Shown: positions 1 through 64,000 of the stretch, piece after piece | Position numbering within the stretch: the first letter of the stretch is position 1 | How the letters are laid out: each line of letters opens with the position of its first letter | NCBI GenBank assembly: GCA_018396705.1 | Contig: JAGTQZ010000002.1 | Coordinates: 1-64,000, forward strand | Length of the DNA stretch: 64,000 nucleotides | Direction of reading: 5' to 3' | From: Candidatus Bathyarchaeota archaeon | Lineage (GTDB): Archaea > Thermoproteota > Bathyarchaeia > Bathyarchaeales > Bathycorpusculaceae | Notes under the pieces: generated by a model | What the model was told of the DNA's origin: nothing | Databases searched by the model: none | Seen by the model: the letters and a program-made list of their open reading frames with translations, nothing else | Made by a program: the position numbers and the translations under genes

Positions 1-142
1 GCATCAGCACAAACTTGATAGTATTAACAAACGTCATAACATCCATTCCAGCTCTAAAATGCAGAAGAAAACAAAGAACATGTCCCTATTCTAACAGTTA
101 AAAATTGTCCCAAATTAAATTCTACACATCTCACATTTTTCT

Positions 143-2566
143 TTACCTAATCTCGAATTTTTTAAAGACTAAGTATTTAAAGGACTCCACGATTCTAACT
201 GTGATTAACGCTGAAAAGCCCAGGGCAAAAAGAACTTGATCTGGTGAAAGTGAAGGGATTATTATGCCGTATATGCCTAGCAGTGTGAATCCAATTATTA
301 TGGCTGTAATAGATGCAATCAATCCTTTGCCGGGTTTTGAAGACCAGAAGTGTCTTCTTTCTCTTACGATGAAAACTCTAAATTGGCTATTAAAGACAAG
401 CACCAGCATTATAAAAGTGCGTAGTCTTTCCCACTCCAGTCGGAAATAATTCTTTCCTATTATCATTGCAATGACGCTTTCAACAACCAAGAGTAAGCCA
501 ACTACAAGAGATGCTAATGTAATGTTTTTAACGTTCCATTTGTTTGGGTTACTTGTGTATTTTACGCTATCTGTTGCTAATGACATTGTTGAAAAATCGT
601 TTGCAAAAATTAGCAGCGTCATACCTAATAGGCTGAGAACAATGTCATGTAACCAGAAAAATCCAAGCGTCAATAAAGTGACAAATTCTATCACTTTAGC
701 AACCTTATTTATAACCCACGTTAGCATTCGCTGATATATCTGCCTGCTTATTTTTATTGCATTAACAATGACTTTCAGCCCTTGTTCGGTTAAAACTACG
801 CTGGCTGAGGCTTTCGCCACATCTGTTGAGTTGCTTACCGCTGTTCCCATTTCCGCCTGCTTAAGCGCAGGCGCATCGTTAACTCCGTCACCAGTCATTC
901 CAACCATGTGTCCATTTGACTGCAAAAGCTTCACTATTTCATATTTATCTTCAGGATATACTTCGGCGAAGCCATCATACTTCTCGACAATTTTTGCTCT
1001 CTCCGCCTCATTTAAGGCTTTAAGTTCAGCTATTGGAATGATCCTATTGCCGATTGAGGCTTGAGAAGCTATCTCTTTAGCAATGCTGATATTATCGCCT
1101 GTAAGCATCATGGGCTTTATGCCAAGCGCTTTAATCTTCTCCACCATTATTTTTGAATCTGGTCTTATAGGGTCAGCCAAAGCTAAGAGCCCCATAAACA
1201 TGAGCCTATCAAAATCTTCTCCTTCCGATCTCGCCACCGCTAAAGTTCTATATCCCTTGTGTGATAACTCCTCTAACACTTTGCCTACTTCTTGTCGGAT
1301 TTCACTTGCATTTTTGCATAAGTCTAAAATTATTTGGGGTGCGCCTTTAACGGCTTTAAAACGTATTCCTTTGCCCTCCACAACGGCTTCGGATCTTTTA
1401 ATGGTCGGGTTAAAAGGCGTGAAGGAAACCCGTTTGTATGAGCTAAAATCAATGCCCAAAGAATTTGCGTAATTTATAACCGCTAAATCTATTGGATCTT
1501 TGCTTTCCTCTTCGGAAGCCAAACATGCTATTAACACTACATCTTCTTTTGTATACTTGAAAAATGGTATAACCTCAGCAACTGAAAGCTTATTCTGAGT
1601 TATTGTGCCTGTTTTATCCAAACAAACCACATCTATGGAAGCTGCATCCTCAATGGAGTCGAGACGAGTAACCAAGACTCCTTCCTTTGCGAGTTCCATA
1701 GCGCCAACCGCTTGAACTATAGTGAGCACAGCTGGTAACGCAACAGGAATAGCACCCATTAGAAAGATCACCGCGAACGTCAACATTGATAGAACGCCCA
1801 TGTTTAACATCAAAGCATATACTGAAGTTAAAATCAACGCCACTATGCCAACATACATCATATATTTGGTAATAGACATCATTATTTCTTCTTGATGAGA
1901 TTTCGGTTTTGCTGTTTTGACCAACTCAGCAGTTCTTCCAAAATATGTATTCATCCCAGTATTAACCACAACACATTTAGCTTCGCCTCTCGTCACTATG
2001 GAACTCGAGTAGACGATGTCGGAAGGGTTCAAATTAACTGGTAAAGATTCTCCTGTCAAAGCTGATTGGTCAACATAAAGTTCGCCGCTCACTATTTTGG
2101 CATCTGCGGGCACCAGATCGCCAAGTCCTACCAGTATAATGTCTCCTGGAACAATTTCTTTAGCGTCTTTCACTATCCATTTTCCTTCACGCAACACCTT
2201 CGCTTTTACTGCTAGCCTCTTTTTCAAAAACTCCAGCACTTTTTGCGAGCGATGCGAATGTATGAAGCCTATGACAACATTTATGGTAAGTAAAACAAAA
2301 ATTATGACTGCTTCAAGGTAATGACCGAGAACACATGAGAGGATTATGGCTAGTTCCAGTAGCCAAGGCATGGGACCCCAATAACGCTTAAAAAAATCTA
2401 TAAAGGGATTTTTCTTTTCTTCCGTTATCTCATTATATCCAAACTTTTCTAATCGATTTTTTGCTTCAGCCTCTGTAAGCCCATGCACAGATGCCTCTAA
2501 CAATTTGAACGTTTCTTCGATGGAAACATGCTTAAAGTCCGATGTACTCTTTATCTTGCTAGCCAT
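143..2566 (-). CDS. P-type ATPase, plasma-membrane H+-ATPase (type IIIA) family
   Basis: This 807-residue cation pump most resembles the proton pumps of plant and fungal plasma membranes. The N-terminal cation-ATPase domain spans about residues 10-60. The dephosphorylation motif TGES lies at 171-174, the phosphorylated aspartate is D317 in DKTGTIT, and the hinge reads TGDGVNDAP. The segment PVALPAV before the catalytic loop, and an Asn-Asp pair in the later membrane helix (ANDFSTMSLATD) where PMA pumps keep their proton-binding Asp, favour H+ over Ca2+ or K+. About ten membrane helices are visible. The length is slightly short of fungal PMA1, as expected for archaeal members without a long regulatory tail. 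It is transcribed alone. The ion is inferred from family motifs. Confidence 0.9.
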   Translation of the reverse strand: MASKIKSTSDFKHVSIEETFKLLEASVHGLTEAEAKNRLEKFGYNEITEEKKNPFIDFFKRYWGPMPWLLELAIILSCVLGHYLEAVIIFVLLTINVVIGFIHSHRSQKVLEFLKKRLAVKAKVLREGKWIVKDAKEIVPGDIILVGLGDLVPADAKIVSGELYVDQSALTGESLPVNLNPSDIVYSSSIVTRGEAKCVVVNTGMNTYFGRTAELVKTAKPKSHQEEIMMSITKYMMYVGIVALILTSVYALMLNMGVLSMLTFAVIFLMGAIPVALPAVLTIVQAVGAMELAKEGVLVTRLDSIEDAASIDVVCLDKTGTITQNKLSVAEVIPFFKYTKEDVVLIACLASEEESKDPIDLAVINYANSLGIDFSSYKRVSFTPFNPTIKRSEAVVEGKGIRFKAVKGAPQIILDLCKNASEIRQEVGKVLEELSHKGYRTLAVARSEGEDFDRLMFMGLLALADPIRPDSKIMVEKIKALGIKPMMLTGDNISIAKEIASQASIGNRIIPIAELKALNEAERAKIVEKYDGFAEVYPEDKYEIVKLLQSNGHMVGMTGDGVNDAPALKQAEMGTAVSNSTDVAKASASVVLTEQGLKVIVNAIKISRQIYQRMLTWVINKVAKVIEFVTLLTLGFFWLHDIVLSLLGMTLLIFANDFSTMSLATDSVKYTSNPNKWNVKNITLASLVVGLLLVVESVIAMIIGKNYFRLEWERLRTFIMLVLVFNSQFRVFIVRERRHFWSSKPGKGLIASITAIIIGFTLLGIYGIIIPSLSPDQVLFALGFSALITVRIVESFKYLVFKKFEIR

Positions 2567-2596
2567 ATTCCCTGGAATCAGTAAGCGACAGTTGCA

Positions 2597-2609
2597 TTAT
2601 AAACGTTTA
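2597..2609 (-). promoter_or_regulatory. Probable promoter (TATA box) of the H+-ATPase gene
   Basis: On the minus strand the sequence AACGTTTATAAT lies about 30-40 bases before the ATG at 2566. That is the usual distance for an archaeal TATA box with a very short leader. The stretch CAGGGAAT sits directly before the start as a weak ribosome binding site. Confidence 0.45.
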
Positions 2610-2860
2610 ATGTCTCTTAACAGAATTTTAGGTCTATGAGGCAGTGGTTCCAAGAATAAAGAGGACCAGCGCGATTTGTGAAATTACTTTTCTTGCATGA
2701 GGACCTAAGCTTTAAAATCTCAATCAACCAACCTTTCCTTTGATATAGTTAATAATTTAATGCTGTCACAAAGGGAAAGCTTTATGAGATTTAGTGAGGG
2801 AATTTTGTGATTTTTGTTTCGAAGCGTCAGTTTTCTTGATGAATCGTAAAATTAAGTAAT

Positions 2861-3304
2861 ATGATTGCACTTTTGTTCTTTGAAATGTCAGGAAATAAGG
2901 AAATTAGAGGCAAAACGTTGAAGGTTTACTTGTATTTGCTTAAGCATGGGCCATGTGAACTTAGAGATGTTCAGCGTGGGCTTGACTTTTCTTCAGCGTC
3001 TCTTGCTTCATATCATTTGGGTAAACTTTTGGAATTTGGGCTGGCTGGTCAAGATGAGTATGGGAGATATTATGCGGTTAAGGAGGCGTCTGAAAGGATT
3101 CTTGAAGGCTACTCGAAAATTGGGCCTGCTGTAGTGCCGCAGCTGTTTTTCTTCTCTTTATTCTTCACCATTCTCGTGGTTTTCTTCTCGGCTACAACTT
3201 GGAGCGGGTTAAATTTTGTTCCTTACTTGATTGGCGTAAGTTTTGCGATGGTTGCTGTTTTGTGGTTTGAGACAATTAGGCTTTGGCGGCGGCTGGCGGT
3301 TTAA
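2861..3304 (+). CDS. Membrane-anchored winged-helix transcription regulator
   Basis: The protein has 147 residues. About residues 10-75 form an ArsR-like winged helix: helix one around RGKTLKVYLYLLKHG, recognition helix around SSASLASYHLGKLLEFGL, and a wing with DEYGRYYAV. The last 60 residues hold two hydrophobic helices separated by a short loop (SGLNF). DNA binding is therefore likely tied to the membrane, as in archaeal one-component sensors. A start at the internal Met before SGNKEIRG is also possible. It lies 110 bases before the secreted DUF4382-like gene on the same strand and could control it. No ligand pocket is recognisable. Confidence 0.7.
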   Translation: MIALLFFEMSGNKEIRGKTLKVYLYLLKHGPCELRDVQRGLDFSSASLASYHLGKLLEFGLAGQDEYGRYYAVKEASERILEGYSKIGPAVVPQLFFFSLFFTILVVFFSATTWSGLNFVPYLIGVSFAMVAVLWFETIRLWRRLAV

Positions 3305-3413
3305 CAAGTTACTTTTGCATACTTCTATGTTTAAAAACCTTTTAAAATTGCTTTCAAACGTTTTTAAAAAACTTTAAAAAATGTAGGTTTTAATTTGTCG
3401 CTATTTTATTCCC

Positions 3414-4580
3414 ATGCAGAAGGAAGGAAAGTGCATGTATCGAAGATGGACTTTTAAGTACGGTTCAGCCGCAATAATAGCTGCTGTTATCGTTATTGCT
3501 TTGTCTTTGTTTGCGAACTTGCCCAACATGCCTTATATTCCAAAAGTTGAAGGAGCCACTCTTGCTGTTTTGCTGACTGATCCGCCGACGGTTCCTGCGG
3601 GAACAACTCAACTCAATTTGACCTACACAGATGTCTCGCTCCACGTTATCTATCCTAATGGCAGTGACGAATGGGTTCCGGTTAGCGCTTCAGGCACAGT
3701 GAACCTGTTTTCGCTCGTCAACATGACGCAGACCCTTGCCACCATAACTATACCAGTAAATTCAACAGTGGACAAAGTTAAATTTAACATTGAGAATGTC
3801 AAGGCAGTAATCAACGAACAAACTTACAATGTTACATCCCTGTCTGACACTTTTGTCGTCAAGATCTTGAATGGTAAAGTCAACCAAACTCTTTTAGGAG
3901 TGCTAATTGACTTTAACCCGACACTTGTTCAGATACAAGCGTTAGACGAAAACGATACAACAGTGTACTATTATGTGCTTGTACCAAGCGCAAAGGCTAT
4001 CATTGTACATGAGTTAACTGCAGCCCACCTTAAAGTTGGAACTATTATCGAGATTGGCGAAAACAATAAAGTACGACTTGTGCGTGTTATAGAGGACTTT
4101 TCAAGAAACCTCACAATTGTTTCGGCTTCACTCACAGTGGACGGTAACGTTACGAGTCTTTCGGTAACATTAAAGAATGAAGGAAATATTGCCTTCAGAA
4201 TTTTCGGGCTTACTTTACATGGCATATTTAACACAACGATGAAGTGGTGCTTCAATGGTTTTGGGCATGGTTGGCAGTGTAGGTGCAAGACAGGGGTTTT
4301 CCCTCAAACCATTCCTTTCAAAGTGAACGATACATCACTAATTCCGCTTTACGGAAACTTCCCTGAGAAAGGTGAACTTGTCAAGCCGTTTTCGTCATTA
4401 ACCATAGAACCCGGAGAAACTGTCAAGTTGAATTTCACAGGTGTTATTGCACTCTACACCTGCTGGAAGCATGATAAATATCCACTGTTTACAGTAACTC
4501 CCATAATCGGCAATGAATACACGATAAGACTAATGGGTGAAGGATTCCAATCCTACACTGTTACAGCAACTTTGCCTTAA
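3414..4580 (+). CDS. Secreted, membrane-anchored DUF4382-like protein
   Basis: The protein has 388 residues. A single N-terminal hydrophobic helix (about residues 15-35) acts as a signal or anchor. It is followed by a beta-rich domain beginning ATLAVLLTDPPTVPAG, with TDVSLHVIYP after it. That opening (LTDPP, then a strand that says how a quantity influences speech-like VSL/HV) is typical of DUF4382 domains found on archaeal and bacterial cell surfaces. Many N-x-S/T sites suggest N-glycosylation. A second beta-sandwich-like part (about 215-388) carries a cysteine cluster around CRCKTG. There is no catalytic signature. ATG at 3414 or 3435 are both possible; an AT-rich promoter-like tract lies just upstream. 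The function is unknown. Confidence 0.65.
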   Translation: MQKEGKCMYRRWTFKYGSAAIIAAVIVIALSLFANLPNMPYIPKVEGATLAVLLTDPPTVPAGTTQLNLTYTDVSLHVIYPNGSDEWVPVSASGTVNLFSLVNMTQTLATITIPVNSTVDKVKFNIENVKAVINEQTYNVTSLSDTFVVKILNGKVNQTLLGVLIDFNPTLVQIQALDENDTTVYYYVLVPSAKAIIVHELTAAHLKVGTIIEIGENNKVRLVRVIEDFSRNLTIVSASLTVDGNVTSLSVTLKNEGNIAFRIFGLTLHGIFNTTMKWCFNGFGHGWQCRCKTGVFPQTIPFKVNDTSLIPLYGNFPEKGELVKPFSSLTIEPGETVKLNFTGVIALYTCWKHDKYPLFTVTPIIGNEYTIRLMGEGFQSYTVTATLP

Positions 4581-4647
4581 CACTCCCATTTTCCCTTCTT
4601 TTTAAATTAAAGTTTCAGAAAAGTTTAGAATTGCAGAAACTACCGTT

Positions 4648-5433
4648 CTATATGTGAGGCAGAAGCAATGAAAGAGCTACAACGAGTAGGAATCCCATGA
4701 TCATGGACGCGACGACTAGTAGGCTTCTAGACTTATGTTGAAGTTCAGGGACAAGATCAACAGCTGAAACATAGATGAAAGTTCCGGCGCTGAGTCCTAA
4801 ACCTAGCGGGATCAGGATGTTGCCCAAATTTATTAAAAAGAGACTCGCAAAGATTCCAAGTGGCGTGTCGACTGCCGTAGCAAAAACAGAAAGAATCGCT
4901 TGCTTCTTGCTTTCCATTGAACTCAGGGCTAGTGAGAGGGCGGCGAAAGAATCTGGAATCTGGTGTATCGCAATTGCAAACGTGATGATAGTTCCGACTT
5001 CGGCCCCTGCTGAGAAGCTTACTGGAATTACGAAACCATCCATAAAACCGTGAAACGTTAGAGCGCTCACACCTATTAGGCCATGGTTTGGATCAATCGG
5101 TTTGCCGTGTATGTGAAAGTGGCCACCATGAATCTCCTCCGTGGCCAAAAGATATCTCTCAACAAAAAGTAGGATGAAGAAGCCAAGGGCAACGCCGAAA
5201 CTCACATATAATGAGGGCAACGACATTTCCCTTGCAGCATCAAACGCTTCAGGAAGTATGTCTACGAAAGTAACAGCCCCCAGTATGCCAGCGCTGAAGC
5301 CCAACATCAGATGCAGTACACGCTCATTTATCTGGACCTTAAATAATGGAAGTAGCGCTATCGTAAGAGGCGTCACAAAGGTGACTGCAGCCCAGAAAAC
5401 CAAATTTAAAATGTTGGAAACCAAATAAACCAC
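4648..5433 (-). CDS. ZIP family divalent metal transporter
   Basis: This 261-residue protein has eight predicted membrane helices, typical of ZIP (ZupT/GufA-like) Zn2+/Fe2+ importers. The paired metal-site helices are visible as HGFMDGFVIP and HQIPDSFAAL. A histidine-rich cytoplasmic loop (GGHFHIHG) lies between helices three and four. The start is GTG, four bases after an AGGA element. It is a single gene, convergent with the DUF4382-like gene and followed upstream on the same strand by the VTT protein. The exact metal cannot be read from sequence. Confidence 0.9.
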   Translation of the reverse strand: MVYLVSNILNLVFWAAVTFVTPLTIALLPLFKVQINERVLHLMLGFSAGILGAVTFVDILPEAFDAAREMSLPSLYVSFGVALGFFILLFVERYLLATEEIHGGHFHIHGKPIDPNHGLIGVSALTFHGFMDGFVIPVSFSAGAEVGTIITFAIAIHQIPDSFAALSLALSSMESKKQAILSVFATAVDTPLGIFASLFLINLGNILIPLGLGLSAGTFIYVSAVDLVPELQHKSRSLLVVASMIMGFLLVVALSLLLPHI

Positions 5434-5535
5434 TTCCTAGGTTAGGCGGATTAAGCAAGACTAATGATAGGATCAATCTTACCCAATAATAAGCCTATCG
5501 CAAAATTCTTTTCTGTAAGAGCCATCGTTTTACCG

Positions 5536-6165
5536 TTAGCTCTTGTTTTCTCGCTGCTTTAATTGTTCTTCATGAATTATCCCCAGTTTTCTAAGCATTT
5601 TCAATGTTGCCTTTTCAACATCCACCAGTATGAAGATTGCCGTTACAACAATGCCTACAGTCGCTGAAAATATCCACGTGTTTCTCCCAAAAGCCTCTGC
5701 GGCGAAGGGGGCTATCGCGTAGCCTATGAATGCTGAGGGCACAGTTATCACCAGTTTACCTATGAAGTAAGTTATGGCGAACCATACGACGTTTGCTCCG
5801 CTTAACCCCATAGGTATAACAACCCATTCGTCAGGTATTGGCGTTGCAGCCGCAACAATGTTCATAATATACATGGCTAACCTGCCATACTTTCCTATGT
5901 TTCTTTTAACGCGTCTTTTTCTATCAACGATTCTGCCTAAGCCGTAAGAGGCTACGAAGTGCACTGTTTTAGCTGATGTCGCACCGATTGCAACAGCTAA
6001 TCCTATAGCCAACCTATCCATCTCTGGAAAACTTATGGCAATGAGCATTGCCTCTAGAGCATTTGACGGCGAAGCAAATGGGACTAAACTAACAGCAAAC
6101 GTGAACACAAATATTCCAATAAAGCCCAATGAGCTTACAAGCCCATAGAAACCTGTAAGGTCCAT
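5536..6165 (-). CDS. VTT/DedA-like (SNARE-associated) membrane protein
   Basis: About 209 residues with five to six hydrophobic segments. The layout matches the VTT (DedA/Tvp38/TMEM41) family: an N-terminal re-entrant-like segment (SLVPFASPSNALEAML), a basic loop (DRKRRVKRNIGKYGR), and a proline-containing segment (AAATPIPDEWVVIPMGLSG). Bacterial and eukaryotic relatives move or scramble phospholipids or carrier lipids. I chose the ATG at 6165 because a GGTGAT ribosome binding site lies six bases before it; a longer frame would begin at 6225. The C-terminus is a soluble charged tail. Substrate unknown. Confidence 0.7.
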   Translation of the reverse strand: MDLTGFYGLVSSLGFIGIFVFTFAVSLVPFASPSNALEAMLIAISFPEMDRLAIGLAVAIGATSAKTVHFVASYGLGRIVDRKRRVKRNIGKYGRLAMYIMNIVAAATPIPDEWVVIPMGLSGANVVWFAITYFIGKLVITVPSAFIGYAIAPFAAEAFGRNTWIFSATVGIVVTAIFILVDVEKATLKMLRKLGIIHEEQLKQRENKS

Positions 6166-6277
6166 ACAATCACCAAGGCATCTCCATATCTTCTTTAGTT
6201 GGATGAGCTGCATATGCAGCAGCAATTTTTAATAGTTATTATGTTTCTTTTATGGATTATTCTTGGAAGGGGTTTGT

Positions 6278-6970
6278 TTGGCGGTGATTCTTGATGTATG
6301 TGAGGTTAAAAAGAGTTATCGCATTGGTAAGGTTACCGTTCAAGCTTTGAGAGGCGTCAGTTTCTGTGTTGGGGAGGGCGAGTTTCTGGCCGTTTTAGGC
6401 CCTTCTGGCAGTGGGAAATCTACTCTTTTGCATCTTATTGGATGTTTGGATCGGCCTGATGATGGAGAAATTATAATTGAGGGGAGAAACGTCCTTAAAC
6501 TAAGTGATGACGAATTAGCCGACCTTCGCCTCAAAAAGATAGGTTTTGTTTTTCAGTTTTTCAACTTGCTGCCTAGATTAACAGCTTTCGAGAATGTTAA
6601 ACTGCCACTGGTGCTGGCTGGAGCCTCCGAAAAGGAGTCTTATGAGAAAGCTAAAGAACTTTTGGAACTGGTGGGGCTTGGAGAACGTCTAAATCATAGG
6701 CCTTCAGAGTTGAGTGGTGGAGAACAGCAAAGGGTGGCCATCGCCAGAGCTTTGGTTAACAATCCAAAATTGGTTTTGGCTGACGAGCCAACTGGCAATT
6801 TGGATACTAAGTCAGGCTGGGAAATAGTTAATTTGATGAGAAGATTGAACGAGGAGATGAAGCAAACGTTTATTGTGGTTACCCATGACCCTCAAATAGC
6901 AGAGGTTGCGGATAGAATAATCTACCTTAGAGACGGCCTGATTGAAGGAGTAAAAAGCGTCTTAAGGTGA
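6278..6970 (+). CDS. ABC transporter ATP-binding protein, MacB/LolD type
   Basis: About 230 residues. Walker A is GPSGSGKST, the Q-loop is VFQFFNLLPRLT, the signature is LSGGEQQR, and Walker B is LVLADEPT followed by GNLDTKSG. This combination is typical of the LolD/MacB/FtsE subfamily that works with long-helix FtsX-like permeases. A strong GGAAGGGG ribosome binding site at 6265-6272 makes the TTG at 6278 or GTG at 6284 more likely than the TTG at 6263. The permease gene starts 7 bases after the stop, so the two form one transporter. The cargo is unknown; relatives export lipids, peptides or drugs, or transmit mechanical force. Confidence 0.92.
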   Translation: MAVILDVCEVKKSYRIGKVTVQALRGVSFCVGEGEFLAVLGPSGSGKSTLLHLIGCLDRPDDGEIIIEGRNVLKLSDDELADLRLKKIGFVFQFFNLLPRLTAFENVKLPLVLAGASEKESYEKAKELLELVGLGERLNHRPSELSGGEQQRVAIARALVNNPKLVLADEPTGNLDTKSGWEIVNLMRRLNEEMKQTFIVVTHDPQIAEVADRIIYLRDGLIEGVKSVLR

Positions 6971-6977
6971 GAAAACG

Positions 6978-8240
6978 TTGAAGCCGAGCAAGATGTTAAG
7001 CATGGCTTGGCTAAACCTGAAACAGAGAAAACTGAGGACAGCCCTCACCACTCTAAGTGTTGTGATAGGTATCACAACGATTATAGCTGTAGCTTCCCTG
7101 GGCGAAGGCTTCAGGGGAGAAATTAGACAAAGAATGGAGCAAGGCTTCGAACTCGACGTCCTAATAGTTTTCCCTGGAAGCTTTGCAGCTGGACTGCGGG
7201 AGGGCTTCAGTCAAGCAGACATCGATTATGTAAAGGGGATAGAAAATGTAACTTTTGCAACCCCCCTCATAACCATACCCTTAACAGAAGACATAAAACT
7301 GTGCAATGAGACAGGCGTCAAACTAGGTGCCTTCACAGTTGGCGGTGTAAACTTCACGGAGATGAGGGAAATGCTTCCACAGAGATTCAAACTGATGAAT
7401 GGAAACTTCCCTGCGGAGAATGAGACGGGAAAGATTGTTCTGGGCTACAAGGCAGGCATCGTGAACGAAACAGTGATTGCAGGTGTGGGCGATAATGTAT
7501 CACTAATTATGGCCTCTGGAACTTTACAATTAAATTTTGCGGTTTCAGGGGTTCTTGCAAAAGGAGGCACCTCCAGCATAACAAACTTTGACTATTGGGC
7601 ATTCATTTCCATTGAGGATGCCCGTAAAATAGTTCATAATAAGGATAAGCCATACCAAATAATCCTAGTGAAGGTTTCCAGCGTTCAGAAAGCGGAAAAT
7701 GTTGCAAAGGAGATTGAGAAACATTTCCCACCTTACTCTGTTACTGTTTTTGTTCCTGTAGCTTTTGCACGGCAAGTTGACAGCATATTAAATCTGGTTC
7801 AAATGTTTCTTGTTGCCATAGGATCCATCTCGCTTCTCGTGGCTGGAGTCGGTATAATGAACATTATGACGGTGGCTGTCATGGAGAGAACCCGTGAAAT
7901 TGGAATATTAAAGGCTGTGGGAGCCAAAAATCGCACCGTGTTAGGTATGTTTCTGGCGGAGGCTCTATTGATAGGTATTATTGGAGGCTTGATCGGGGAA
8001 TTCACAGGATACCTTTTTTCATACGGTTTAGCTCTAGCATTGAACAGCTTCTTGCAGCCTGCCGGTATTGGGGTAATGGAACGACCAGACACCCAACGAA
8101 TAGGAATGACTCCAGCATTCTCGCCCGCCTGGATGGTAACTGCCATTTTATTCGCCATAACTATCTGCATAGTTTTTGGCCTGTATCCAGCAAGAAAAGC
8201 TGCAAAACTGAACCCTGTTGAAGCTTTACGTTATGAATAA
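6978..8240 (+). CDS. ABC transporter permease, MacB/FtsX type
   Basis: This 420-residue protein has one N-terminal membrane helix (about 20-45), a large extracytoplasmic MacB periplasmic-core-like domain (about 50-265), then three helices in the FtsX domain. The FtsX domain carries GVGIMNIMTVAVMERTREIG and ILKAVGAKNRTV, the coupling-helix region typical of this family. The C-terminal signature is YPARKAAKLNPVEALRYE. It starts with TTG behind AGGTGA and is co-transcribed with the ATPase gene. No membrane-fusion partner is present, as expected for a single-membrane archaeon. Confidence 0.92.
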   Translation: MKPSKMLSMAWLNLKQRKLRTALTTLSVVIGITTIIAVASLGEGFRGEIRQRMEQGFELDVLIVFPGSFAAGLREGFSQADIDYVKGIENVTFATPLITIPLTEDIKLCNETGVKLGAFTVGGVNFTEMREMLPQRFKLMNGNFPAENETGKIVLGYKAGIVNETVIAGVGDNVSLIMASGTLQLNFAVSGVLAKGGTSSITNFDYWAFISIEDARKIVHNKDKPYQIILVKVSSVQKAENVAKEIEKHFPPYSVTVFVPVAFARQVDSILNLVQMFLVAIGSISLLVAGVGIMNIMTVAVMERTREIGILKAVGAKNRTVLGMFLAEALLIGIIGGLIGEFTGYLFSYGLALALNSFLQPAGIGVMERPDTQRIGMTPAFSPAWMVTAILFAITICIVFGLYPARKAAKLNPVEALRYE

Positions 8241-8675
8241 GCCTCTAACAAGATATTTATAGGCTGTGGTTTACACGCTAAACCAGCCCCGCTGGAAACT
8301 TGTGCTCAATCCATTTAAGGCAACTAGCCCACAAGTTGGCGGTCAGTTCTAGGAGTAGCCATTTTAAGTTTTAGAAACTGGTTAATGGTTAAGCTGAAGC
8401 TTTCAGTCTCGCGAAAGAACTCAGATACTTTAGAAAGTAGGATTCAAGGACGCTTGGAAAGAAAAGAAGAATGAGATTTATCACAAAATATCATCATGAT
8501 GGACATTTTAGAAAGTATGAAATCAGAAGTTACGAAATAAATTAATAGAGTTAAATTGGAAGTTTGCCATTCTATTCTTTTAGTGTCTCCTAACAGAAAA
8601 CTAAAAATAAAACTGTAGGATATTTTTGCATAAATTTTATATTTCTTGTCGACGAACTACCGCTGTGGGATTAAT
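8241..8675. other. 435-base gap with a candidate structured RNA in its first part
   Basis: No convincing protein gene is seen here. The first 100 bases hold a TATA-like element (about 8252-8260) and two stem-loops, listed separately. The rest (about 8360-8640) is AT-rich with no repeat or recognisable motif. A TATA-like tract near 8637-8645 may drive the small zinc-finger gene that follows. Confidence 0.4.
8262..8345 (+). ncRNA. Candidate structured non-coding RNA (two stem-loops)
   Basis: Two adjacent stems are visible. The first pairs GGCTGTGGTTT (8262-8272) with AAACCAGCC (8280-8288), leaving one bulge. The second pairs CCGC plus AACTTGTG (8289-8304) with CACAAGTT plus GGCGG (8330-8342). 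An archaeal TATA-like element, ATATTTATA, precedes them. The second stem has an internal asymmetric loop, as many archaeal guide RNAs do, but I see no clean ACA or box C/D signature. It could instead be a terminator for the ABC operon. Confidence 0.3.
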
Positions 8676-8810
8676 GTGGTGGAGTATAAGTGGGAGTGCA
8701 CACGTTGTAGGATGATTATTACTACGTCTAGCGCATTTCCTCCGGATAAAAAGGCTGGAGGCCCTTGTCCACGAAATTCTCGCGGAGAACATAGTTGGAT
8801 TAGGAGGTAA
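8676..8810 (+). CDS. Small zinc-finger protein (44 aa)
   Basis: A 44-codon frame starts with GTG five bases after GGGA. The protein begins MVEYKWECTRC. It has a CxxC pair, then PPDKKAGGPCP, and ends with GEHSWIRR. The spacing W-x-C-x2-C ... G-x-C-P ... H-x-W matches a widespread family of very small bacterial and archaeal zinc-ribbon-like proteins with a CCCH-type site. Function in that family is unknown. The gene stands alone between two longer intergenic stretches. The motif is clear; the start codon is less certain (a second GTG follows directly). Confidence 0.6.
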   Translation: MVEYKWECTRCRMIITTSSAFPPDKKAGGPCPRNSRGEHSWIRR

Positions 8811-9026
8811 GCTTCGCTTTCTAAATGTGCTTTAATGCTCTTATTTTTGATAGTCGTTTTTGTGTTTAAATTAGCCATTAAAAGTCTGCAGCATTTTCTC
8901 CAAACCGTTGCTAACTGGATACTTTACGCACTCAGATGGTTTGTTAAACTCGCTTTAAATTCTAGGAATTAATTAGGGCAGCAAGATTAAAATAGAAAAT
9001 TTCATTTGTTATTCTGGCTGAGGAAT

Positions 9027-10052
9027 ATGGGCGAATATATAATTTTTAAGCAAAATGATGGAGAGATGAAGAAGATTATGCCTTCCGAATATGATGAAGA
9101 GGGTTTGCTTCAGCGTTTGATTAAAGATTATCCAACATTGCTTCCCAGCATTTTTTCTGAAAGGATATTCACGTTAACTGACGAATATCCAACCTCAGTG
9201 GGAAACGTTGATATTTTGTGCATAGATGATGATGGAAGGATTTATATTGTTGAAACTAAGTTGCAGAAAAATTCTGATAGAAGGACGGTCATAGCGCAGC
9301 TCCTAGATTATGCAGCTCAGATGGGAAAGGAATCATTTGACGCCTTTCAAAGTAAAATTAAAGAGAGAACTGGGAAAAACCTAGATGAAATTTTAGGAGA
9401 CCTTGGAGAAAGTGTCGAAATTTTGGATAGGGTGAAGCAAAACTTAGCGGAGAAGAATTTTGTTCTCGTAGTTGCGATGGATAATATCGAACCAAGGTTA
9501 AAGGATACGATCATTCACTTGAACAGAGATTGGGAGATGGATATATTTGGAATTGAGCTCAACAGATATTGTGTTGAAGGCGGAGGCGAAGTTTTCGTGC
9601 CTGTTGTGGTTCCTCCACCAGATATGCCACGACCACAAAGGCCAAGGAAGCCACAAATAAATTTCGATGAAGTAATCAAAAAATACAGAGAAAAAGGGTT
9701 AGAGGCTGAAATCCTTGAGATTCGAAGAATTTTTGAAAGAATGGAAGAACAGGATGAGGCGGTGCAAGTAAAGCCTTATCCCACTTCCATAGTGCTGGAT
9801 ATTGGAGAGAAACAAATTCAGGTGGCTATAAATAGTGATCCTGAACGCGACCACGGCGTATGGGTTTATAATCCATCATTATATGAGAAAGTCTACGAGC
9901 TAGGAAAAACGTTAGGCCTACAAGTAAAAAGGGGAACAAGCCCCAACTTTCTCAAAGTGATACAATTCAACGGCATAGAAGGGATAAAAAGCGTTTCGGG
10001 CAAAATGCAAAATCTAATAGAGCGATTAATTGAAATAGTTAAGGGGACGTAA
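9027..10052 (+). CDS. PD-(D/E)XK nuclease-like protein (NucS/DUF-type)
   Basis: About 341 residues. Near residues 55-100 the protein shows a restriction-endonuclease-like core: VGNVDILCID (Asp), then RIYIVETK (Glu-x-Lys), then a helix with Arg and Gln (VIAQLLDYAAQM). This is the D-ExK-Q arrangement of the PD-(D/E)XK fold and resembles the NucS C-terminal domain and related hypothetical nucleases. A proline-rich linker (PPPDMPRPQRPRKP) near residue 200 leads to a second, unassigned domain with a helical coiled segment and beta strands. I start it at ATG 9027 because GAGG lies five bases upstream. It sits in the accessory stretch before the toxin-antitoxin pair. Substrate unknown. Confidence 0.6.
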   Translation: MGEYIIFKQNDGEMKKIMPSEYDEEGLLQRLIKDYPTLLPSIFSERIFTLTDEYPTSVGNVDILCIDDDGRIYIVETKLQKNSDRRTVIAQLLDYAAQMGKESFDAFQSKIKERTGKNLDEILGDLGESVEILDRVKQNLAEKNFVLVVAMDNIEPRLKDTIIHLNRDWEMDIFGIELNRYCVEGGGEVFVPVVVPPPDMPRPQRPRKPQINFDEVIKKYREKGLEAEILEIRRIFERMEEQDEAVQVKPYPTSIVLDIGEKQIQVAINSDPERDHGVWVYNPSLYEKVYELGKTLGLQVKRGTSPNFLKVIQFNGIEGIKSVSGKMQNLIERLIEIVKGT

Positions 10053-10201
10053 AGATACTCACTCACCAAAGAAATCTAGAACTAAAAATGCAGACTTGAG
10101 TTATTCAAAAATATTCTGTTAATCATCGATAACGGAACTATTCTGATAGGAGAAGTAAGTGTTATTAGGATGTGTTTGTATTCGTTTATTTGGGTGGTTT
10201 T

Positions 10202-10375
10202 TTGGGTGAAACGGTTTTGGAGAAGGTTGAGGAAATAGGTAGGAAGCTTGATGAGTTAAGGGATTTTCTTGAGGATGTTTTTCTAACTGCTGAGGAGTGC
10301 GTGTTGCTTAAAGAGGTTGATGAGATAATCAAGAAGAAGCGTTTTAACGAGTTGAAATCTCTCGATGAAGTTTAG
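10202..10375 (+). CDS. Putative RelB-like antitoxin
   Basis: A small acidic helical protein of 57 residues (67 if the upstream GTG at 10172 is used). The sequence runs through ETVLEKVEEIGRKLDEL and ends KKRFNELKSLDEV. A GGTGG element before the TTG at 10202 supports the shorter form. No DNA-binding domain is obvious; it looks like the short helical antitoxin that wraps a RelE toxin. It overlaps the next gene by 11 bases, the coupling usual in toxin-antitoxin operons. Assignment rests mainly on size and on the toxin neighbour. Confidence 0.55.
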   Translation: MGETVLEKVEEIGRKLDELRDFLEDVFLTAEECVLLKEVDEIIKKKRFNELKSLDEV

Positions 10376-10625
10376 AGTTCTCCTCCATAAAAAGGCAGAT
10401 GAGTTTTTAAAGAGAATTACCCTCGAAGACAAACAACACATAGTTGACAAGCTCAGACAGCTGGAGGATTTCCCAGCCGTCAAACTTGACATAGTTAAAA
10501 TTGCAGGCGAGGCAAACACCTTCAGGCTACGCGTAGGAAAATACCGAGCACTATTCAAGGTCTACGAGCAAGAAAAAATAATAGTCGTCGCCAAAATAGA
10601 CACCAGAAAAAAGATTTATCAATAG
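10365..10625 (+). CDS. RelE/ParE superfamily toxin
   Basis: The 86-residue protein matches the RelE fold: KFRVLLHKKADEFLKRI at the start, a helical hairpin, then the conserved strand run FRLRVGKYRALFKVY and a C-terminal basic segment IDTRKKIYQ. RelE toxins cleave mRNA in the ribosome; ParE relatives inhibit gyrase. The arginines in RLRVGKYR and the C-terminal Tyr fit an mRNA interferase. It follows the putative antitoxin in an overlapping pair. It may be cargo of the element belonging to the nearby recombinase. Confidence 0.82.
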   Translation: MKFRVLLHKKADEFLKRITLEDKQHIVDKLRQLEDFPAVKLDIVKIAGEANTFRLRVGKYRALFKVYEQEKIIVVAKIDTRKKIYQ

Positions 10626-10733
10626 CAACCTAATTCAAAGATTCCATCATGAACGTTGGGACATAATACATCAAATTGTAAACCAACATTTTCGATTAGT
10701 TGCAGATAACAGAAAAGTTTGCGTAGGATGGTG

Positions 10734-11114
10734 TCAGTTTGACTCCTTCTTTCTCTTCCCTACGTATTCTTCCAGTATTTGATTTACTGTTTTGTAGTCT
10801 TTTTTCCATCTTTTAGGCAGAGAAGATTTTTCTATCTCCTTTATGTACCATCTTCTCTTTCTGTCATAGTGTATGATTAATGTGAAGCCTGCTGATAGGG
10901 TGAAAAAGCCAGCGATGGTTAAGATTAACCCTATATAGGCTGAGGATCCTTGCGCGGTGTATGGAAATATAAGGAGCCAGTTAGGCTCCTTTGCAACAAG
11001 GATTACCACAATTAAGCCACCAACTAAGAGGTTCACTCCCAAAATAGTCATTAGAAAGGCTAATATCTCGTTGTGGGCGTTTTCCTCAGCTTTCCTATGC
11101 ATCCAATCTTCCAT
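10734..11114 (-). CDS. Small two-helix membrane protein, unknown function
   Basis: About 126 residues. A charged N-terminus (EDWMHRKAEENAHNEI) is followed by two hydrophobic helices (about 20-42 and 58-82) and a basic soluble tail containing RKRRWYIKEIEKS and ending YVGKRKKESN. I prefer the ATG at 11114 to the TTG two codons earlier. Neighbours are the RelE pair and the recombinase, both on accessory-looking DNA. I do not recognise a family. Confidence 0.5.
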   Translation of the reverse strand: MEDWMHRKAEENAHNEILAFLMTILGVNLLVGGLIVVILVAKEPNWLLIFPYTAQGSSAYIGLILTIAGFFTLSAGFTLIIHYDRKRRWYIKEIEKSSLPKRWKKDYKTVNQILEEYVGKRKKESN

Positions 11115-11229
11115 CGACAATGGGCATCGCCATGCTGTTAACCATAGAAAGCATGTTCAAACTTAACGTAAAGCTTATTCCTAAATAATTATTAGAAATA
11201 CACTTCCAAAACAACTTCACAATTCTCCC

Positions 11230-12537
11230 TCAATGCTTTTTTATCAGGATTTTTCGTGAAGGTAGTACACTTACGAACTGCCACCCTTCCGCTAAGTACT
11301 TCTCAAGCTCCTTCTCGTGTATTATCCTTTGGGGGTTATGTTTTCCTTCTCTAAGCTTTTTCAGTTCTTTTTCGTAGAGCTCGAGTTCCTCATCCTTGCT
11401 TAGTTCTCTTCCAATCTGCCTTTCCTTTGCAACCTTAACGTCAAGCAAGTCTATTCCCAGTAGGCTTTTAGCCATGCTTTTCAAAGCTTCGATCTTGGCT
11501 TCCTTAATTATGCTTGACTGTTCTAGGGGCTGGGTTGCCGTGCTTAGGAAGGGCTCGCATTCTTTGTAGGCTTTGCGCATGTCCTCGATCATGTCTGGCG
11601 GCAGTACGCCTTTGTTTGTGCTGTATCTGGCTTCTATGTCGCCCTTATGCCCCATTATAAACTGGAGGTAGGGATGGCTTATTTTTCCCTTTGACTCGGC
11701 TATTATCATGTTTGTGTCGCAGTAAGCCCTCAGCACATAAGGCCTCCACTTGAAGCCGGCCCTCAAAATGGCTTCGCGAATATCCCTCGTCACTAAGGTT
11801 GTCCTCAAAAACCTGTTCTTTTTAACCCCTCTAGGATCAAATCCCAGCAACGGAGAATCCTTACTCAACTCTTCATCTTGCTTAACCCTCTCCTCCAAAT
11901 ACTCCTTAATGTAGGTTATAGTTTGTTGCGGAATAAATGTGAAGTATTGATGTCTTGCCTTGCTGAGGCTTTTCCTTATTACGAGCATTGATGGAATTTT
12001 GTTGAATTCTATGCCGTCTTTGTGGATTTCCGCTTCAACAAAGTCTCCAAGCTTCAAGCCGTCGCTTCCATCATAATTTCCGATTGATTCCGGCCTTAAC
12101 CCGCTGAAAGCCAGAAGGGCGATTGAAACCCTTCCTCTAGGAGTAGCCATTCTGAGGATTCTGTCCAGCTCTTCCTTGTTTGGCACACGCTCATTAGCTA
12201 TTCTCGGTGTATCAGATTCGCCCCTGATGTTGACCTTAAGCTTAACATTGATTCCGTTGTAAGAAAGCCAGCTGTTAAGAACCTTCTTAAACCTTGACAA
12301 ATAGGAGCCAGCCTTACCATCACGCTCCAAACGCCTAATAAAATCGGTAAAGTCGTCCCTGAAAGCCTTAGTCCTAGCAACCTTAAGAATCGCTTTAGGG
12401 TCAGTCTTATTCAGCTCACAGTAAAATCCAAGCGTTCTAAGGTACACCGTGGCGGTCACGATGGATTTGGCTGCCAAATTATCGAACCAGCGCCTAACAT
12501 CCGCATCCCCAAGCAAATGCGCGTACTTAGCCTTCAT
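11230..12537 (-). CDS. Tyrosine recombinase/integrase, archaeal type
   Basis: The 435-residue protein has an N-terminal core-binding part (about 1-120) and a catalytic domain. The visible catalytic set is Arg in FSGLRPESIG, Lys in KARHQYF, Arg in YVLRAYCDTN, His in IMGHKGDIEA and the nucleophile Tyr in ARYSTNKG. The usual His of the HxxR box appears as Tyr. A long charged C-terminal extension follows (about 345-435). The gene is complete and its start lies 60 bases from the 3' end of tRNA-Val, the usual layout when an element has integrated into a tRNA gene. No second att copy was found by eye. Confidence 0.85.
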   Translation of the reverse strand: MKAKYAHLLGDADVRRWFDNLAAKSIVTATVYLRTLGFYCELNKTDPKAILKVARTKAFRDDFTDFIRRLERDGKAGSYLSRFKKVLNSWLSYNGINVKLKVNIRGESDTPRIANERVPNKEELDRILRMATPRGRVSIALLAFSGLRPESIGNYDGSDGLKLGDFVEAEIHKDGIEFNKIPSMLVIRKSLSKARHQYFTFIPQQTITYIKEYLEERVKQDEELSKDSPLLGFDPRGVKKNRFLRTTLVTRDIREAILRAGFKWRPYVLRAYCDTNMIIAESKGKISHPYLQFIMGHKGDIEARYSTNKGVLPPDMIEDMRKAYKECEPFLSTATQPLEQSSIIKEAKIEALKSMAKSLLGIDLLDVKVAKERQIGRELSKDEELELYEKELKKLREGKHNPQRIIHEKELEKYLAEGWQFVSVLPSRKILIKKH

Positions 12538-12596
12538 ACTCCATCAATTATGGAAAGGTATGTTCCAATATTTAAGGATTCACTTAAAAATTTAAG

Positions 12597-12671
12597 TGGG
12601 CCGGACCGGATTTGAACCGGTGACCTTCCGCACGTCAAGCGGATGTCCTAACCGAGCTAGACTACCGGCCC
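12597..12671 (-). tRNA. tRNA-Val (GAC)
   Basis: The minus-strand sequence folds as a cloverleaf. Acceptor GGGCCGG pairs with CCGGCCC, the D arm contains TAGCTCGGTTAGGA, the anticodon loop is TTGACGT giving anticodon GAC, and the T arm is ACCGGTTCAAATCCGGT. The discriminator is A and CCA is not encoded. It lies just upstream of the recombinase gene and is a plausible integration target. Confidence 0.93.
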
Positions 12672-12787
12672 AACTTTCTCTCTGAAAAGAAAGTCGATTA
12701 AAAAATTTAGAGCTTTCGGTTTTCACGGTTTTAGAAAATTAGTAGTGTGTTTGTTTGTTGATCGTTTATTTAAAATCAGAAGAAGGT

Positions 12788-12799
12788 AAATATTTAAAG
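12788..12799 (+). promoter_or_regulatory. TATA box of tRNA-Ser
   Basis: The AAATATTTAAAG element is centred about 36 bases before the first base of tRNA-Ser, giving a predicted transcript start near 12820 and a short 5' leader. Confidence 0.5.
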
Positions 12800-12829
12800 T
12801 TTCAATCTGTATGTGATAGGAGACTATTT

Positions 12830-12914
12830 GCCGGGATGGCGGAGTGGATAACGCGCAGGCCTTGAGAGCCTGTGGCCTTTCGGGGCCGCGTGGGTTCGAA
12901 TCCCACTCCCGGCG
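12830..12914 (+). tRNA. tRNA-Ser (TGA)
   Basis: The acceptor GCCGGGA pairs with TCCCGGC. The anticodon loop is CTTGAGA, giving anticodon TGA. A long variable arm (GGCCTTTCGGGGCC) marks a class II tRNA, and the T arm is GTGGGTTCGAATCCCAC. The discriminator is G, as required for Ser. CCA is not encoded and no intron is seen. Confidence 0.95.
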
Positions 12915-13255
12915 CTCTTATAACCTCCTAATGTTTTAGCCTCTTTTTGGTTTTCAAGGGCTAAAATAACGCGTTTTCTATATAAAGTTCAACCAAAATT
13001 TTAAAATTTTTTCATCATAACCACAAATGAAATGTCGCTATTGTATCTGTTTGAAAAGTAAGGCTCTGACGGGCTTTTAAGTTAGGATCCAAAAAAGTTT
13101 TAAGTTTTGCTGTTAACTTTTTGTTGTACGATGATGATATCGAGGTACGCTGAATGGTGATTGGTTTTTCCGCTTCTGAGTAAGAGGGAGGCAAATGATC
13201 ATAGATGTTAATTATTATTACTTGTTTCTAAGAGGTAAAAAGGGGGTGGATAGCA
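12915..13255. other. 341-base gap holding a probable box C/D sRNA
   Basis: The first 200 bases after tRNA-Ser are AT-rich, with no recognisable gene. The box C/D sRNA candidate lies near 13127-13183. A 27-codon frame with a GAGGGAG site begins at 13195, but it runs into the opposite-strand gene and has no recognisable features. Confidence 0.4.
13127..13183 (+). ncRNA. Probable box C/D small guide RNA
   Basis: The boxes appear in the expected order: C box ATGATGA at 13131-13137, a 12-base guide (TATCGAGGTACG), D' box CTGA at 13150-13153, a 4-base gap, a degenerate C' box TGATTGG at 13158-13164, an 11-base guide (TTTTTCCGCTT), and D box CTGA at 13176-13179. Total size is near 55 bases. Box order and spacing match archaeal C/D sRNAs that direct 2'-O-methylation. 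I did not find the guide targets in the 16S gene of this window; they may be in 23S rRNA or tRNA. Confidence 0.55.
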
Positions 13256-13477
13256 TTAGGTTTCCGACGGTCCAGTGACATACGCCCATATACTTACTAA
13301 AACTAGTGTTAGGAATGCACCTGCAAGCCCTGAAAGCATGTACCTTGTAAGCACACCCAGTGACGGTAATAGTGCAATAAGCGCCGGAATCACGTAGGTG
13401 GCTGTTATATCAGCTATGATACCTGCAAAGAATCCAAGAAGCCCAACGAACACGAAAATCTTTAATCTTTCACCCAT
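13256..13477 (-). CDS. Small two-helix membrane protein, unknown function
   Basis: The protein has 73 residues, starting at the ATG preceded by AGGTGG six bases upstream (a GTG three codons earlier is the alternative). It has two hydrophobic helices, roughly residues 8-30 and 45-68, joined by a short loop (LLPSLGVLTRY), and a very short polar tail (GPSET). Glycine and alanine within the helices suggest tight packing. It lies alone between the sRNA candidate and the cdv operon promoter, on the opposite strand. No family recognised. Confidence 0.5.
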   Translation of the reverse strand: MGERLKIFVFVGLLGFFAGIIADITATYVIPALIALLPSLGVLTRYMLSGLAGAFLTLVLVSIWAYVTGPSET

Positions 13478-13604
13478 TCGTTCCACCTAGCCTAGAATTG
13501 ATTTATAAGGCTCTTTTTAGTCTAACTTACAAGTTTTTGTTTATTCCGTCGAAAACAGCAAATAGTTCTTTTCACTAGAAAATTAAAGCTCAAAACTGTT
13601 TCAG

Positions 13605-13630
13605 TCTACATGTATATCTCTACATATATA
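13605..13630 (+). promoter_or_regulatory. Tandem 12-base direct repeat in the cdv operon promoter region
   Basis: TCTACATGTATA (13605-13616) and TCTACATATATA (13619-13630) are two near-identical copies with a 14-base period. They lie 75-100 bases before the first cdv gene. They could be a regulator site or include the TATA box. Only the repeat itself is seen. Confidence 0.35.
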
Positions 13631-13704
13631 CGTGAATATTTCTGGCATATTAACAAGGTATAAGATTTCCATAAGCCCTTAGCCTTCGCTCGGAGGAATC
13701 CAGA

Positions 13705-14367
13705 TTGTCTGAAAGATTTAGTAAACGATGGGATGAAAGACGTGACGAGCAACCGCTTACAGAGCGCATTAAGGAGGCTGTGAGGCCTCCCGGCCCTTTA
13801 AAGCCGAGACTTGACATGGCCATCCGTCGCATAGAGCTCCAGATCCAGAAGCTGGATCAAGCTAGCGAAAGGTTCAGTCAGAGAGACAAGTCCATATTTG
13901 CTAGGATCGTAGACGCCTACACAAAGCATGATATGGCAAGGGCCAACGTTTTCGCCAACGAACTTGCAGAAATAAGGAAAATGGAAAAAATGATAATGCA
14001 GGCTAGGCTTGCCCTTGAACAAATCGTCTTAAGGTTACGAACTGTATCGGAACTTGGAGACGTTGTTTCAACTTTAGGCCCGGCTGTCAGCGTATTAAGA
14101 GCCGTGAAAACTGGAATGGCTAACATCTTCCCAGAAGCCGAGAGGGAGCTGGGGCTGATCGGCAACCTGCTCAGCGGAATAATAGTGGAGGCCGGACAAA
14201 GTACAGGATTATCCATAAACTTTGAAACAGCCAACGAGGACGCTCAGAAAATTCTCACGGAAGCGGCTGCAGTTGCTGAACAGAGAATCAAGGAGAAGTT
14301 TCCAGAACTTCCAGCCGGAATACCGCAAGTGCCACTGCCTGAAAAATCCCCAACAGAAACATCCTAA
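13705..14367 (+). CDS. cdvB: CdvB paralog (ESCRT-III/Snf7-like), short form
   Basis: This 220-residue protein belongs to the Snf7/ESCRT-III-like family that forms filaments during archaeal cell division. The helical core runs from about residue 25 to 185. It includes a basic N-terminal helix (LKPRLDMAIRRIELQIQKLD), the conserved RDKSIFARIVDAYTKHD turn, and ARANVFANELAEIRKMEKMI. The proline-rich tail FPELPAGIPQVPLP looks like a MIM2-type motif that binds the MIT domain of the Vps4-like ATPase. It lacks the winged-helix tail of the second copy, so it corresponds to the CdvB1/B2-type paralogs. The TTG start follows GGAGG by eight bases. It is first in a four-gene operon. Confidence 0.88.
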   Translation: MSERFSKRWDERRDEQPLTERIKEAVRPPGPLKPRLDMAIRRIELQIQKLDQASERFSQRDKSIFARIVDAYTKHDMARANVFANELAEIRKMEKMIMQARLALEQIVLRLRTVSELGDVVSTLGPAVSVLRAVKTGMANIFPEAERELGLIGNLLSGIIVEAGQSTGLSINFETANEDAQKILTEAAAVAEQRIKEKFPELPAGIPQVPLPEKSPTETS

Positions 14368-14385
14368 TAAAATGGAGGAGTACCT

Positions 14386-15102
14386 ATGCTGCAAAATCCC
14401 AACATTTTTTTATCCCTTGGAAAACCCGTTAAAGACGAGTACGGCCGTTTGATTGGAGAAATCGCCTCCTTTGCTGTTAAGCCTAACGGCGGGGTTGAGC
14501 ACGTTTATATAAGGCGCAGCGACGGAAACTTCGTTAAATATCCTGCCTCAAATATAAAATTTGATGGTTCAGAAGTAATCTATCTCTCAGACATAAAAGC
14601 CGAAACAACCGTCTTTTGCAATCAAATCCCACTCATATGGCGTAAAGACCAAGCCTTGAAAGAGCTTTATGCGAAAAAGAAAATTTCACCGGAAGTTTAC
14701 GAAGACCTACATAGCAGTTTTGAAGGCGCCCTAAACCAGCTTAAAACAGAAGCCCAAAACCTCCTAGTAAAGATAGACAAAGAAATTGAAAGATGCGATA
14801 ATGAAATTAAAGAGCTTAACTACGCCTTAGTCCATTTAGAAGTGGAGCATGAAATAGGCGAAATAGATGAGTCCTCTTATCATGCTGCCTTTTCAACAAT
14901 ACAAGAATGTTTGAAACGGGCTAACTCGGAAAAGGCTGACCTTGAAGGTTTGAGAAGTAAGCTCTCAAACATTCTTTTAGGCGAGACTGTTCATGAGCCT
15001 TTAGCTAAAGAAACAGCTGAGGCCCCAGCTCCTGTCACACCAAGTCTTCCAGAACCCCCTGTCATAGTTTATGTGAAGGAAGCAGGCGAATCGAGCATCT
15101 AG
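14386..15102 (+). CDS. cdvA: CdvA cell-division protein
   Basis: The 238-residue protein shows the CdvA plan. An N-terminal PRC-barrel-like beta domain (about 1-75, with GKPVKDEYGRLIGEIASF) is followed by a long coiled coil (about 85-195). A short C-terminal tail with a hydrophobic strand (PPVIVYVKEAGE) could act as the peptide that docks on the CdvB winged helix. CdvA binds membrane and DNA and recruits CdvB to mid-cell. The start is ATG with GGAGGAG five bases upstream. It lies between the two ESCRT-III genes, 18 bases after the first. No membrane span is present. Confidence 0.87.
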   Translation: MLQNPNIFLSLGKPVKDEYGRLIGEIASFAVKPNGGVEHVYIRRSDGNFVKYPASNIKFDGSEVIYLSDIKAETTVFCNQIPLIWRKDQALKELYAKKKISPEVYEDLHSSFEGALNQLKTEAQNLLVKIDKEIERCDNEIKELNYALVHLEVEHEIGEIDESSYHAAFSTIQECLKRANSEKADLEGLRSKLSNILLGETVHEPLAKETAEAPAPVTPSLPEPPVIVYVKEAGESSI

Positions 15103-15148
15103 ACTTCCAACGTAGCGGGCGGAGGGAACTGAAATCAAGAATCCTTTT

Positions 15149-16030
15149 GTGACATCCCCTCCACCACTACGAGAAGTCTTAACTCGGTCAGTGTATAAGC
15201 TGCGGGTTCAACAGCAAAAAGTTGTCCAGGCTTCTTTAAGGCTTAAGGAAAGAGATAAAACCCTTTTCCAGATATGTGTAAACGCTTTAAAAGCAAACAA
15301 TCGTGAAAAAGCCACCATATGCGCCAACGAATTGGCGGAAGTCCGCAGATTAATAAGTTTTCTTCAGCAAGTTGAACTTGCCCTTGAAAGGGTTATTCTA
15401 CGCCTAGAAACAGTGCGAGAATTAAGCGAAATAGTCATAGACCTAAAACCCGCATTGAAAACTCTTCAAAGCGTTTCTAGACAACTATCTGCAATACTGC
15501 CTGAAGTTTCCTCTGAAATAAGCGAAATCAACAATGTTATAGGCGAAACAATCTATTCAACCAAGCTTTCCACGGAAGAAGTTGTAATACCCGTAGATAG
15601 GGTCACACCCGCTGGAGAGCAGATCCTAAACGAGGTTGCAACCCTACTTGAAAGAAAGGTTGCTGAAAAACTTCCAGAACCGCCCGCTACGTTGGAAGCG
15701 CGCAAGCTTAAAGAAGCTAAAGCTGAAATCAAGCAGATGGTAGCCATAGCAACTTCTTGCTCCCAAGCTGTAGATAACGAAACAATTGAGGAGGGTGAAC
15801 ACAGCTCCGAAAATCTGATCTCCATTAGGAAGGCGGAGATTCAGGAAATCAGTCTAAAGGTTGGCAATTCTTCTCTTGAAGAAGCCCTCTTAGACTATGT
15901 TAGGCAAAGTGGCGGCGAAATAGACCTAATTCGCTGTTCCCGCGATTTGGGGGTTTCTTATGAAGAGGTGGAGAGGGCTCTTCAAAGTTTGGGAGCCAAA
16001 GGTAAGGTGAAAATTGAAGTTAAAAGGTGA
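15149..16030 (+). CDS. cdvB: CdvB (ESCRT-III/Snf7-like) with C-terminal winged helix
   Basis: The 293-residue protein contains an ESCRT-III helical core (about 15-170) parallel to that of the upstream paralog, including RDKTLFQICVNALKANN and CANELAEVRRLISFLQ. A variable linker (about 175-235) follows. The C-terminal winged-helix domain (about 240-293: SLEEALLDYVRQSGGEIDLI, then EEVERALQSLGAKGKVKIE) is the part that binds CdvA in Sulfolobus. A linker motif (KLPEPPATLE) may bind the CdvC MIT domain. The GTG at 15149 is the only ordinary start nearby. A strong GGAGGGA at 15121-15127 instead sits six bases before an ATC codon in frame. The next gene overlaps its stop. Confidence 0.9.
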   Translation: MTSPPPLREVLTRSVYKLRVQQQKVVQASLRLKERDKTLFQICVNALKANNREKATICANELAEVRRLISFLQQVELALERVILRLETVRELSEIVIDLKPALKTLQSVSRQLSAILPEVSSEISEINNVIGETIYSTKLSTEEVVIPVDRVTPAGEQILNEVATLLERKVAEKLPEPPATLEARKLKEAKAEIKQMVAIATSCSQAVDNETIEEGEHSSENLISIRKAEIQEISLKVGNSSLEEALLDYVRQSGGEIDLIRCSRDLGVSYEEVERALQSLGAKGKVKIEVKR

Positions 16031-16035
16031 AGCCA

Positions 16036-17202
16036 ATGGAAGCTTCACAGGAACTTGAAAGGTCAGCTACAAACTACGCTATGGAGGCTGTTCGTCTTGA
16101 CAAGCAAGGTGCGAAGGGTATGGCTATAACCATGTACCAGAAAGCCATAGAAACACTATTGAAGCTTGTGCAATTATACCCCGACTACAGCCTAAACAAA
16201 GTTTACATTCAAAGAGCTATAGCCTACCAAGAGAGGATAAAAGTGTTACAGGGAGCCATTGCCCCTTCTGGACCGCAAATAGAGTCAAAAAGTGTTGAAG
16301 GAGCAAAACTAGGTGAAGAAAAAAAGGCCAGCTACGAAGACTTGATCATTAAGGAGAAGCCGAACGTTCGATGGGAGGAAGTGATAGGTCTTGACACTGC
16401 AAAAAAGGCGATTAAAGAAGCTATAATCTATCCGGTTCAAAGACCCGACTTGTTCCCCCTAGGCTGGCCTAGGGGCATATTGCTTTTCGGTCCACCTGGT
16501 TGTGGAAAAACTTTGTTAGCTGCTGCAGCCGCTACTGAAATTGACGCTGTATTTATTTCAGTGGACGCTGCTTCTATAATGTCTAAGTGGTTGGGTGAAG
16601 CGGAGCAGAATGTCGCTCGTCTCTTCGAATCCGCACGGAAATCTGCTTTAGAAGATAAGAAGCCTGCCATAATTTTCATAGATGAGCTGGACTCTCTCAT
16701 GGGTAAACACTCCAATGAAGTTGGCGGTGAAGTTCGTGTAAGAAACCAGTTCTTGAAGGAAATGGATGGCATAATTGATAAGGGCAAGAACCTCCACGTC
16801 TATGTTATCGGTGCAACAAACAAGCCTTGGGACTTGGATTGGCCGTTCATTAGACGCTTCCAGAAACGTATTCTCGTGCCCCTTCCGGATCATCATGCCC
16901 GCTTAATGATGTTTAAACATTACACAAGCCATCTAACTTTGGCTCCAGACGTGGATCTCCACGAGTTGGCAAGACTTTCCGAAGGCTTTTCTGGAAGCGA
17001 CATAAAAGACGTCTGCCAAGCAGCTCACTTAAAGGTTATAGGCGAATTCTTTGAGTCTGGACAAGCTGCCAATAAGCTTGCAAAACCTAGAGCTTTAAGA
17101 ATGAGTGATTTCAGGCAAATCTTGGAAGAGCGGAAGCCAAGTGTTTCCCTTGATATGTTAACTCTTTACAACCGCTGGTTCGAAGCCTTCAAAGCCCTTT
17201 AA
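16036..17202 (+). CDS. cdvC: CdvC, Vps4-like AAA ATPase
   Basis: The 388-residue ATPase remodels and disassembles ESCRT-III filaments during division. An N-terminal MIT domain (about 1-75, three helices including AMEAVRLDKQGAKGMAITMY) is followed by a linker and one AAA module. Walker A is GPPGCGKT, Walker B is IIFIDELDSL, and the second region of homology ends in FIRRFQKR. The C-terminal part matches the Vps4 oligomerisation helix region. The ATG at 16036 has AGGTGA six bases upstream; a GTG at 16027 overlaps the previous stop. It is the last gene of the operon, followed by a long inverted repeat. Confidence 0.95.
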   Translation: MEASQELERSATNYAMEAVRLDKQGAKGMAITMYQKAIETLLKLVQLYPDYSLNKVYIQRAIAYQERIKVLQGAIAPSGPQIESKSVEGAKLGEEKKASYEDLIIKEKPNVRWEEVIGLDTAKKAIKEAIIYPVQRPDLFPLGWPRGILLFGPPGCGKTLLAAAAATEIDAVFISVDAASIMSKWLGEAEQNVARLFESARKSALEDKKPAIIFIDELDSLMGKHSNEVGGEVRVRNQFLKEMDGIIDKGKNLHVYVIGATNKPWDLDWPFIRRFQKRILVPLPDHHARLMMFKHYTSHLTLAPDVDLHELARLSEGFSGSDIKDVCQAAHLKVIGEFFESGQAANKLAKPRALRMSDFRQILEERKPSVSLDMLTLYNRWFEAFKAL

Positions 17203-17330
17203 AAGGAGCGTCCTTCAAGTGGAAAGGTTTGGAGAACTTTGGCTCTTCTCTATTTTTTGCAAGCTCTCCTTTCTCCCCTTCTCCCCCTACGGAATCTCCA
17301 AACCCCACAAATGTTGGAAGGGCGCTCTTT
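17201..17330. repeat. Long imperfect inverted repeat after cdvC
   Basis: The left arm (about 17202-17235) and right arm (about 17295-17330) pair over some 33 positions with a few mismatches. Both contain AGCGxCCTTC and end in TTTGGAGA (seen as its complement TCTCCAAA on the right). The central 60 bases are pyrimidine-rich. It starts at the cdvC stop codon. It could act as a transcription end or RNA stability hairpin, as a structured RNA, or be the remains of a miniature inverted-repeat element. Confidence 0.5.
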
Positions 17331-17409
17331 AAATAAGTTCAGCCTAACCTCCTCTCTTTTTCTTATAAACTCTTCGGCTGTCGCAGACAACAAAAGATGT
17401 GTGGAGGTT

Positions 17410-17889
17410 TTACTTAATCATCTCCTCGTCGAATATTGCTTTGAAGGTTTCCTTGCTTAGATGTAGCTTTTCTGAGAGGTTCTTAACCCACCTTATATAG
17501 CTTCTGAAAATGTTTTGAAGGATTTCCACTTTCTCCTTGTCTGAAAGCTCTTTCTCCTCAGCTATTAATAGGGCGAACCATTTGCCAATATCCGACAGTC
17601 TGTAGGCTTTAACCCATACTGTTCGCCCTTCATGCTCAGCTTTCTCCATGCTTTCTGCTAAAACACCAAGCTCTGTCAAAGTTTTAAGATTCTCTATTAT
17701 TGTTTTGTTGGAGTAGGCTAACCTCTTAACAAGGTCTTTCTGGTAAATTTTGTTGGCTATCCCTTGTCTAAGAAAGAATCTTAAAATTTCGAGGGAGGCC
17801 TTTGAACCGAAAATCGCGCTTAAAATTTTGTCTTTCTGTTCTGCTGGTAGGAAAACAACGTATGGATGAGATTCTGAATGAAAATCCAA
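17410..17889 (-). CDS. Winged-helix transcription regulator
   Basis: The protein has 159 residues. A winged-helix domain occupies about 25-105: [15 protein letters not shown], then [29 protein letters not shown] with a wing ending in [11 protein letters not shown]. The C-terminal third is helical and probably dimerises. The start is TTG, supported by GAGGGAG six bases upstream. It is divergent from the nucleotidyltransferase cluster and overlaps the upstream part of that frame, so it is a good candidate for its regulator. It also faces the end of the cdv operon. The ligand is unknown. Confidence 0.7.
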
Positions 17890-17973
17890 ACTGTACTCCC
17901 TCTAAAATCATTTGGGATTAGTCGTCTAATATTGCTTTTCCTCATCGCTAGACTTTTAAACAGCCTGTTAAAA

Positions 17974-19020
17974 GTGTATCAAAGGTGTTCAGAAACGGCT
18001 GACTGGAAACCTTTAGACGGCGACACTTTCATAACGCGGGAAGGCTTCATCTTAAACGTTTTTGGGTATGAGCATCCAGAAAACCGTGTTTTTGCTTTCC
18101 TGAAATATATTCCATCCCGTTTCAAAGAGCTTTTCCATGTTCGCATGTTAGAGAGAACTTGGCGGCTTGGTGGCGCGGAGCTTTTTCGGGCTGAAAAACT
18201 TTACACGGCCAAAAACTATCAGACCTTCCTTGAAGTTTTCCGAAAAAATTTTTCAGAATACGTTTACTACTGCCCTTTTAGGCGAAAAGAGGTCATCAGC
18301 GCTCCTCTGGATCATGTTGTTGAGGTTTTTGTTCCAAGAGATCGCTTAAAAGCCTTAATGGAAGCCAGGGAAAAAGATGAATTGCAAGAGTTAACCCTCG
18401 AGTTTGTCCGCCTTGTCTCCGACGAGGCTAAAGTACCGCTTGAAGATTTTGGGGTTCATGGTTCTATAGCTCTAAACATGCATTCAGTAGAATCAGACAT
18501 AGACATAGTGGTTTACGGAAGCCGAAACTTCCGTCGTGTCGAAACAGCTATCGAGAAACTTGTCCAAGAAGGCGTATTAACCTACATTTTTAACAATCGT
18601 TTAGATGCTGCAAGGCGGTTTAAGGGACGATTCAAAAACAAGATTTTCATGTATAACGCTGTCCGCAATCCAGAAGAAGTCACAGCCAAATACGGAGAAT
18701 TCCGGTATATGCCTATAACTCCGGTAAAATTAAAGTGCAAGGTTAAAGACGACAGCGAAGCCATGTTCCGTCCAGCCGTCTACAAAATTGAGGGTGTTTC
18801 ACTGCTTGATGGCTTCACGCTTTCAAGGGAAATGGCTCCCGAAGTTGTTGTATCTATGATTGGATGCTACAGAAACGTTGCTAAAAAAGGACAGTGCATA
18901 GAAGTTTCCGGAATGCTTGAATGCGTGGAGAACATAACGACCGGCAAGGTCACTTATCAAGTTGTTGTCGGCTCTGCGGAAAGCGAGGAAGAATATATTT
19001 GGCCAATCCAGCTGAATTAA
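17974..19020 (+). CDS. Predicted nucleotidyltransferase (paralog 1 of 3)
   Basis: About 348 residues in three parts. The N-terminal domain (about 1-130) opens with [19 protein letters not shown]. The middle is a polymerase-beta-type nucleotidyltransferase core with [13 protein letters not shown] and SDIDIVVYG, giving the Gly-Ser and the two metal-binding aspartates of the family. The C-terminal domain begins [17 protein letters not shown] and ends in a beta-rich segment ([16 protein letters not shown]). It resembles the archaeal predicted nucleotidyltransferases grouped as COG1665 (from memory). The GTG at 17974 avoids the overlap with the divergent regulator. Substrate unknown. Confidence 0.65.
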
Positions 19021-20093
19021 GGCTTAGAGACCGCGATGCTATAGTCACACGGGAAGGCCTGATCTTCCGTGTTTTCGGCTACGTGCATCCATCGGAAAGC
19101 TACATTTGTGACTTAGAGTATGCGCCCGCATCTCTCTTTAAGTCCACTAACCCAAAAGCCTACCGGACAGATGGCAGACATGTCTTCTACAAGTTTTACG
19201 AAGATGAGGGCTGGCATTTTATCCAAAAACGTTTTCCACAACACATGGTTCTCTACAAGCCGCTGGGCAAAAAGGTTGTAGGCATCAATAAAGAAGACAT
19301 CATTGAAATCCGCAAGCCGGAACATGCACTAAAAAGGTTAGCGGAAAGGAAGCCAAGAGACGAGTTGCTTATGGCATTGCAGAAGGTTTTAGATGCCACC
19401 GTTTTTTCTCTTGGGCTTTGCTTGGATGATTTCGGGGTTTTCGGCTCACTGCTTCATGGTTTTTACCATCCGAAGTTTTCAGATATAGATATAGTAGTTT
19501 ATGGCAGAGAAAATCTAAAGAAAATTCGTAAAATTCTCCATGATCTGTACAGTGATGGCGACTCATGTTTTTCCAACGAGTTTATCGACAACTCAGCCAT
19601 TCAAGGAAAGGTTTGGCGCTACAAAAATCTGACACCCCAAGAATTTGTTTGGCATCAACAGCGCAAATTAATTTATGGAGTTTTTCACGACGAGGCTTCT
19701 GGACGCAGCATAAAAGTCGAGTTTGAACCAGTGAAAAGCTGGAGCGAAATTCAAGGCGATTACAGTGAAACCAGAAAAATTGAGTGGGTGAGCTGGGTTA
19801 AAGCAGTCCTACGGATAAAAGATGATTCAGAAGCCCCTTACATGCCGTCAGTCTACCAAGTTGAGCCGATCCAAATCTTAGATGGACCACATGTTGGTAA
19901 CTTGGAAAGAGTTGTCTCCTACCTTGAAGAGTTTAGAATGCAGGCGTGGAAGGGCGAAACTGTCTATGTGGAGGGAAACCTTGAAAAAGTTGAAACACAA
20001 AACGGTGATTGCTTCCACCAGATAACCTTGACCTACGGTCCACGTTACTATGAGCAAGTTATTAAAAAGGCTTCAGATAAAAGTCTGGCATAA
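18999..20093 (+). CDS. Predicted nucleotidyltransferase (paralog 2 of 3)
   Basis: About 364 residues with the same three-part layout as its upstream neighbour. The N-terminus has [19 protein letters not shown], the catalytic core has [14 protein letters not shown] and SDIDIVVYG, and the C-terminal part has [16 protein letters not shown] followed by a beta-rich end. A TTG start with GAGGAA eight bases upstream overlaps the previous stop by 22 bases, so the two genes are translationally linked. The region after the core ([10 protein letters not shown]) offers a third acidic residue. The paralogs are well diverged, so the duplication is old. Confidence 0.65.
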
Positions 20094-20149
20094 GTGATGT
20101 AAGCCATGCCTTCACGTTTACCTTAATGCGCTATTCCGTCAAGGACTTG

Positions 20150-21175
20150 TTAGGAATTTAACCTCTTAAGAACCATGAAGTCTGAGGGCCTATTTCCAAT
20201 TAGCAGCCTAAAATGTTCACTGTTGCTTCTGCAGTCTGTCACATGTTCAATTTTGCCTTGCGCTACAATTGTTTCGCTTTTTCTGGCTTGTTCACAGAAT
20301 CTGCCCCGAAAAGAAACTATTTCATTTATTGGTTGAAGTTTTGGCCCTTCAATAATTTTGACAGCTTCAATCTTATATGTGCATGGTGTAAAAATGGCTT
20401 CTGAATCATCTACAACTAAGGCTTCAATCTTTGCGTAGCCACAGTTCTTATAGTGGACATCTCCATATCTTTCATCTATTTCGTCAAAATCCTTCACGAA
20501 ACGGATGAAAAAGTCCCTTCCCATAAACTTTCCCTGAAAACTTTTTCTGGATTCCACCATTATGAAGTCTTCGAAATTCATGAAGGTGTCTCTCGAACGG
20601 AAATCGAAAAGCTTCCGCAAATCCTCGAGGCTATAAGACTGGAAAGGGGTGTCCTTTTCTTTTAGGAGTGTTTTCAAGGTTTCATGCACTTTTCGACAGT
20701 TTTCCACACCATAGACAATTGGGTCAATATCTGATGTTGCGGTGTGTAAGCTAGCCAAGACAGAACCGGAGACTCCAATTTTGCACCATGGCACGTTTGC
20801 TCTTTCCTTCAAAATTTCAACGCAATGGAGGGCCGCACTCTCTAGCTCGTCGAGATTTCGCTTCTTTCTAAGTTTTTCCAAAAAACTAATCGGATTGTAA
20901 ACCCTTTTAACTTTGTTTAAGGAGACTTCGCAGATCTTTTCGTCGAAAACTGGGTCGTAGACAAGGTATTCCGGAAAATTTTTTTCAAGAAAAACAAAAC
21001 GTTCTGATAGACTATATACTTTTTCGTATTTACGTATTCCAAGTTTACGGTGGCCCTTCGCGTCTGGTATGAAACGTGGAAAGGCCACAATCTTGTCTAA
21101 TGGATGAACCAGCCCTTTCACGTCGAAAATTATGGATTCAATTGATTCTATTAGAAAACCTTCAATGGGCTGCAT
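20150..21175 (-). CDS. Predicted nucleotidyltransferase (paralog 3 of 3)
   Basis: The 341-residue third copy is convergent with the other two. It keeps KGLVHPLDKIVAF where the others have GY-HP, a catalytic core IGVSGSVLASLHT plus SDIDPIVYG, and a C-terminal domain with VDDSEAIFTPCTYKIEA. The N-terminus lacks the TREG motif, so it is the most divergent copy. It starts at ATG 21175 with AAGGA just upstream and overlaps the end of the ECF-S-like gene by 14 bases. The two are probably co-transcribed. Activity is inferred from the intact Gly-Ser and Asp-x-Asp motifs. Confidence 0.62.
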   Translation of the reverse strand: MQPIEGFLIESIESIIFDVKGLVHPLDKIVAFPRFIPDAKGHRKLGIRKYEKVYSLSERFVFLEKNFPEYLVYDPVFDEKICEVSLNKVKRVYNPISFLEKLRKKRNLDELESAALHCVEILKERANVPWCKIGVSGSVLASLHTATSDIDPIVYGVENCRKVHETLKTLLKEKDTPFQSYSLEDLRKLFDFRSRDTFMNFEDFIMVESRKSFQGKFMGRDFFIRFVKDFDEIDERYGDVHYKNCGYAKIEALVVDDSEAIFTPCTYKIEAVKIIEGPKLQPINEIVSFRGRFCEQARKSETIVAQGKIEHVTDCRSNSEHFRLLIGNRPSDFMVLKRLNS

Positions 21176-22004
21176 TTTCCTTCTTCAAAGCTTCTTTAGC
21201 ATTTTCCTCTATTATAGACTTTTCAGCTATGATCCATTCTGTGTTCTTTAAAGCTCTAACAAGTGGAACCACGATTATTGTTGCAACTATGGCTTGGGCC
21301 AGTCTTATAGCCGGGTAGATGAACGGGCTTATGAGAAAGTAGAAACGGACAGCCTCTAAAGGAAGACTGAAAATGTATTCGTAAACTATTGGAAGGGCGA
21401 AGGCATTGCATCCCCACATGTTGTCTGCTTGATTTCCAATGAAGGTGAGTAGGAAAAACAGGACGGGGAGACCCTTTGGGCTGGAAAGGCGTTTAGCAAA
21501 TTTCACAACTGGAAGAATTAGAAACAATGCAATCACTTTGTCCCAGAGAACCGCAGCTGGCACATAGTAAATTGGTATTGTATAGGCGTTTTCAGGACTA
21601 AATGGATCAAAAATTTGGCTATATCCAGTTAATGGTTGTGAGGGAGGCGAAAGAAGGAACACTAAAATTAACACTCCGAAAACGGCGAAAGCCCAGCGCC
21701 ACTTTCTGTAATAAATTAAACCGACTACTAGGGCATTTATGGGAGGAGACAAAAGAAAAGGAGCACCAAACGGACTTACGCTGCTTGGGGGTAAAATCCA
21801 AGACACAAATGCTCCTAGAAAAGCTGCAAAAGCGCCAAGATATGGACCTAAAATTATTCCGTAAACTGAGGCGATTAATGCTTCAAGTTTTATTTTTAGG
21901 TCCGGGAGCCCTATTGCAGGAATATATGGTGATACTAGAGATAAGATGTAGTAAAGGGCTGCGAAAATGGCTACCAACGCAATGTGTCGTGTTGAAATTT
22001 TCAT
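21162..22004 (-). CDS. ECF-transporter S-component-like membrane protein
   Basis: The 280-residue protein has about six to seven membrane helices. The opening ISTRHIALVAIFAALYYIL and the pattern of helices around LKIKLEALIASVYGIILGP resemble substrate-binding S components of energy-coupling-factor transporters for vitamins. No EcfA or EcfT genes are in the window, so it would share a module encoded elsewhere. It is divergent from the CitG-fwd genes and overlaps the third nucleotidyltransferase. The substrate is unknown; the position next to C1-cofactor genes makes a pterin, vitamin or metal plausible. Confidence 0.6.
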   Translation of the reverse strand: MKISTRHIALVAIFAALYYILSLVSPYIPAIGLPDLKIKLEALIASVYGIILGPYLGAFAAFLGAFVSWILPPSSVSPFGAPFLLSPPINALVVGLIYYRKWRWAFAVFGVLILVFLLSPPSQPLTGYSQIFDPFSPENAYTIPIYYVPAAVLWDKVIALFLILPVVKFAKRLSSPKGLPVLFFLLTFIGNQADNMWGCNAFALPIVYEYIFSLPLEAVRFYFLISPFIYPAIRLAQAIVATIIVVPLVRALKNTEWIIAEKSIIEENAKEALKKENAAH

Positions 22005-22100
22005 TTAGAGACATCCTGTGTATTTTTGGTAATTGCTGTGTATTTTTTTACACAACACTAATAAGTCTTTCCGTGCAAAATGACTATAAAGGTGCATTAA

Positions 22101-23054
22101 TTGCAAACCTTTGACTCTGATAAGGCTACACGCATTGCCCAATGTTTAGAACTAGCCATACTGTTGGAGGTTAGCGCCGACAAACCCGGAAACGTTAACC
22201 TTGTAGTAGGCTTCGAAGGCACTAATCATGTGCATTTCTTGACCTCAGCAGTTGCGGCAGCTCCCCTTTTTAGGCTAGCTGCTGAAAGGGGAATGCGTGC
22301 TTCTCGAGGCGAAATCAGCCTAAGCGAGGTTGGTGTTGGAACAATTATCCGCGATTGTATTGCAGAAATAAGTAGTTGGCAAAGTGGCGGAAACACTTTG
22401 CTCGGCACTGTTTTGTTGTTTGTGCCTTTAGCTGCAGCCGCTGGCATGACGCCGATGGAAAAAGGTGTATTTGAAATTCCAGAGTTGAGGCGGAACCTGA
22501 AATTAGTTGTAGAGGCAACGACGCCTGAAGATGCCGTCGCCGTCTATGAAGCGGTTAAAATTGCTAAGCCCAGCGGGCTTGGAAAGGCGCCGGACTTAGA
22601 TGTTAATGATCCCACATCAATAGAGAGGATTCTTCATGAGCGAATTACCCTTTACAAGGTTTTCCAAATAGCGGCATCCTATGACATGGTTTGCTCGGAG
22701 TGGGTTAACAATTACCAGGTAACCTTTGACTTTGCCTATCCAAGCTTGGTGCGGTGGCTTAAAGAGGATGGTGATATAGGGAAGGCTGTGGTTCATGCTT
22801 TTCTTGAGGTTTTGGCAACATACCCTGATACATTTATTGCCAGGAAAGTTGGCATGCAGAAAGCCAGTGAAGTTTCAGCCATGGCTAAAGAAGTTCTGGA
22901 AAACGGCGGCTTAAAAACCTCTGTTGGAAAAGAGAAACTGCGACTGTTTGACGCTGTTTTACGGTTGGACGGCAACAACCTTAACCCAGGCACGACGGCT
23001 GATATAATTGCCACCGCTATTGCATTGGCAGTCCTTAACGGCTATAGGCCATAA
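22101..23054 (+). CDS. CitG-family protein (triphosphoribosyl-dephospho-CoA synthase-like)
   Basis: The 317-residue protein matches the CitG/MdcB family. It has EVSADKPGNVNL in place of the usual EVxxxPKPGxV, then WQSGGNTLLGTVLLF, and further conserved Asp/Ser-rich helices (DMVCSEWVNNY). Classical members make the citrate lyase prosthetic group from ATP and dephospho-CoA. No citrate or malonate lyase genes are in sight. Instead the gene sits 150 bases before fwdD, so a role in C1-cofactor metabolism is more likely. It starts with TTG behind AAGGTG. The exact reaction here is unknown. Confidence 0.8.
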   Translation: MQTFDSDKATRIAQCLELAILLEVSADKPGNVNLVVGFEGTNHVHFLTSAVAAAPLFRLAAERGMRASRGEISLSEVGVGTIIRDCIAEISSWQSGGNTLLGTVLLFVPLAAAAGMTPMEKGVFEIPELRRNLKLVVEATTPEDAVAVYEAVKIAKPSGLGKAPDLDVNDPTSIERILHERITLYKVFQIAASYDMVCSEWVNNYQVTFDFAYPSLVRWLKEDGDIGKAVVHAFLEVLATYPDTFIARKVGMQKASEVSAMAKEVLENGGLKTSVGKEKLRLFDAVLRLDGNNLNPGTTADIIATAIALAVLNGYRP

Positions 23055-23206
23055 AGGCCCTGCAATACAAGATAGGTTAGGTTCTATTGGCCGCTTCAGC
23101 GGCAAAAACAATGTTTTCTCGTGGCTTAGTGAAGGGATAAATTAATTAGGATTAAGGTAACTGTATGTAGTCTTCAAGAGCTGAATAAGTGGTTCGAGGT
23201 TAGCCG

Positions 23207-23614
23207 ATGGGTGAAAAACCTAAACTGAAGGTTACACTGTTAACGGGGCGCACAATAGAGCAAGGTGTTGGAAAAGAGCTTGGAAAAGCTACAAAAGAAT
23301 ATGCAGAAAGCGTCTCCATATGCTATATGGATCCTGAAGACATGAAAAAGCTCGGCGTAAAAGATGGAACAAACATTCAAGTTTCCACGGCTTTTGGTTC
23401 GGTTGTAGTGAAAGCCAAAAAATCTTTGAGGGCGCCCCACCCCAGCGTTATATATATTCCCTACGGGCCTTGGGCGAACGCTATTGTGAATCCTGAAACT
23501 CACGGTATCGGCATGCCCTCTTTTAAAGGTGTGCCTGCCACCGTAGAGCCTGCCCCAGACAAGCCTGTTTTAGGCTTGGAAGAACTCCTTAAACAACAGT
23601 TTAGGAAGGGTTAG
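23207..23614 (+). CDS. fwdD: Formylmethanofuran dehydrogenase subunit D
   Basis: The 135-residue protein corresponds to the molybdopterin-dinucleotide-binding domain (double-psi barrel) that completes the catalytic subunit of the Mo/W formylmethanofuran dehydrogenase. Characteristic stretches are the repeated MDPEDMKKLGVKDG, GSVVVKAKKS and the late IPYGPWANAIVNPET with HGIGMPSFKG. It is first in the tight operon fwdD-fwdB-fwdA-fwdC-mch, with the next start two bases after its stop. It acts in the cytoplasm, reversibly reducing CO2 to formylmethanofuran with the other subunits. Confidence 0.95.
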   Translation: MGEKPKLKVTLLTGRTIEQGVGKELGKATKEYAESVSICYMDPEDMKKLGVKDGTNIQVSTAFGSVVVKAKKSLRAPHPSVIYIPYGPWANAIVNPETHGIGMPSFKGVPATVEPAPDKPVLGLEELLKQQFRKG

Positions 23615-23616
23615 AA

Positions 23617-25071
23617 GTGCAGGTTGTCAAAGCCGTAACGTGTCCGGTTTGTGGAAGCTTATGTGACGACATAGAGCTAACCGTAGAAAACGGCCAGATT
23701 GTTAAGGTTAAAAACGGCTGCGCCATGTGTGAAGCCAAATTCCTGGGCCACCGTGGTGAGCATCGTATACTAAAGCCTCTGATTAGAAAGAACGGTGAAC
23801 TTGTTGAGACAACTCTCGAAGAAGCTGTTAAGCGGGCTGCAGAAATTCTTGCAGGTGCCAATTATCCTGTGCTTTACGGTTGGAGCAGCACAAGCTGCGA
23901 AGCCACAAGTGTAGGCATAGAACTTGCCGAAGAAGTTGGCGGCGTCATAGACAACACGGCAGTTGTCTGCCACGGCCCATCACTTTTAAGCGTTCAAGAC
24001 GTCGGCATATCATCGTGCACTCTAGGGCAAATCCGTCATAGAGCCGACTTAATCATTTATTGGGGATGCGACCCATGGAGCGCCCATCCAAGACATATTG
24101 AACGTTACACAGCCTTCTCTGAGGGCAGATTCGAGAAAAGTGCATGGCGAAACTACGTGGCCAAAATTAAAGCTCTCGTGGGTCGGAAGAAAATTCAAAG
24201 CACTGTTAAAAGGCTCGTCTTAAAAAAACCTCCGGAAATTAAAGCCCGACTAGAGCCTACTTTTATTCCCTCCATCATGAAGGAAGGCCGAAAACTCATA
24301 GTTATCGACGTTAGACGTACAAAAACAGCGGAGATGGCTGACTTCTTCGTCCAAGTGGAGCCCAACAAAGACTACGAGCTTCTGCAGGCTTTTAGGGCTC
24401 TAATTCGCGACCAAGAGCTTGAAGTCGACAGCGTCGCAGGTGTTCCCGTCCAATATTTGGAGGAGGTTGCCGATGCTATGGTTAACTGCGACTTCGGCGC
24501 GCTTTTCTTTGGGCTAGGCTTAACCATGAGCGGCGCCAAACTAAGAAATATTGACGCTGCACTTTCGCTGGTCCGCGATCTAAACATGCGAACAAAATTC
24601 ATCATAATGCCCATGCGAGGCCACTTCAATGTAACTGGCGCTAACACGGTGTTCACTTGGCAGACAGGCTACCCATACGCCGTAGACTTTTCACTGGGCT
24701 ATCCGAGGTATAACCCTGGCGAAACATCGGTTGTTGACGTGTTGCTGCGAGGCGAGTCGGACGCCGCCCTGATTGTGGCTTCTGACCCCGTCTCTAACTT
24801 TCCAAGAAAAGCCGCCGAACATCTTGTTAAGAATCCGCTTATCTACATCGGCCCACACATGGACGTTACAGCTCAAGTGGCAGATGTCGTGATTCCATCT
24901 GCTCTTGTAGGCGTTGAGGCTTCTGGAACAGCTTACCGTATGGACCACGTGCCCATACCACTCAAAAAAGTTGTAGACCCGCCAAAAGGAGTTTTGCCTG
25001 ACGAAGAAATTTTGACGAGAATTTTGGCGGAGGTTAGAAAAATAAAGAGCGAAAAGGCGGAGGCGGCCTAA
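23617..25071 (+). CDS. fwdB: Formylmethanofuran dehydrogenase subunit B (catalytic)
   Basis: The 484-residue catalytic Mo/W subunit reduces CO2 to formate at the bis-pterin site. An N-terminal iron-sulfur motif is visible as C9, C12, C16 plus C35/C38. The metal ligand is C118 with H119 (VVCHG), the same place where known Fwd/Fmd enzymes have Cys or Sec, so this is a Cys enzyme. The rest is the formate-dehydrogenase-like pterin-binding fold (YWGCDPWSAHP, DPVSNFPRK). The GTG start follows GGAAGGG. The length is slightly above the common 430-440 residues. FwdA starts within two bases of its stop. Confidence 0.97.
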   Translation: MQVVKAVTCPVCGSLCDDIELTVENGQIVKVKNGCAMCEAKFLGHRGEHRILKPLIRKNGELVETTLEEAVKRAAEILAGANYPVLYGWSSTSCEATSVGIELAEEVGGVIDNTAVVCHGPSLLSVQDVGISSCTLGQIRHRADLIIYWGCDPWSAHPRHIERYTAFSEGRFEKSAWRNYVAKIKALVGRKKIQSTVKRLVLKKPPEIKARLEPTFIPSIMKEGRKLIVIDVRRTKTAEMADFFVQVEPNKDYELLQAFRALIRDQELEVDSVAGVPVQYLEEVADAMVNCDFGALFFGLGLTMSGAKLRNIDAALSLVRDLNMRTKFIIMPMRGHFNVTGANTVFTWQTGYPYAVDFSLGYPRYNPGETSVVDVLLRGESDAALIVASDPVSNFPRKAAEHLVKNPLIYIGPHMDVTAQVADVVIPSALVGVEASGTAYRMDHVPIPLKKVVDPPKGVLPDEEILTRILAEVRKIKSEKAEAA

Positions 25072-25072
25072 A

Positions 25073-26770
25073 ATGGAGCTTTTAATAAAAAACGGGTTTG
25101 TTTATGATCCAATTAATGGTGTTAACGGCGAAAAAATGGACATAGCCATAAAAGACGGCAAAATAGTGGAAAAAGTTAATGAACGTGAAGCCAAAATAAT
25201 AGACGCCTCCGGCATGGTCGTCATGCCCGGCGGCATAGACATTCACAGCCACATAGCTGGCGGAAAAGTAAATGCTGGAAGGCTATTGCGTCCAGAAGAT
25301 CACTTCAAGGACGTTGAACGGAAAACCGCTGTCACAAGGTCTGGGGTGGGCTATTCTATTCCATCCACGTTTACAACAGGTTACCGTTATGCAAGGATGG
25401 GCTGGACAACTGTTATGGACCCGGCCATGCCGCCGTTAGAGGCGAAACATACCCATGAAGAGCTCAGTGACACCCCCATTATTGATAAGGCTAGTTATCC
25501 GCTTCTGGGCGACTGGTGGTTTGTGCTTGAATATCTGCGTGACGGCAAAATCGAGGAGTGCGCCCGCCACGTGGCTTGGATGATCAAAGCGACGAAAGGC
25601 TATGCCATAAAACTTGTGAATCCAGGCGGGCTTGAGGCTTGGGGCTTCGGCCGCAACGTGGAAAGCATAGACGACCCAGTTCCTCATTTCGGAATTACGC
25701 CTCGTGAAATTATCCGCGGCTTATGCAAGGTTAACAAACTTCTAAACTTGCCTCACACGATTCACGTTCACACCAACAATTTAGGCAAACCCGGCAACTA
25801 TATAACTGCTTTAGAGACAATGAAATGCGTTGAGGACTTGGCGGAGGACGATAAACCAGCCATCCATATAACGCACTGCCAGTTCTGCGCCTTTAAGGGC
25901 GACGATTGGCGAACTTTCCAGTCTGGAGCCGAAGAAATAGCCAACTACGTTAATGCCCACTCTCATGTTACGATGGACATGGGGCAAATTATTTTCACGG
26001 ACACCACAACCATGACGGCTGATGGTCCCTTCCAGTACACGCTTTACATGCTTAGCGGTAACAAGTGGACAAACCATGATGTGGAAACAGAGACAAGCGC
26101 TGGAATAGTTCCCTTCCATTATAAGCGGAAAAGCTATGTCCATGCAACACAATGGTCCATAGGCCTTGAACTCGCCTTGTTAATCAAGGATCCATGGAAA
26201 ATCCTGATGACGACAGATCACCCCAACGCTGGGCCTTTCATTGCTTATCCGCGGATTGTTGCTTGGCTAATGAGCCGAAAAGCCAGAGAAGCCACCCTCA
26301 AAAAGATTAACCCCAAAGCTAGGAGTAGAAGCCTCTTACCATCAATAAAACGTGAATTAGACTTTTACGAAATAGCCGTAGTAACTCGCGCCGGGCAGGC
26401 CAAAGCCCTAGGCCTAAAAAGCAAGGGCCATCTCGGTGTGGGAGCAGACGCGGACATAGCCATATACAATTTTAATCCGGAAACCATGGATCCGTCAAGG
26501 AAGTATAAGGCTGTTAGACGCGCGTTTAAGCGGGCTGCCTACACCATAAAGAGTGGACAAGTGGTTGTTAAGGACGGCGAAATCCTAAAGCATGTAGACG
26601 GCGCCACCATGTGGATTGACGTGCAACTATGCGAGCCATGTGAGATAGAGCTAAATGAAAACATGAAAAGACGTTTTAAGGAATACTGGACTGTAGAGTT
26701 TGAGAATTATCCAGTTTCAGAGGATTATTTGGCAATTTCCCGTCCAATACCCGTGAAGGCTGATGTGTAA
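25073..26770 (+). CDS. fwdA: Formylmethanofuran dehydrogenase subunit A (amidohydrolase)
   Basis: The 565-residue amidohydrolase joins formate to methanofuran to give formylmethanofuran. Metal and catalytic residues are visible: H58 and H60 in DIHSHIAGG, K180 in GYAIKLVNPGG as the likely carboxylated Lys, further His in IHVHTNN and HITHCQF, and the catalytic Asp in TTDHPNAGP. It has the family's usual length and no truncation. The ATG overlaps the fwdB stop region, and its own stop overlaps the fwdC start, indicating tight co-translation. Confidence 0.97.
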   Translation: MELLIKNGFVYDPINGVNGEKMDIAIKDGKIVEKVNEREAKIIDASGMVVMPGGIDIHSHIAGGKVNAGRLLRPEDHFKDVERKTAVTRSGVGYSIPSTFTTGYRYARMGWTTVMDPAMPPLEAKHTHEELSDTPIIDKASYPLLGDWWFVLEYLRDGKIEECARHVAWMIKATKGYAIKLVNPGGLEAWGFGRNVESIDDPVPHFGITPREIIRGLCKVNKLLNLPHTIHVHTNNLGKPGNYITALETMKCVEDLAEDDKPAIHITHCQFCAFKGDDWRTFQSGAEEIANYVNAHSHVTMDMGQIIFTDTTTMTADGPFQYTLYMLSGNKWTNHDVETETSAGIVPFHYKRKSYVHATQWSIGLELALLIKDPWKILMTTDHPNAGPFIAYPRIVAWLMSRKAREATLKKINPKARSRSLLPSIKRELDFYEIAVVTRAGQAKALGLKSKGHLGVGADADIAIYNFNPETMDPSRKYKAVRRAFKRAAYTIKSGQVVVKDGEILKHVDGATMWIDVQLCEPCEIELNENMKRRFKEYWTVEFENYPVSEDYLAISRPIPVKADV

Positions 26771-27597
26771 TGAATGTGAATCTCTACCCCATAAAAGAGT
26801 TCAAACTACCTATTGTGGCAGAATGCATAAACCCAGACGTTTTCAAAGGTAAAAGCCTAAAAGAAGTCGAAGCCCTAGAAGTCTGGGAAGGAAACAAACA
26901 GAAAAGACTAGGCGAACTCTTCAAGGTGGAAGGGGAAAACGTTGAAGGCGCCAAGGAAGCCCCTGTGATAACTGTTCATGGCGATGTTAGCCGTGTTAGG
27001 CGAATAGGCGCCGGCATGAAAAGCGGCGAAATCGTTGTTAAGGGCGACGCTGGTATGCATTTAGGCGAGGAAATGCGGGGCGGAAAAATAACAGTTTACG
27101 GCAACGTTTTAGGCTGGGCTGGCTCCATGATGAAGGGCGGCACAATAGAGATTTACGGCAACGCTGGCGACTATTTGGGGTCTCCTTACAGGGGCAGTAC
27201 TGAGGGAATGAAGGGCGGAAAAATAATAGTGCATGGAAACGTCGGCCGTGAAGTCGGAGCCCACATGAAAAAGGGTATAATCAAAATCTATGGTTGTGCT
27301 GGACAATTTGTGGGCTTCCGCATGAGAGGCGGCACAATCTACGTGCAGAAAGATTGCGAAGCGAGAGCCGGTGCATGTATGGTGGATGGTACCATAGTGG
27401 TTGGTGGTCACATAGAGTCAGTCATGCCCACTTTCACTATTGAAGGTTTAAGGAAGAAAGTCAAAATCGAGGAAAGCGAAGTTGTCGAGACACCCTTCTA
27501 CCTTTTCATAGGCGATTTGACTGAAAATGGTCACGGAAGGCTTTTCGTCGCCAAAGGACCGAATCCTCATCTAAACCATTATGAAAGATTTCTTTAA
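26770..27597 (+). CDS. fwdC: Formylmethanofuran dehydrogenase subunit C
   Basis: The 275-residue subunit is built of a right-handed beta helix with GxxGxxG-type repeats (from about residue 75 to 210, for example MKSGEIVVKGDAGMHLGEEM and MKGGKIIVHGNVGREVGAHM). It is related to the C-terminal domain of glutamate synthase. In Fwd complexes it supports the assembly and does not carry the active site. Start and stop overlap with neighbours by single bases. It is followed 16 bases later by mch. Confidence 0.96.
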   Translation: MNVNLYPIKEFKLPIVAECINPDVFKGKSLKEVEALEVWEGNKQKRLGELFKVEGENVEGAKEAPVITVHGDVSRVRRIGAGMKSGEIVVKGDAGMHLGEEMRGGKITVYGNVLGWAGSMMKGGTIEIYGNAGDYLGSPYRGSTEGMKGGKIIVHGNVGREVGAHMKKGIIKIYGCAGQFVGFRMRGGTIYVQKDCEARAGACMVDGTIVVGGHIESVMPTFTIEGLRKKVKIEESEVVETPFYLFIGDLTENGHGRLFVAKGPNPHLNHYERFL

Positions 27598-27613
27598 GTA
27601 GAGAGGGCAAATC

Positions 27614-28576
27614 TTGTCGAAAACCGTTTTAAGTGTAAATCGTTTGGCTTGGAAACTTTTAGAAAAGCTATGTGAAAACCCTGAATATTATGGTGTAAAA
27701 GTTGAAAATAGAAACGGCGCTATAGTGGTGGACGCAGGCATAAACGCTAGAGGCGGCTTTCAAGCTGGCAAAATAATAACGGAAATCTGCATGGGTGGAT
27801 GCGGAAAAGCACGTATAAGCTGTAGCCGATATGGCGAACTTGAGCTTCCGACAATATTTGTTTACACAGATCATCCGGCTATAGCCACTTTGGGTTCACA
27901 GTTTGCGGGTTGGAACATCAAGAATGGCGATTACTCTGCTATTGGCTCCGGACCAGCTAGAGCCATAGTCCAAAAACCGAAGGAGATCTATGAGCGTTTG
28001 GGCTACAAGGACGAATGCGAGAAAGCTATAGTAGTTTTGGAAACCGACAAATACCCGCCGGAAACGCTCATAGAGCGCTTAGCCCGCGACTGCAAAGTGG
28101 AAAAGAAAAATCTAGCTATAATATTGACGCCGACAGCAAGTGTCGCCGGCGCCACTCAAGTGGCTGGCAGAATTGTTGAAACTGGGATTCACAAGCTTGA
28201 GAAGCTTGACCTTGACCCTAAAATGATTCTTCACGCTTGGGGGTACGCTCCCATACCGCCAACTCACCCAAAGTTTATTAAAGCCATGGCGAGAACTAAT
28301 GATGCCATCCTTTATGGCGGAGTAACCTATTATGTAGTGGATTGTGAAAACGAGGAGGCCTTGGCGAAAACTGTGGAAAAGGCACCATCAAAGGCCTCTG
28401 AGGACTATGGTCATCCATTTCTTGAAATTTTCAAGGCAGCAGGCTACGACTTCTATAGGATAGATCCAAATATTTTCGCGCCAGCAGTTGTGATTGTTAA
28501 CAACTTGAGAACCGGAAACACTTTCAAGGCTGGAGACATAAACCTGAACGCTTTGAAAGAATCTTTTGGTTTCTAA
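27614..28576 (+). CDS. mch: Methenyl-H4MPT cyclohydrolase
   Basis: The 320-residue enzyme interconverts N5-formyl- and N5,N10-methenyl-tetrahydromethanopterin, a step of the archaeal methyl branch of the Wood-Ljungdahl pathway. Diagnostic stretches are GINARGGFQAGKIITEICMG, the conserved LPTIFVYTDHP, and SGPARAIVQKP. It starts with TTG after GAGGG. Being in one operon with fwdDBAC places CO2 activation and the cyclohydrolase together. The formyltransferase (ftr), mtd/mer and fwdE/F/G are not in the window. Confidence 0.97.
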   Translation: MSKTVLSVNRLAWKLLEKLCENPEYYGVKVENRNGAIVVDAGINARGGFQAGKIITEICMGGCGKARISCSRYGELELPTIFVYTDHPAIATLGSQFAGWNIKNGDYSAIGSGPARAIVQKPKEIYERLGYKDECEKAIVVLETDKYPPETLIERLARDCKVEKKNLAIILTPTASVAGATQVAGRIVETGIHKLEKLDLDPKMILHAWGYAPIPPTHPKFIKAMARTNDAILYGGVTYYVVDCENEEALAKTVEKAPSKASEDYGHPFLEIFKAAGYDFYRIDPNIFAPAVVIVNNLRTGNTFKAGDINLNALKESFGF

Positions 28577-28583
28577 TCAACCA

Positions 28584-29195
28584 TTAATTAGTATGTTTGG
28601 AGACACTCGCGGCAGCTTTTTGCGCTCCGAGGAATCTTGAGACGAAATCTTTGAACCCATTGTTTCCGTTAAGAGCTCCCATTAAAAGGCTCATAACAAA
28701 TATTTCTACCCAAGCTTTTGAAATAACTATTGGTATCATGAATTCCATAACGCGGCCATAGAAATATGGCACCAGATAGCGGAAATATGTTATAGTGAAG
28801 ATACACTCTGGAATATACGAAGCAAGTATTACTGGAATCGTTAATGTGGAGGACTTGGAACGGCTGTTTACGCGTAACGCTTTGTAAAGGAGGCTGGCTG
28901 TTAAGCCTGTCAAAGCCTTTCCGGAAGGCACTCCGATAAGCGACAGAAGCCCGAGGGAGCCCATAACATAGCCGAAATAGTATCCGGCGTAAATGCCGCT
29001 TATAAATCCAACGATAACACCTAAGGCTGGGCCGCCGAATATAGCTGCGGTGAATGTTGCGATGTGGGAAAAGTCTAAAGCAGCGCCGCCTTGACCTACC
29101 GCTGCGAAAATTGGAGCAATATTCAACGATATAACTGAAAGGAGCAGGCCTAAAGCGCTCATGAGAGTAGCGAAGGTTATTTGTCTACTGTTCAT
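28584..29195 (-). CDS. ECF-transporter S-component-like membrane protein
   Basis: The 203-residue protein has five to six membrane helices. The opening SRQITFATLMSALGLLLSVI and the following APIFAAVGQGGAALDFSHIA, with its Asp-Phe-Ser-His, are typical of ECF S-component and related vitamin-transport families. It faces the end of the fwd-mch operon on the opposite strand, only 8 bases from mch. A second S-component-like gene flanks the other side of the operon. The substrate is unknown. EcfA and EcfT are not present nearby. Confidence 0.6.
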   Translation of the reverse strand: MNSRQITFATLMSALGLLLSVISLNIAPIFAAVGQGGAALDFSHIATFTAAIFGGPALGVIVGFISGIYAGYYFGYVMGSLGLLSLIGVPSGKALTGLTASLLYKALRVNSRSKSSTLTIPVILASYIPECIFTITYFRYLVPYFYGRVMEFMIPIVISKAWVEIFVMSLLMGALNGNNGFKDFVSRFLGAQKAAASVSKHTN

Positions 29196-29310
29196 TTATC
29201 TCACACTGTCCAATCGCTTTAAATCGCTAATTATTTAAGAGTAACTACTCAAAAATGAGTATTCAAGAAATAAATATAATTTCTGCCCATTCAATTGTTG
29301 GGAAAACGAT

Positions 29311-29860
29311 TTGTGCACACGCTTAGAAATCCCGTTGTCAGAGCTTAAAAAGTGGCTTGAAAACCAAAATTACTCGATTCTCACACCAGTCCAAGGTAAA
29401 GCTGAAAAGCTTCTTGAGGAGATGCGTAAAATCCAAAGAAACCCAGTTGAGGCTTGTAAAACGCTTATGGAAAGTAGCCGAAAGGAAATCGATAAACGCA
29501 ATGCTCGCACTTTTAAATGGGCTCAAGCCTTAAACAAATTGGCTAAACTGTTTTTGGAGCAACTGCAACAAATCAAGGTTCTAGAAAAAAGTTTCTTTCA
29601 AGAATGTTGAAGAGTTTGTGGGCATCGTCCAGAAAGCTTATGCGGTCACGGATGCGGATGTGCGGAATTGGTTTCCAAGAATTTCCCCTTTTTTCATAAT
29701 GGATCGCAGCAGATTCCTATGAGCTTTTGAAGGTGCAAAGGCTTCGCTTAAAGAAAAAGATTCAAGAAACCCTTGGAAAATAAATAGCTACAAAAGCCTC
29801 GTGGAAAAGAGCATTTTAGACTTTAGTGGACGTGAAGCCTCTATAAACATATGGGGCTGA
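29311..29860 (+). pseudogene. Broken gene for a helical/coiled-coil protein (frameshift and in-frame TGA)
   Basis: A readable 99-residue frame (SELKKWLENQNYSIL through LEQLQQIKVLEK) ends at a TGA at 29608. Removing one A from the A6 run at 29585-29590 lets the frame continue as VSFKNVEEFVGIVQKAYAV and further to SPFFIMDRSRFL. A TGA follows, after which the same frame goes on through AFEGAKASLKEKDSRNPW to a final stop at 29858-29860. That last stop overlaps the start of the phosphatase gene, as in an intact operon. The restored protein would be about 180 residues. Two lesions suggest decay rather than a sequencing slip. Family not recognised. Confidence 0.5.
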
Positions 29861-30789
29861 AAAGCTTGCAGCTTCAACAAATAGTTAAAGAGGCTCTCGA
29901 TGCCTCAGGTCGAGAGTTCAGCCAACTTGTAGAAAAAGCTACGAGCCTCCTTAAAGGCGAAAATGGGAAAATTGGAAACTTTGAAGTTATAGGACGACTT
30001 ATAAAGCTTCAACCAGTAGGCGAGGCTCTGGTTGTAGGCGATTTGCACGGCGACCTCGAAAGCCTCATTGACATCTTGAACAGCAGTCAATTTATTCAAA
30101 AAATGGGTCAAAGCTCTGACGCCGTTATCATGTTCCTTGGTGACTATGGGGATAGGGGCCCATATTCGGCGGAAGTTTACTACATCGTTTTAAAGCTTAA
30201 ACTTCAGTTTCCAAGACAAATAATTCTGCTACGGGGGAACCATGAGGGGCCAGAAGATCTTATGGCTTCACCACACGACTTACCTTGGCAGTTTGAAGCG
30301 CGGTTCAGCGTGGAATGGAAAGAAGCCTACACACGCATACGCGAACTCTTCAAGTACCTATACAACGCGGTAGTTGTTGAAGATCGTTACCTAATGGTGC
30401 ATGGCGGTCCACCACCCGAAGCAAAAACTCTTGAAGACTTAGCTTACGCCCATATGAGACATCCCAAAGAAAGCTTATTGGAGGATTTATTGTGGAGCGA
30501 CCCCATTGATACCATAAGCGAAACATGTGCTTCGCCCCGCGGTGCCGGAAAACTTTTTGGACAAAATGTGACGAATGTTGCCTTGCAACGTTTCGGCGTA
30601 AAAATTTTTATCCGAGGCCACGAACCATGCATGGAAGGCTACAAAATAAACCATAATGGAAAAATCTTAACTCTGTTCTCGAGAAAGGGGCCACCATACT
30701 TTAACGAACACGGCGCATATTTAATGGTGGGCCTTTCTGAAAAACCGCAAAATGCCATGGAACTGCAACCCTACATCCACGAATTCTAG
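29851..30789 (+). CDS. PPP-family serine/threonine protein phosphatase
   Basis: The 312-residue protein carries the metallophosphatase motifs of the PP1/PP2A family: GDLHGDLES, GDYGDRGPYS, RGNHEGPEDL, then LMVHGG and RGHEP. The usual Val of GDYVDRG is Gly here. A helical N-terminal extension of about 50 residues precedes the catalytic domain. The length is close to archaeal PP1-type enzymes. It should dephosphorylate Ser/Thr-phosphoproteins in the cytoplasm. It starts inside the end of the broken upstream gene, so that gene was once its operon partner. Confidence 0.92.
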   Translation: MGLKSLQLQQIVKEALDASGREFSQLVEKATSLLKGENGKIGNFEVIGRLIKLQPVGEALVVGDLHGDLESLIDILNSSQFIQKMGQSSDAVIMFLGDYGDRGPYSAEVYYIVLKLKLQFPRQIILLRGNHEGPEDLMASPHDLPWQFEARFSVEWKEAYTRIRELFKYLYNAVVVEDRYLMVHGGPPPEAKTLEDLAYAHMRHPKESLLEDLLWSDPIDTISETCASPRGAGKLFGQNVTNVALQRFGVKIFIRGHEPCMEGYKINHNGKILTLFSRKGPPYFNEHGAYLMVGLSEKPQNAMELQPYIHEF

Positions 30790-31022
30790 TAAGCTCCGCT
30801 TCCTATGTAGAGTCAAAGTAAAAAGAAAAAACAGCATATCTGAGTTATAAAACTGGGTTTTTCTTACCTTTAAACATGGCTGCCTCCTTAAATTGTGAGC
30901 TTTTACATAAAATGTTTGTGGATTTTCGCATAGACACATAATGCAAAGCGTTACACGGAAACTTTAAGAGTTTAGCTAAACACCGTTTCTCATGGTTAAA
31001 CATCAAGCAAGGCGGTTAAATC

Positions 31023-31901
31023 TTGAAGTTTGGAATAGTCACACGGAATCCAAACGCCTACAGTTCAACTCAACTCCGCGAGGCGTTAGAAAGACGTGGA
31101 ATCCCCTACGTCTGTTTCAGTTTCCCATGGCTTGTCGCCCGTGTTGGCTACAGACCCTACTTAAACGTGCGAAGCATAGATGTCCTAAAAGATTTAAATG
31201 CGTTAATTATACGACCTATTGGACGTGGCTCGCTTGAAGAGATTGTTTTTCGCATGGACTTGCTTTATCGGCTTGAGCGTTTAGGCTTTTATGTAGTTAA
31301 CCCGCCTGAAGCCATCGAACACTGTGTAGACAAATATGATTTGTTGGCTATTCTAGAAGATAATGGTGTACCGGTACCTCGGACAGCTGTTACAGAAGAT
31401 CCGGATGAAGCCTTAAAGGCGTTTCACGAACTTGGCGGAGACGTTGTGGTGAAGCCGATTTTCGGCTCCCGTGGAATTGGCTCTACACGTATAAATGATC
31501 CGGAGGTAGCTTACACGGTTTTTAGGGCAATAGCATTCTATCATGGCGTAATATACCTCCAAGAATTCGTGCCCCATGGATGTTCTGATGTTCGCGCCTT
31601 CGTTATAGGTGATCGTGTGACGGCAGCCATGCGTCGTGTCGCAACCAGCTGGAAAACCAACTACAGCCAAGGCGCACGTCCAGAACCGTTAAGGCTTGAA
31701 GGCCAGCTTGAAGAGTTGGCGGTGAAATCCGCCCAGCTAATAAAGTGTAAAATTGCAGGTGTAGACATTCTGGAAAGCCCAAGAGGCCCATTAATAATAG
31801 AGGTTAACAGTCAACCCGGCTGGCGGGGCTTGCAGTCTATTGCCCGTGTCAACATTGCAGACGAAATAATAAGCTTTGTGCTATCAGAATTGAAAAAATA
31901 G
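31023..31901 (+). CDS. RimK-family ATP-grasp ligase, possibly MptN (H4MPT:glutamate ligase)
   Basis: The 292-residue ATP-grasp protein has VVVKPIFGSRGIGS as the phosphate-binding loop, YLQEFVPHG for the adenine pocket, and IIEVNSQPGWRGLQ with the metal-binding Glu and Asn. RimK-type enzymes add glutamate to an acceptor. In archaea the closest roles are MptN, which adds glutamate to tetrahydrosarcinapterin, and CofF, which caps F420. Proximity to fwd-mch and fdhD favours MptN, but I cannot separate the two by eye. Other RimK acceptors (LysW, ribosomal S6) are also possible. The TTG start is preceded by AGGCGG. Confidence 0.75.
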   Translation: MKFGIVTRNPNAYSSTQLREALERRGIPYVCFSFPWLVARVGYRPYLNVRSIDVLKDLNALIIRPIGRGSLEEIVFRMDLLYRLERLGFYVVNPPEAIEHCVDKYDLLAILEDNGVPVPRTAVTEDPDEALKAFHELGGDVVVKPIFGSRGIGSTRINDPEVAYTVFRAIAFYHGVIYLQEFVPHGCSDVRAFVIGDRVTAAMRRVATSWKTNYSQGARPEPLRLEGQLEELAVKSAQLIKCKIAGVDILESPRGPLIIEVNSQPGWRGLQSIARVNIADEIISFVLSELKK

Positions 31902-31925
31902 AGGGGAGGTATCCAATTTATCAAA

Positions 31926-32702
31926 GTGAAAATTGTTAAAATTAACATTAAAACCCAAGAGCTCATGAAAACCGAGGATTTAGTAGCGGAGGAAACACAT
32001 ATTCACGTATTTATAAACAAGAGACCTTATGCCACCATATTCTGCACACCGCAAGACCTTAAAGAGCTGGTTGCAGGGCACATCCTTTCCGAAGGCCTCA
32101 TAGAAAATATCGGGGAAATCGAGAAAATAAGCATTAAAGAAAATGGCTTATGCAATGTAAGCCTAAAATCCACCGTGAACATCGAATCTCGATTAAAACT
32201 TGCCCAGCGGCTTTACCGTATAATTCCATCAGCATGCGGGGGTCCATATCAGCCTCTGGCACTGAAACATGTCAAAAAAGTGGACTCAAAACTAACTGTG
32301 AAGGCTGAAACAATTCAGCGTTGCATCCAAAACTTAAATAACATGTCCGAAACTTACCGGAAAACCCATGGAGTACACGCAGCCGCCCTTTTTAGATCAG
32401 ATGAAACGCTTTCAGCCTTTGCGGAAGATGTGGGCCGTCACAATGCCGTTGACAAAGTTATAGGCAAATGCGCCCTAAAAGGAGAAACCTTTAACGAATG
32501 CCTCTTAATCTCAAGCGGCAGATTAACCGCAGACATAGTGCTTAAAGCCGCAAGAGTTGGCATACCCATAGTCGCCTCTATAACAGCAACTTTAAACTCT
32601 AGCATAGAAATCGCCCAAAAAGCAAACCTAACATTAATAGGCTTCGTCCGCGGCTTCTACATGAAAATTTATAACGCTCCTGAACGAATTCTCTTTCCTT
32701 AG
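31926..32702 (+). CDS. fdhD: FdhD, sulfurtransferase for Mo/W formate dehydrogenases
   Basis: The 258-residue protein matches FdhD, which passes sulfur from a desulfurase to the Mo/W-bis-pterin cofactor. Recognisable parts are the opening region EETHIHVFINKRPYATI, HGVHAAALFRSDE, and the signature FAEDVGRHNAVDKVIG. The cysteine loop of the bacterial enzyme (CxxC) appears as C104-G-G-P, so only the first Cys is kept. The GTG start follows the RimK-like gene by 24 bases. Formylmethanofuran dehydrogenase, encoded 4 kb upstream, is the obvious client. Confidence 0.92.
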   Translation: MKIVKINIKTQELMKTEDLVAEETHIHVFINKRPYATIFCTPQDLKELVAGHILSEGLIENIGEIEKISIKENGLCNVSLKSTVNIESRLKLAQRLYRIIPSACGGPYQPLALKHVKKVDSKLTVKAETIQRCIQNLNNMSETYRKTHGVHAAALFRSDETLSAFAEDVGRHNAVDKVIGKCALKGETFNECLLISSGRLTADIVLKAARVGIPIVASITATLNSSIEIAQKANLTLIGFVRGFYMKIYNAPERILFP

Positions 32703-32736
32703 CATGTCTGTAGCTTGCAACTTTCTCTTACAGAGA

Positions 32737-33552
32737 TTACAGAAGTTCATGAGGGCTCAAGCTTTTACCCATAAGCTTCTCTATAACCAGTTTTGCAACT
32801 TTTGCACCGCTTAGGAGCATACCTCCGAATATTGGGCCCATGCGTGGCGTTTGTTCTATGGCTGCTACGGCCATGCCCGCCGCAAAAAGTCCCGGGCAAA
32901 CCTCTCTCGTGTTTTTTATTGTTAATTTTTCAGCTTGGGATGACCACATAGATTTTTCGCCTTTGACAGTTATTCCCAGCTGGGGAATTTTTCTTGAGGC
33001 GATTGCAAGAATTTCTGCGTCGTGACCAGTGCAGTCCACAACGGCTTTAGATTTGACGGCTAACGGATCAACATGAAGCCCAGCCATTATAACAGACGTC
33101 CACTGCACTACGACACCTGCAATCCTTGTTGGCGAATCGCGGTATATCAAGTCTTCAACGGTTACGCCCAAAATTATTTTTGCTCCAGCATCAACTGCCC
33201 CGCAAGCCAGCTTAGCCATCATGTCGGCTGCGTCCAGTATGAAAAGCCCCTTTTCCAACGGTTCAAGCCTACAGCCCACTTCCCGAAGAATCTTATCTGC
33301 AGGTGACTGCACAACAACTTTATGGAACTGCATGCCTCCACCGCCTATTCCCCCGCCAAAAGAAAGCTTCCTTTCAAAAACAACGGTTTTAAGTCCAGCC
33401 TTAGCCAAGTATCTTGCTGCAGTCAAACCGGAAGGCCCAGCGCCCACAATGACAACATCTGTTTCCGCTATGCTCAACCAGTCTTCCAAGGATTTTAGAA
33501 CTATCGCCTTTGTTATGGCCTCTTCTTCAACATCCCAAATTTGTTCAACCAT
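32737..33552 (-). CDS. thi4: Thi4 thiazole synthase
   Basis: The 271-residue enzyme forms the thiazole half of thiamine from NAD, glycine and sulfur. The FAD/NAD-binding glycine motif is [20 protein letters not shown], followed by [14 protein letters not shown] conserved [11 protein letters not shown] and a C-terminal [17 protein letters not shown] complete the family pattern. The region after GHD, where yeast Thi4 has its suicidal Cys205, shows no cysteine, consistent with the archaeal sulfide-dependent, reusable type. It is the last gene of the thiamine region and probably has its own promoter. Confidence 0.93.
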
Positions 33553-33589
33553 GGCATATCCGCTCCACGCGTTTAGGAGTTATTAACCC

Positions 33590-33600
33590 CCCTTTTAAAC
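33590..33600 (-). promoter_or_regulatory. Candidate TATA box of thi4
   Basis: Read on the minus strand, AGTTTAAAAGG lies 38-48 bases before the thi4 start, with the palindrome immediately upstream of it. Position and composition fit an archaeal promoter with a leader of about 15-20 bases. Confidence 0.4.
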
Positions 33601-33608
33601 TATTTTCC

Positions 33609-33638
33609 CAATTTGCGTTTAACATTAAACGCAAATTG
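33609..33638. promoter_or_regulatory. Perfect 14-bp palindrome between thiDN and thi4
   Basis: The arms CAATTTGCGTTTAA and TTAAACGCAAATTG are exact reverse complements separated by only two bases (CA). It sits one base after the thiDN stop and just upstream of the probable thi4 TATA box. This is a good place for a transcription-factor operator controlling thi4. A hairpin terminator for thiDN is the other reading. The sequence is not G/C-rich, and archaeal terminators rarely need such stems, so I favour an operator. Confidence 0.55.
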
Positions 33639-33639
33639 T

Positions 33640-34995
33640 TCATCTGTTCTTTATCTCTTCAGCAATTTTTACGACCAGTTTCGCTAGGGACAAGGCGTCT
33701 TTTCCAAATATAACTATCATAGGCTCTTTTCCAATGTCTCCTCTATGATAAATTACGTCTGGAACATTTCCAACCTTCTTTATAGCTTCCTTCACACCCC
33801 AAGGTATCGTCATTCCCTCAACCATTTTAATTTCCTCCGGTTCTTTTGTGCGATCATAGAAAGAAACAGTTAAACCAATATCTTCTAACGCTTTCAATGT
33901 TTCTTCTGAAAACTTTAGGTTTACCGCCGCTCTTTTATCCTCCTCGTGTTTGACAACTTCAATCAAGTAATTAGCTAAATGATGTGAGCATCCAAACCTC
34001 GGGTTTCCAGCCCTAACACCGCTTGATGTTTTAACGATCCTTCCATCTATGGCGGCGATATCGTTAACTTTTTCGGCATATCTAACCGCCATGGCGATGT
34101 TCATGCCAACTTCTGGGACGAGCGCTGCGACTTCCGGATGTTTTTCCAAAAGGTTTTTGGCTTCTTCTAGGCTTGACAAAACCTCATATTTTGAAGTTTC
34201 ACGGTAAAGATAAACCATAGGATTAACCGGACCATAACCCTTACCAATTTTTAAGCCGAATTTTATGCTCAAGGTAACAAAATTTTTGGCTTTCTCCACA
34301 GCCTCTGGGACATCCATTTTCTTGGCAAGTCCAGCCGCTATGGCTGCCGAAAAACTGCATCCAGTTCCATGCGTAGTTTTCACGTCTAGCCTAGGAGCTG
34401 TGAACTTCCAAAACCTGCCTTCATAGTAAAGGAAATCTGTAACTTCTTCACCCTCAAAATGTCCCCCTTTTATTACAACAGCTTCAGGACCCATTTTGGA
34501 GATTTCCATGGCGGCAGTTTCAACATCCATTAAGCTTTTTATTTCGATGCCTGAAAGCCTTTCAGCTTCAAATCTGTTGGGGGTAACCACTTTTGCTAAT
34601 GGAAGCAAGCGCTTTTTCAAGACGTCTATGGCTTCAGCCTCTAGCAAGGGAGCCCCAGACTTTGACACCATAACTGGATCCACGACTAATGGGAAACTAT
34701 ACTTGGAGACTTCGGAGGCTACAGCTTCTATAATTTCCTTGGTATGAAGCATGCCGGTTTTCCCAGCGTCTATTCCAAAATCCTCAGCTACAGTCCTAAT
34801 TTGTTCGATAACTATCTCCGGCCTCAAATCCTGCACAGCCTTAACGGAATGAGTGTTTTGGGCGGTAACCGATGTGATGGCGACGGTTCCGTGGACACCT
34901 AAAGCTGCAAAAGTCTTTAGATCTGCCTGGATTCCGGCACCGCCTCCAGAGTCGCTTCCAGCAATAGTTATCGCAATTGGAGTTTGGCTCTTCAT
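33640..34995 (-). CDS. thiDN: ThiD-ThiN fusion: HMP/HMP-P kinase and thiamine-phosphate synthase
   Basis: A bifunctional protein of about 451 residues. The ThiD kinase (about 1-265) starts [20 protein letters not shown] and carries the catalytic [14 protein letters not shown]. The ThiN domain (about 275-451, with [18 protein letters not shown] and [14 protein letters not shown]) replaces ThiE in coupling HMP-PP with the thiazole phosphate. The start at 34995 overlaps the thiC stop as ATGA, so the two are translationally coupled. The longer frame, running back to 35067 inside thiC, is unlikely. No helix-turn-helix domain is fused, so this copy is enzymatic and not the ThiR regulator. Confidence 0.94.
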
Positions 34996-36293
34996 AGACA
35001 CTGTCCTTCCGATTTTAGGGCTTCCTTTAAAACTTTTAAGGCGCAGTATTTGGAGCACATGGAACATGTCTCTGGATTTTTTTGCTTTATGCGCCCATGA
35101 ATTCTCTTGGCCTTCTCAGGATCTATAGCGTTCTCAAATTGTCCTTTCCAGTCGAGATTTGCCCTAGCCCTAGCCATGGCGAAGTCGCGTGCTGCGGTTT
35201 TTACTCCCAGCTTAGCAATGTCCGCAGCGTGTGCAGCGATTTTTGTGGCTATGACTCCTTCCTTAACGTCTTCAATGCTTGGCAAGCCTAAATGTTCTGC
35301 TGGCGTCAAGTAGCATAGGAAGTCGGCTCCTGCCAGACCCGCTAATGCTCCACCTATGGCTCCAACAATGTGGTCATATCCAGGTGCTATTTCCGTGACA
35401 ACAGGGCCAAGCACATAGAACGGAGCGCCCTTACATATGGCTTTCTCAAGTTGAACGTTTGCGGCCACGTCGTTTAAGGGCAAGTGGCCTGGGCCCTCAA
35501 CCATAACCTGAACATGTGCAGCCCTAGCCCTTTCCACAAGTTCTCCAATGGTTAGCAGTTCTTGAATTTGAGCCCAGTCTGTGGAGTCGAAAATGCAGCC
35601 TGGCCTTAAACCGTCTCCAAGGCTTAGCACGAAATCGTATTTTTTGGCTATCTCGAGAAGGTAGTCGTAGTTTGCATATAACGGGTTTTCCTTGTCATGG
35701 TGAAGTATCCACGCCGCCAGGAATGTTCCACCACGGCTCACAATCCCCATTAGCCTCGGATATTTTGCCAGTTTTTTTATAATGTTCTGTGTCACACCAC
35801 AGTGCACCGTCATAAAGTCAACGCCGTCTTTTGCATGTTTCTCAATCGTGTTGAATATGTCGTCTTCTGTCATATGTATTATTGCGCCTCTTTTTTCCGC
35901 TGCCTCTATAGCTGCTTGATAAATGGGAACTGTCCCGATGGGTACGTTTACAGCCTTAATTAAAGCCCTTCTTATCTTGTCTAAGTCACCGGCCGTGCTT
36001 AAATCCATAATCGTGTCTGCACCGTATTGGACGGCAACCTTAGCCTTCTCAATCTCCACGTTTAGGTCGCATAGATCTTGACTTGTGCCAATGTTAGCGT
36101 TAACCTTTGTTCGAAGTCCCTTGCCAATCCCCACGGGGTTAACATTCTCTCGTTGGACATTACGCGTTATTATAACAGTGCCTTCTGCTATACGCTGGCA
36201 AATTGCTTGCGGCGATTCGCCCTCATTCTCGGCGACTATACGCATTTCTTCTGTTATCTGTCCTCTCTTAGCTGCCTCGATCTGAGTCGTCAA
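34992..36293 (-). CDS. thiC: Phosphomethylpyrimidine synthase ThiC
   Basis: The 433-residue radical-SAM-like enzyme converts AIR to HMP phosphate. Characteristic parts are [55 protein letters not shown] and GATS-like [11 protein letters not shown]. The C-terminal iron-sulfur cysteines read CSMCSKYC (C-x2-C-x3-C), one residue tighter than the C-x2-C-x4-C of many bacteria. The TTG start is preceded by a GGGGG site that can be masked by a hairpin. A TPP riboswitch lies 80 bases upstream. First gene of thiC-thiDN. Confidence 0.96.
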
Positions 36294-36298
36294 AATAG

Positions 36299-36331
36299 AA
36301 CCCCCAATAACTACAGGTCCTTATTGAGGTT
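36299..36331 (-). promoter_or_regulatory. SD-masking hairpin: candidate expression platform of the TPP riboswitch
   Basis: On the minus strand AACCTCAATAA (36331-36321) can pair with TTATTGGGGGTT (36310-36299) across a 10-base loop, giving about 11 base pairs with one bulged G. The pairing buries the GGGGG ribosome binding site of thiC. It lies between the TPP aptamer and the start codon, where a translational switch would be expected. The competing structure that ties it to the aptamer is not yet clear to me. Confidence 0.5.
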
Positions 36332-36371
36332 GGTTGTTTAAGAAGGCCTGAAGACACTTTCGTTCACTCCA

Positions 36372-36464
36372 ATTTCCCTCCGCCGGTATTACCCGGGTCA
36401 GGTTCTAGGGGTCGACCGCGCTCAGCAGTCCTCTCAGCCGGGTCACCGCCCAGCTCCCCCAGAT
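36372..36464 (-). ncRNA. TPP riboswitch (THI element) upstream of thiC
   Basis: The minus strand reads GGGGGAGCTGG, then GGCTGAGAGGA, a variable stem, GACCCCTAGAACCTGACC and GGGTAATACCGGCGGAGGGA. These are the conserved blocks of the thiamine-pyrophosphate aptamer in the right order, including CUGAGA and ACCUGA with the closing GGAGGGA helix. It precedes thiC-thiDN on the same strand. TPP binding would be expected to lower expression of thiamine synthesis. Confidence 0.95.
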
Positions 36465-36638
36465 TCAATTGCAGATTAACAAATATATACCTATCTTCCC
36501 TAACCTAAAACGTTGCCATAACACTTTTCACTTATTGAGCTGCAATTCAACTGGGAAAAACGGCAAGCTTAACGAGTCTTGGGTATTGCGTGAACATGGC
36601 TAAGTCAAGTTAAGGAAGTGAGATGTAGCAACGTTTCA

Positions 36639-37193
36639 CTACAATTCTGGCAGAACCTTTATTGGAGCAACTATTGAGGTCATCAGACTTTCTACGCCTG
36701 GGATGTTTTGGATGTTTAAGACTGTTTGTTCGAGTTCTATATGGTCTTTTGCCTTAACAGCGCATATTATGTCGTATGGTCCTAGCACGCTGTCCGCAGT
36801 TAATATGTTTGGAATCGTTAGAAGTTTTGTTCGGACACCTTCTAAACTCTTTGGTTTAGTGTTTATGAATAAAAAGGCGAATGGTTTTTCCCTAAGCGGC
36901 GGACCTTCTGATATCACAATGAGACTAAGTGTTTTAGTTATTAAATCTTCTTCAGCACCAATGTTTCTCACGGGATTAAAAGCTTTTTCAATAAATTCAT
37001 CTAGGCTTTTCAAACCACTGAATGGGATAAGTATGTCAATTGGTCCGAACAACAGGAATATGTCTTGCTCGGAAAAGCATGTGCTCTCCCGTTCACGGAT
37101 GCACAAGTTCAGGAGCCTTTTTAAGACTTCTACGTAAGCACCAACCTTACATGTTAAACCCATATATGCCTTCAATTCTTTCACGCTGCCCAA
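36639..37193 (-). CDS. Lrp/AsnC-type ligand-binding (RAM/ACT-like) protein without HTH
   Basis: About 184 residues with two tandem RAM-like modules. The second (about 100-184) is clear: KPFAFLFINTKP, then LLTIPNILTADSVLGPYDIICAVKAKDHIEL and IPGVESLMTSIVAP, the usual Lrp effector domain. The first (about 8-75, with GLTCKVGAY and DIFLLFGPIDILIP) is a more diverged copy. No DNA-binding helix-turn-helix is present. Such proteins may bind amino acids or modulate full-length Lrp partners. The start is uncertain (TTG 37193, GTG 37184 or ATG 37163). Confidence 0.7.
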   Translation of the reverse strand: MGSVKELKAYMGLTCKVGAYVEVLKRLLNLCIRERESTCFSEQDIFLLFGPIDILIPFSGLKSLDEFIEKAFNPVRNIGAEEDLITKTLSLIVISEGPPLREKPFAFLFINTKPKSLEGVRTKLLTIPNILTADSVLGPYDIICAVKAKDHIELEQTVLNIQNIPGVESLMTSIVAPIKVLPEL

Positions 37194-37360
37194 ATTCTAT
37201 TATTTGCAGTCTAAGCTGAAACAGAATTTAAAAAGAGGTATATAAGCAAATCCACTGTACAAACTCTTGCGTGCAACTAGGTTATAAGTGACCATGTTCG
37301 AAAATGCTAAATGTTATAAAGCGAAGCGAACATTTCTAAATGCTCACCGGAGCTGTTGGT

Positions 37361-38398
37361 ATGTTTCACAATGAACTCCGTAAGGATTATCTTCTTGACC
37401 GTTGGGTGGTAATCGCTACTGAACGGGGGCGCCGTCCAACGGATTTCGCCCGAAAAGAGAAACTCCAAGCTAAAGTTGGCGTTTGCCCTTTCTGTCCGGG
37501 AAACGAGCGAATGACCCCACCAGCGATGCTTGCATATGTAGAGTCTAATGGGAAAATTGAAAAGGTAAAGGATGAAGATGGTTTCAGGCATAAGAACTGG
37601 ATTGTCCGATGCTTTCCAAACCTTTTCCCGGCTTTTACTCCACCAAAAGAAGAATTATGCAAAGAGGAAGTTGTAAAGGCCTCTGATTTGGCTTTAGCTG
37701 TGGGGCATCATGAGGTTTTGGTTGAATCTCCAAATCATAATGAGCATCCCTCAGAGGCTAGTGTTCCACAACTTGTGCATGTCGTGAACGCTTATGTAGA
37801 CAGGCTTTTCGAATTAGCGTCGAAGCCATATATCCGGTATGTGTCTATATTTCGCAACCACGGCTTAGAGGCTGGTGCGTCAATGTCTCACGCTCACAGC
37901 CAAATAATCGCAACCCCCCTTGTTCCCAGAATTATTGATGAAGAAGTGCGTGCAAGCGAAAGATTTTGGCGGGAAAAAGGCGAATGCATATTTTGCAACA
38001 TTATCAAACTAGAACTGAAAAGCTCCCGCTTCATAACTGAAAACCAAGACTTTGTGGCTTTTGCACCGTGGGCAAGCGCTAACCCCATGGAGTTCTGGAT
38101 CTTCCCGAAAAGGCACATGCTAAATCCTCTTGAAATTACGGAAAACGAGAAAGTAAGCTTTGCAAGAATCTTGAAGACATGTTTCAGCGCATTAAAAAAC
38201 TTATTGAATGATCCTCCCTATAATTTCGGTTTCCACATAAGCCTAGACGAGGAGACGCGGCCGCATTATCACTGGCATTTGGAAGTTTACCCAAAATTGG
38301 CTGTGTGGGCCGGATTCGAAAAAAGCACGGGAATATACATAAACACCGTTTCGCCGGAAAATGCTGCGGAAAGCCTTAGGAGCGCCATTTCCCACTAG
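37361..38398 (+). CDS. galT: Galactose-1-phosphate uridylyltransferase
   Basis: The 345-residue HIT-superfamily enzyme moves UMP between UDP-glucose and galactose-1-phosphate. Zinc-site cysteines are in VCPFCPGNE, and the active-site HxHxQ motif appears as SHAHSQIIATPLVP. A second zinc-like pair is CIFCNI, and the C-terminal part ends with PHYHWHLEVYPK. I prefer the ATG at 37361, after a GGAG element, to the frame start at 37340. It is convergent with the debranching-enzyme gene (22-base overlap of ends), so the two may both serve glucan or sugar-nucleotide metabolism. Confidence 0.92.
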   Translation: MFHNELRKDYLLDRWVVIATERGRRPTDFARKEKLQAKVGVCPFCPGNERMTPPAMLAYVESNGKIEKVKDEDGFRHKNWIVRCFPNLFPAFTPPKEELCKEEVVKASDLALAVGHHEVLVESPNHNEHPSEASVPQLVHVVNAYVDRLFELASKPYIRYVSIFRNHGLEAGASMSHAHSQIIATPLVPRIIDEEVRASERFWREKGECIFCNIIKLELKSSRFITENQDFVAFAPWASANPMEFWIFPKRHMLNPLEITENEKVSFARILKTCFSALKNLLNDPPYNFGFHISLDEETRPHYHWHLEVYPKLAVWAGFEKSTGIYINTVSPENAAESLRSAISH

Positions 38399-40490
38399 TT
38401 CCAAGAATTTTATTTTCAAATTGCGGTCTCAAAAGCATGACGTCCTCAACGTACGCCCTTAAAGGTTCGGCTACACTCCACGCTTGTGCTACGCAGCCTC
38501 TCGGCGTGTGTGGCGGGTCACCATCAAAGATTTCGCTTACATAGCCAAGTCCAGCTTTAAAAACTTGCTCTGTAAGGAGCGGGGCGAGGAAGTTTTTGAA
38601 CGCGTACTCGCGCATGTACTCGTTATAACCTTCAACCTTAAGGTAGGCTGCTGTGAAAGGCCCGAGAAGCCAAGGCCAGACAGTGCCGTTATGGTATGCC
38701 AAATCGCGGCTTCGTCTATCGCCACGATAAACGCCAATGTATCGCGGGTCATGCTTGGTGAGGGTTCTCAAACCGTAGGGCGTTAAAAGTTCGCGATGTA
38801 CAACATTCACAACTTTTTTAGCTTTTGCCCTATCCAGTATAGTAAAGTCTAGGGAAACAGCAATGATCTGGTTAGGCCTAAACGACGGGTCTCCGTTGCC
38901 ATGCTTGTCTACAACGTCGAATAAGCAATTTTCATCCAAGTTCCAGAATTTCTGGTTGAAGCTTACCTTGGCTTTTTCGGCTAAAACTGCAAACTTTTCA
39001 GCTTCTTTTTTCTCACTAAATTTTTCGGCCAGAAGCTCGAAGATTTTGAGAGCATTGTACCATAATGCTTGAACCTCGACAGCTTTACCCTCTCTAGGCG
39101 TTGTGGGCTTTCCATTCACCATGGTGTCCATCCAAGTCATCCGTGGGCCATGTAAGATAAGGCCATCATTGTCTAATCGCATGTCTGTATACTTGCCTTT
39201 AACCATGTTTTCCACAAAAGTTTTCATGTTCTCCCAGAGGTTTGCCTGCACAAAGGCGAAGTCGTCAGTGTATTTTAAATACTGAAGCACAGCGTTCACG
39301 AACCATAAAGTGGCATCTACACACTTATAGTCTGGACGCATTTCTAGGTCTGAAATAAAGTTTGGAATCAAACCCTCAGTAGAGTTCTTGGCGAATGTCA
39401 AGAGAATTTGTTTTGCATCTTCAAATCTTCCAGTTGTAAGCAGGAGTCCAGGTAAAGCGATGAAAGCATCTCTGCCCCAGTCTTCAAACCAATGGTAGCC
39501 GGCAATAATTGATCTCCCGGCATGGTCTTTGTTGGATGTTGCAGCTTCAACGACGAAGGCGTCTGCAGCCAATAAAAGCCAGCTGAGCCAATCCCTAGTT
39601 TCCATGCGATGTTTGGTGTAGAATTTTTGAAGAAGCTTTTCATAACGTTTGATTTCGCCCTCATACAAGCCTTCAACATCATAAACAGTTGCAGGCATTT
39701 CATCTGCAGTTTTTTCAGTGTATGCTTCCTCCTGACCTGCAACAGCTACCAATGCAAATTTTTCACAAGTTTTTCCTTTAACTTCAAACGTAAATAATCC
39801 GGGCTGGTACCAGTTGTCGAAGTAGCTTTCCCCCCGAGCATGTTCCTCGCGAAAATAAATTTTCTCCAGCCACTTTTCGGATTTGCGGTAGGCACCGTTT
39901 GACGCTTCGATGATCACGGTCGTCGAGGCTGGCTCAACGTTTACCTTTACTCTTTTTCCTTGAATTTTTTGGGCAAATCTCGGAGGGCTCCACCATCTGT
40001 CTATAACAGCGTGGAAGTGTCTGCAGGCCAAAATTGGATAAACGTTAACTTCAACGGGTGAGGAGTTTTTGTTCTCAACGGCATATAACGCTATTGTTGC
40101 GTTTTTTCCATAAGGCATAAAAATTGTCTTTGAAATCTTTACATTTTGCAAGTTATACACATATTCCGGGAAGGGTGAAAGTGAGAACTCTTCTATGAAC
40201 TGGTATCCTTGTGGATAAATTCCGCCTTGAAACTCATTTGTGAAAAGCGGATAAAACGTGTTCTCAAGCCTTAGTTCCTCGTCAAGTTTGGTTATGCAGA
40301 CCATTCGTTTTCTTGGCGGATGGAAGGCTGCTACAAGTATTCCATGATACTTTCTCGTGTTTATACCTAACACTGTGGAAGAGGCGTACCCGCCTAAGCC
40401 GTTAGGTATAAGCCATTCTTTTCCGAGAAGGTCGTTGATCCTTGAGAGCTCTTCACCAGCTATGCGTATTTTCGGCGTTAGCCTAAACAT
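38376..40490 (-). CDS. Glycogen debranching enzyme (amylo-alpha-1,6-glucosidase, GDE_C)
   Basis: The 704-residue protein has the archaeal two-part plan. An N-terminal beta-rich GDE_N domain (about 1-290) starts with LLGKEWLIPNGLGGYASSTV. The C-terminal (alpha/alpha)6 catalytic domain (about 320-690) contains GYHWFEDWGRDAFIALPGL, DATLWFVNAV and the late FDGDPPHTPRGCVAQAWSVA. It removes alpha-1,6 branches from glycogen in the cytoplasm. Its start directly abuts the DUF89 stop, so DUF89 and tpiA upstream form one operon with it. Length is usual for this group. Confidence 0.93.
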   Translation of the reverse strand: MFRLTPKIRIAGEELSRINDLLGKEWLIPNGLGGYASSTVLGINTRKYHGILVAAFHPPRKRMVCITKLDEELRLENTFYPLFTNEFQGGIYPQGYQFIEEFSLSPFPEYVYNLQNVKISKTIFMPYGKNATIALYAVENKNSSPVEVNVYPILACRHFHAVIDRWWSPPRFAQKIQGKRVKVNVEPASTTVIIEASNGAYRKSEKWLEKIYFREEHARGESYFDNWYQPGLFTFEVKGKTCEKFALVAVAGQEEAYTEKTADEMPATVYDVEGLYEGEIKRYEKLLQKFYTKHRMETRDWLSWLLLAADAFVVEAATSNKDHAGRSIIAGYHWFEDWGRDAFIALPGLLLTTGRFEDAKQILLTFAKNSTEGLIPNFISDLEMRPDYKCVDATLWFVNAVLQYLKYTDDFAFVQANLWENMKTFVENMVKGKYTDMRLDNDGLILHGPRMTWMDTMVNGKPTTPREGKAVEVQALWYNALKIFELLAEKFSEKKEAEKFAVLAEKAKVSFNQKFWNLDENCLFDVVDKHGNGDPSFRPNQIIAVSLDFTILDRAKAKKVVNVVHRELLTPYGLRTLTKHDPRYIGVYRGDRRSRDLAYHNGTVWPWLLGPFTAAYLKVEGYNEYMREYAFKNFLAPLLTEQVFKAGLGYVSEIFDGDPPHTPRGCVAQAWSVAEPLRAYVEDVMLLRPQFENKILGTSGKWRS

Positions 40491-42087
<1,597 letters not shown>

Positions 42088-42150
42088 CTAGCATGTCTAA
42101 TTTTGACGTAACCTATATTTTTTTGGATAAAGAAAGGGATTTGGCGGCTT

Positions 42151-42708
42151 CTATTCCTTTTTTCTACCTGGAACGAAGACCGCCGCCGCGATGACGGTTG
42201 TCCATAGACCGTTTTTGTCACCGGTAGCCGATTGAGTTATGTTTGTTGTCTTGATTATAAGTCCGCTTGCCCTGAACTGTTGTTTACGCTCATCCCAAGC
42301 AGTTTGGGGGTCAAAGGGTATGCCCATGGTTGTTGCAAGCATCGTCGCTGCTAAATCCTCAGCGTAGTCTCCAGCCACCTCGTCCGTCTGACCGAAAGAG
42401 TGATGTTCCGATAAATAGCCATAATTATTTTTACCAGAGGGGATTGCCACGCCTATTGAAGCGGCGATAAGCCTATGGGGCTCATTGGTTTGGTTTCTGG
42501 CCAATACAACGAAGGTTATTTCGCCTGGCCTCAGCATTTTTAGGCCTTTCTCTTTAGGGATGAGTTTACATCCGGGCGGAATTATGCTTGAAACGTTCAC
42601 TAAATTGCAGTGTTGTATGCCAGCGTTTCTTAAGGCCAACTCGAAGGATTGAAGCTGTTCCTTGTGTTTTCCAACACCTTTTGTTAGGAAGAAATATTTT
42701 GGTATCAT
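42151..42708 (-). CDS. pdaD: Pyruvoyl-dependent arginine decarboxylase
   Basis: The 185-residue proenzyme self-cleaves to create a pyruvoyl group and converts arginine to agmatine. The cleavage site is visible as [16 protein letters not shown], between S40 and S41. Other family parts are [11 protein letters not shown] at the N-terminus and [20 protein letters not shown]. Agmatine feeds polyamines and the archaeal agmatidine modification of tRNA-Ile. It is a single gene with its own start 62 bases from tpiA. Typical length. Confidence 0.96.
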
Positions 42709-42823
42709 TTTGCCATCAAAATTATGAAGGCCAGCTTAAAAGTTTTGTGTTTAGAAATTACATTGAGAACTTAGAGAGAAAAGCATAACAGAAGTTTAAA
42801 CATAACTTTTTTGAGGTTCGAGG

Positions 42824-44029
42824 GTGTCAGCGCGACGTAGTGTCTTCAAGGATGAAACTAAACTCGACCTAAACTATGTGCCTAAGACACTTCTCCATAG
42901 AGAGACAGAAATGCGCCTCCTTAATGAATTCTTCAGCTTCATAATAACACACCCAGATAAGATGGCTCAAAGAGTTCTAATAGTGGGGGATGTTGGCACA
43001 GGCAAAACAGCTCTCTCCCAGCGTTTCGGCGCTGACATAATCCAACAGGCTAAACAACGGGGCTTAAACGTTCATTACGTTCACGTGAATTGCCGCCAGT
43101 ACCGCGGAAGCCTTTTTCTTATACTCCACCATGTCATTTCATCTTTTCACCCCAACTTTCCGAAAAGGGGGTTTTCATCCGAAGAACTCCTAAACATTTT
43201 CATACAAGTTCTGGATGAAGAAAATGTCTATCTACTCTTGACTCTAGATGAATTTGAAAGCCTAATTAACAGGGAGGGCTCAGAACCCGTTTACAAGCTT
43301 ACTCGCCTACAAGAGACAAGAATAGATAAACCGCAGAGGTTTTCACTCATATGTATCCTTAAAAGTCTAAATGCTATTGAAAGTTTAGATCCAAGCACGC
43401 GAAGCACACTTCAATCTAACATAATAAGGCTGGAAAGGTATACTAAGGAACAGCTCGCAGATATAATAAACGATCGAGTTCAACTGGCTTTCAAACACTC
43501 TGCAGTGCTGGAGGATACAATAGGCCTGATAGCTGAGCTTGCGGAATCTGAGGGCGGAAATGCTCGTTTTGCCATTGAACTTCTATGGAGAGCTGGAAAA
43601 TACGCGGATGCTGAAGGTCTAGATATTGTCACACCGGAGTGCGTCAGAAAAGCCGTTTCAAGCATATTTGCTGTTGCGAGGAAAAGCGATCTAGCCGCCT
43701 TAAATTTTCATGAGAAACTCTTCCTTTTAGGTATGGCAAGGTTCTTTAAAGAAAACATTGACAGAGCCTACGTGACCCTAACTGAGGCTGAACAAGCATA
43801 CGCTGTTGTCTGTGAAGAGTTTAATGTTCAGCCTCACACTCATACTCAGCTGTGGAAATATCTTCAAACGTTGGCAACAATGGGCATAATTAGAAAAAGT
43901 GTTTCAACAGCTGGTCAACGGGGAAGGACGACTTTAATCTATCTTCCCGGAATATCTTCTTGCGAACTGGAGAAGGAGTTAGCCTATCTTCTTGAAAGGG
44001 AGAAAAATAGCCAAAAACGTTTAAACTAA
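42824..44029 (+). CDS. Orc1/Cdc6 replication initiator-like AAA+ ATPase
   Basis: The 401-residue AAA+ protein matches archaeal Orc1/Cdc6. Walker A is VGDVGTGKTALSQRFG, Walker B is LLLTLDEFESL, sensor 2 is around GGNARFAIELLWRAG, and a C-terminal winged helix covers about 300-385 (QLWKYLQTLATMGIIRKS). It would bind origins and load MCM. The GTG start follows a GAGG-like site. No clear origin recognition box is seen in the 115 bases upstream, so it may belong to an origin elsewhere. It is first in a co-directional run to moaA. Confidence 0.92.
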   Translation: MSARRSVFKDETKLDLNYVPKTLLHRETEMRLLNEFFSFIITHPDKMAQRVLIVGDVGTGKTALSQRFGADIIQQAKQRGLNVHYVHVNCRQYRGSLFLILHHVISSFHPNFPKRGFSSEELLNIFIQVLDEENVYLLLTLDEFESLINREGSEPVYKLTRLQETRIDKPQRFSLICILKSLNAIESLDPSTRSTLQSNIIRLERYTKEQLADIINDRVQLAFKHSAVLEDTIGLIAELAESEGGNARFAIELLWRAGKYADAEGLDIVTPECVRKAVSSIFAVARKSDLAALNFHEKLFLLGMARFFKENIDRAYVTLTEAEQAYAVVCEEFNVQPHTHTQLWKYLQTLATMGIIRKSVSTAGQRGRTTLIYLPGISSCELEKELAYLLEREKNSQKRLN

Positions 44030-44039
44030 TAAAGCAAAT

Positions 44040-44453
44040 ATGCGTCTTTTCCATCAAAATGCATGTTGGAGAGGCTGCGGAGTGGTGGATTGCCCACTCT
44101 GTAAGTTGGATCTAAGTAAGGAGAAAATCTTCTATCAAGATGATTCATTCATCGTTTTAAGGACAAAAAAGCTTAAAGGCCATAGAGAACGCATCATGAT
44201 CGTCTACAAGCAGCACCAGCATACAATACCATTTGAGACTTGTGAACGCGCCTTGACAATTATTTCCCAAATAGGTAGAGAGATATTCAAGTATACTCCA
44301 AAGTTTGTGATTTTAGATAGCACTTTTGCATCCATAAACAACCATTGGCACTTGGTGGCTTCAGACCTTGACCCTAAAAGCGAAGACTTCGATCAAATTT
44401 TGGCGACAAGATGGATTAAAGTCGTAGACAACATGTATCCAGACCAAACTTAA
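44040..44453 (+). CDS. HIT-like domain protein, unknown substrate
   Basis: The 137-residue protein has an N-terminal zinc-like cluster (CWRGCGVVDCPLCKLD) and a fold pattern that recalls HIT proteins: KIFYQDDSFIVLRT, ERIMIVYKQHQHTIP, and near the end INNHWHLVASDL. The final motif keeps two of the three HIT histidines in changed spacing, so catalytic activity is uncertain. It starts 10 bases after the orc1/cdc6 stop. It might hydrolyse or bind a nucleotide. This is weaker than most calls here. Confidence 0.5.
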   Translation: MRLFHQNACWRGCGVVDCPLCKLDLSKEKIFYQDDSFIVLRTKKLKGHRERIMIVYKQHQHTIPFETCERALTIISQIGREIFKYTPKFVILDSTFASINNHWHLVASDLDPKSEDFDQILATRWIKVVDNMYPDQT

Positions 44454-44479
44454 AATACCTAGAAAGCCAAGATTCACCC

Positions 44480-44776
44480 ATGCAAATAGCCATAGAGGAT
44501 GTGCTTGGAAACAGGCTGCGTGTAAAGATTTTGAAGGTTCTATTCCAAATGGGAGAGTTAAATGTTTCTGAAATCGCTAGAAAAATCGGTGCAAACCATA
44601 AAACAGTCAAGGAACATTTAGAGGTTCTAAAAGAAAATGGCCTCCTCCAATACAAGAAGTTTGGGAGAATTCACTTGTATAGACTTAACGAAGGCTCTGT
44701 AAGGGCCAGAGCCTTGAAAAAATTTATGGAAGCTTGGGAAACTGTTGAAAATTTTAATGCCTCACGGAATCATTAA
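44480..44776 (+). CDS. ArsR-like winged-helix regulator
   Basis: The 98-residue protein is a lone winged helix. It runs from EDVLGNRLRVKILKVLF through LNVSEIARKIGANHKTVKEH (recognition helix) to the wing KKFGRIHLYRLNEG, with a short C-terminal helix for dimerisation. No metal-binding cysteines are seen, so it is not a classical metal sensor. It lies between the HIT-like gene and moaC, all on one strand with short gaps, and may regulate cofactor genes or the orc1 operon. Confidence 0.8.
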   Translation: MQIAIEDVLGNRLRVKILKVLFQMGELNVSEIARKIGANHKTVKEHLEVLKENGLLQYKKFGRIHLYRLNEGSVRARALKKFMEAWETVENFNASRNH

Positions 44777-44831
44777 ATAGTCAACCCCCCTCTTTAGATG
44801 TGCTTGCATAAAGGTTGAAGTGGGATTTCAC

Positions 44832-45278
44832 ATGACAATGGTGGATGTAACCGGGAAGCCGAAAGTTTTCCGCGAGGCAACGGCAACCGGCATAATTAGG
44901 CTTAAGCCGGAAACCATAAATCTGATAAAAAAGGGAAAAATTGAAAAGGGAGACCCTGTTTACACGGCGAAAATCGCAGGAACCTTGGCTGCAAAGGAGA
45001 CAAGCAATCTAATCCCGCTCTGCCATCCCTTGCCCTTAACAAACGTGAAAATTGACGTAGAAGTGCTAGGCGAAACTACCATAAAAGTCTCATCCACGGT
45101 TAAGACTGAGGCACAGACAGGTGTTGAAATGGAAGCCCTAGTGGCGACGGCTATAAGCCTCCTAACAATTTGGGACATGGTAAAACAGTACGAGAAAGAC
45201 GCGGAAGGCCAGTATCCATCAACAGTTATTGAGAGTATTCGCGTTGTAAAAAAGGTTAAGGAAGAACATCCAAGATGA
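44832..45278 (+). CDS. moaC: MoaC, cyclic pyranopterin monophosphate synthase
   Basis: About 148 residues. MoaC turns the MoaA product into cyclic pyranopterin monophosphate, the first stable precursor of molybdopterin. Characteristic segments are MVDVTGKPKVFREATATG, KIAGTLAAKETSNLIPLCHP with the conserved His, and KTEAQTGVEMEALVATAISL. The start may be ATG 44832 or 44838, or GTG 44820. Its stop overlaps the moaB start (ATGA), so translation is coupled. It supplies the pterin for the Fwd Mo/W site. Confidence 0.96.
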   Translation: MTMVDVTGKPKVFREATATGIIRLKPETINLIKKGKIEKGDPVYTAKIAGTLAAKETSNLIPLCHPLPLTNVKIDVEVLGETTIKVSSTVKTEAQTGVEMEALVATAISLLTIWDMVKQYEKDAEGQYPSTVIESIRVVKKVKEEHPR

Positions 45279-45805
45279 GCAGGAGTCTGCTTAGGCATAA
45301 GGCTGAAGCTCCGAAAAAGTTGGGCTTCGGCATTTTCGTATGCAGTACATCCCGTTATGCTCAATTAAAAAAAGGCGAAGCAGTTGAGGACGAATCCGGC
45401 GATCTAATGGAGAAACTAGTTAAAGATCACGGTTACTCTGTTATTTTCCGCAAACTCATACCAGACGATAAAGCGGAAATTGAAAAAGGAGTGAAACATG
45501 TCCTAGAATCAAATGCTGTAGATGTAGCCGTTTTTTGCGGTGGAACGGGCATAACTTCCACAGATATAACCATCGAGACGGTTTCGCCCTTCATGGAAAA
45601 AGTTCTACCTGGATTTGGGGAGCTTTTTAGACTTTTGAGTTACGAAAAAATAGGCTCGGCCGCAGTCTTGTCTCGCGCCTTCGCCGGAACAGCCAGAGGC
45701 AAAGTTTTCTTCTGTATTCCAGGCTCACCCGATGCTGTTAGGCTTTGTTTTGAAAAGCTTATATTGCCGGAAGCTGCACACATCGTTAGGCATGCGCGGG
45801 AATAA
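45275..45805 (+). CDS. moaB: MoaB/MogA family molybdopterin adenylyltransferase
   Basis: The 176-residue protein matches MoaB/Mog: GFGIFVCSTSRYA, VFCGGTGITSTDITIETV as the substrate-binding loop, a conserved GELFRLLSYEKIGSAAVLSR, and FCIPGSPDAVRL. It adenylates molybdopterin before Mo or W insertion. An ATGA overlap links it to moaC, and moaA starts two bases after its stop, so the three form a compact cofactor operon. The N-terminus has a short basic extension not seen in E. coli Mog. Confidence 0.95.
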   Translation: MSRSLLRHKAEAPKKLGFGIFVCSTSRYAQLKKGEAVEDESGDLMEKLVKDHGYSVIFRKLIPDDKAEIEKGVKHVLESNAVDVAVFCGGTGITSTDITIETVSPFMEKVLPGFGELFRLLSYEKIGSAAVLSRAFAGTARGKVFFCIPGSPDAVRLCFEKLILPEAAHIVRHARE

Positions 45806-45807
45806 CG

Positions 45808-46734
45808 ATGGTGCTTGTAGATAGCCATGGGCGTCCACTGTTGAACCTTCGGATGGTCTTAACTAGGCCATGCAATTTGCATTGCAGTTTCTGTCATGCT
45901 GAAGGTGAAGATAAATATGCCGAAAACCTTGGTGAGATGACTGCAGAGGAAATTGTGCGAATAGCAAAGATAGCCGTTAGCCTTGGCGTTTCAAAAATCA
46001 AGCTAACCGGCGGGGAGCCTTTGATGCGTAAAGACATAACTCAAATAGTTAGAGGCATAGCAAGCTTGACTGGTTTAGAGGAGCTTTCTATGACGACGAA
46101 TGGGACGTTGCTTGAACCCTTGGCTAAGGAGTTGAAGGCGAATGGTTTGAAACGTGTAAACATAAACCTTCCAACAATTGACGGTGAAACCTATTGTAAA
46201 TTGACCGGCGGAAAACTGGAAAATGTTTTAAGAGGTGTTAAGGCAGCTATAGAGGCGGGATTAAACCCAGTTAAGTTTAACATGCTAGTTCTGAAAGGCG
46301 TAAATGACATGCATGTGCAGGGGATGATTGACTTTGCAAGGGAGAGTGGCGCCGTGCTGCAGCTTATTGAGCTTGAGCCTGTTAACATAAGCCGTGAATA
46401 CTATGAGACTTACCATAAGCCTTTAGATGAGTATGAGGAGATGTTAAGGCAGAAAGCCTTGGAGATTGAGAATAGGAAAACTATGCAGAATCGCCGTGTT
46501 TACCATTTGCCAGACTTAAAGGTGGAGGTTGTTCACCCGATTGAAAACACGGATTTCTGTATGCACTGCACTCGCATGAGGGTTACAAGTGACGGAAAAC
46601 TTAAACCATGTCTCATGAGGAATGATAACACTGTAGATGTTTTAACACCGATGCGTAATGGAGCAACAGACGAGGAGTTGATCGAACTTTTTAAGCTGGC
46701 TAACAAGCGTAGACAACCATATTGCCTTGCCTAG
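45808..46734 (+). CDS. moaA: MoaA, GTP 3',8-cyclase (radical SAM)
   Basis: The 308-residue radical-SAM enzyme starts molybdopterin synthesis from GTP. The N-terminal 4Fe-4S cluster is CNLHCSFCHAEGE, followed by LTGGEPLMRKDI. The C-terminal second cluster is visible as FCMHCTRMRVTSDGKLKPCL. This matches the shorter archaeal MoaA (about 300 residues). It begins two bases after moaB. Its end overlaps the convergent phosphoesterase gene by 4 bases. The final residues (RRQPYCLA) differ from the C-terminal GG of bacterial MoaA. Confidence 0.95.
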   Translation: MVLVDSHGRPLLNLRMVLTRPCNLHCSFCHAEGEDKYAENLGEMTAEEIVRIAKIAVSLGVSKIKLTGGEPLMRKDITQIVRGIASLTGLEELSMTTNGTLLEPLAKELKANGLKRVNINLPTIDGETYCKLTGGKLENVLRGVKAAIEAGLNPVKFNMLVLKGVNDMHVQGMIDFARESGAVLQLIELEPVNISREYYETYHKPLDEYEEMLRQKALEIENRKTMQNRRVYHLPDLKVEVVHPIENTDFCMHCTRMRVTSDGKLKPCLMRNDNTVDVLTPMRNGATDEELIELFKLANKRRQPYCLA

Positions 46735-47231
46735 ATTAAACTGACAATTTTTGCTTCAAGTTTCTCTGTGTCTAACAAGGCGATTGTTGGTTTTCCAGTT
46801 AAATAACCACAAACTTCGCCTGGATTCACGATAAGGGTTCCTCCTTTGCGGTAGGCTTCCGCTTTATGAGTGTGACCATAGGCTATAATGTCGAATGTTT
46901 CGCTTTCAATCAAAGCCTTCAAAAGCTCTTCTTCGTTTCCATGTAGCAATGCAATTTTGATGTTGTTAATGTTTATTTCTGCGAAGTTTCCGCGGATTTC
47001 AAACTTGGCGTTTTCGCTGAATCGCTTTTTCAAAAGTTCGCGATCTCCATCGTTGTTGCCGAAAACACCTATCAGCTTTGCTTTTAACTCCTTGAATCTT
47101 GGAATAACAAATGGTGCCACGTAGTCTCCGGCGTGGAGCACGAGTTCGACATTTTCTTCATTGAGCCTTTTTATGGCTTTTTCCACCATGGGTAAGCAGT
47201 CATGAGTATCCGACATCAAACCCACGAGCAT
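46731..47231 (-). CDS. YfcE/MJ0936-type metallophosphoesterase
   Basis: The 166-residue calcineurin-like phosphoesterase has all the metal motifs: SDTHDCLP, LHAGDYVAPF, GVFGNNDGDRE, IALLHGNEE and YGHTHKAEAY. Close relatives (YfcE, MJ0936) hydrolyse phosphodiesters, but the natural substrate is not known. It has usual length, and the start ATG is followed by LVGLMSD. It is convergent with moaA and stands alone. Confidence 0.92.
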   Translation of the reverse strand: MLVGLMSDTHDCLPMVEKAIKRLNEENVELVLHAGDYVAPFVIPRFKELKAKLIGVFGNNDGDRELLKKRFSENAKFEIRGNFAEININNIKIALLHGNEEELLKALIESETFDIIAYGHTHKAEAYRKGGTLIVNPGEVCGYLTGKPTIALLDTEKLEAKIVSLI

Positions 47232-47502
47232 TTATGTTCACCTCTTCTAGGTTATGTCCTAAATTTATTGTAATTGTAGATAAGGCTATTCCTAAACTTT
47301 CTGGATAGACTAGGACAACATATGGATTAAAGAGAGGCGATTACTGTATAAGTTAGGGTTATTTTGTTTTCACGGTATTGGTTCGCCAGTAGGGGGTGGG
47401 CTCTACTTTTTGAGAATACTATTCCGTTTTGGTGATAGAGGATTCTTCTAGAAGATATTACGAGAATAGTAATAGTATTTTTGTGGAAGCACCGCTTAAA
47501 AT

Positions 47503-47895
47503 ATGGGCATCTCTTTAATTACGGATGTTGTCGAGAGGAATAACTTGGGAATGAATGTTTACGATCCTGATTCTCAGCAAAAAAGGCGGGATAAACTCTA
47601 TATAATTGCAGAAATTTTGGAAATAGCTCAAGAAGGTGCTTTGAAAACTCAGATTATGTATCGGGCTAACTTAAGCTTTACGCAACTCAATGAGTATTTG
47701 AAGTTTATGTTGAAGATAAACCTAATCGATAGAATTGTTGAGAACGATAGGGAAGTTTACAAGGCGACGCCAAAGGGATTGGAGTTTCTTCAACGCTACC
47801 AGGAGATGATTGATCTTCTTAAGTCCGGAGTTGAAAATGGCGGAAATCATGTTAAGGTTCCACCAGCGCATCTAATAAAAAGAAATCATGTTTAA
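47503..47895 (+). CDS. Archaeal winged-helix regulator (COG3432-like)
   Basis: The protein has 130 residues. The core RRDKLYIIAEILEIAQEGALK, then TQIMYRANLSFTQLNEYLKF and the wing IVENDREVYKATPKGLEFLQ, is typical of small archaeal winged-helix proteins with a one-domain fold. A later start at MNVYDPDSQQ is possible. A short inverted repeat (AATACTATT near 47421 and AATAGTATT near 47477) lies just upstream and could be an autoregulatory site, though this is weak. The ligand is unknown. Confidence 0.75.
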   Translation: MGISLITDVVERNNLGMNVYDPDSQQKRRDKLYIIAEILEIAQEGALKTQIMYRANLSFTQLNEYLKFMLKINLIDRIVENDREVYKATPKGLEFLQRYQEMIDLLKSGVENGGNHVKVPPAHLIKRNHV

Positions 47896-47910
47896 AAGTT
47901 TAGGAACCAC

Positions 47911-48111
47911 TTATGGCTGTGAATGTTTTGTTCTCTGCTGTTTTTCCAGGTAGCGTTTAACTTTCTCCCTTAACGTTGGGAATTCGTCTAGCATGGCTTT
48001 TATCACATGCCAGCGGATCTCGTCGTTTTCTACTCCAGCATCCATGAGTATCCAAAATATTACGTAGTGATATACGATATAAGCTTTTACTTTCAATTCA
48101 GAATATGCCAA
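47911..48111 (-). CDS. Small hypothetical protein, unknown function
   Basis: A 66-residue protein opening ELKVKAYIVYHYVIFWILMD, a mixed hydrophobic segment too polar for a clear membrane span, then an amphipathic helix (WHVIKAMLDEFPTLREKVKR) and a basic tail. It is located between the winged-helix gene (convergent) and the large secreted protein on the same strand. It has no recognisable family. The open frame is short, so it may be non-coding. Confidence 0.35.
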   Translation of the reverse strand: MAYSELKVKAYIVYHYVIFWILMDAGVENDEIRWHVIKAMLDEFPTLREKVKRYLEKQQRTKHSQP

Positions 48112-48142
48112 AAATAAAAAGAAAAGGGGGTCGTGGAAACTG

Positions 48143-49513
48143 CTATTTTACAACTAAAAGGTTAACAGGCTTCTTAAGAAGCTTCACCGCAGTAACAGCC
48201 ACGCCAATAACGACGGTGGCGCCCACAAGAACCCACAATAGCCTCGTGGTTATTAGCTCTGGGATTGTTGTTGTGGCTGATGTTAAGCCTATAGTCGGGT
48301 CATGCTCTAACGTGTAGTTTCCAAAGTATGGATAGCAAATAAACAGCCTTAGATGCCCGCCGGCAGCGATGTAAGACGCTGTAACATTTACGTATTTATA
48401 GGTTGTGCCGTCTGGGTTTAGCAGCCTAGCCCACGGGACAAACTCTAAGAAGCCTACTGGAACATCCTTTTCGCCGCGGGCAAAGTGCAGCCTTATCCGT
48501 TCCCTAAACCTTTCCCTGAGCTGTAGTGTGGCTTGTATCGGATTTTCGTCTTGGCTTGTTTCGTTTTTGTCAACTGCGTAGCGTTCACCATTAACGATTG
48601 CTTCCCGCATTTGAGACCTTGTCTCAACCCGGTGTTCTGCTTGATTTTGGACTTCGTTTTCGGCGTACTGTAAGTCTTCAAGCTTTATGGACGCCATGTT
48701 AACCCATAAGGCTAAGCCTGTTCTGCTTTCCGGTATTTCTAGACCCCATTTTCTAAGGAAGCCGTTGATTTTGTCTATGTTCCATTCCCAATGCTTCACA
48801 ACAAAGTCGAATTTCAACTGCCCAGCTGCAACAGTATAATTGTATTTTGGATTAGCTGGGTCCGGTGTTTCGGTTACTGTGTTGTTGTAGAATCGGCATC
48901 TAATTTCAATATTGCCTTCTGCGAACTTCAAGTTTGGATGGCCGTAAACTGTTGTTAAAGTGAAGTTGAAGGACCAGTAGTCCTTCTCCTCCACAAATAT
49001 TGGTCCGGATAGTGTCCAGTTGCATGCGCTGAAGGGCAAGTAAGCCCTGTGCAATTTGAACAAGAGTTCGTAGAACTCGCCAATTGCTTGGCGGTACCTC
49101 TCGCCATACTTATACCTTTGCCGTATAGCTGGTTCGATGCGGTCTTTCCATAATGTCGCGTTTACAGTAGCGTTGTCTGCGTGGAACCTATGCCTATAAT
49201 ATGGCTTGTCGATGGCGAGGTATTCGATGACTCCCTTAAATTTGACTACATATATTGTGCTGTTGTCTTTTGTGTACCACCACAAGAACATGGGTTTTGT
49301 GCCCTTTGCCGGGAAGATTAACGTTATCAACGGAGTCTCGAACCCGCGCCATGTTTTTCCAAAAAGTCTTTCCGTAACCGGTAGACTTTGGGCGTCCTCT
49401 ACGGTGTCATCTGCATTTGCTGCTGGGCTTAGAGTGGCAAGCGCTGGTGCGGCTAAAAGCAAGGCTAGGCTCAAAGCCAATATTGTTTTTCTTGTGTTTT
49501 TCATGTTTTTCAC
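48143..49513 (-). CDS. Secreted, C-terminally anchored protein of unknown function
   Basis: The 456-residue protein has a cleavable-looking signal peptide (TILALSLALLLAAPALA, about residues 10-30) and a single C-terminal membrane helix (about 425-445, LLWVLVGATVVIGVAVTAV) followed by a basic end. The large outer domain is beta-rich with many N-x-S/T sites and repeated NFTLTT-like strands. No enzyme motif is visible. Its anchor pattern resembles archaeal surface proteins. It is a single gene with its own upstream region. Start could be the first or the second Met. Confidence 0.6.
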   Translation of the reverse strand: MKNMKNTRKTILALSLALLLAAPALATLSPAANADDTVEDAQSLPVTERLFGKTWRGFETPLITLIFPAKGTKPMFLWWYTKDNSTIYVVKFKGVIEYLAIDKPYYRHRFHADNATVNATLWKDRIEPAIRQRYKYGERYRQAIGEFYELLFKLHRAYLPFSACNWTLSGPIFVEEKDYWSFNFTLTTVYGHPNLKFAEGNIEIRCRFYNNTVTETPDPANPKYNYTVAAGQLKFDFVVKHWEWNIDKINGFLRKWGLEIPESRTGLALWVNMASIKLEDLQYAENEVQNQAEHRVETRSQMREAIVNGERYAVDKNETSQDENPIQATLQLRERFRERIRLHFARGEKDVPVGFLEFVPWARLLNPDGTTYKYVNVTASYIAAGGHLRLFICYPYFGNYTLEHDPTIGLTSATTTIPELITTRLLWVLVGATVVIGVAVTAVKLLKKPVNLLVVK

Positions 49514-49712
49514 CGGGAAAAGACTATGTTAAACCGGCTTTTAAGAAAACCGCTTCCAAAAAACTCGAACCTCGCCTATTAGAAGTTCTAGAAACCTAGA
49601 ACTTTCTGCCACGTCATGGTTGCCTTCCCGTAAAGCAAAAATGGCGCTCGTCTAAGCTTATTTTCTCTAGCCCCTCTTTAGAGTGATGATTAAAATTGAT
49701 GCCGCGTCGTTG

Positions 49713-50546
49713 CTAGGTAAATTTCCCAAGTATGAATAGGACGGCTATGTTTAGGTATGTGGCTGTCAGGCTTATGATTATGCCTTTATCTAGTCTCAAG
49801 CCCTTTCCGTGGCAGACCGCAGCTGAAACAAGCAGTATGCTCCAAACTTGCAAAATCACTAGTACGACGTCCCTCACGATTTTCGCGAATTGCCAACTGT
49901 ACATGGCTAGGGCCTCTAGAACTGCAGGGGCACTCAAATATATGTAGGGGTAAACCGCTAAGGGAATCGCCGCCAGCCCGACGCACGTGAAAAGTTGCAA
50001 GTCATTTCCAATCCGCTTAAAAATGGCTATGGCTAAAACCTCCGTGAACAAGAACAAGCCTATCCAATTGAAGATGAAAAGCACGGCTATGCTTGTAGGG
50101 CTACGCGTAGAATATTCAAAATAGAAGAGTAGTGCAGGTTCAAGTCTCGCAATAGAGGCGCCGAAAGCTCCCAGAACCAGTACCGCAGCGGAGATCGGCA
50201 AAAACTTGTATGGTTTAGCTGTTAATGCGAATATTGGAGACAGAAAAAGCCATTTAACTGCCCGATGGCTTAGGGTTTCACTTATCTCGAGGCTGGCTGG
50301 AACACTTCCATCCTTTAAAACTCTATAAAGCATTTGTCCCTTTGCGTTTAACCGGTACTTGCGCTGTTTATCCTGCTCAATAAAGTCTGAAAGCATATCT
50401 AAATGATAATAAACGGTGCCTACACCTACACCCAGTGTTTCGCGAAGTTCCTTAAACCCAATCTTTTCTTGGTTGCCCAAAACCTCGATTATCCTGCGCC
50501 TAGTCGGATCCTTGAGGAGGGCATAGTATCGTGAAAGATCTTCCAT
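49713..50546 (-). CDS. Winged-helix regulator fused to a multi-helix membrane domain
   Basis: The protein has 277 residues. The N-terminal ArsR-like domain (about 1-75) reads LKDPTRRRIIEVLGNQEKIG, then GVGTVYYHLDMLSDFIEQD with the wing KQRKYRLNAKGQ. After a linker, about residues 95-275 contain five to six membrane helices, a pattern similar to Yip1-like domains. Signals felt in the membrane could be passed directly to DNA. It is divergent from the truncated glycosyltransferase gene (190 bases apart) and may regulate that cluster or the secreted-protein gene downstream on its strand. Confidence 0.72.
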   Translation of the reverse strand: MEDLSRYYALLKDPTRRRIIEVLGNQEKIGFKELRETLGVGVGTVYYHLDMLSDFIEQDKQRKYRLNAKGQMLYRVLKDGSVPASLEISETLSHRAVKWLFLSPIFALTAKPYKFLPISAAVLVLGAFGASIARLEPALLFYFEYSTRSPTSIAVLFIFNWIGLFLFTEVLAIAIFKRIGNDLQLFTCVGLAAIPLAVYPYIYLSAPAVLEALAMYSWQFAKIVRDVVLVILQVWSILLVSAAVCHGKGLRLDKGIIISLTATYLNIAVLFILGKFT

Positions 50547-50739
50547 GGACTGTTTTCTCCGCCTTTCCTAAGAATTCAGAAACTGTTGTAAGCCTATTTA
50601 AGTCTTCTAAACATAAAATCAATATCAGCCACAAAATTCACTGCAGCTTCCCCTTAATGAAATATTTTTCCACGGGAATACTTGCTTTATCTTTAGCGTC
50701 GAAACAGCCTTTAGTGAAACAGTCTCTAGTGGAGGAAGG

Positions 50740-51198
50740 ATGAGGGTGCAAGCTTATCCCAAAAGCATTTTCAAGCCTTCAGTATCCATAATTGTCCCGG
50801 CATACAATTGTGAAAGGCTGATTCCTCAATGTCTAGTAAGCTTATTCAAAAACGCGGTCCATTACATGGGTTTCTGCGAGATCATAGTTGTAGACGATGG
50901 AAGCAGCGATTACACCTATGAAATGGCCTGGGCAACCATACAAAAATGCAGAAGGAGGTGGCCTCATGTTGGTGGCAAGGTAGTAAGGCATTCAACAAAA
51001 CTTGGCATAAAACAAGCTATAAAAACGGGTGTTAACAAGGCTTTGGGAACGTTAATATTCATCGTGGGTTCTCAGTCGATTTTGAAACCAAACGCGCTGA
51101 AGGAAATAGTTGAAACTTTTGAAAGAAAGAATAAGACCACATCTAATTCTAGGGCTGTTCTCTGCAAAGCAGAAACGCTAAGAAAACTCTTTACATAA
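50740..51198 (+). CDS. Degenerate, truncated family-2 glycosyltransferase
   Basis: The 152-residue protein keeps the start of a GT-A glycosyltransferase (VSIIVPAYNCERLIPQC and IIVVDDGSSDYTYEMAWA). It lacks the acceptor half, and the catalytic DxD is replaced: where the full copy downstream has ALVDADTWWEP, this one has IFIVGSQSILKP. An 81-bp tract is identical in DNA to the downstream gene, although the flanking parts are diverged. It is therefore probably inactive. The start ATG is close behind GGAGGAAGG. It may be a decaying duplicate. Confidence 0.6.
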   Translation: MRVQAYPKSIFKPSVSIIVPAYNCERLIPQCLVSLFKNAVHYMGFCEIIVVDDGSSDYTYEMAWATIQKCRRRWPHVGGKVVRHSTKLGIKQAIKTGVNKALGTLIFIVGSQSILKPNALKEIVETFERKNKTTSNSRAVLCKAETLRKLFT

Positions 51199-51254
51199 AA
51201 CAAGAAAATTTTTCAAATCAGCAATGCGTCTAAAACATAGTTTAAGGGTCGCTC

Positions 51255-51998
51255 TTGAAAGTCGAAGCTGTACTATTTGATTTGTTTGATACTTTACTCC
51301 TGATAGAAGGCGGCAATACCTTCTACATACCTTGCCTTAAGAGGCTTCATGGTTTTCTAGTTGAAAATGGTGTCAATGCATCTTTCGAAAAATTTAAACA
51401 CGCCTATTTCGAGGTAAGAGACCGTCTATACATGGAAACCCTTAATAGTCTTGAGGAACCACACTTTAAAGTCCGAGTCTGGCAAACATTACAGAAGCTT
51501 GGCTACAACTACTCACTCACAGATTCTATCGTAACCGGAGCAACGGAAGCATTCGCTGAAGAATTCAGCAAATATGTTAAAATAGACGAGGAAGCTCCAA
51601 CGGCTTTAGAAAAACTATACGGAAAATACAAGCTGGGTATAGTTTCCAACTTCGCCCTTCCAGAATGTGCCAGAAAACTGCTTGAGAAATTTAAAATGAA
51701 AAGATTCTTTGAAGCCATTGTAATTTCCGGTGAAATTAATAAACGAAAGCCAAGCCCAGAAATTTTCAAAAAAGCCCTAACAACAATCAAAACCGAACCA
51801 TCTAAAACCGTTTTTGTTGGCGACACGCCCAGCGTAGATATTGAAGGCGCTAAAAATGTCGGAATGAAAGCCATACTTATTATAAGAAGAACATCTGCAA
51901 CTGATTGGCCAACTCAGCCTAGTAAGGGGGTTAAACCAGACAAAATTATCAAAAGCCTAAAAGAACTACCAACAGTTATCGGGGAGATTGCTAACTAG
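51255..51998 (+). CDS. HAD-superfamily hydrolase
   Basis: The 247-residue phosphatase-like protein has HAD motif I VLFDLFDTLLLIEG (both aspartates), motif II IVSNFAL, a Lys in KRKPSPEIFKKA and motif IV VGDTPSVDIEGAKNVG. The helical cap between motifs I and II (about 20-95) is of the C1 type seen in L-2-haloacid dehalogenase and phosphoglycolate phosphatase relatives. The substrate cannot be read. It starts with TTG and sits between the two glycosyltransferase copies. Confidence 0.88.
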   Translation: MKVEAVLFDLFDTLLLIEGGNTFYIPCLKRLHGFLVENGVNASFEKFKHAYFEVRDRLYMETLNSLEEPHFKVRVWQTLQKLGYNYSLTDSIVTGATEAFAEEFSKYVKIDEEAPTALEKLYGKYKLGIVSNFALPECARKLLEKFKMKRFFEAIVISGEINKRKPSPEIFKKALTTIKTEPSKTVFVGDTPSVDIEGAKNVGMKAILIIRRTSATDWPTQPSKGVKPDKIIKSLKELPTVIGEIAN

Positions 51999-52203
51999 CC
52001 ATTCTGGCAGTCCAGCCCTAACAGACCCATAGAGCGTGACTCAATACTACACAGAATAGAGTAAAGGCAATCTGAAGGGTTTAGGTATTGATAAATGTCT
52101 GTTAGGTTTTAGCTTGCTTTTGAAATATTTCCCTGTGGGAATACTGTTTTATTTTGCATGATCTTTGGAAAATGGCTTAGGAGAAGGCGCAGGGCAGATT
52201 TTT

Positions 52204-53595
52204 ATGCTTGAAAAAGTTTCGAAAAAGAAAAGTTCAAAATTACTTTATTTACTGTTCGCCCTGCCGGTTTTCTTAGCAGTCTTATGTTGGTTGTATTTTC
52301 CCGTCGTGGCTTACGCTTTTTTGGTTCATGTTTTTGGCTATGTTCCAAGTACTCAGCCAACCCATTGGCTTTGGCACGGAACCCTCTATGCCTTTTTCAC
52401 TCTCTACGTTTTTCTGGCAATAGGCCTTGGCGGCATGAGAATCGTTGCCGCTTGGATGCACAAAAGGAAAAAACATACAGGCGATAGTGCCCAATACCCA
52501 TCAGTTACCTTTGTAGTGCCAGCATACAATGAGGAAAAACACATCACGAGGTGCATAACAAGCCTCTTCGCTAACGCCTCCAACTATCCGGGTTTCTGCG
52601 AGATCATAGTTGTAGACGATGGAAGCAGCGATTACACCTATGAAATGGCCTGGGCAACCATACAAAAATGTCAGAAACAGTGGCCTAACGTTAGATGCAA
52701 GGTTGTTAGGCACTGCGTAAACCTCGGCAAAGCCGAAGCCATAAGAACCGGAATTAACAGGGCGCGAGGCGAATTCATAGCTCTCGTGGATGCTGACACG
52801 TGGTGGGAACCGAACGCCTTAAAAGAACTTGTTAAAACTGCAGAAGGAGCTGGTTACTATGCTATAAGCGGTTATGTTCATCCAACCGACGGAAAAGACG
52901 AAAGAGGGCTATACATAACCCTTCAACAGCTTGAATACAGTCAGGGATTGGGAGTATATCGAAGTGCCCAAGCACTGAAAAACTCCATTTTGGTAATTCC
53001 AGGTCCCATGGGCTTGTATCGGGCAGATGTGCTTATAGAAATACTGAATGAAAAAACCATGAAGTCTGTGGCTGAGGATATGGAAATAACCTTAGAAATG
53101 CAAAAGAAAAATTTGCCCATAGGGTACACCGGTAGTGCTAGAAGCGCGACTGTTGCGCCAAAAACATTAAAGGCATTTTGGAATCAGCGGCTGCGATGGT
53201 TCGCAGGCGGCATTCACAATATTCTATCTATCCACAAGGATTTGCTTTTCAAAAAACGTTTCCTAAGTTTATTCCTTTGGGACGCTTTAATATTGGGTTA
53301 TGGATGCAGCCTAATCGAAATCGTAGCCATGTTAAGTCTGCCCATTTTTATATTGTTTGCGCCGGATAAGATGTTCTTTCTCCTAAACTTAATAGTTTAC
53401 ACCCTTTTCGCCTTTTTTGTAGGGGTAATCTATCAAGCCATCGCCCTAAAATTTTCCTACGGTCAATATAACCATAAACATCTTCTTGTCTATACTCCGC
53501 TTTACTTAATATTAAGGATTATTAATGTGTTTGCAAGACTTAGAAGCCTAATAGCATTCTTGAGGGGTGATAGGGGCTGCTGGCGCAAAACATGA
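52204..53595 (+). CDS. Membrane-bound family-2 glycosyltransferase (processive type)
   Basis: About 463 residues. Two N-terminal membrane helices (about 10-35, 50-80) precede a GT-A catalytic domain: SVTFVVPAYNEEKHITRCIT, VVDDGSSDYTYE, the metal-binding ALVDADTWWEP, SVAEDMEITLEM with the catalytic Asp, and NQRLRWFAGGIHNI, the QxxRW motif of processive enzymes. Two to three C-terminal membrane helices follow. Relatives include cellulose, PNAG and hyaluronan synthases, so it probably makes a surface polysaccharide. The start may be ATG 52204 or TTG 52165. Confidence 0.9.
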   Translation: MLEKVSKKKSSKLLYLLFALPVFLAVLCWLYFPVVAYAFLVHVFGYVPSTQPTHWLWHGTLYAFFTLYVFLAIGLGGMRIVAAWMHKRKKHTGDSAQYPSVTFVVPAYNEEKHITRCITSLFANASNYPGFCEIIVVDDGSSDYTYEMAWATIQKCQKQWPNVRCKVVRHCVNLGKAEAIRTGINRARGEFIALVDADTWWEPNALKELVKTAEGAGYYAISGYVHPTDGKDERGLYITLQQLEYSQGLGVYRSAQALKNSILVIPGPMGLYRADVLIEILNEKTMKSVAEDMEITLEMQKKNLPIGYTGSARSATVAPKTLKAFWNQRLRWFAGGIHNILSIHKDLLFKKRFLSLFLWDALILGYGCSLIEIVAMLSLPIFILFAPDKMFFLLNLIVYTLFAFFVGVIYQAIALKFSYGQYNHKHLLVYTPLYLILRIINVFARLRSLIAFLRGDRGCWRKT

Positions 53596-53646
53596 AACGT
53601 AAAAACTGGTTGACAAATAACAACTTATATTAGGGACGAAGGAAAC

Positions 53647-53654
53647 GTTTATAT
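53647..53654 (+). promoter_or_regulatory. rRNA promoter TATA box
   Basis: GGAAACGTTTATATC is a BRE-plus-TATA arrangement, and it precedes the GC-rich 16S leader. Transcript start would be near 53677, giving a leader of about 235 bases before the mature 16S. Confidence 0.5.
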
Positions 53655-53831
53655 CTGCTGACATGTCTTCCAGAATATCTTGGTGAAAATTAAGCTGCCC
53701 GCATTTCCGGCGGCGGCCCAACCCCAACCATAAAGGCGTTAAGCGCCCAAGGGATGAGGATGGTTGGCCTCCACTTGCGGGCACAAAAATGTGGACCTGA
53801 CAATAACCATGTTAGGTCTGAAATGGGCTTT

Positions 53832-53874
53832 GGCTATGTGGATCTCCCTCCAAATCCAGTCGGCTTTGCGGCCG
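53832..53874 (+). other. Left arm of pre-16S processing stem
   Basis: GGCTATGTGG, CTCC, CAGTCGGCTTT and GCGGCC in this stretch pair with the matching complements at 55415-55461. The two arms bracket the 16S gene, as in archaeal precursors, where such stems contain the bulge-helix-bulge cut by the tRNA-splicing endonuclease. Confidence 0.6.
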
Positions 53875-53910
53875 TATGCCAATAAGCGTATCCGGCTGGT
53901 CGCCGGAACA

Positions 53911-55406
<1,496 letters not shown>

Positions 55407-55414
55407 ATGTCATG

Positions 55415-55461
55415 AGGCCAAAAGCCGGCTGGAGGAGAATGGTGACGGAGACCACATGGCC
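55415..55461 (+). other. Right arm of pre-16S processing stem
   Basis: GGCCAAAAGCCGGCTGGAGGAGA and ACCACATGGCC complement the left arm at 53832-53874, with internal mismatches that could form the bulge-helix-bulge. It is only about 27 bases from the end of the convergent rqc2 gene, so the 16S transcript appears to stop here. Confidence 0.6.
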
Positions 55462-55487
55462 AAGCCCTTAGACCACCTTTTACATCC

Positions 55488-57536
55488 TCATTCTTGAAGA
55501 ATCCTGCCTTTAGCGTAGGGAATAAGCTCCCTTAAAGCTTCTAAGTTAGCCTTCAACAATTTATCCCGCTTATCTTTCGGCGTTTTCTCTGCTAACGCTT
55601 TTAAAACTTGATGTAACAGAATTTTTCCTTCTATTTCTCCTGGCATAATGATGGTGTAGACGTTCGTTTTGGCTTTCACGGCGTCAACGGCTCCGCCTAT
55701 GAATGTTGGCTCGCCTGTTTCCTTGTCGAATGTAACGCCTACTGCTATTCTTGTAGGAATGTTTCGCATCCAGTTTCTGCTTCCCAGAACAACGAAGGCT
55801 CCATGAGGCACATATTCGCCAGAGGCGCCGGTCTTGCTTAGCTGGCTTGGTTTAACCCAGTAAACGTCTATGGACGCGAAACCTTCCCGCCAGCCCCTTG
55901 AGTGGGCGGCTGCAAATTCTGCAGCTTCACGGAGACACTGTTCACTCGGCGTTTTCCCCTCAGTCTTTACAACAACAAAAGGGGCGCCAGCGACATCTGC
56001 GTGGAAAACGAAGTCTTCTGGATTAGTGTACTTTTTTATTAGCGCTTCGTTGCTTGCTGCATCTTTACCTGCCACCACGAGAAAACCGTCAGATGTCGTG
56101 AACCACCTAAACTTTTCAAACCAGCGCTTCTGTCTTATTTTGCGTTTGGCAAGCTCTTTCTCAACTTTGGAAGGTGCCGTCAGCGCCACCTCCTCTGCCT
56201 CTTTAAGTTTAGCCTCTGCCTCCAGAAATTTCCTTCTCGTTTCTTCTAAGGCTGCCTTGGCACCCTCTACTTTACGCTTTGCAGTCTTAGCCCTTTCATA
56301 GTACTCAGCAGCGTTGGCAAACAAGTCTCTCCGCAGGTCTAAACTGAAAGGTATGCCTTCAATGCTGACGTTCAAAATAAGTCGTTGCTTGTCAAGAGAT
56401 TCGAAAAACCTGGACGATTTCAAGCCAGCTTTTTTCTCAGCTAGAATATTTGAGGTTATAGTTTCCCAGGTTGCTCCAAACTTTTTCTCTTCCCAAAGTC
56501 TGTTAAGCAACGTTTGGAGTTCCCCGGAATAAGTATATATCAAGTCGCCGATTTGCCTGTATCTTTCGGCTTTTTGCTCCGCATCCTGTAAGGCTTTTTC
56601 CTGCTCGGCTAAAACCCTTCCGAGGCGTTCAATTTCTCGTTTCAACGCTTCATCTTCTTTTTTGTGTTCTACTTTTTCTAGAGTCTTAATTTTTGTGTAA
56701 AATTCGTCTAGAGCTTCATTAAAGCTGTTGTAGAACTGGTGTTTCAGCCCTTCGTAGCGTTTAAGCCTTAAAGGCACCACATCCCAAAATGCGCCTTCCT
56801 CGTTGAAAACTATGCATGGTTCAAGCTTCCCCTCCAAAACTTGACGAATTAACCCTACAAGGCCATTGTAGATTTCCTCCATTTGAGAAGCGTTTAGGCT
56901 ACTGCACGGCGTGGTTTTGTCTATTCCAAGTCTTAAGAGAAGCTCCTCGGCGTATATGCCGCCTATGCCTAGAAAACGGACAAGAGCCCGAACAACCTCA
57001 GTTTTTCCGAAATTCTTTAAGCCCTCTATGAAAGTTTGCAGAGTTATTTCCATGGGGTTTTGTCCGCTCGGAGGGGGGAAAACAAAGTTTTCGCCTCGAA
57101 GGATATTTCGGTCTCGCATCCGCTTGTACCGTAAAGCCTGCACAACCTTGTTTTCGCTGTTCACTAGAATTATGTTCCCTTCTCCGAAGAGTTCGATGAT
57201 AAGCCTAAACTCGCCGGTTTTGCCCGTGAAAGATAGGATGGCTATGCGTTCAAACTTGTACTGTTCAATATTTTTTAGTAAAGTGTTTCGGAGATACTTT
57301 CTTAATGCCATGCAGAAGGCTGGTGGAACGAGAGGTTTCTCCATAGCATAAGATGTTAAATTTAGGCGTTTACCAGCCTCAAAGACAAGTCTAAAAACGT
57401 TTTCGCCCCGTCGCAGTTTAAAAAGCAGCGTCGCCTCATCTAGCTGGTAAATATTGTTTACCCTAGAGTTCAAAATGGATTCTTTTAATTCGCGGACAGC
57501 GGCTGCTAAATCAAAACTTCTGAACTCTCCCCGCAA
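55488..57536 (-). CDS. rqcH: Rqc2/NEMF-like ribosome quality control protein (NFACT)
   Basis: The 682-residue protein follows the NFACT plan. The NFACT-N domain (about 1-220) contains the conserved Asp-Arg pair in RYKRMRDRNILRGE, which is needed for tail synthesis in yeast and bacteria. A coiled-coil middle (about 290-460) and an NFACT-R domain (about 470-600, FRWFTTSDGFLVVAGKDAAS and AHSRGWREG) follow. It recognises stalled large ribosomal subunits with peptidyl-tRNA and may add C-terminal tails. It is convergent with the 16S gene. Length and motifs are normal. Confidence 0.95.
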   Translation of the reverse strand: MRGEFRSFDLAAAVRELKESILNSRVNNIYQLDEATLLFKLRRGENVFRLVFEAGKRLNLTSYAMEKPLVPPAFCMALRKYLRNTLLKNIEQYKFERIAILSFTGKTGEFRLIIELFGEGNIILVNSENKVVQALRYKRMRDRNILRGENFVFPPPSGQNPMEITLQTFIEGLKNFGKTEVVRALVRFLGIGGIYAEELLLRLGIDKTTPCSSLNASQMEEIYNGLVGLIRQVLEGKLEPCIVFNEEGAFWDVVPLRLKRYEGLKHQFYNSFNEALDEFYTKIKTLEKVEHKKEDEALKREIERLGRVLAEQEKALQDAEQKAERYRQIGDLIYTYSGELQTLLNRLWEEKKFGATWETITSNILAEKKAGLKSSRFFESLDKQRLILNVSIEGIPFSLDLRRDLFANAAEYYERAKTAKRKVEGAKAALEETRRKFLEAEAKLKEAEEVALTAPSKVEKELAKRKIRQKRWFEKFRWFTTSDGFLVVAGKDAASNEALIKKYTNPEDFVFHADVAGAPFVVVKTEGKTPSEQCLREAAEFAAAHSRGWREGFASIDVYWVKPSQLSKTGASGEYVPHGAFVVLGSRNWMRNIPTRIAVGVTFDKETGEPTFIGGAVDAVKAKTNVYTIIMPGEIEGKILLHQVLKALAEKTPKDKRDKLLKANLEALRELIPYAKGRILQE

Positions 57537-57689
57537 ACGTCACCACTTTGAGACCTATGCATTATAGGGTTTATGTTATGAATGTTAGTTTTAACCAATT
57601 CTTCTTTATAAGACATTAGACTGCGATTGAAAAGTTGATAGTCAACTTTAAATTTAATGCATGCCTTATAGGTGCAGAAGTGGAGGGTT

Positions 57690-57989
57690 ATGAAGCCTTT
57701 AGAAGCCTTGTACTGGTTGCGGTTTGCCTTAGGTATAGTAGCAGCCTTAATATGCATAGGCTATGGCTTGGCAACGAATACCATTAACATGAAGTTTAAT
57801 GTAAACGTTTTAACGAACGGTGTTGCTTTTGCATTTATAGTTTACATGCTGTCCTATTACATAATCAAGCCAAAATTCGTATGGAAAGTGGATAAGCCCC
57901 AGAAAATCCTTACAACGGGCATAGGCATTTATATTTTGTCCTGGCTTGTTTTCTGGGTGCTTCTATACACAGTAATTGCAAGCGCTTAA
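57690..57989 (+). CDS. Small three-helix membrane protein, unknown function
   Basis: About 99 residues with three membrane helices (about 5-27, 37-57 and 74-97), a short basic loop (KPKFVWKVDKPQKI) and very short tails. I place the start at ATG 57690, close behind GGAGGG; GTG 57672 is the alternative. It is convergent with the gene after radA (1 base between ends) and divergent from rqc2. Similar short archaeal membrane proteins are common and undescribed; I cannot name the family. Confidence 0.55.
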   Translation: MKPLEALYWLRFALGIVAALICIGYGLATNTINMKFNVNVLTNGVAFAFIVYMLSYYIIKPKFVWKVDKPQKILTTGIGIYILSWLVFWVLLYTVIASA

Positions 57990-57990
57990 T

Positions 57991-58437
57991 TTATTCAATG
58001 AAATCCTCAATTTTAGCTTGGCTTTCGTCATCTGGAGGCTTTTTGCCGTTTTCTTCTTCATTCTGTTGTGGAGTTGCCTGTTGGATTTCGTTAACGGTTA
58101 GTTTGCTTATAATCCGTGTAAAATCAGCCCATGCTGCGAAAAAGCCGCGGTCGAAGTCGCCGTGAAGTCGGTTTCTCACATGTTCTAGAAATTCCTGCCT
58201 GCAGGCTTGTAGTGTTTCTCTGTCGTTTAAATTCAGTTTCGCAAAAAATGCGTAAGAATCGTTAGCGTTGGATTTTTTTACGAGTAGCATTCCATATAAG
58301 GCTCTGAAGTAACCCCTGTTCCACTCTGTTTTGTGCATTTTCTGTTTGATTCTTTCTAACTCGCGTTCAGCTTCAGCAAACTGTTTGTTAAGAATTAACT
58401 GGAAGAAACGTGTAACCATAGCGGAGGGTACAGGCAT
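57991..58437 (-). CDS. Conserved helical protein downstream of radA
   Basis: About 148 residues. The first 115 form a helical domain (MVTRFFQLILNKQFAEAERE, then WNRGYFRALYGMLLVKKS, NLNDRETLQACRQEFLEHV, and GDFDRGFFAAWADFTRIIS). A low-complexity acidic tail (NEEENGKKPPDDES) follows. The ATG at 58437 begins one base after the radA stop, so it is co-translated with radA. I recognise no fold or enzyme motif. A role with RadA in recombination is suggested only by position. Confidence 0.6.
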   Translation of the reverse strand: MPVPSAMVTRFFQLILNKQFAEAERELERIKQKMHKTEWNRGYFRALYGMLLVKKSNANDSYAFFAKLNLNDRETLQACRQEFLEHVRNRLHGDFDRGFFAAWADFTRIISKLTVNEIQQATPQQNEEENGKKPPDDESQAKIEDFIE

Positions 58438-58438
58438 T

Positions 58439-59446
58439 CTAACGCCCACTGGCCTTGGCTTTGTCCTCTTCTGAGACGTCCTCTATGCCATTTTCAGTTA
58501 TTTTAAACACTTCTTCCCCTTCAGGCAGGTATGGGCTTGAAACCAGACGGGCAATTCGCACGGGACCATGGGAGGCCTTTCTAAGGTATATCCGCGTGTG
58601 GCTTGTGTGTCCTACAATGTGACCGCCCACCGGGTGGATAGCGTCTCCAAAAAACATGTCTGGCTTCGCCATAACTTGGTTTGTTACGACCGCCACGGCG
58701 TTAAACGCTCTCGCTAAGCGTATAAGTTTATGCATGTGCTTGTTGAGTTTTTGCTGTCTAGAGGCAAGCATTTCCCGCCCGAGGTATTCGCTTCTGAAAT
58801 GGGCTGTTAAAGAGTCGATTACTATTAGTTTAACATTGTTCTCTTTTATCACTTTATCCGCGTTCTCTAACAGAAACATCTGGTGATCCGACGTGTAAGC
58901 TTCAGCGTAAATTATGTTTTTTACAACATTTTCAGGATCAAGTCCAAGATGTTTCGCCATCTGCACTATACGCTCAGTTCTAAAAGTGTTTTCGGTGTCT
59001 ATGTATAGGGCAGCCCCATTAAGGCCTCCCTTTTCAGGCGGAAGCTGTACATTCACGCAGAGCTGATGGCATATTTGGCTTTTTCCGCTGCCATACTCCC
59101 CGTAAAACTCGGTTATGGTTTGAGTTTCTAGTCCCCCGTCTAAAAGTTTGTCTAAAGCCTTGCTTCCGGTTGTAAGCCGCAACACATTCTGCCTCATTTT
59201 AAGGAGTTCATCAGCGCGGATGAAGGATACTCCAATGGAAGAGCGGGCTGCACTGATTATGGCTAAAGCCTTTTTCTCACTTATGCCAGCCGGTTCTAGT
59301 TCGCGGACAGTCGCCATAGCCAGAGACTCAACCGTATGGAAGCCTAGTTCTCTAAGCTTTTGGGCTGTCGAAGGCCCAATCCCCGGGAGGTCTTCGAGGG
59401 TTTCATACCTCTGCCTTGTGGGGCTCCCCTTTTCTTCCTCTGACAT
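58439..59446 (-). CDS. radA: RadA recombinase
   Basis: The 335-residue RecA/Rad51-family protein polymerises on single-stranded DNA for strand exchange. The N-terminal helix-hairpin-helix domain ([20 protein letters not shown]) is followed by the ATPase. Walker A is [14 protein letters not shown], Walker B is [15 protein letters not shown], and the L2 region contains [10 protein letters not shown]-like [15 protein letters not shown]. The C-terminal end is usual. It starts with ATG and is coupled with a helical partner gene downstream. Cytoplasmic. Confidence 0.97.
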
Positions 59447-59598
59447 AAATTTCCCAGAGACAATTAGATCAGGCGGTATTTAAAGCAAACGTGGAATTGG
59501 TTGCCAGGTTCCATGGAGAGATGAGTTAAAGTGTTTGGAAACTTTTTTAAGCTTTATATTAGTCAAGTGTCAACAAACACCCCGCAAGAGGGAAACCC

Positions 59599-60480
59599 TT
59601 GAAGATTGAGACTGTTGAAAATGTTGCTTTTAACCTAATAAAACAGGCGGTGATATATCTTCCAGAAGACGTAAAACAAGCCTTGAAAAAGGCTTATGAA
59701 GGTGAAACAAGCGAGGCGGCAAAAACTCAGCTAAAAGCTATTTTAGACAACATTGAACTTGCAGAGAAATATCAAGCTCCAATATGCCAGGACACAGGCA
59801 CAATAATATTTTATGTGAGTGCAGGTGCTGAGGTGCGAGGTCTCGACAAAATCGAAAATGCTTTAGTAAATGCTGCCAGAAAAGCAACAAAAGAGATACC
59901 TTTAAGGCCGAATGCTGTTGATCCGTTCACGCAGAAAAACAGCGGCGACAACACTGGAAGGTTCATACCGTATGTACACTGGGAGATCGTGCCCGGCGAC
60001 CTGTTGGATTTAACAGTTATGACTAAAGGAGGCGGCTCCGAGAACGTTTGCTTAACTGGGATGCTTGTACCAGGAGAGGGAATCAATGGCTTGAAAAAGT
60101 TTGTCATTGAATCAATTATTAAGGCTGGCGCTCAGCCCTGCCCCCCGACGATAGTGGGTGTGGCCATGGGCGGCGGAGCAGATATAGCCATGAAACTCGC
60201 TAAAAAAGCGCTTTTAAGACCCCTAAACGAGCCGAACCCAAATCCTGAAATAGCAAAACTTGAAAAGGAACTTTACGAGGCAGCCAACATGACTGGGATC
60301 GGCCCCATGGGGCTTGGCGGCAAAACCACTGTTTTAGGCGTGCACGTGGAATATGCCTTTAGACATCCCGCCTCCTTCCCGGCGGCTGTGGCCTTCAACT
60401 GCTGGGCTGCCAGAAGGGCTTCTGCAAGAATTCACGCAGATGGAACCGTTGAATATTTAACTCATAAAGGAAAAGTTTGA
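59599..60480 (+). CDS. fumA: Fumarate hydratase class I, alpha subunit
   Basis: The 293-residue iron-sulfur subunit of the two-subunit class I fumarase catalyses fumarate to malate. The cluster cysteines are in APICQDTGTIIF, ENVCLTGM and AQPCPPTIVGVAMGGG. It starts with TTG behind GAGGG. The beta-subunit gene begins within 11 bases of its stop, so the two form the usual archaeal two-gene unit. Function is in the (partial) TCA cycle or fumarate metabolism. Length is normal. Confidence 0.95.
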   Translation: MKIETVENVAFNLIKQAVIYLPEDVKQALKKAYEGETSEAAKTQLKAILDNIELAEKYQAPICQDTGTIIFYVSAGAEVRGLDKIENALVNAARKATKEIPLRPNAVDPFTQKNSGDNTGRFIPYVHWEIVPGDLLDLTVMTKGGGSENVCLTGMLVPGEGINGLKKFVIESIIKAGAQPCPPTIVGVAMGGGADIAMKLAKKALLRPLNEPNPNPEIAKLEKELYEAANMTGIGPMGLGGKTTVLGVHVEYAFRHPASFPAAVAFNCWAARRASARIHADGTVEYLTHKGKV

Positions 60481-60490
60481 GGTGAAAAAC

Positions 60491-61096
60491 ATGGCAGTAT
60501 ACCACCTTAAAACACCTATATCCGAAGAGGAAATCCGCAAACTGAAAGTAAACGACGTGCTTTACATAACTGGCACCATCGTAACAGCCAGAGACCAAGC
60601 CCATCGCCGTGCCCTAGAATATGTGAAGGAAGGCAAAAAGCTACCAATAGACCTTGAAGGCTTGGCAGTTTTTCACTGCGGCCCAGTGGTCAGCAAGGAA
60701 GGTGACAAATGGGTCGCTGTGGCAGCTGGTCCGACAACAAGCACCCGCATGGATCTTTTCGAAGACGAGTTCATTAAAAACTTCAAAGTTCGTGTCGTCA
60801 TAGGCAAGGGCGGCATGGGTAAAAGAACAACAGATGCAATGGCAAAGTATGGCGCTGTTTATGGGGCCTTCACTGGAGGCGCCGCAATACTGGCAGCAAA
60901 AGCTATTAAAGATGTTAGAGGCGTCGAATGGCTTGACCTTGGAACACCCGAAGCCCTATGGATATTTGAAGTTGAAAACTTCGGCCCGTTAACGGTGGCT
61001 ATAGACTCCCACGGCAACAATCTCTTTATGGATGTGGCGAAAAACGTTGAAGAAAACAGGAAGAAGATATACCAGAAGCTGGGCTTACCCGTTTAA
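60491..61096 (+). CDS. fumB: Fumarate hydratase class I, beta subunit
   Basis: About 201 residues. The C-terminal half of class I fumarases supplies part of the substrate site. Typical stretches are GTIVTARDQAHRRALEYVKE, YHCGPVV-like VFHCGPVVSKEG, GKGGMGKRTTDAMAKYGAVY and LGTPEALWIFEVENFGP. The start at ATG 60491 has GGTGA just upstream. It pairs with the alpha-subunit gene immediately before it. Confidence 0.95.
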   Translation: MAVYHLKTPISEEEIRKLKVNDVLYITGTIVTARDQAHRRALEYVKEGKKLPIDLEGLAVFHCGPVVSKEGDKWVAVAAGPTTSTRMDLFEDEFIKNFKVRVVIGKGGMGKRTTDAMAKYGAVYGAFTGGAAILAAKAIKDVRGVEWLDLGTPEALWIFEVENFGPLTVAIDSHGNNLFMDVAKNVEENRKKIYQKLGLPV

Positions 61097-61160
61097 ACTT
61101 CCAAATCCCCAATTTTTCAATTTTGTCCCGCAAAAAGTCGATTCGCTATTTTCTTCTGTT

Positions 61161-62276
61161 TTATATGCTGGAAGATTGACCTAATAGCCTTATCAAGACT
61201 TCTCTAATCACTTGTATGCTTGTCAAGTATTCTTGTATGCTCACATGCTCGTTTGGAGCGTGGTCTAGGCTTGAATCACCTGGGCCGTATGCTACAACAG
61301 GTATTTTTAGCGCTCTGCCTAGCAGGTTCATATCGCTGGTTCCAGTCTTCCTTAAAAGAACCGGAGTTTTTCCAACGATTTTCCTAATAGCATGTGTGAA
61401 TATCCTAACAAGTTGGCTGTTCTTATCTGCCTCAAAGGGTTCCACAGAATCAACTAATTCTGTTTTGAATTTAACCCCGAGCTTTGCGCTTTGGTATTGC
61501 ATTATACCTCTATTTATTTCGTCATATATCTGAATGCATGTTAATTGGGGTGGAACCCTAACATCTATCAAGGCTTCACATTTAGATGGAACATTTGAGG
61601 CGAAGCTTCCTCCCCTCAAGTAGGTTAGGCAAGAAGTGACCGAGTAGAAGCGACCCTTTGAAGAATCATGTTGACTCAAAGTCTCCTTTAGAGTTTTCCA
61701 AAGATCAAAAGTTGTTTCAATAGCGTTTTCAAACAGCCAAGGAGCTGCCGAATGACCCCCAGCTGTTCTGCAAGTAACTCTAACCTTCAACATCCCTTTA
61801 TAACCTATAATTATGTTTCCAGTGTCGCTTGGCTCTCCAAAAATGGCGTAGTCTGCTGTCAGCCCACTTTCTATTAAATGTCTGATGCCTTTACCGGTTT
61901 TTTCTTCCTCAACAACACAGGCTACTAAAATTTTTCCAGAAGACATTGTTTTTAAAACAGAGGTGGCAGCCAATATCATGGCTGCCAATGGGGACTTCGC
62001 ATCCACAGCGCCTCTTCCATACAGTTTGCCATTAACCTTTTTTACTGGAATATATCCCGGAACAGTGTCAATGTGTCCACATAACAAAATCACTGGTTTT
62101 CCATGTCCAGCCTTGCCTAGCACGTTTCCAACACCATCAATGTCGACCTTAAATCCAAATTTTCTCATTTCATCTGCAATGAAGACGCTTACTTCTTGCT
62201 CTTTGCCTGATGGACTGTAAAACTTTAGGAGACTAGTTAGAAACTGAATGGCTTGTTCTTGGGCAATGTTCTCCAT
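61161..62276 (-). CDS. lysK: [LysW]-lysine/ornithine hydrolase (LysK), M20 family
   Basis: The 371-residue M20 metallopeptidase releases lysine or ornithine from the carrier protein LysW. Metal residues are seen in LLCGHIDTVPG (His), GRGAVDAKSPLAA (Asp), VEEEKTGKGI (Glu-Glu), FGEPSDT and LDHAPNEHVS (His). It overlaps the lysJ gene by 44 bases and lies in the order lysZ-lysJ-lysK. The family is shared with ArgE and DapE, but the gene set points to the LysW route. It may serve lysine and arginine, or arginine only, depending on the other genes. Confidence 0.9.
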   Translation of the reverse strand: MENIAQEQAIQFLTSLLKFYSPSGKEQEVSVFIADEMRKFGFKVDIDGVGNVLGKAGHGKPVILLCGHIDTVPGYIPVKKVNGKLYGRGAVDAKSPLAAMILAATSVLKTMSSGKILVACVVEEEKTGKGIRHLIESGLTADYAIFGEPSDTGNIIIGYKGMLKVRVTCRTAGGHSAAPWLFENAIETTFDLWKTLKETLSQHDSSKGRFYSVTSCLTYLRGGSFASNVPSKCEALIDVRVPPQLTCIQIYDEINRGIMQYQSAKLGVKFKTELVDSVEPFEADKNSQLVRIFTHAIRKIVGKTPVLLRKTGTSDMNLLGRALKIPVVAYGPGDSSLDHAPNEHVSIQEYLTSIQVIREVLIRLLGQSSSI

Positions 62277-63444
62277 TCAAGATTTCATCCATTACCGTTA
62301 TAACTGTATCAATATCTTTTTCGGTAATTATAAATGGAGGCAAAAAGCGTAACACGTTTTTACCGGCATCGAGCATGAGAACCCCTTTCTGCAGAGCACC
62401 CAATATCACATTTAAAACATCAATCTTTAATTCCACTCCTGCCATGAGGCCTAAGCCGCGTACCTCCCTCATTATTCTGTGGCGTAACTGCAATTCTTCT
62501 AATCTATCCAAAAAGTAACGCCCAAGCTTTCCAACTTTTTCTGGAAGCTTTTCTTCGATAAGCACATCGATCGTGGCGCATCCTGCAGCGCATGCAACGG
62601 GGTTCCCTCCAAACGTGCTTGTGTGTTCTCCAACTTCAAGGGCAGACGCTATTTCCTCTTTGGCCAAAGTTGCTCCAAGAGGTAAGCCCCCGGCAATCGA
62701 TTTGGCAACACATAAAATGTCAGGTGTTATGGCCCAATGTTCACAAGCAAACATTTTCCCGGTTCTGCCCATTCCAGTTTGGACCTCATCCAATATTAGG
62801 AGAACTCCTGTTTTATCACACAACTCTCTTAAAGACTGGAAAAATCCTTCAGGTGGAACTATGACACCGCTTTCGCCTTGCACCGGCTCAGCTATGATTG
62901 CTGCAGTCTTTTCCGTGATCGCCTCCTTTATCTTCTGCAGGTTGAACCTTGGCACATGTTTGAAATCCGGCACAAGAGGCTGAAAAGGCCCCCTATACTT
63001 TTCCTTCCATGTTGCGGAAAGGGCACCCATGGTTTTTCCATGGAAGCCACCCATCATCGCGATTATCTCTGTTTTCCCAGTGTATTTACGCGCCATTTTT
63101 ATGGCGCATTCAACACTTTCGGCTCCACTGTTTCCAAGAAAGGCTTTGGTCAAACCTTTAGGCGCGATTTTAATTAACTTTTCAAGGAACTTCGCTCTTG
63201 TCTCATTGTAAAAGGAGCCATGGCACGGGATAAGCCTTTCTACCTGCCTTTTTATTGCCTGAACTATGGCTGGGTGAGAGTAACCGAGAATGCAGACTCC
63301 ATAGTTTCCGGTAAAGTCCAAGTACTTTTTACCGTTTATATCCCATAGATAAACACCTTCACCCTTGGAAATCACTATAGGCCTCTTTGCGTAGGACCTT
63401 ATCATGTACTTGTCTTCTAAAGTCATGATGGAACTTTCATCCAT
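62233..63444 (-). CDS. lysJ: [LysW]-aminoadipate semialdehyde/ornithine transaminase (LysJ)
   Basis: The 403-residue class III PLP aminotransferase converts the LysW-bound semialdehyde to the amine. The PLP-binding Lys is in CVAKSIAGGLPLGA. LILDEVQTGMGRTGK, FLGNSGAESVECAIKMARKY and EHTSTFGGNPVACAAG are classic for this group (ArgD/LysJ). It starts with ATG, 8 bases inside the lysZ end. It is coupled to lysK downstream. Confidence 0.93.
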   Translation of the reverse strand: MDESSIMTLEDKYMIRSYAKRPIVISKGEGVYLWDINGKKYLDFTGNYGVCILGYSHPAIVQAIKRQVERLIPCHGSFYNETRAKFLEKLIKIAPKGLTKAFLGNSGAESVECAIKMARKYTGKTEIIAMMGGFHGKTMGALSATWKEKYRGPFQPLVPDFKHVPRFNLQKIKEAITEKTAAIIAEPVQGESGVIVPPEGFFQSLRELCDKTGVLLILDEVQTGMGRTGKMFACEHWAITPDILCVAKSIAGGLPLGATLAKEEIASALEVGEHTSTFGGNPVACAAGCATIDVLIEEKLPEKVGKLGRYFLDRLEELQLRHRIMREVRGLGLMAGVELKIDVLNVILGALQKGVLMLDAGKNVLRFLPPFIITEKDIDTVITVMDEILNGEHCPRTSHSVSN

Positions 63445-64000
63445 TAACTATCACTGTTCCATTTTCATGTCGAATAGCTGATGTAATTGGAGATTTCCGC
63501 AGTCCAGAAGAAATTATCACTTCTTTAACACCAATGTTTAGAGCTTCAGCGGCCGCGTGTACTTTGGTGCTCATGCCTGCGCCTATTTTTGGAAGGGCCT
63601 CTTTGATTTCGGAACTTTTCGTTATTGGTACGACTTTCCCGTCTAGGATAACGCCTTCCACATCGGTTAAAAAAACAAGTTCATCTGCCTTTACTGCGCC
63701 GGCAATGCTAGCAGCAGCGCGATCACCGTCAACATTTAAAAGCTCAAATTCTTCTCCTATGGCTACCGGTGATATTACTGGCACGTACCCGTTTCCTATA
63801 AGAAGCTTAAGGAGTTCACTGTTTACTTCGTGTATTTTCCCGGAAAATCCAGCGTCAATGACTTTTTTTCTTCCCCTTTCGTCGACTATGATCATTCTTT
63901 CCTTTCTTTTTGCCTTGAGGAGACCGCCGTCTACACCCGAAAGTCCAATGCTGCGCACTCCGCAGCTTTGAAAAACTGAGACAATTTTTTTGTTGATTTT
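63437..64000 (-). CDS. lysZ: [LysW]-aminoadipate/glutamate kinase (LysZ), partial at window end
   Basis: The visible 188 residues form the C-terminal two-thirds of an amino-acid kinase (ArgB/LysZ). They run from an open frame continuing past the window edge through SIGLSGVDGGLLKA, SPVAIGEEFELLNVDGDRAA and VFLTDVEGVILDG to GAGMSTKVHAAAEALN. The N-terminal GGS/GGH part is outside the window. It phosphorylates the LysW-bound acid before reduction. It overlaps lysJ by 8 bases. An internal GTG at 63958 is not the true start. Confidence 0.92.
   Translation of the reverse strand, partial: KINKKIVSVFQSCGVRSIGLSGVDGGLLKAKRKERMIIVDERGRKKVIDAGFSGKIHEVNSELLKLLIGNGYVPVISPVAIGEEFELLNVDGDRAAASIAGAVKADELVFLTDVEGVILDGKVVPITKSSEIKEALPKIGAGMSTKVHAAAEALNIGVKEVIISSGLRKSPITSAIRHENGTVIVNG

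Follow-up and report, generated by a model that had tools for sequence, protein, structure and literature searches.

Three paralogous nucleotidyltransferases and a CitG-family enzyme as candidates for tetrahydromethanopterin tail assembly in Bathyarchaeia

In the archaeal Wood-Ljungdahl pathway, as in methanogenesis and methane oxidation, one-carbon units are carried by tetrahydromethanopterin. A comparable chemistry is that of coenzyme F420: its deazaflavin bears a ribityl-phosphodiester-hydroxy-acid tail made by CofC and CofD, and its synthesis uses activation of the hydroxy-acid. In bacterial citrate lyase and malonate decarboxylase, the CitG product is spent by a transferase (MdcG or CitX) in prosthetic-group synthesis. 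As far as the literature covered shows, late steps of tetrahydromethanopterin synthesis have no assigned genes and the enzymes of the tail steps appear unknown; no paper in the open-licence PMC literature searched describes a nucleotidyltransferase or CitG step or links either to methanopterin, and a passage of PMC3087415 (2011) estimated that seven proteins of the pathway were then still unknown.

The window analyzed here (64,000 nucleotides of contig JAGTQZ010000002.1, assembly GCA_018396705.1, Candidatus Bathyarchaeota archaeon) encodes three polβ-type nucleotidyltransferases (NT1, NT2 and NT3, 17974-21175), and by Pfam assignment the gene order continues from NT3 through ECF-S, CitG and FwdDBAC to Mch (Table 1). 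The Fwd subunit names are presumptive. The NT1 and NT2 starts likely lie downstream of the longest-ORF starts, NT1 at a GTG immediately 3' of a TATA-like ACTTTTAAA and NT2 at a TTG inside the end of NT1. The winged-helix gene scored 22.0 against the Pfam HTH_27 cut-off of 22.2 and matched Lrs14/Sta1 (NCBIfam) well under cut-off; it is part of a recurrent cluster in relatives, and at two loci its relatives are fusions with a PfkB kinase. No Rfam element reached threshold within 13000-30000, and a sigma-70-type promoter scan was below chance.

Table 1. Features of the nucleotidyltransferase locus and the genes that follow it in the window
Feature	Position	Strand	Remarks
Winged-helix regulator gene	17410..17889	(-)	TTG start; divergent from NT1; HTH_27 narrowly under cut-off
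NT1	17974..19020	(+)	N-terminal domain, pol-beta-type nucleotidyltransferase and OB-fold; GS, D175, D177; Met226 at the third catalytic position
NT2	18999..20093	(+)	Domains as NT1; GS, D162, D164, Glu241 as third carboxylate, also Glu243; overlaps NT1
NT3	20150..21175	(-)	NT1/NT2 family; convergent with NT2; GS and DxD; Phe223/Arg225 near the third catalytic position
ECF transporter S component	21162..22004	(-)	PF07155; 14-base overlap with NT3
CitG-family ATP:(X) triphosphoribosyltransferase	22101..23054	(+)	PF01874, E 9.6e-70
fwdD, fwdB, fwdA, fwdC (formylmethanofuran dehydrogenase)	23207..27597	(+)	Molydop_binding, Molybdopterin, Amidohydro_3 and GXGXG, in that order (Pfam)
mch, methenyl-tetrahydromethanopterin cyclohydrolase	27614..28576	(+)	PF02289, E 8.7e-121

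NT1, NT2 and NT3 are true paralogues, since pairwise BLASTP gave E-values of 9e-32, 2e-41 and 4e-31 (27-28% identity), and they are the only members of the family found in the genome of the window. NT1 and NT2 scored above the PF01909 cut-off and NT3 below it (13.2 vs 21 bits); NCBIfam holds no family for them. The family is present in 52 of 60 relatives, where its inheritance is vertical and syntenic, and the order NT1>NT2> <NT3 is conserved in 41 of 79 named loci. As judged from sequence, the three are ancient sister orthologous groups, in a tree built by a quick method with SH-aLRT support only and with long branches flagged. The first-pass annotation had proposed three paralogous nucleotidyltransferases beside a winged-helix regulator and an overlapping ECF-S gene, kept for separate roles within a shared pathway. 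The layout was recovered in position, the motifs quoted for the NTs were correct, and the separate roles agree with three orthologous groups that each have their own invariant residues. Synteny in relatives supports the shared pathway, and the NTs are not unlinked single-copy genes there. An apparent NT2 fusion was dropped, as its ORF read through a masked run.

Catalytic positions were compared across 141 aligned rows of the NT1, NT2 and NT3 groups. GS is present in all 141 and DxD in 140 (one NT2 row is gapped there), each of the two motifs occurs in 15 of 16 outgroup rows, and the combined pattern was found in 193/193 members of a named set that overlaps the 141 rows. The third catalytic position is Glu in 46/46 NT2 rows and, by alignment offsets, falls where Pol beta/lambda/mu and Cid1 have their third Asp. 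No acid stands at this position in NT1 (31 rows, mostly Met; three further NT1-clade rows belong to neither group of this count), in NT3 (50 rows, Phe/Tyr beside Arg/Lys) or in the NT0 group (11 rows). The expectation that the catalytic carboxylates would be kept therefore holds for the two DxD aspartates and fails at the third position of NT1 and NT3, which had not been foreseen. Another residue might serve as third catalytic carboxylate in NT1, NT3 and NT0.

AF2 models of NT2 and NT1 (pLDDT 95.2 and 95.7) are predicted to have the nucleotidyltransferase fold, with matches to solved nucleotidyltransferases at Z 7.4 over 89 residues (2.9 A) for NT2 and Z 8.7 over 90 residues (3.1 A) for NT1. 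Sequence searches against solved structures gave no useful match for the NTs, and Foldseek gave none against the PDB at E<=0.001; VIA-align placed the nucleotidyltransferase domain and the OB-fold and barely covered the N-terminal domain. The NTs share GS, DxD and the predicted catalytic fold with pol-beta-type enzymes (TUT7, Cid1, Pol lambda, CCA-adding enzymes) but differ from them in having their own N-terminal domain and a C-terminal OB-fold, with an acid at the third position in NT2 only. The best structural matches, TUT7, Cid1 and Pol lambda for the catalytic domain and SSB-type OB-folds for the C-terminal domain, are what an RNA-directed system would offer, in which nucleotides are added to tRNA or mRNA 3' ends and the OB-fold binds RNA. 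We regard this as improbable, because Z-scores of that size are what common arrangements give, the NTs showed no recurring neighbour for RNA processing, and across families the NTs are associated with CitG and methanopterin genes. Still less credible is a role in defence or as a toxin-antitoxin pair, of the type built on minimal nucleotidyltransferases, which we disfavour: the superfamily PF01909 would suit it, whereas the best PADLOC match of the NTs has an E-value of 0.0019, no HEPN partner occurs among the neighbours scanned, the proteins have three domains, and inheritance in the 52 relatives is vertical and syntenic.

The association with CitG was assessed in 300 Thermoproteota genomes, of which 134 have both NT and CitG, 17 NT only, 5 CitG only and 144 neither. 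Taking one genome per family, NT and CitG are no more than 5 kb apart in 15 of the 33 families with listed coordinates for both (assembled by hand), against about 0.5 expected; here and in the co-occurrence counts, the Fisher and binomial tests take genomes or families as independent and ignore phylogeny, so that their strength is overstated. One of the 15 families, probably Sulfolobaceae, comprises four genomes with a single NT adjoining CitG. In the phylum of a Theionarchaea genome, CitG is found in 103/115 genomes and a real NT in only 2 (a third match, E 5e-4, was not counted as real), so CitG does not need these NTs.

As in the bacterial CitG and MdcG/CitX systems, a CitG-family gene here accompanies one for a nucleotidyltransferase to which the triphosphoribosyl product could serve as substrate. 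Both the family membership and that precedent would fit a pair that makes a prosthetic group through CitG and attaches it to a protein, the cofactor genes being mere neighbours. This reading, too, we consider improbable. The CitG of the window is a clear PF01874 member (235.8 bits vs a gathering score of 27) but falls far below the NCBIfam equivalog cut-offs for citrate-lyase CitG and malonate-decarboxylase MdcB (46.9, 46.2 and 37.0 vs 272-283 bits), the NTs have no MdcG or CitX match at E<=1 in Pfam or NCBIfam, and the recurrent neighbours are C1-cofactor (methanopterin) genes rather than acyl-carrier proteins.

Clusters with such neighbours lie on two bathyarchaeal contigs. The cluster at L180 runs NT0, NT3, CitG, DUF447, MptE, a dihydromethanopterin-reductase-like gene, DUF1464, beta-RFAP synthase and a pterin-binding DUF4346 gene; L187 repeats the first seven, from NT0 to DUF1464, with no RFAP synthase in view. 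Both clusters thereby place NT and CitG contiguous with known genes of the pathway. At four further loci, CitG is found in the same region as beta-RFAP synthase and MptE (by similarity clusters, with Pfam confirmation for L202), Ftr adjoins NT0 at four (by clustering, with Pfam confirmation for L055), and DUF1464, which is butyrate-kinase-like, adjoins NT and CitG at two. The MptA profile TIGR00294 matched 2/60 relatives and was uninformative, as the Sulfolobus acidocaldarius control was negative too. The first-pass annotation had held that nothing decided between tRNA, a protein, an antibiotic-like molecule and a cofactor as substrate; the CitG, Fwd, Mch, Ftr, MptE and beta-RFAP synthase neighbours now favour tetrahydromethanopterin over the other three. 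On gene context, the assignment of the NTs to this pathway appears well supported and, because NTs and CitG sit among genes of cofactor synthesis and use, the NTs probably build the tail.

On balance, we favour a reading in which NT1, NT2, NT3 and the CitG-type triphosphoribosyltransferase would assemble or re-assemble the tail of a tetrahydromethanopterin-type cofactor. A hydroxyl of the pterin ribityl chain would attack C1' of ATP on CitG, adenine leaving with inversion, to give an alpha-ribosyl-5-triphosphate on the pterin. An NT would hold this triphosphate like an NTP through GS, DxD and metal; coupling of the alpha-phosphate to a hydroxy-acid, which in methanopterin is 2-hydroxyglutarate, would then yield a ribosyl-5-phosphodiester and free pyrophosphate. 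Among the copies, NT2 would have the complete catalytic triad. NT1, NT3 and the older NT0, which retain GS and DxD and have different conserved residues at the third position, may be partner subunits or use different acceptors. Several points count against such tail assembly. Older labelling work reportedly named PRPP, not ATP, as ribosyl donor; one phosphodiester requires one NT, not three or four; an OB-fold may be a sign of nucleic-acid binding; and CitG occurs largely without these NTs in the phylum of the Theionarchaea genome. Both CitG and a TIGR00144 member are present in Haloferax volcanii, which a passage of PMC8305020 describes as a folate user. We count in favour of tail assembly that the M. 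extorquens cofactor is described in a passage of PMC8141765 as being without phosphate and alpha-hydroxyglutarate.

The cluster and adjacency evidence is identical for a different step in the same pathway, in which the NTs activate the hydroxy-acid (e.g., phospho-hydroxyglutarate with NTP, like CofC) and CitG or DUF1464 perhaps makes the transfer. The F420 precedent and the butyrate-kinase-like DUF1464 beside NT and CitG would suit it, but we think it unlikely: given the triphosphate that CitG-family products already bear, further activation would be superfluous, and no CofD-like transferase occurs among the cluster genes scanned. The NTs themselves resemble CofC/CofD in the kind of tail that they would build, but have no CofC or CofD match in Pfam or NCBIfam, and folds and donor differ.

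Tail assembly by the NTs and CitG was also compared with the distribution of beta-RFAP synthase, scored present at an author-chosen E<=1e-8 with weaker matches scored absent. In the same 300 genomes, beta-RFAP synthase and NT are both present in 111 (RFAP synthase only, 8; NT only, 40; neither, 141), and beta-RFAP synthase and CitG in 109 (10, 30 and 151, respectively), so that NTs co-occur with this enzyme. The genome of the window is an NT-only case with no clear beta-RFAP synthase (best E 5.6e-6), which is a further point against tail assembly there. ECF-S adjoins NT3 in 25/31 genera without RFAP synthase vs 1/7 with it, in a count that covers genomes with a fetched NT3 region (two RFAP-positive genomes, among others, thus fall outside it), leaves out two genomes with a contig end beside NT3 and scores three as ECF-minus on limited flank. 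The ECF-S gene of the window is above the PF07155 cut-off (E 2.2e-8), as a general ECF-S, and under that of the folate-family S component TIGR04518 (46.2 vs 60 bits); its product probably brings in a precursor, either a pterin or an arylamine, where beta-RFAP synthase is lacking, as in this genome. Tentatively, and with less confidence than for tail assembly as such, we propose that CitG and the NT family are the missing tail enzymes, with ribosylation from ATP instead of PRPP and direct formation of the phosphodiester, that the triplet is a multi-subunit or multi-acceptor synthase, and that ECF-S-bearing Bathyarchaeia salvage a precursor and rebuild the tail.

Assigning tail assembly to genes opens the question to direct tests, most of all in archaea with one NT beside CitG, and names DUF447 and DUF1464 as two further candidate genes of the pathway. 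The pattern also suggests that, for a precursor of a central cofactor, many Bathyarchaeia rely on other organisms.

The genome containing the window is archaeal and 1.7 Mb in size, with close relatives that go by the names Candidatus Bathyarchaeota or Bathyarchaeia. The cluster of three paralogous polβ-type nucleotidyltransferases (NT1, NT2 and NT3) is bounded on one side by a Cdv/ESCRT gene set and on the other by a formylmethanofuran dehydrogenase (Fwd) operon, in the order divergent winged-helix gene, NT1, NT2, convergent NT3, ECF-S (ECF transporter substrate-binding component, overlapping NT3), CitG-family triphosphoribosyltransferase gene (PF01874; CitG), fwdD, fwdB, fwdA, fwdC and mch (methenyl-tetrahydromethanopterin cyclohydrolase, Mch). 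In many members of the family, the NT cluster has an ESCRT-type division cluster as its neighbour. A MobB-like gene of relatives (~184 aa) sits between the Cdv AAA ATPase and winged-helix genes; no ORF matching it was found at 17203-17409 of the window. The 16S rRNA gene accounts for a local rise in G+C in the window.

Coordinates of features in the window and in homologous loci (L numbers)
Feature	Location	Basis or remarks
Cdv/ESCRT set: CdvA-like coiled coil between two Snf7/CdvB-like genes, then MIT-AAA (CdvC/Vps4-like)	window 13705-17202	domain matches; second CdvB-like gene by similarity only
NT1, NT2, NT3	window 17974-21175	
Second ECF-S-like gene	window 28584-29195	convergent with and directly after mch; PF12822 slightly below cut-off
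Archaeal 16S rRNA gene	window 53911-55406	complete
Winged-helix relative fused to PfkB-family kinase	L179:6307-7746; L181:3825-5237	Asgard contigs; near ECF-S and NT genes
DUF447/DUF1464	L180:13102-13722; L180:15384-16652; L204:8265-9179	recurrent in CitG/NT/RFAP-synthase clusters

The three NTs of the window are ancient and linked. Their homology spans most of their length by pairwise comparison, and no further family members were found in the window genome. The family was found in 52 of 60 relatives, with three matches in 33, four in 15, five in one, two in two and one in one. In a tree of 157 NT proteins, the clades holding the window's genes comprised 45, 46 and 50 rows, each with about one member per genome. 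Tandem NT1>NT2 occurred in 57 of 79 named loci and the full NT1>NT2> <NT3 order in 41, many of the loci without the full order being cut off by the end of a contig. An older NT type was labelled NT0 in this analysis, on the basis of the tree and more even profile scores; it occurs in other archaea, singly or adjoining NT3: Ignisphaera, a Desulfurococcaceae genome, Theionarchaea, Aenigmatarchaeota and, among Asgard archaea, Baldrarchaeota and Borrarchaeota.

Predicted models were confident (pLDDT 95.7 for NT1, 95.2 for NT2), and matched TUT7, Cid1 and Pol lambda in the middle third (modest Z, 8.7 and 7.4, respectively) and SSB-type OB-folds in the C-terminal third (modest Z, 8.4 and 7.3). The catalytic motifs GS and DxD were invariant across all three groups. 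The third catalytic position was set by end offsets of NT2 alignments with Pol beta, lambda, mu and Cid1, using the residue numbers that we take to be catalytic in those enzymes. It is Glu241 in NT2 (kept in 46/46), Met in NT1 (28/31), Phe/Tyr in NT3 (45/50, with Arg/Lys two residues on in 50/50) and Ser in NT0 (10/11, with His/Asn two on in 11/11). Because one family of genomes has a single NT that carries no acid at this position, a missing third acid does not by itself indicate an inactive enzyme.

Neighbour clustering placed CitG beside NTs in Bathyarchaeota, Ignisphaera and one Aenigmatarchaeota contig, and ECF-S beside NTs in several phyla. Across 300 Thermoproteota genomes, 134 had both NT and CitG, 17 NT only, 5 CitG only and 144 neither. 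For 33 families, represented by one genome each, a distance of 5 kb or less between NT and CitG was seen in 15, versus ~0.5 expected. Beta-RFAP synthase, which catalyses the first committed step towards methanopterin, tracks both in occurrence. The clearest pathway context came from L180 (Bathyarchaeota archaeon B71_G16) and L187, which share NT0, NT3, CitG, DUF447, MptE, a dihydromethanopterin-reductase-like flavoprotein and DUF1464, followed in L180 by beta-RFAP synthase and a pterin-binding DUF4346 protein. Ftr adjoins NT0 in four loci, and in the window the Fwd genes and Mch come after the NT/CitG cluster. Given their recurrence in such clusters, DUF447 and DUF1464 are candidate methanopterin biosynthesis genes; no paper joining DUF1464, DUF447 or methanopterin with one another was found in the open-licence literature.

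CitG-family enzymes, as established for CitG, displace the adenine of ATP with a hydroxyl to yield an alpha-linked ribosyl-5-triphosphate. In methanopterin, the ribityl chain bears an alpha-ribofuranosyl-5-phosphate that is in turn esterified to alpha-hydroxyglutarate. From these families and this structure, CitG followed by a nucleotidyltransferase would give exactly methanopterin's tail. In the bacterial form of the cofactor, both the phosphate and the alpha-hydroxyglutarate are missing (PMC8141765). As of 2011, PMC3087415 listed three genes for methanopterin and put the number of unknown proteins at an estimated seven. No paper naming methanopterin together with triphosphoribosyl was found in the open-licence literature; methanopterin and nucleotidyltransferase are named together there in a genome paper and in a phylogenomics paper, the latter with regard to the CCA enzyme.

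Several points count against the methanopterin-tail reading, the retention of three or four NTs among them. In the Theionarchaea phylum sample, CitG was present in 103 of 115 genomes and a real NT in 2. The side chain of the Pyrococcus cofactor is reported as different, with which CitG without NT in that phylum would be compatible. Haloferax volcanii has both CitG and an RFAP-synthase-family gene; haloarchaea are described as folate users in PMC8305020.

The beta-RFAP synthase cut-off was passed by only 11 of 60 relatives, the window genome falling below it. Of the genomes scored, those without this enzyme had ECF-S adjoining NT3 in 32 of 38 cases and those that have the enzyme in 3 of 9 (25/31 versus 1/7 when counted by genus), and six genera lacked both. 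ECF ATPase and T genes also lie beside the NTs in the Aenigmatarchaeota contig. The ECF-S pattern fits putative import of a precursor where precursor synthesis has been lost, and the PfkB fusion in L179 and L181 is possibly a vitamin kinase that acts in this salvage.
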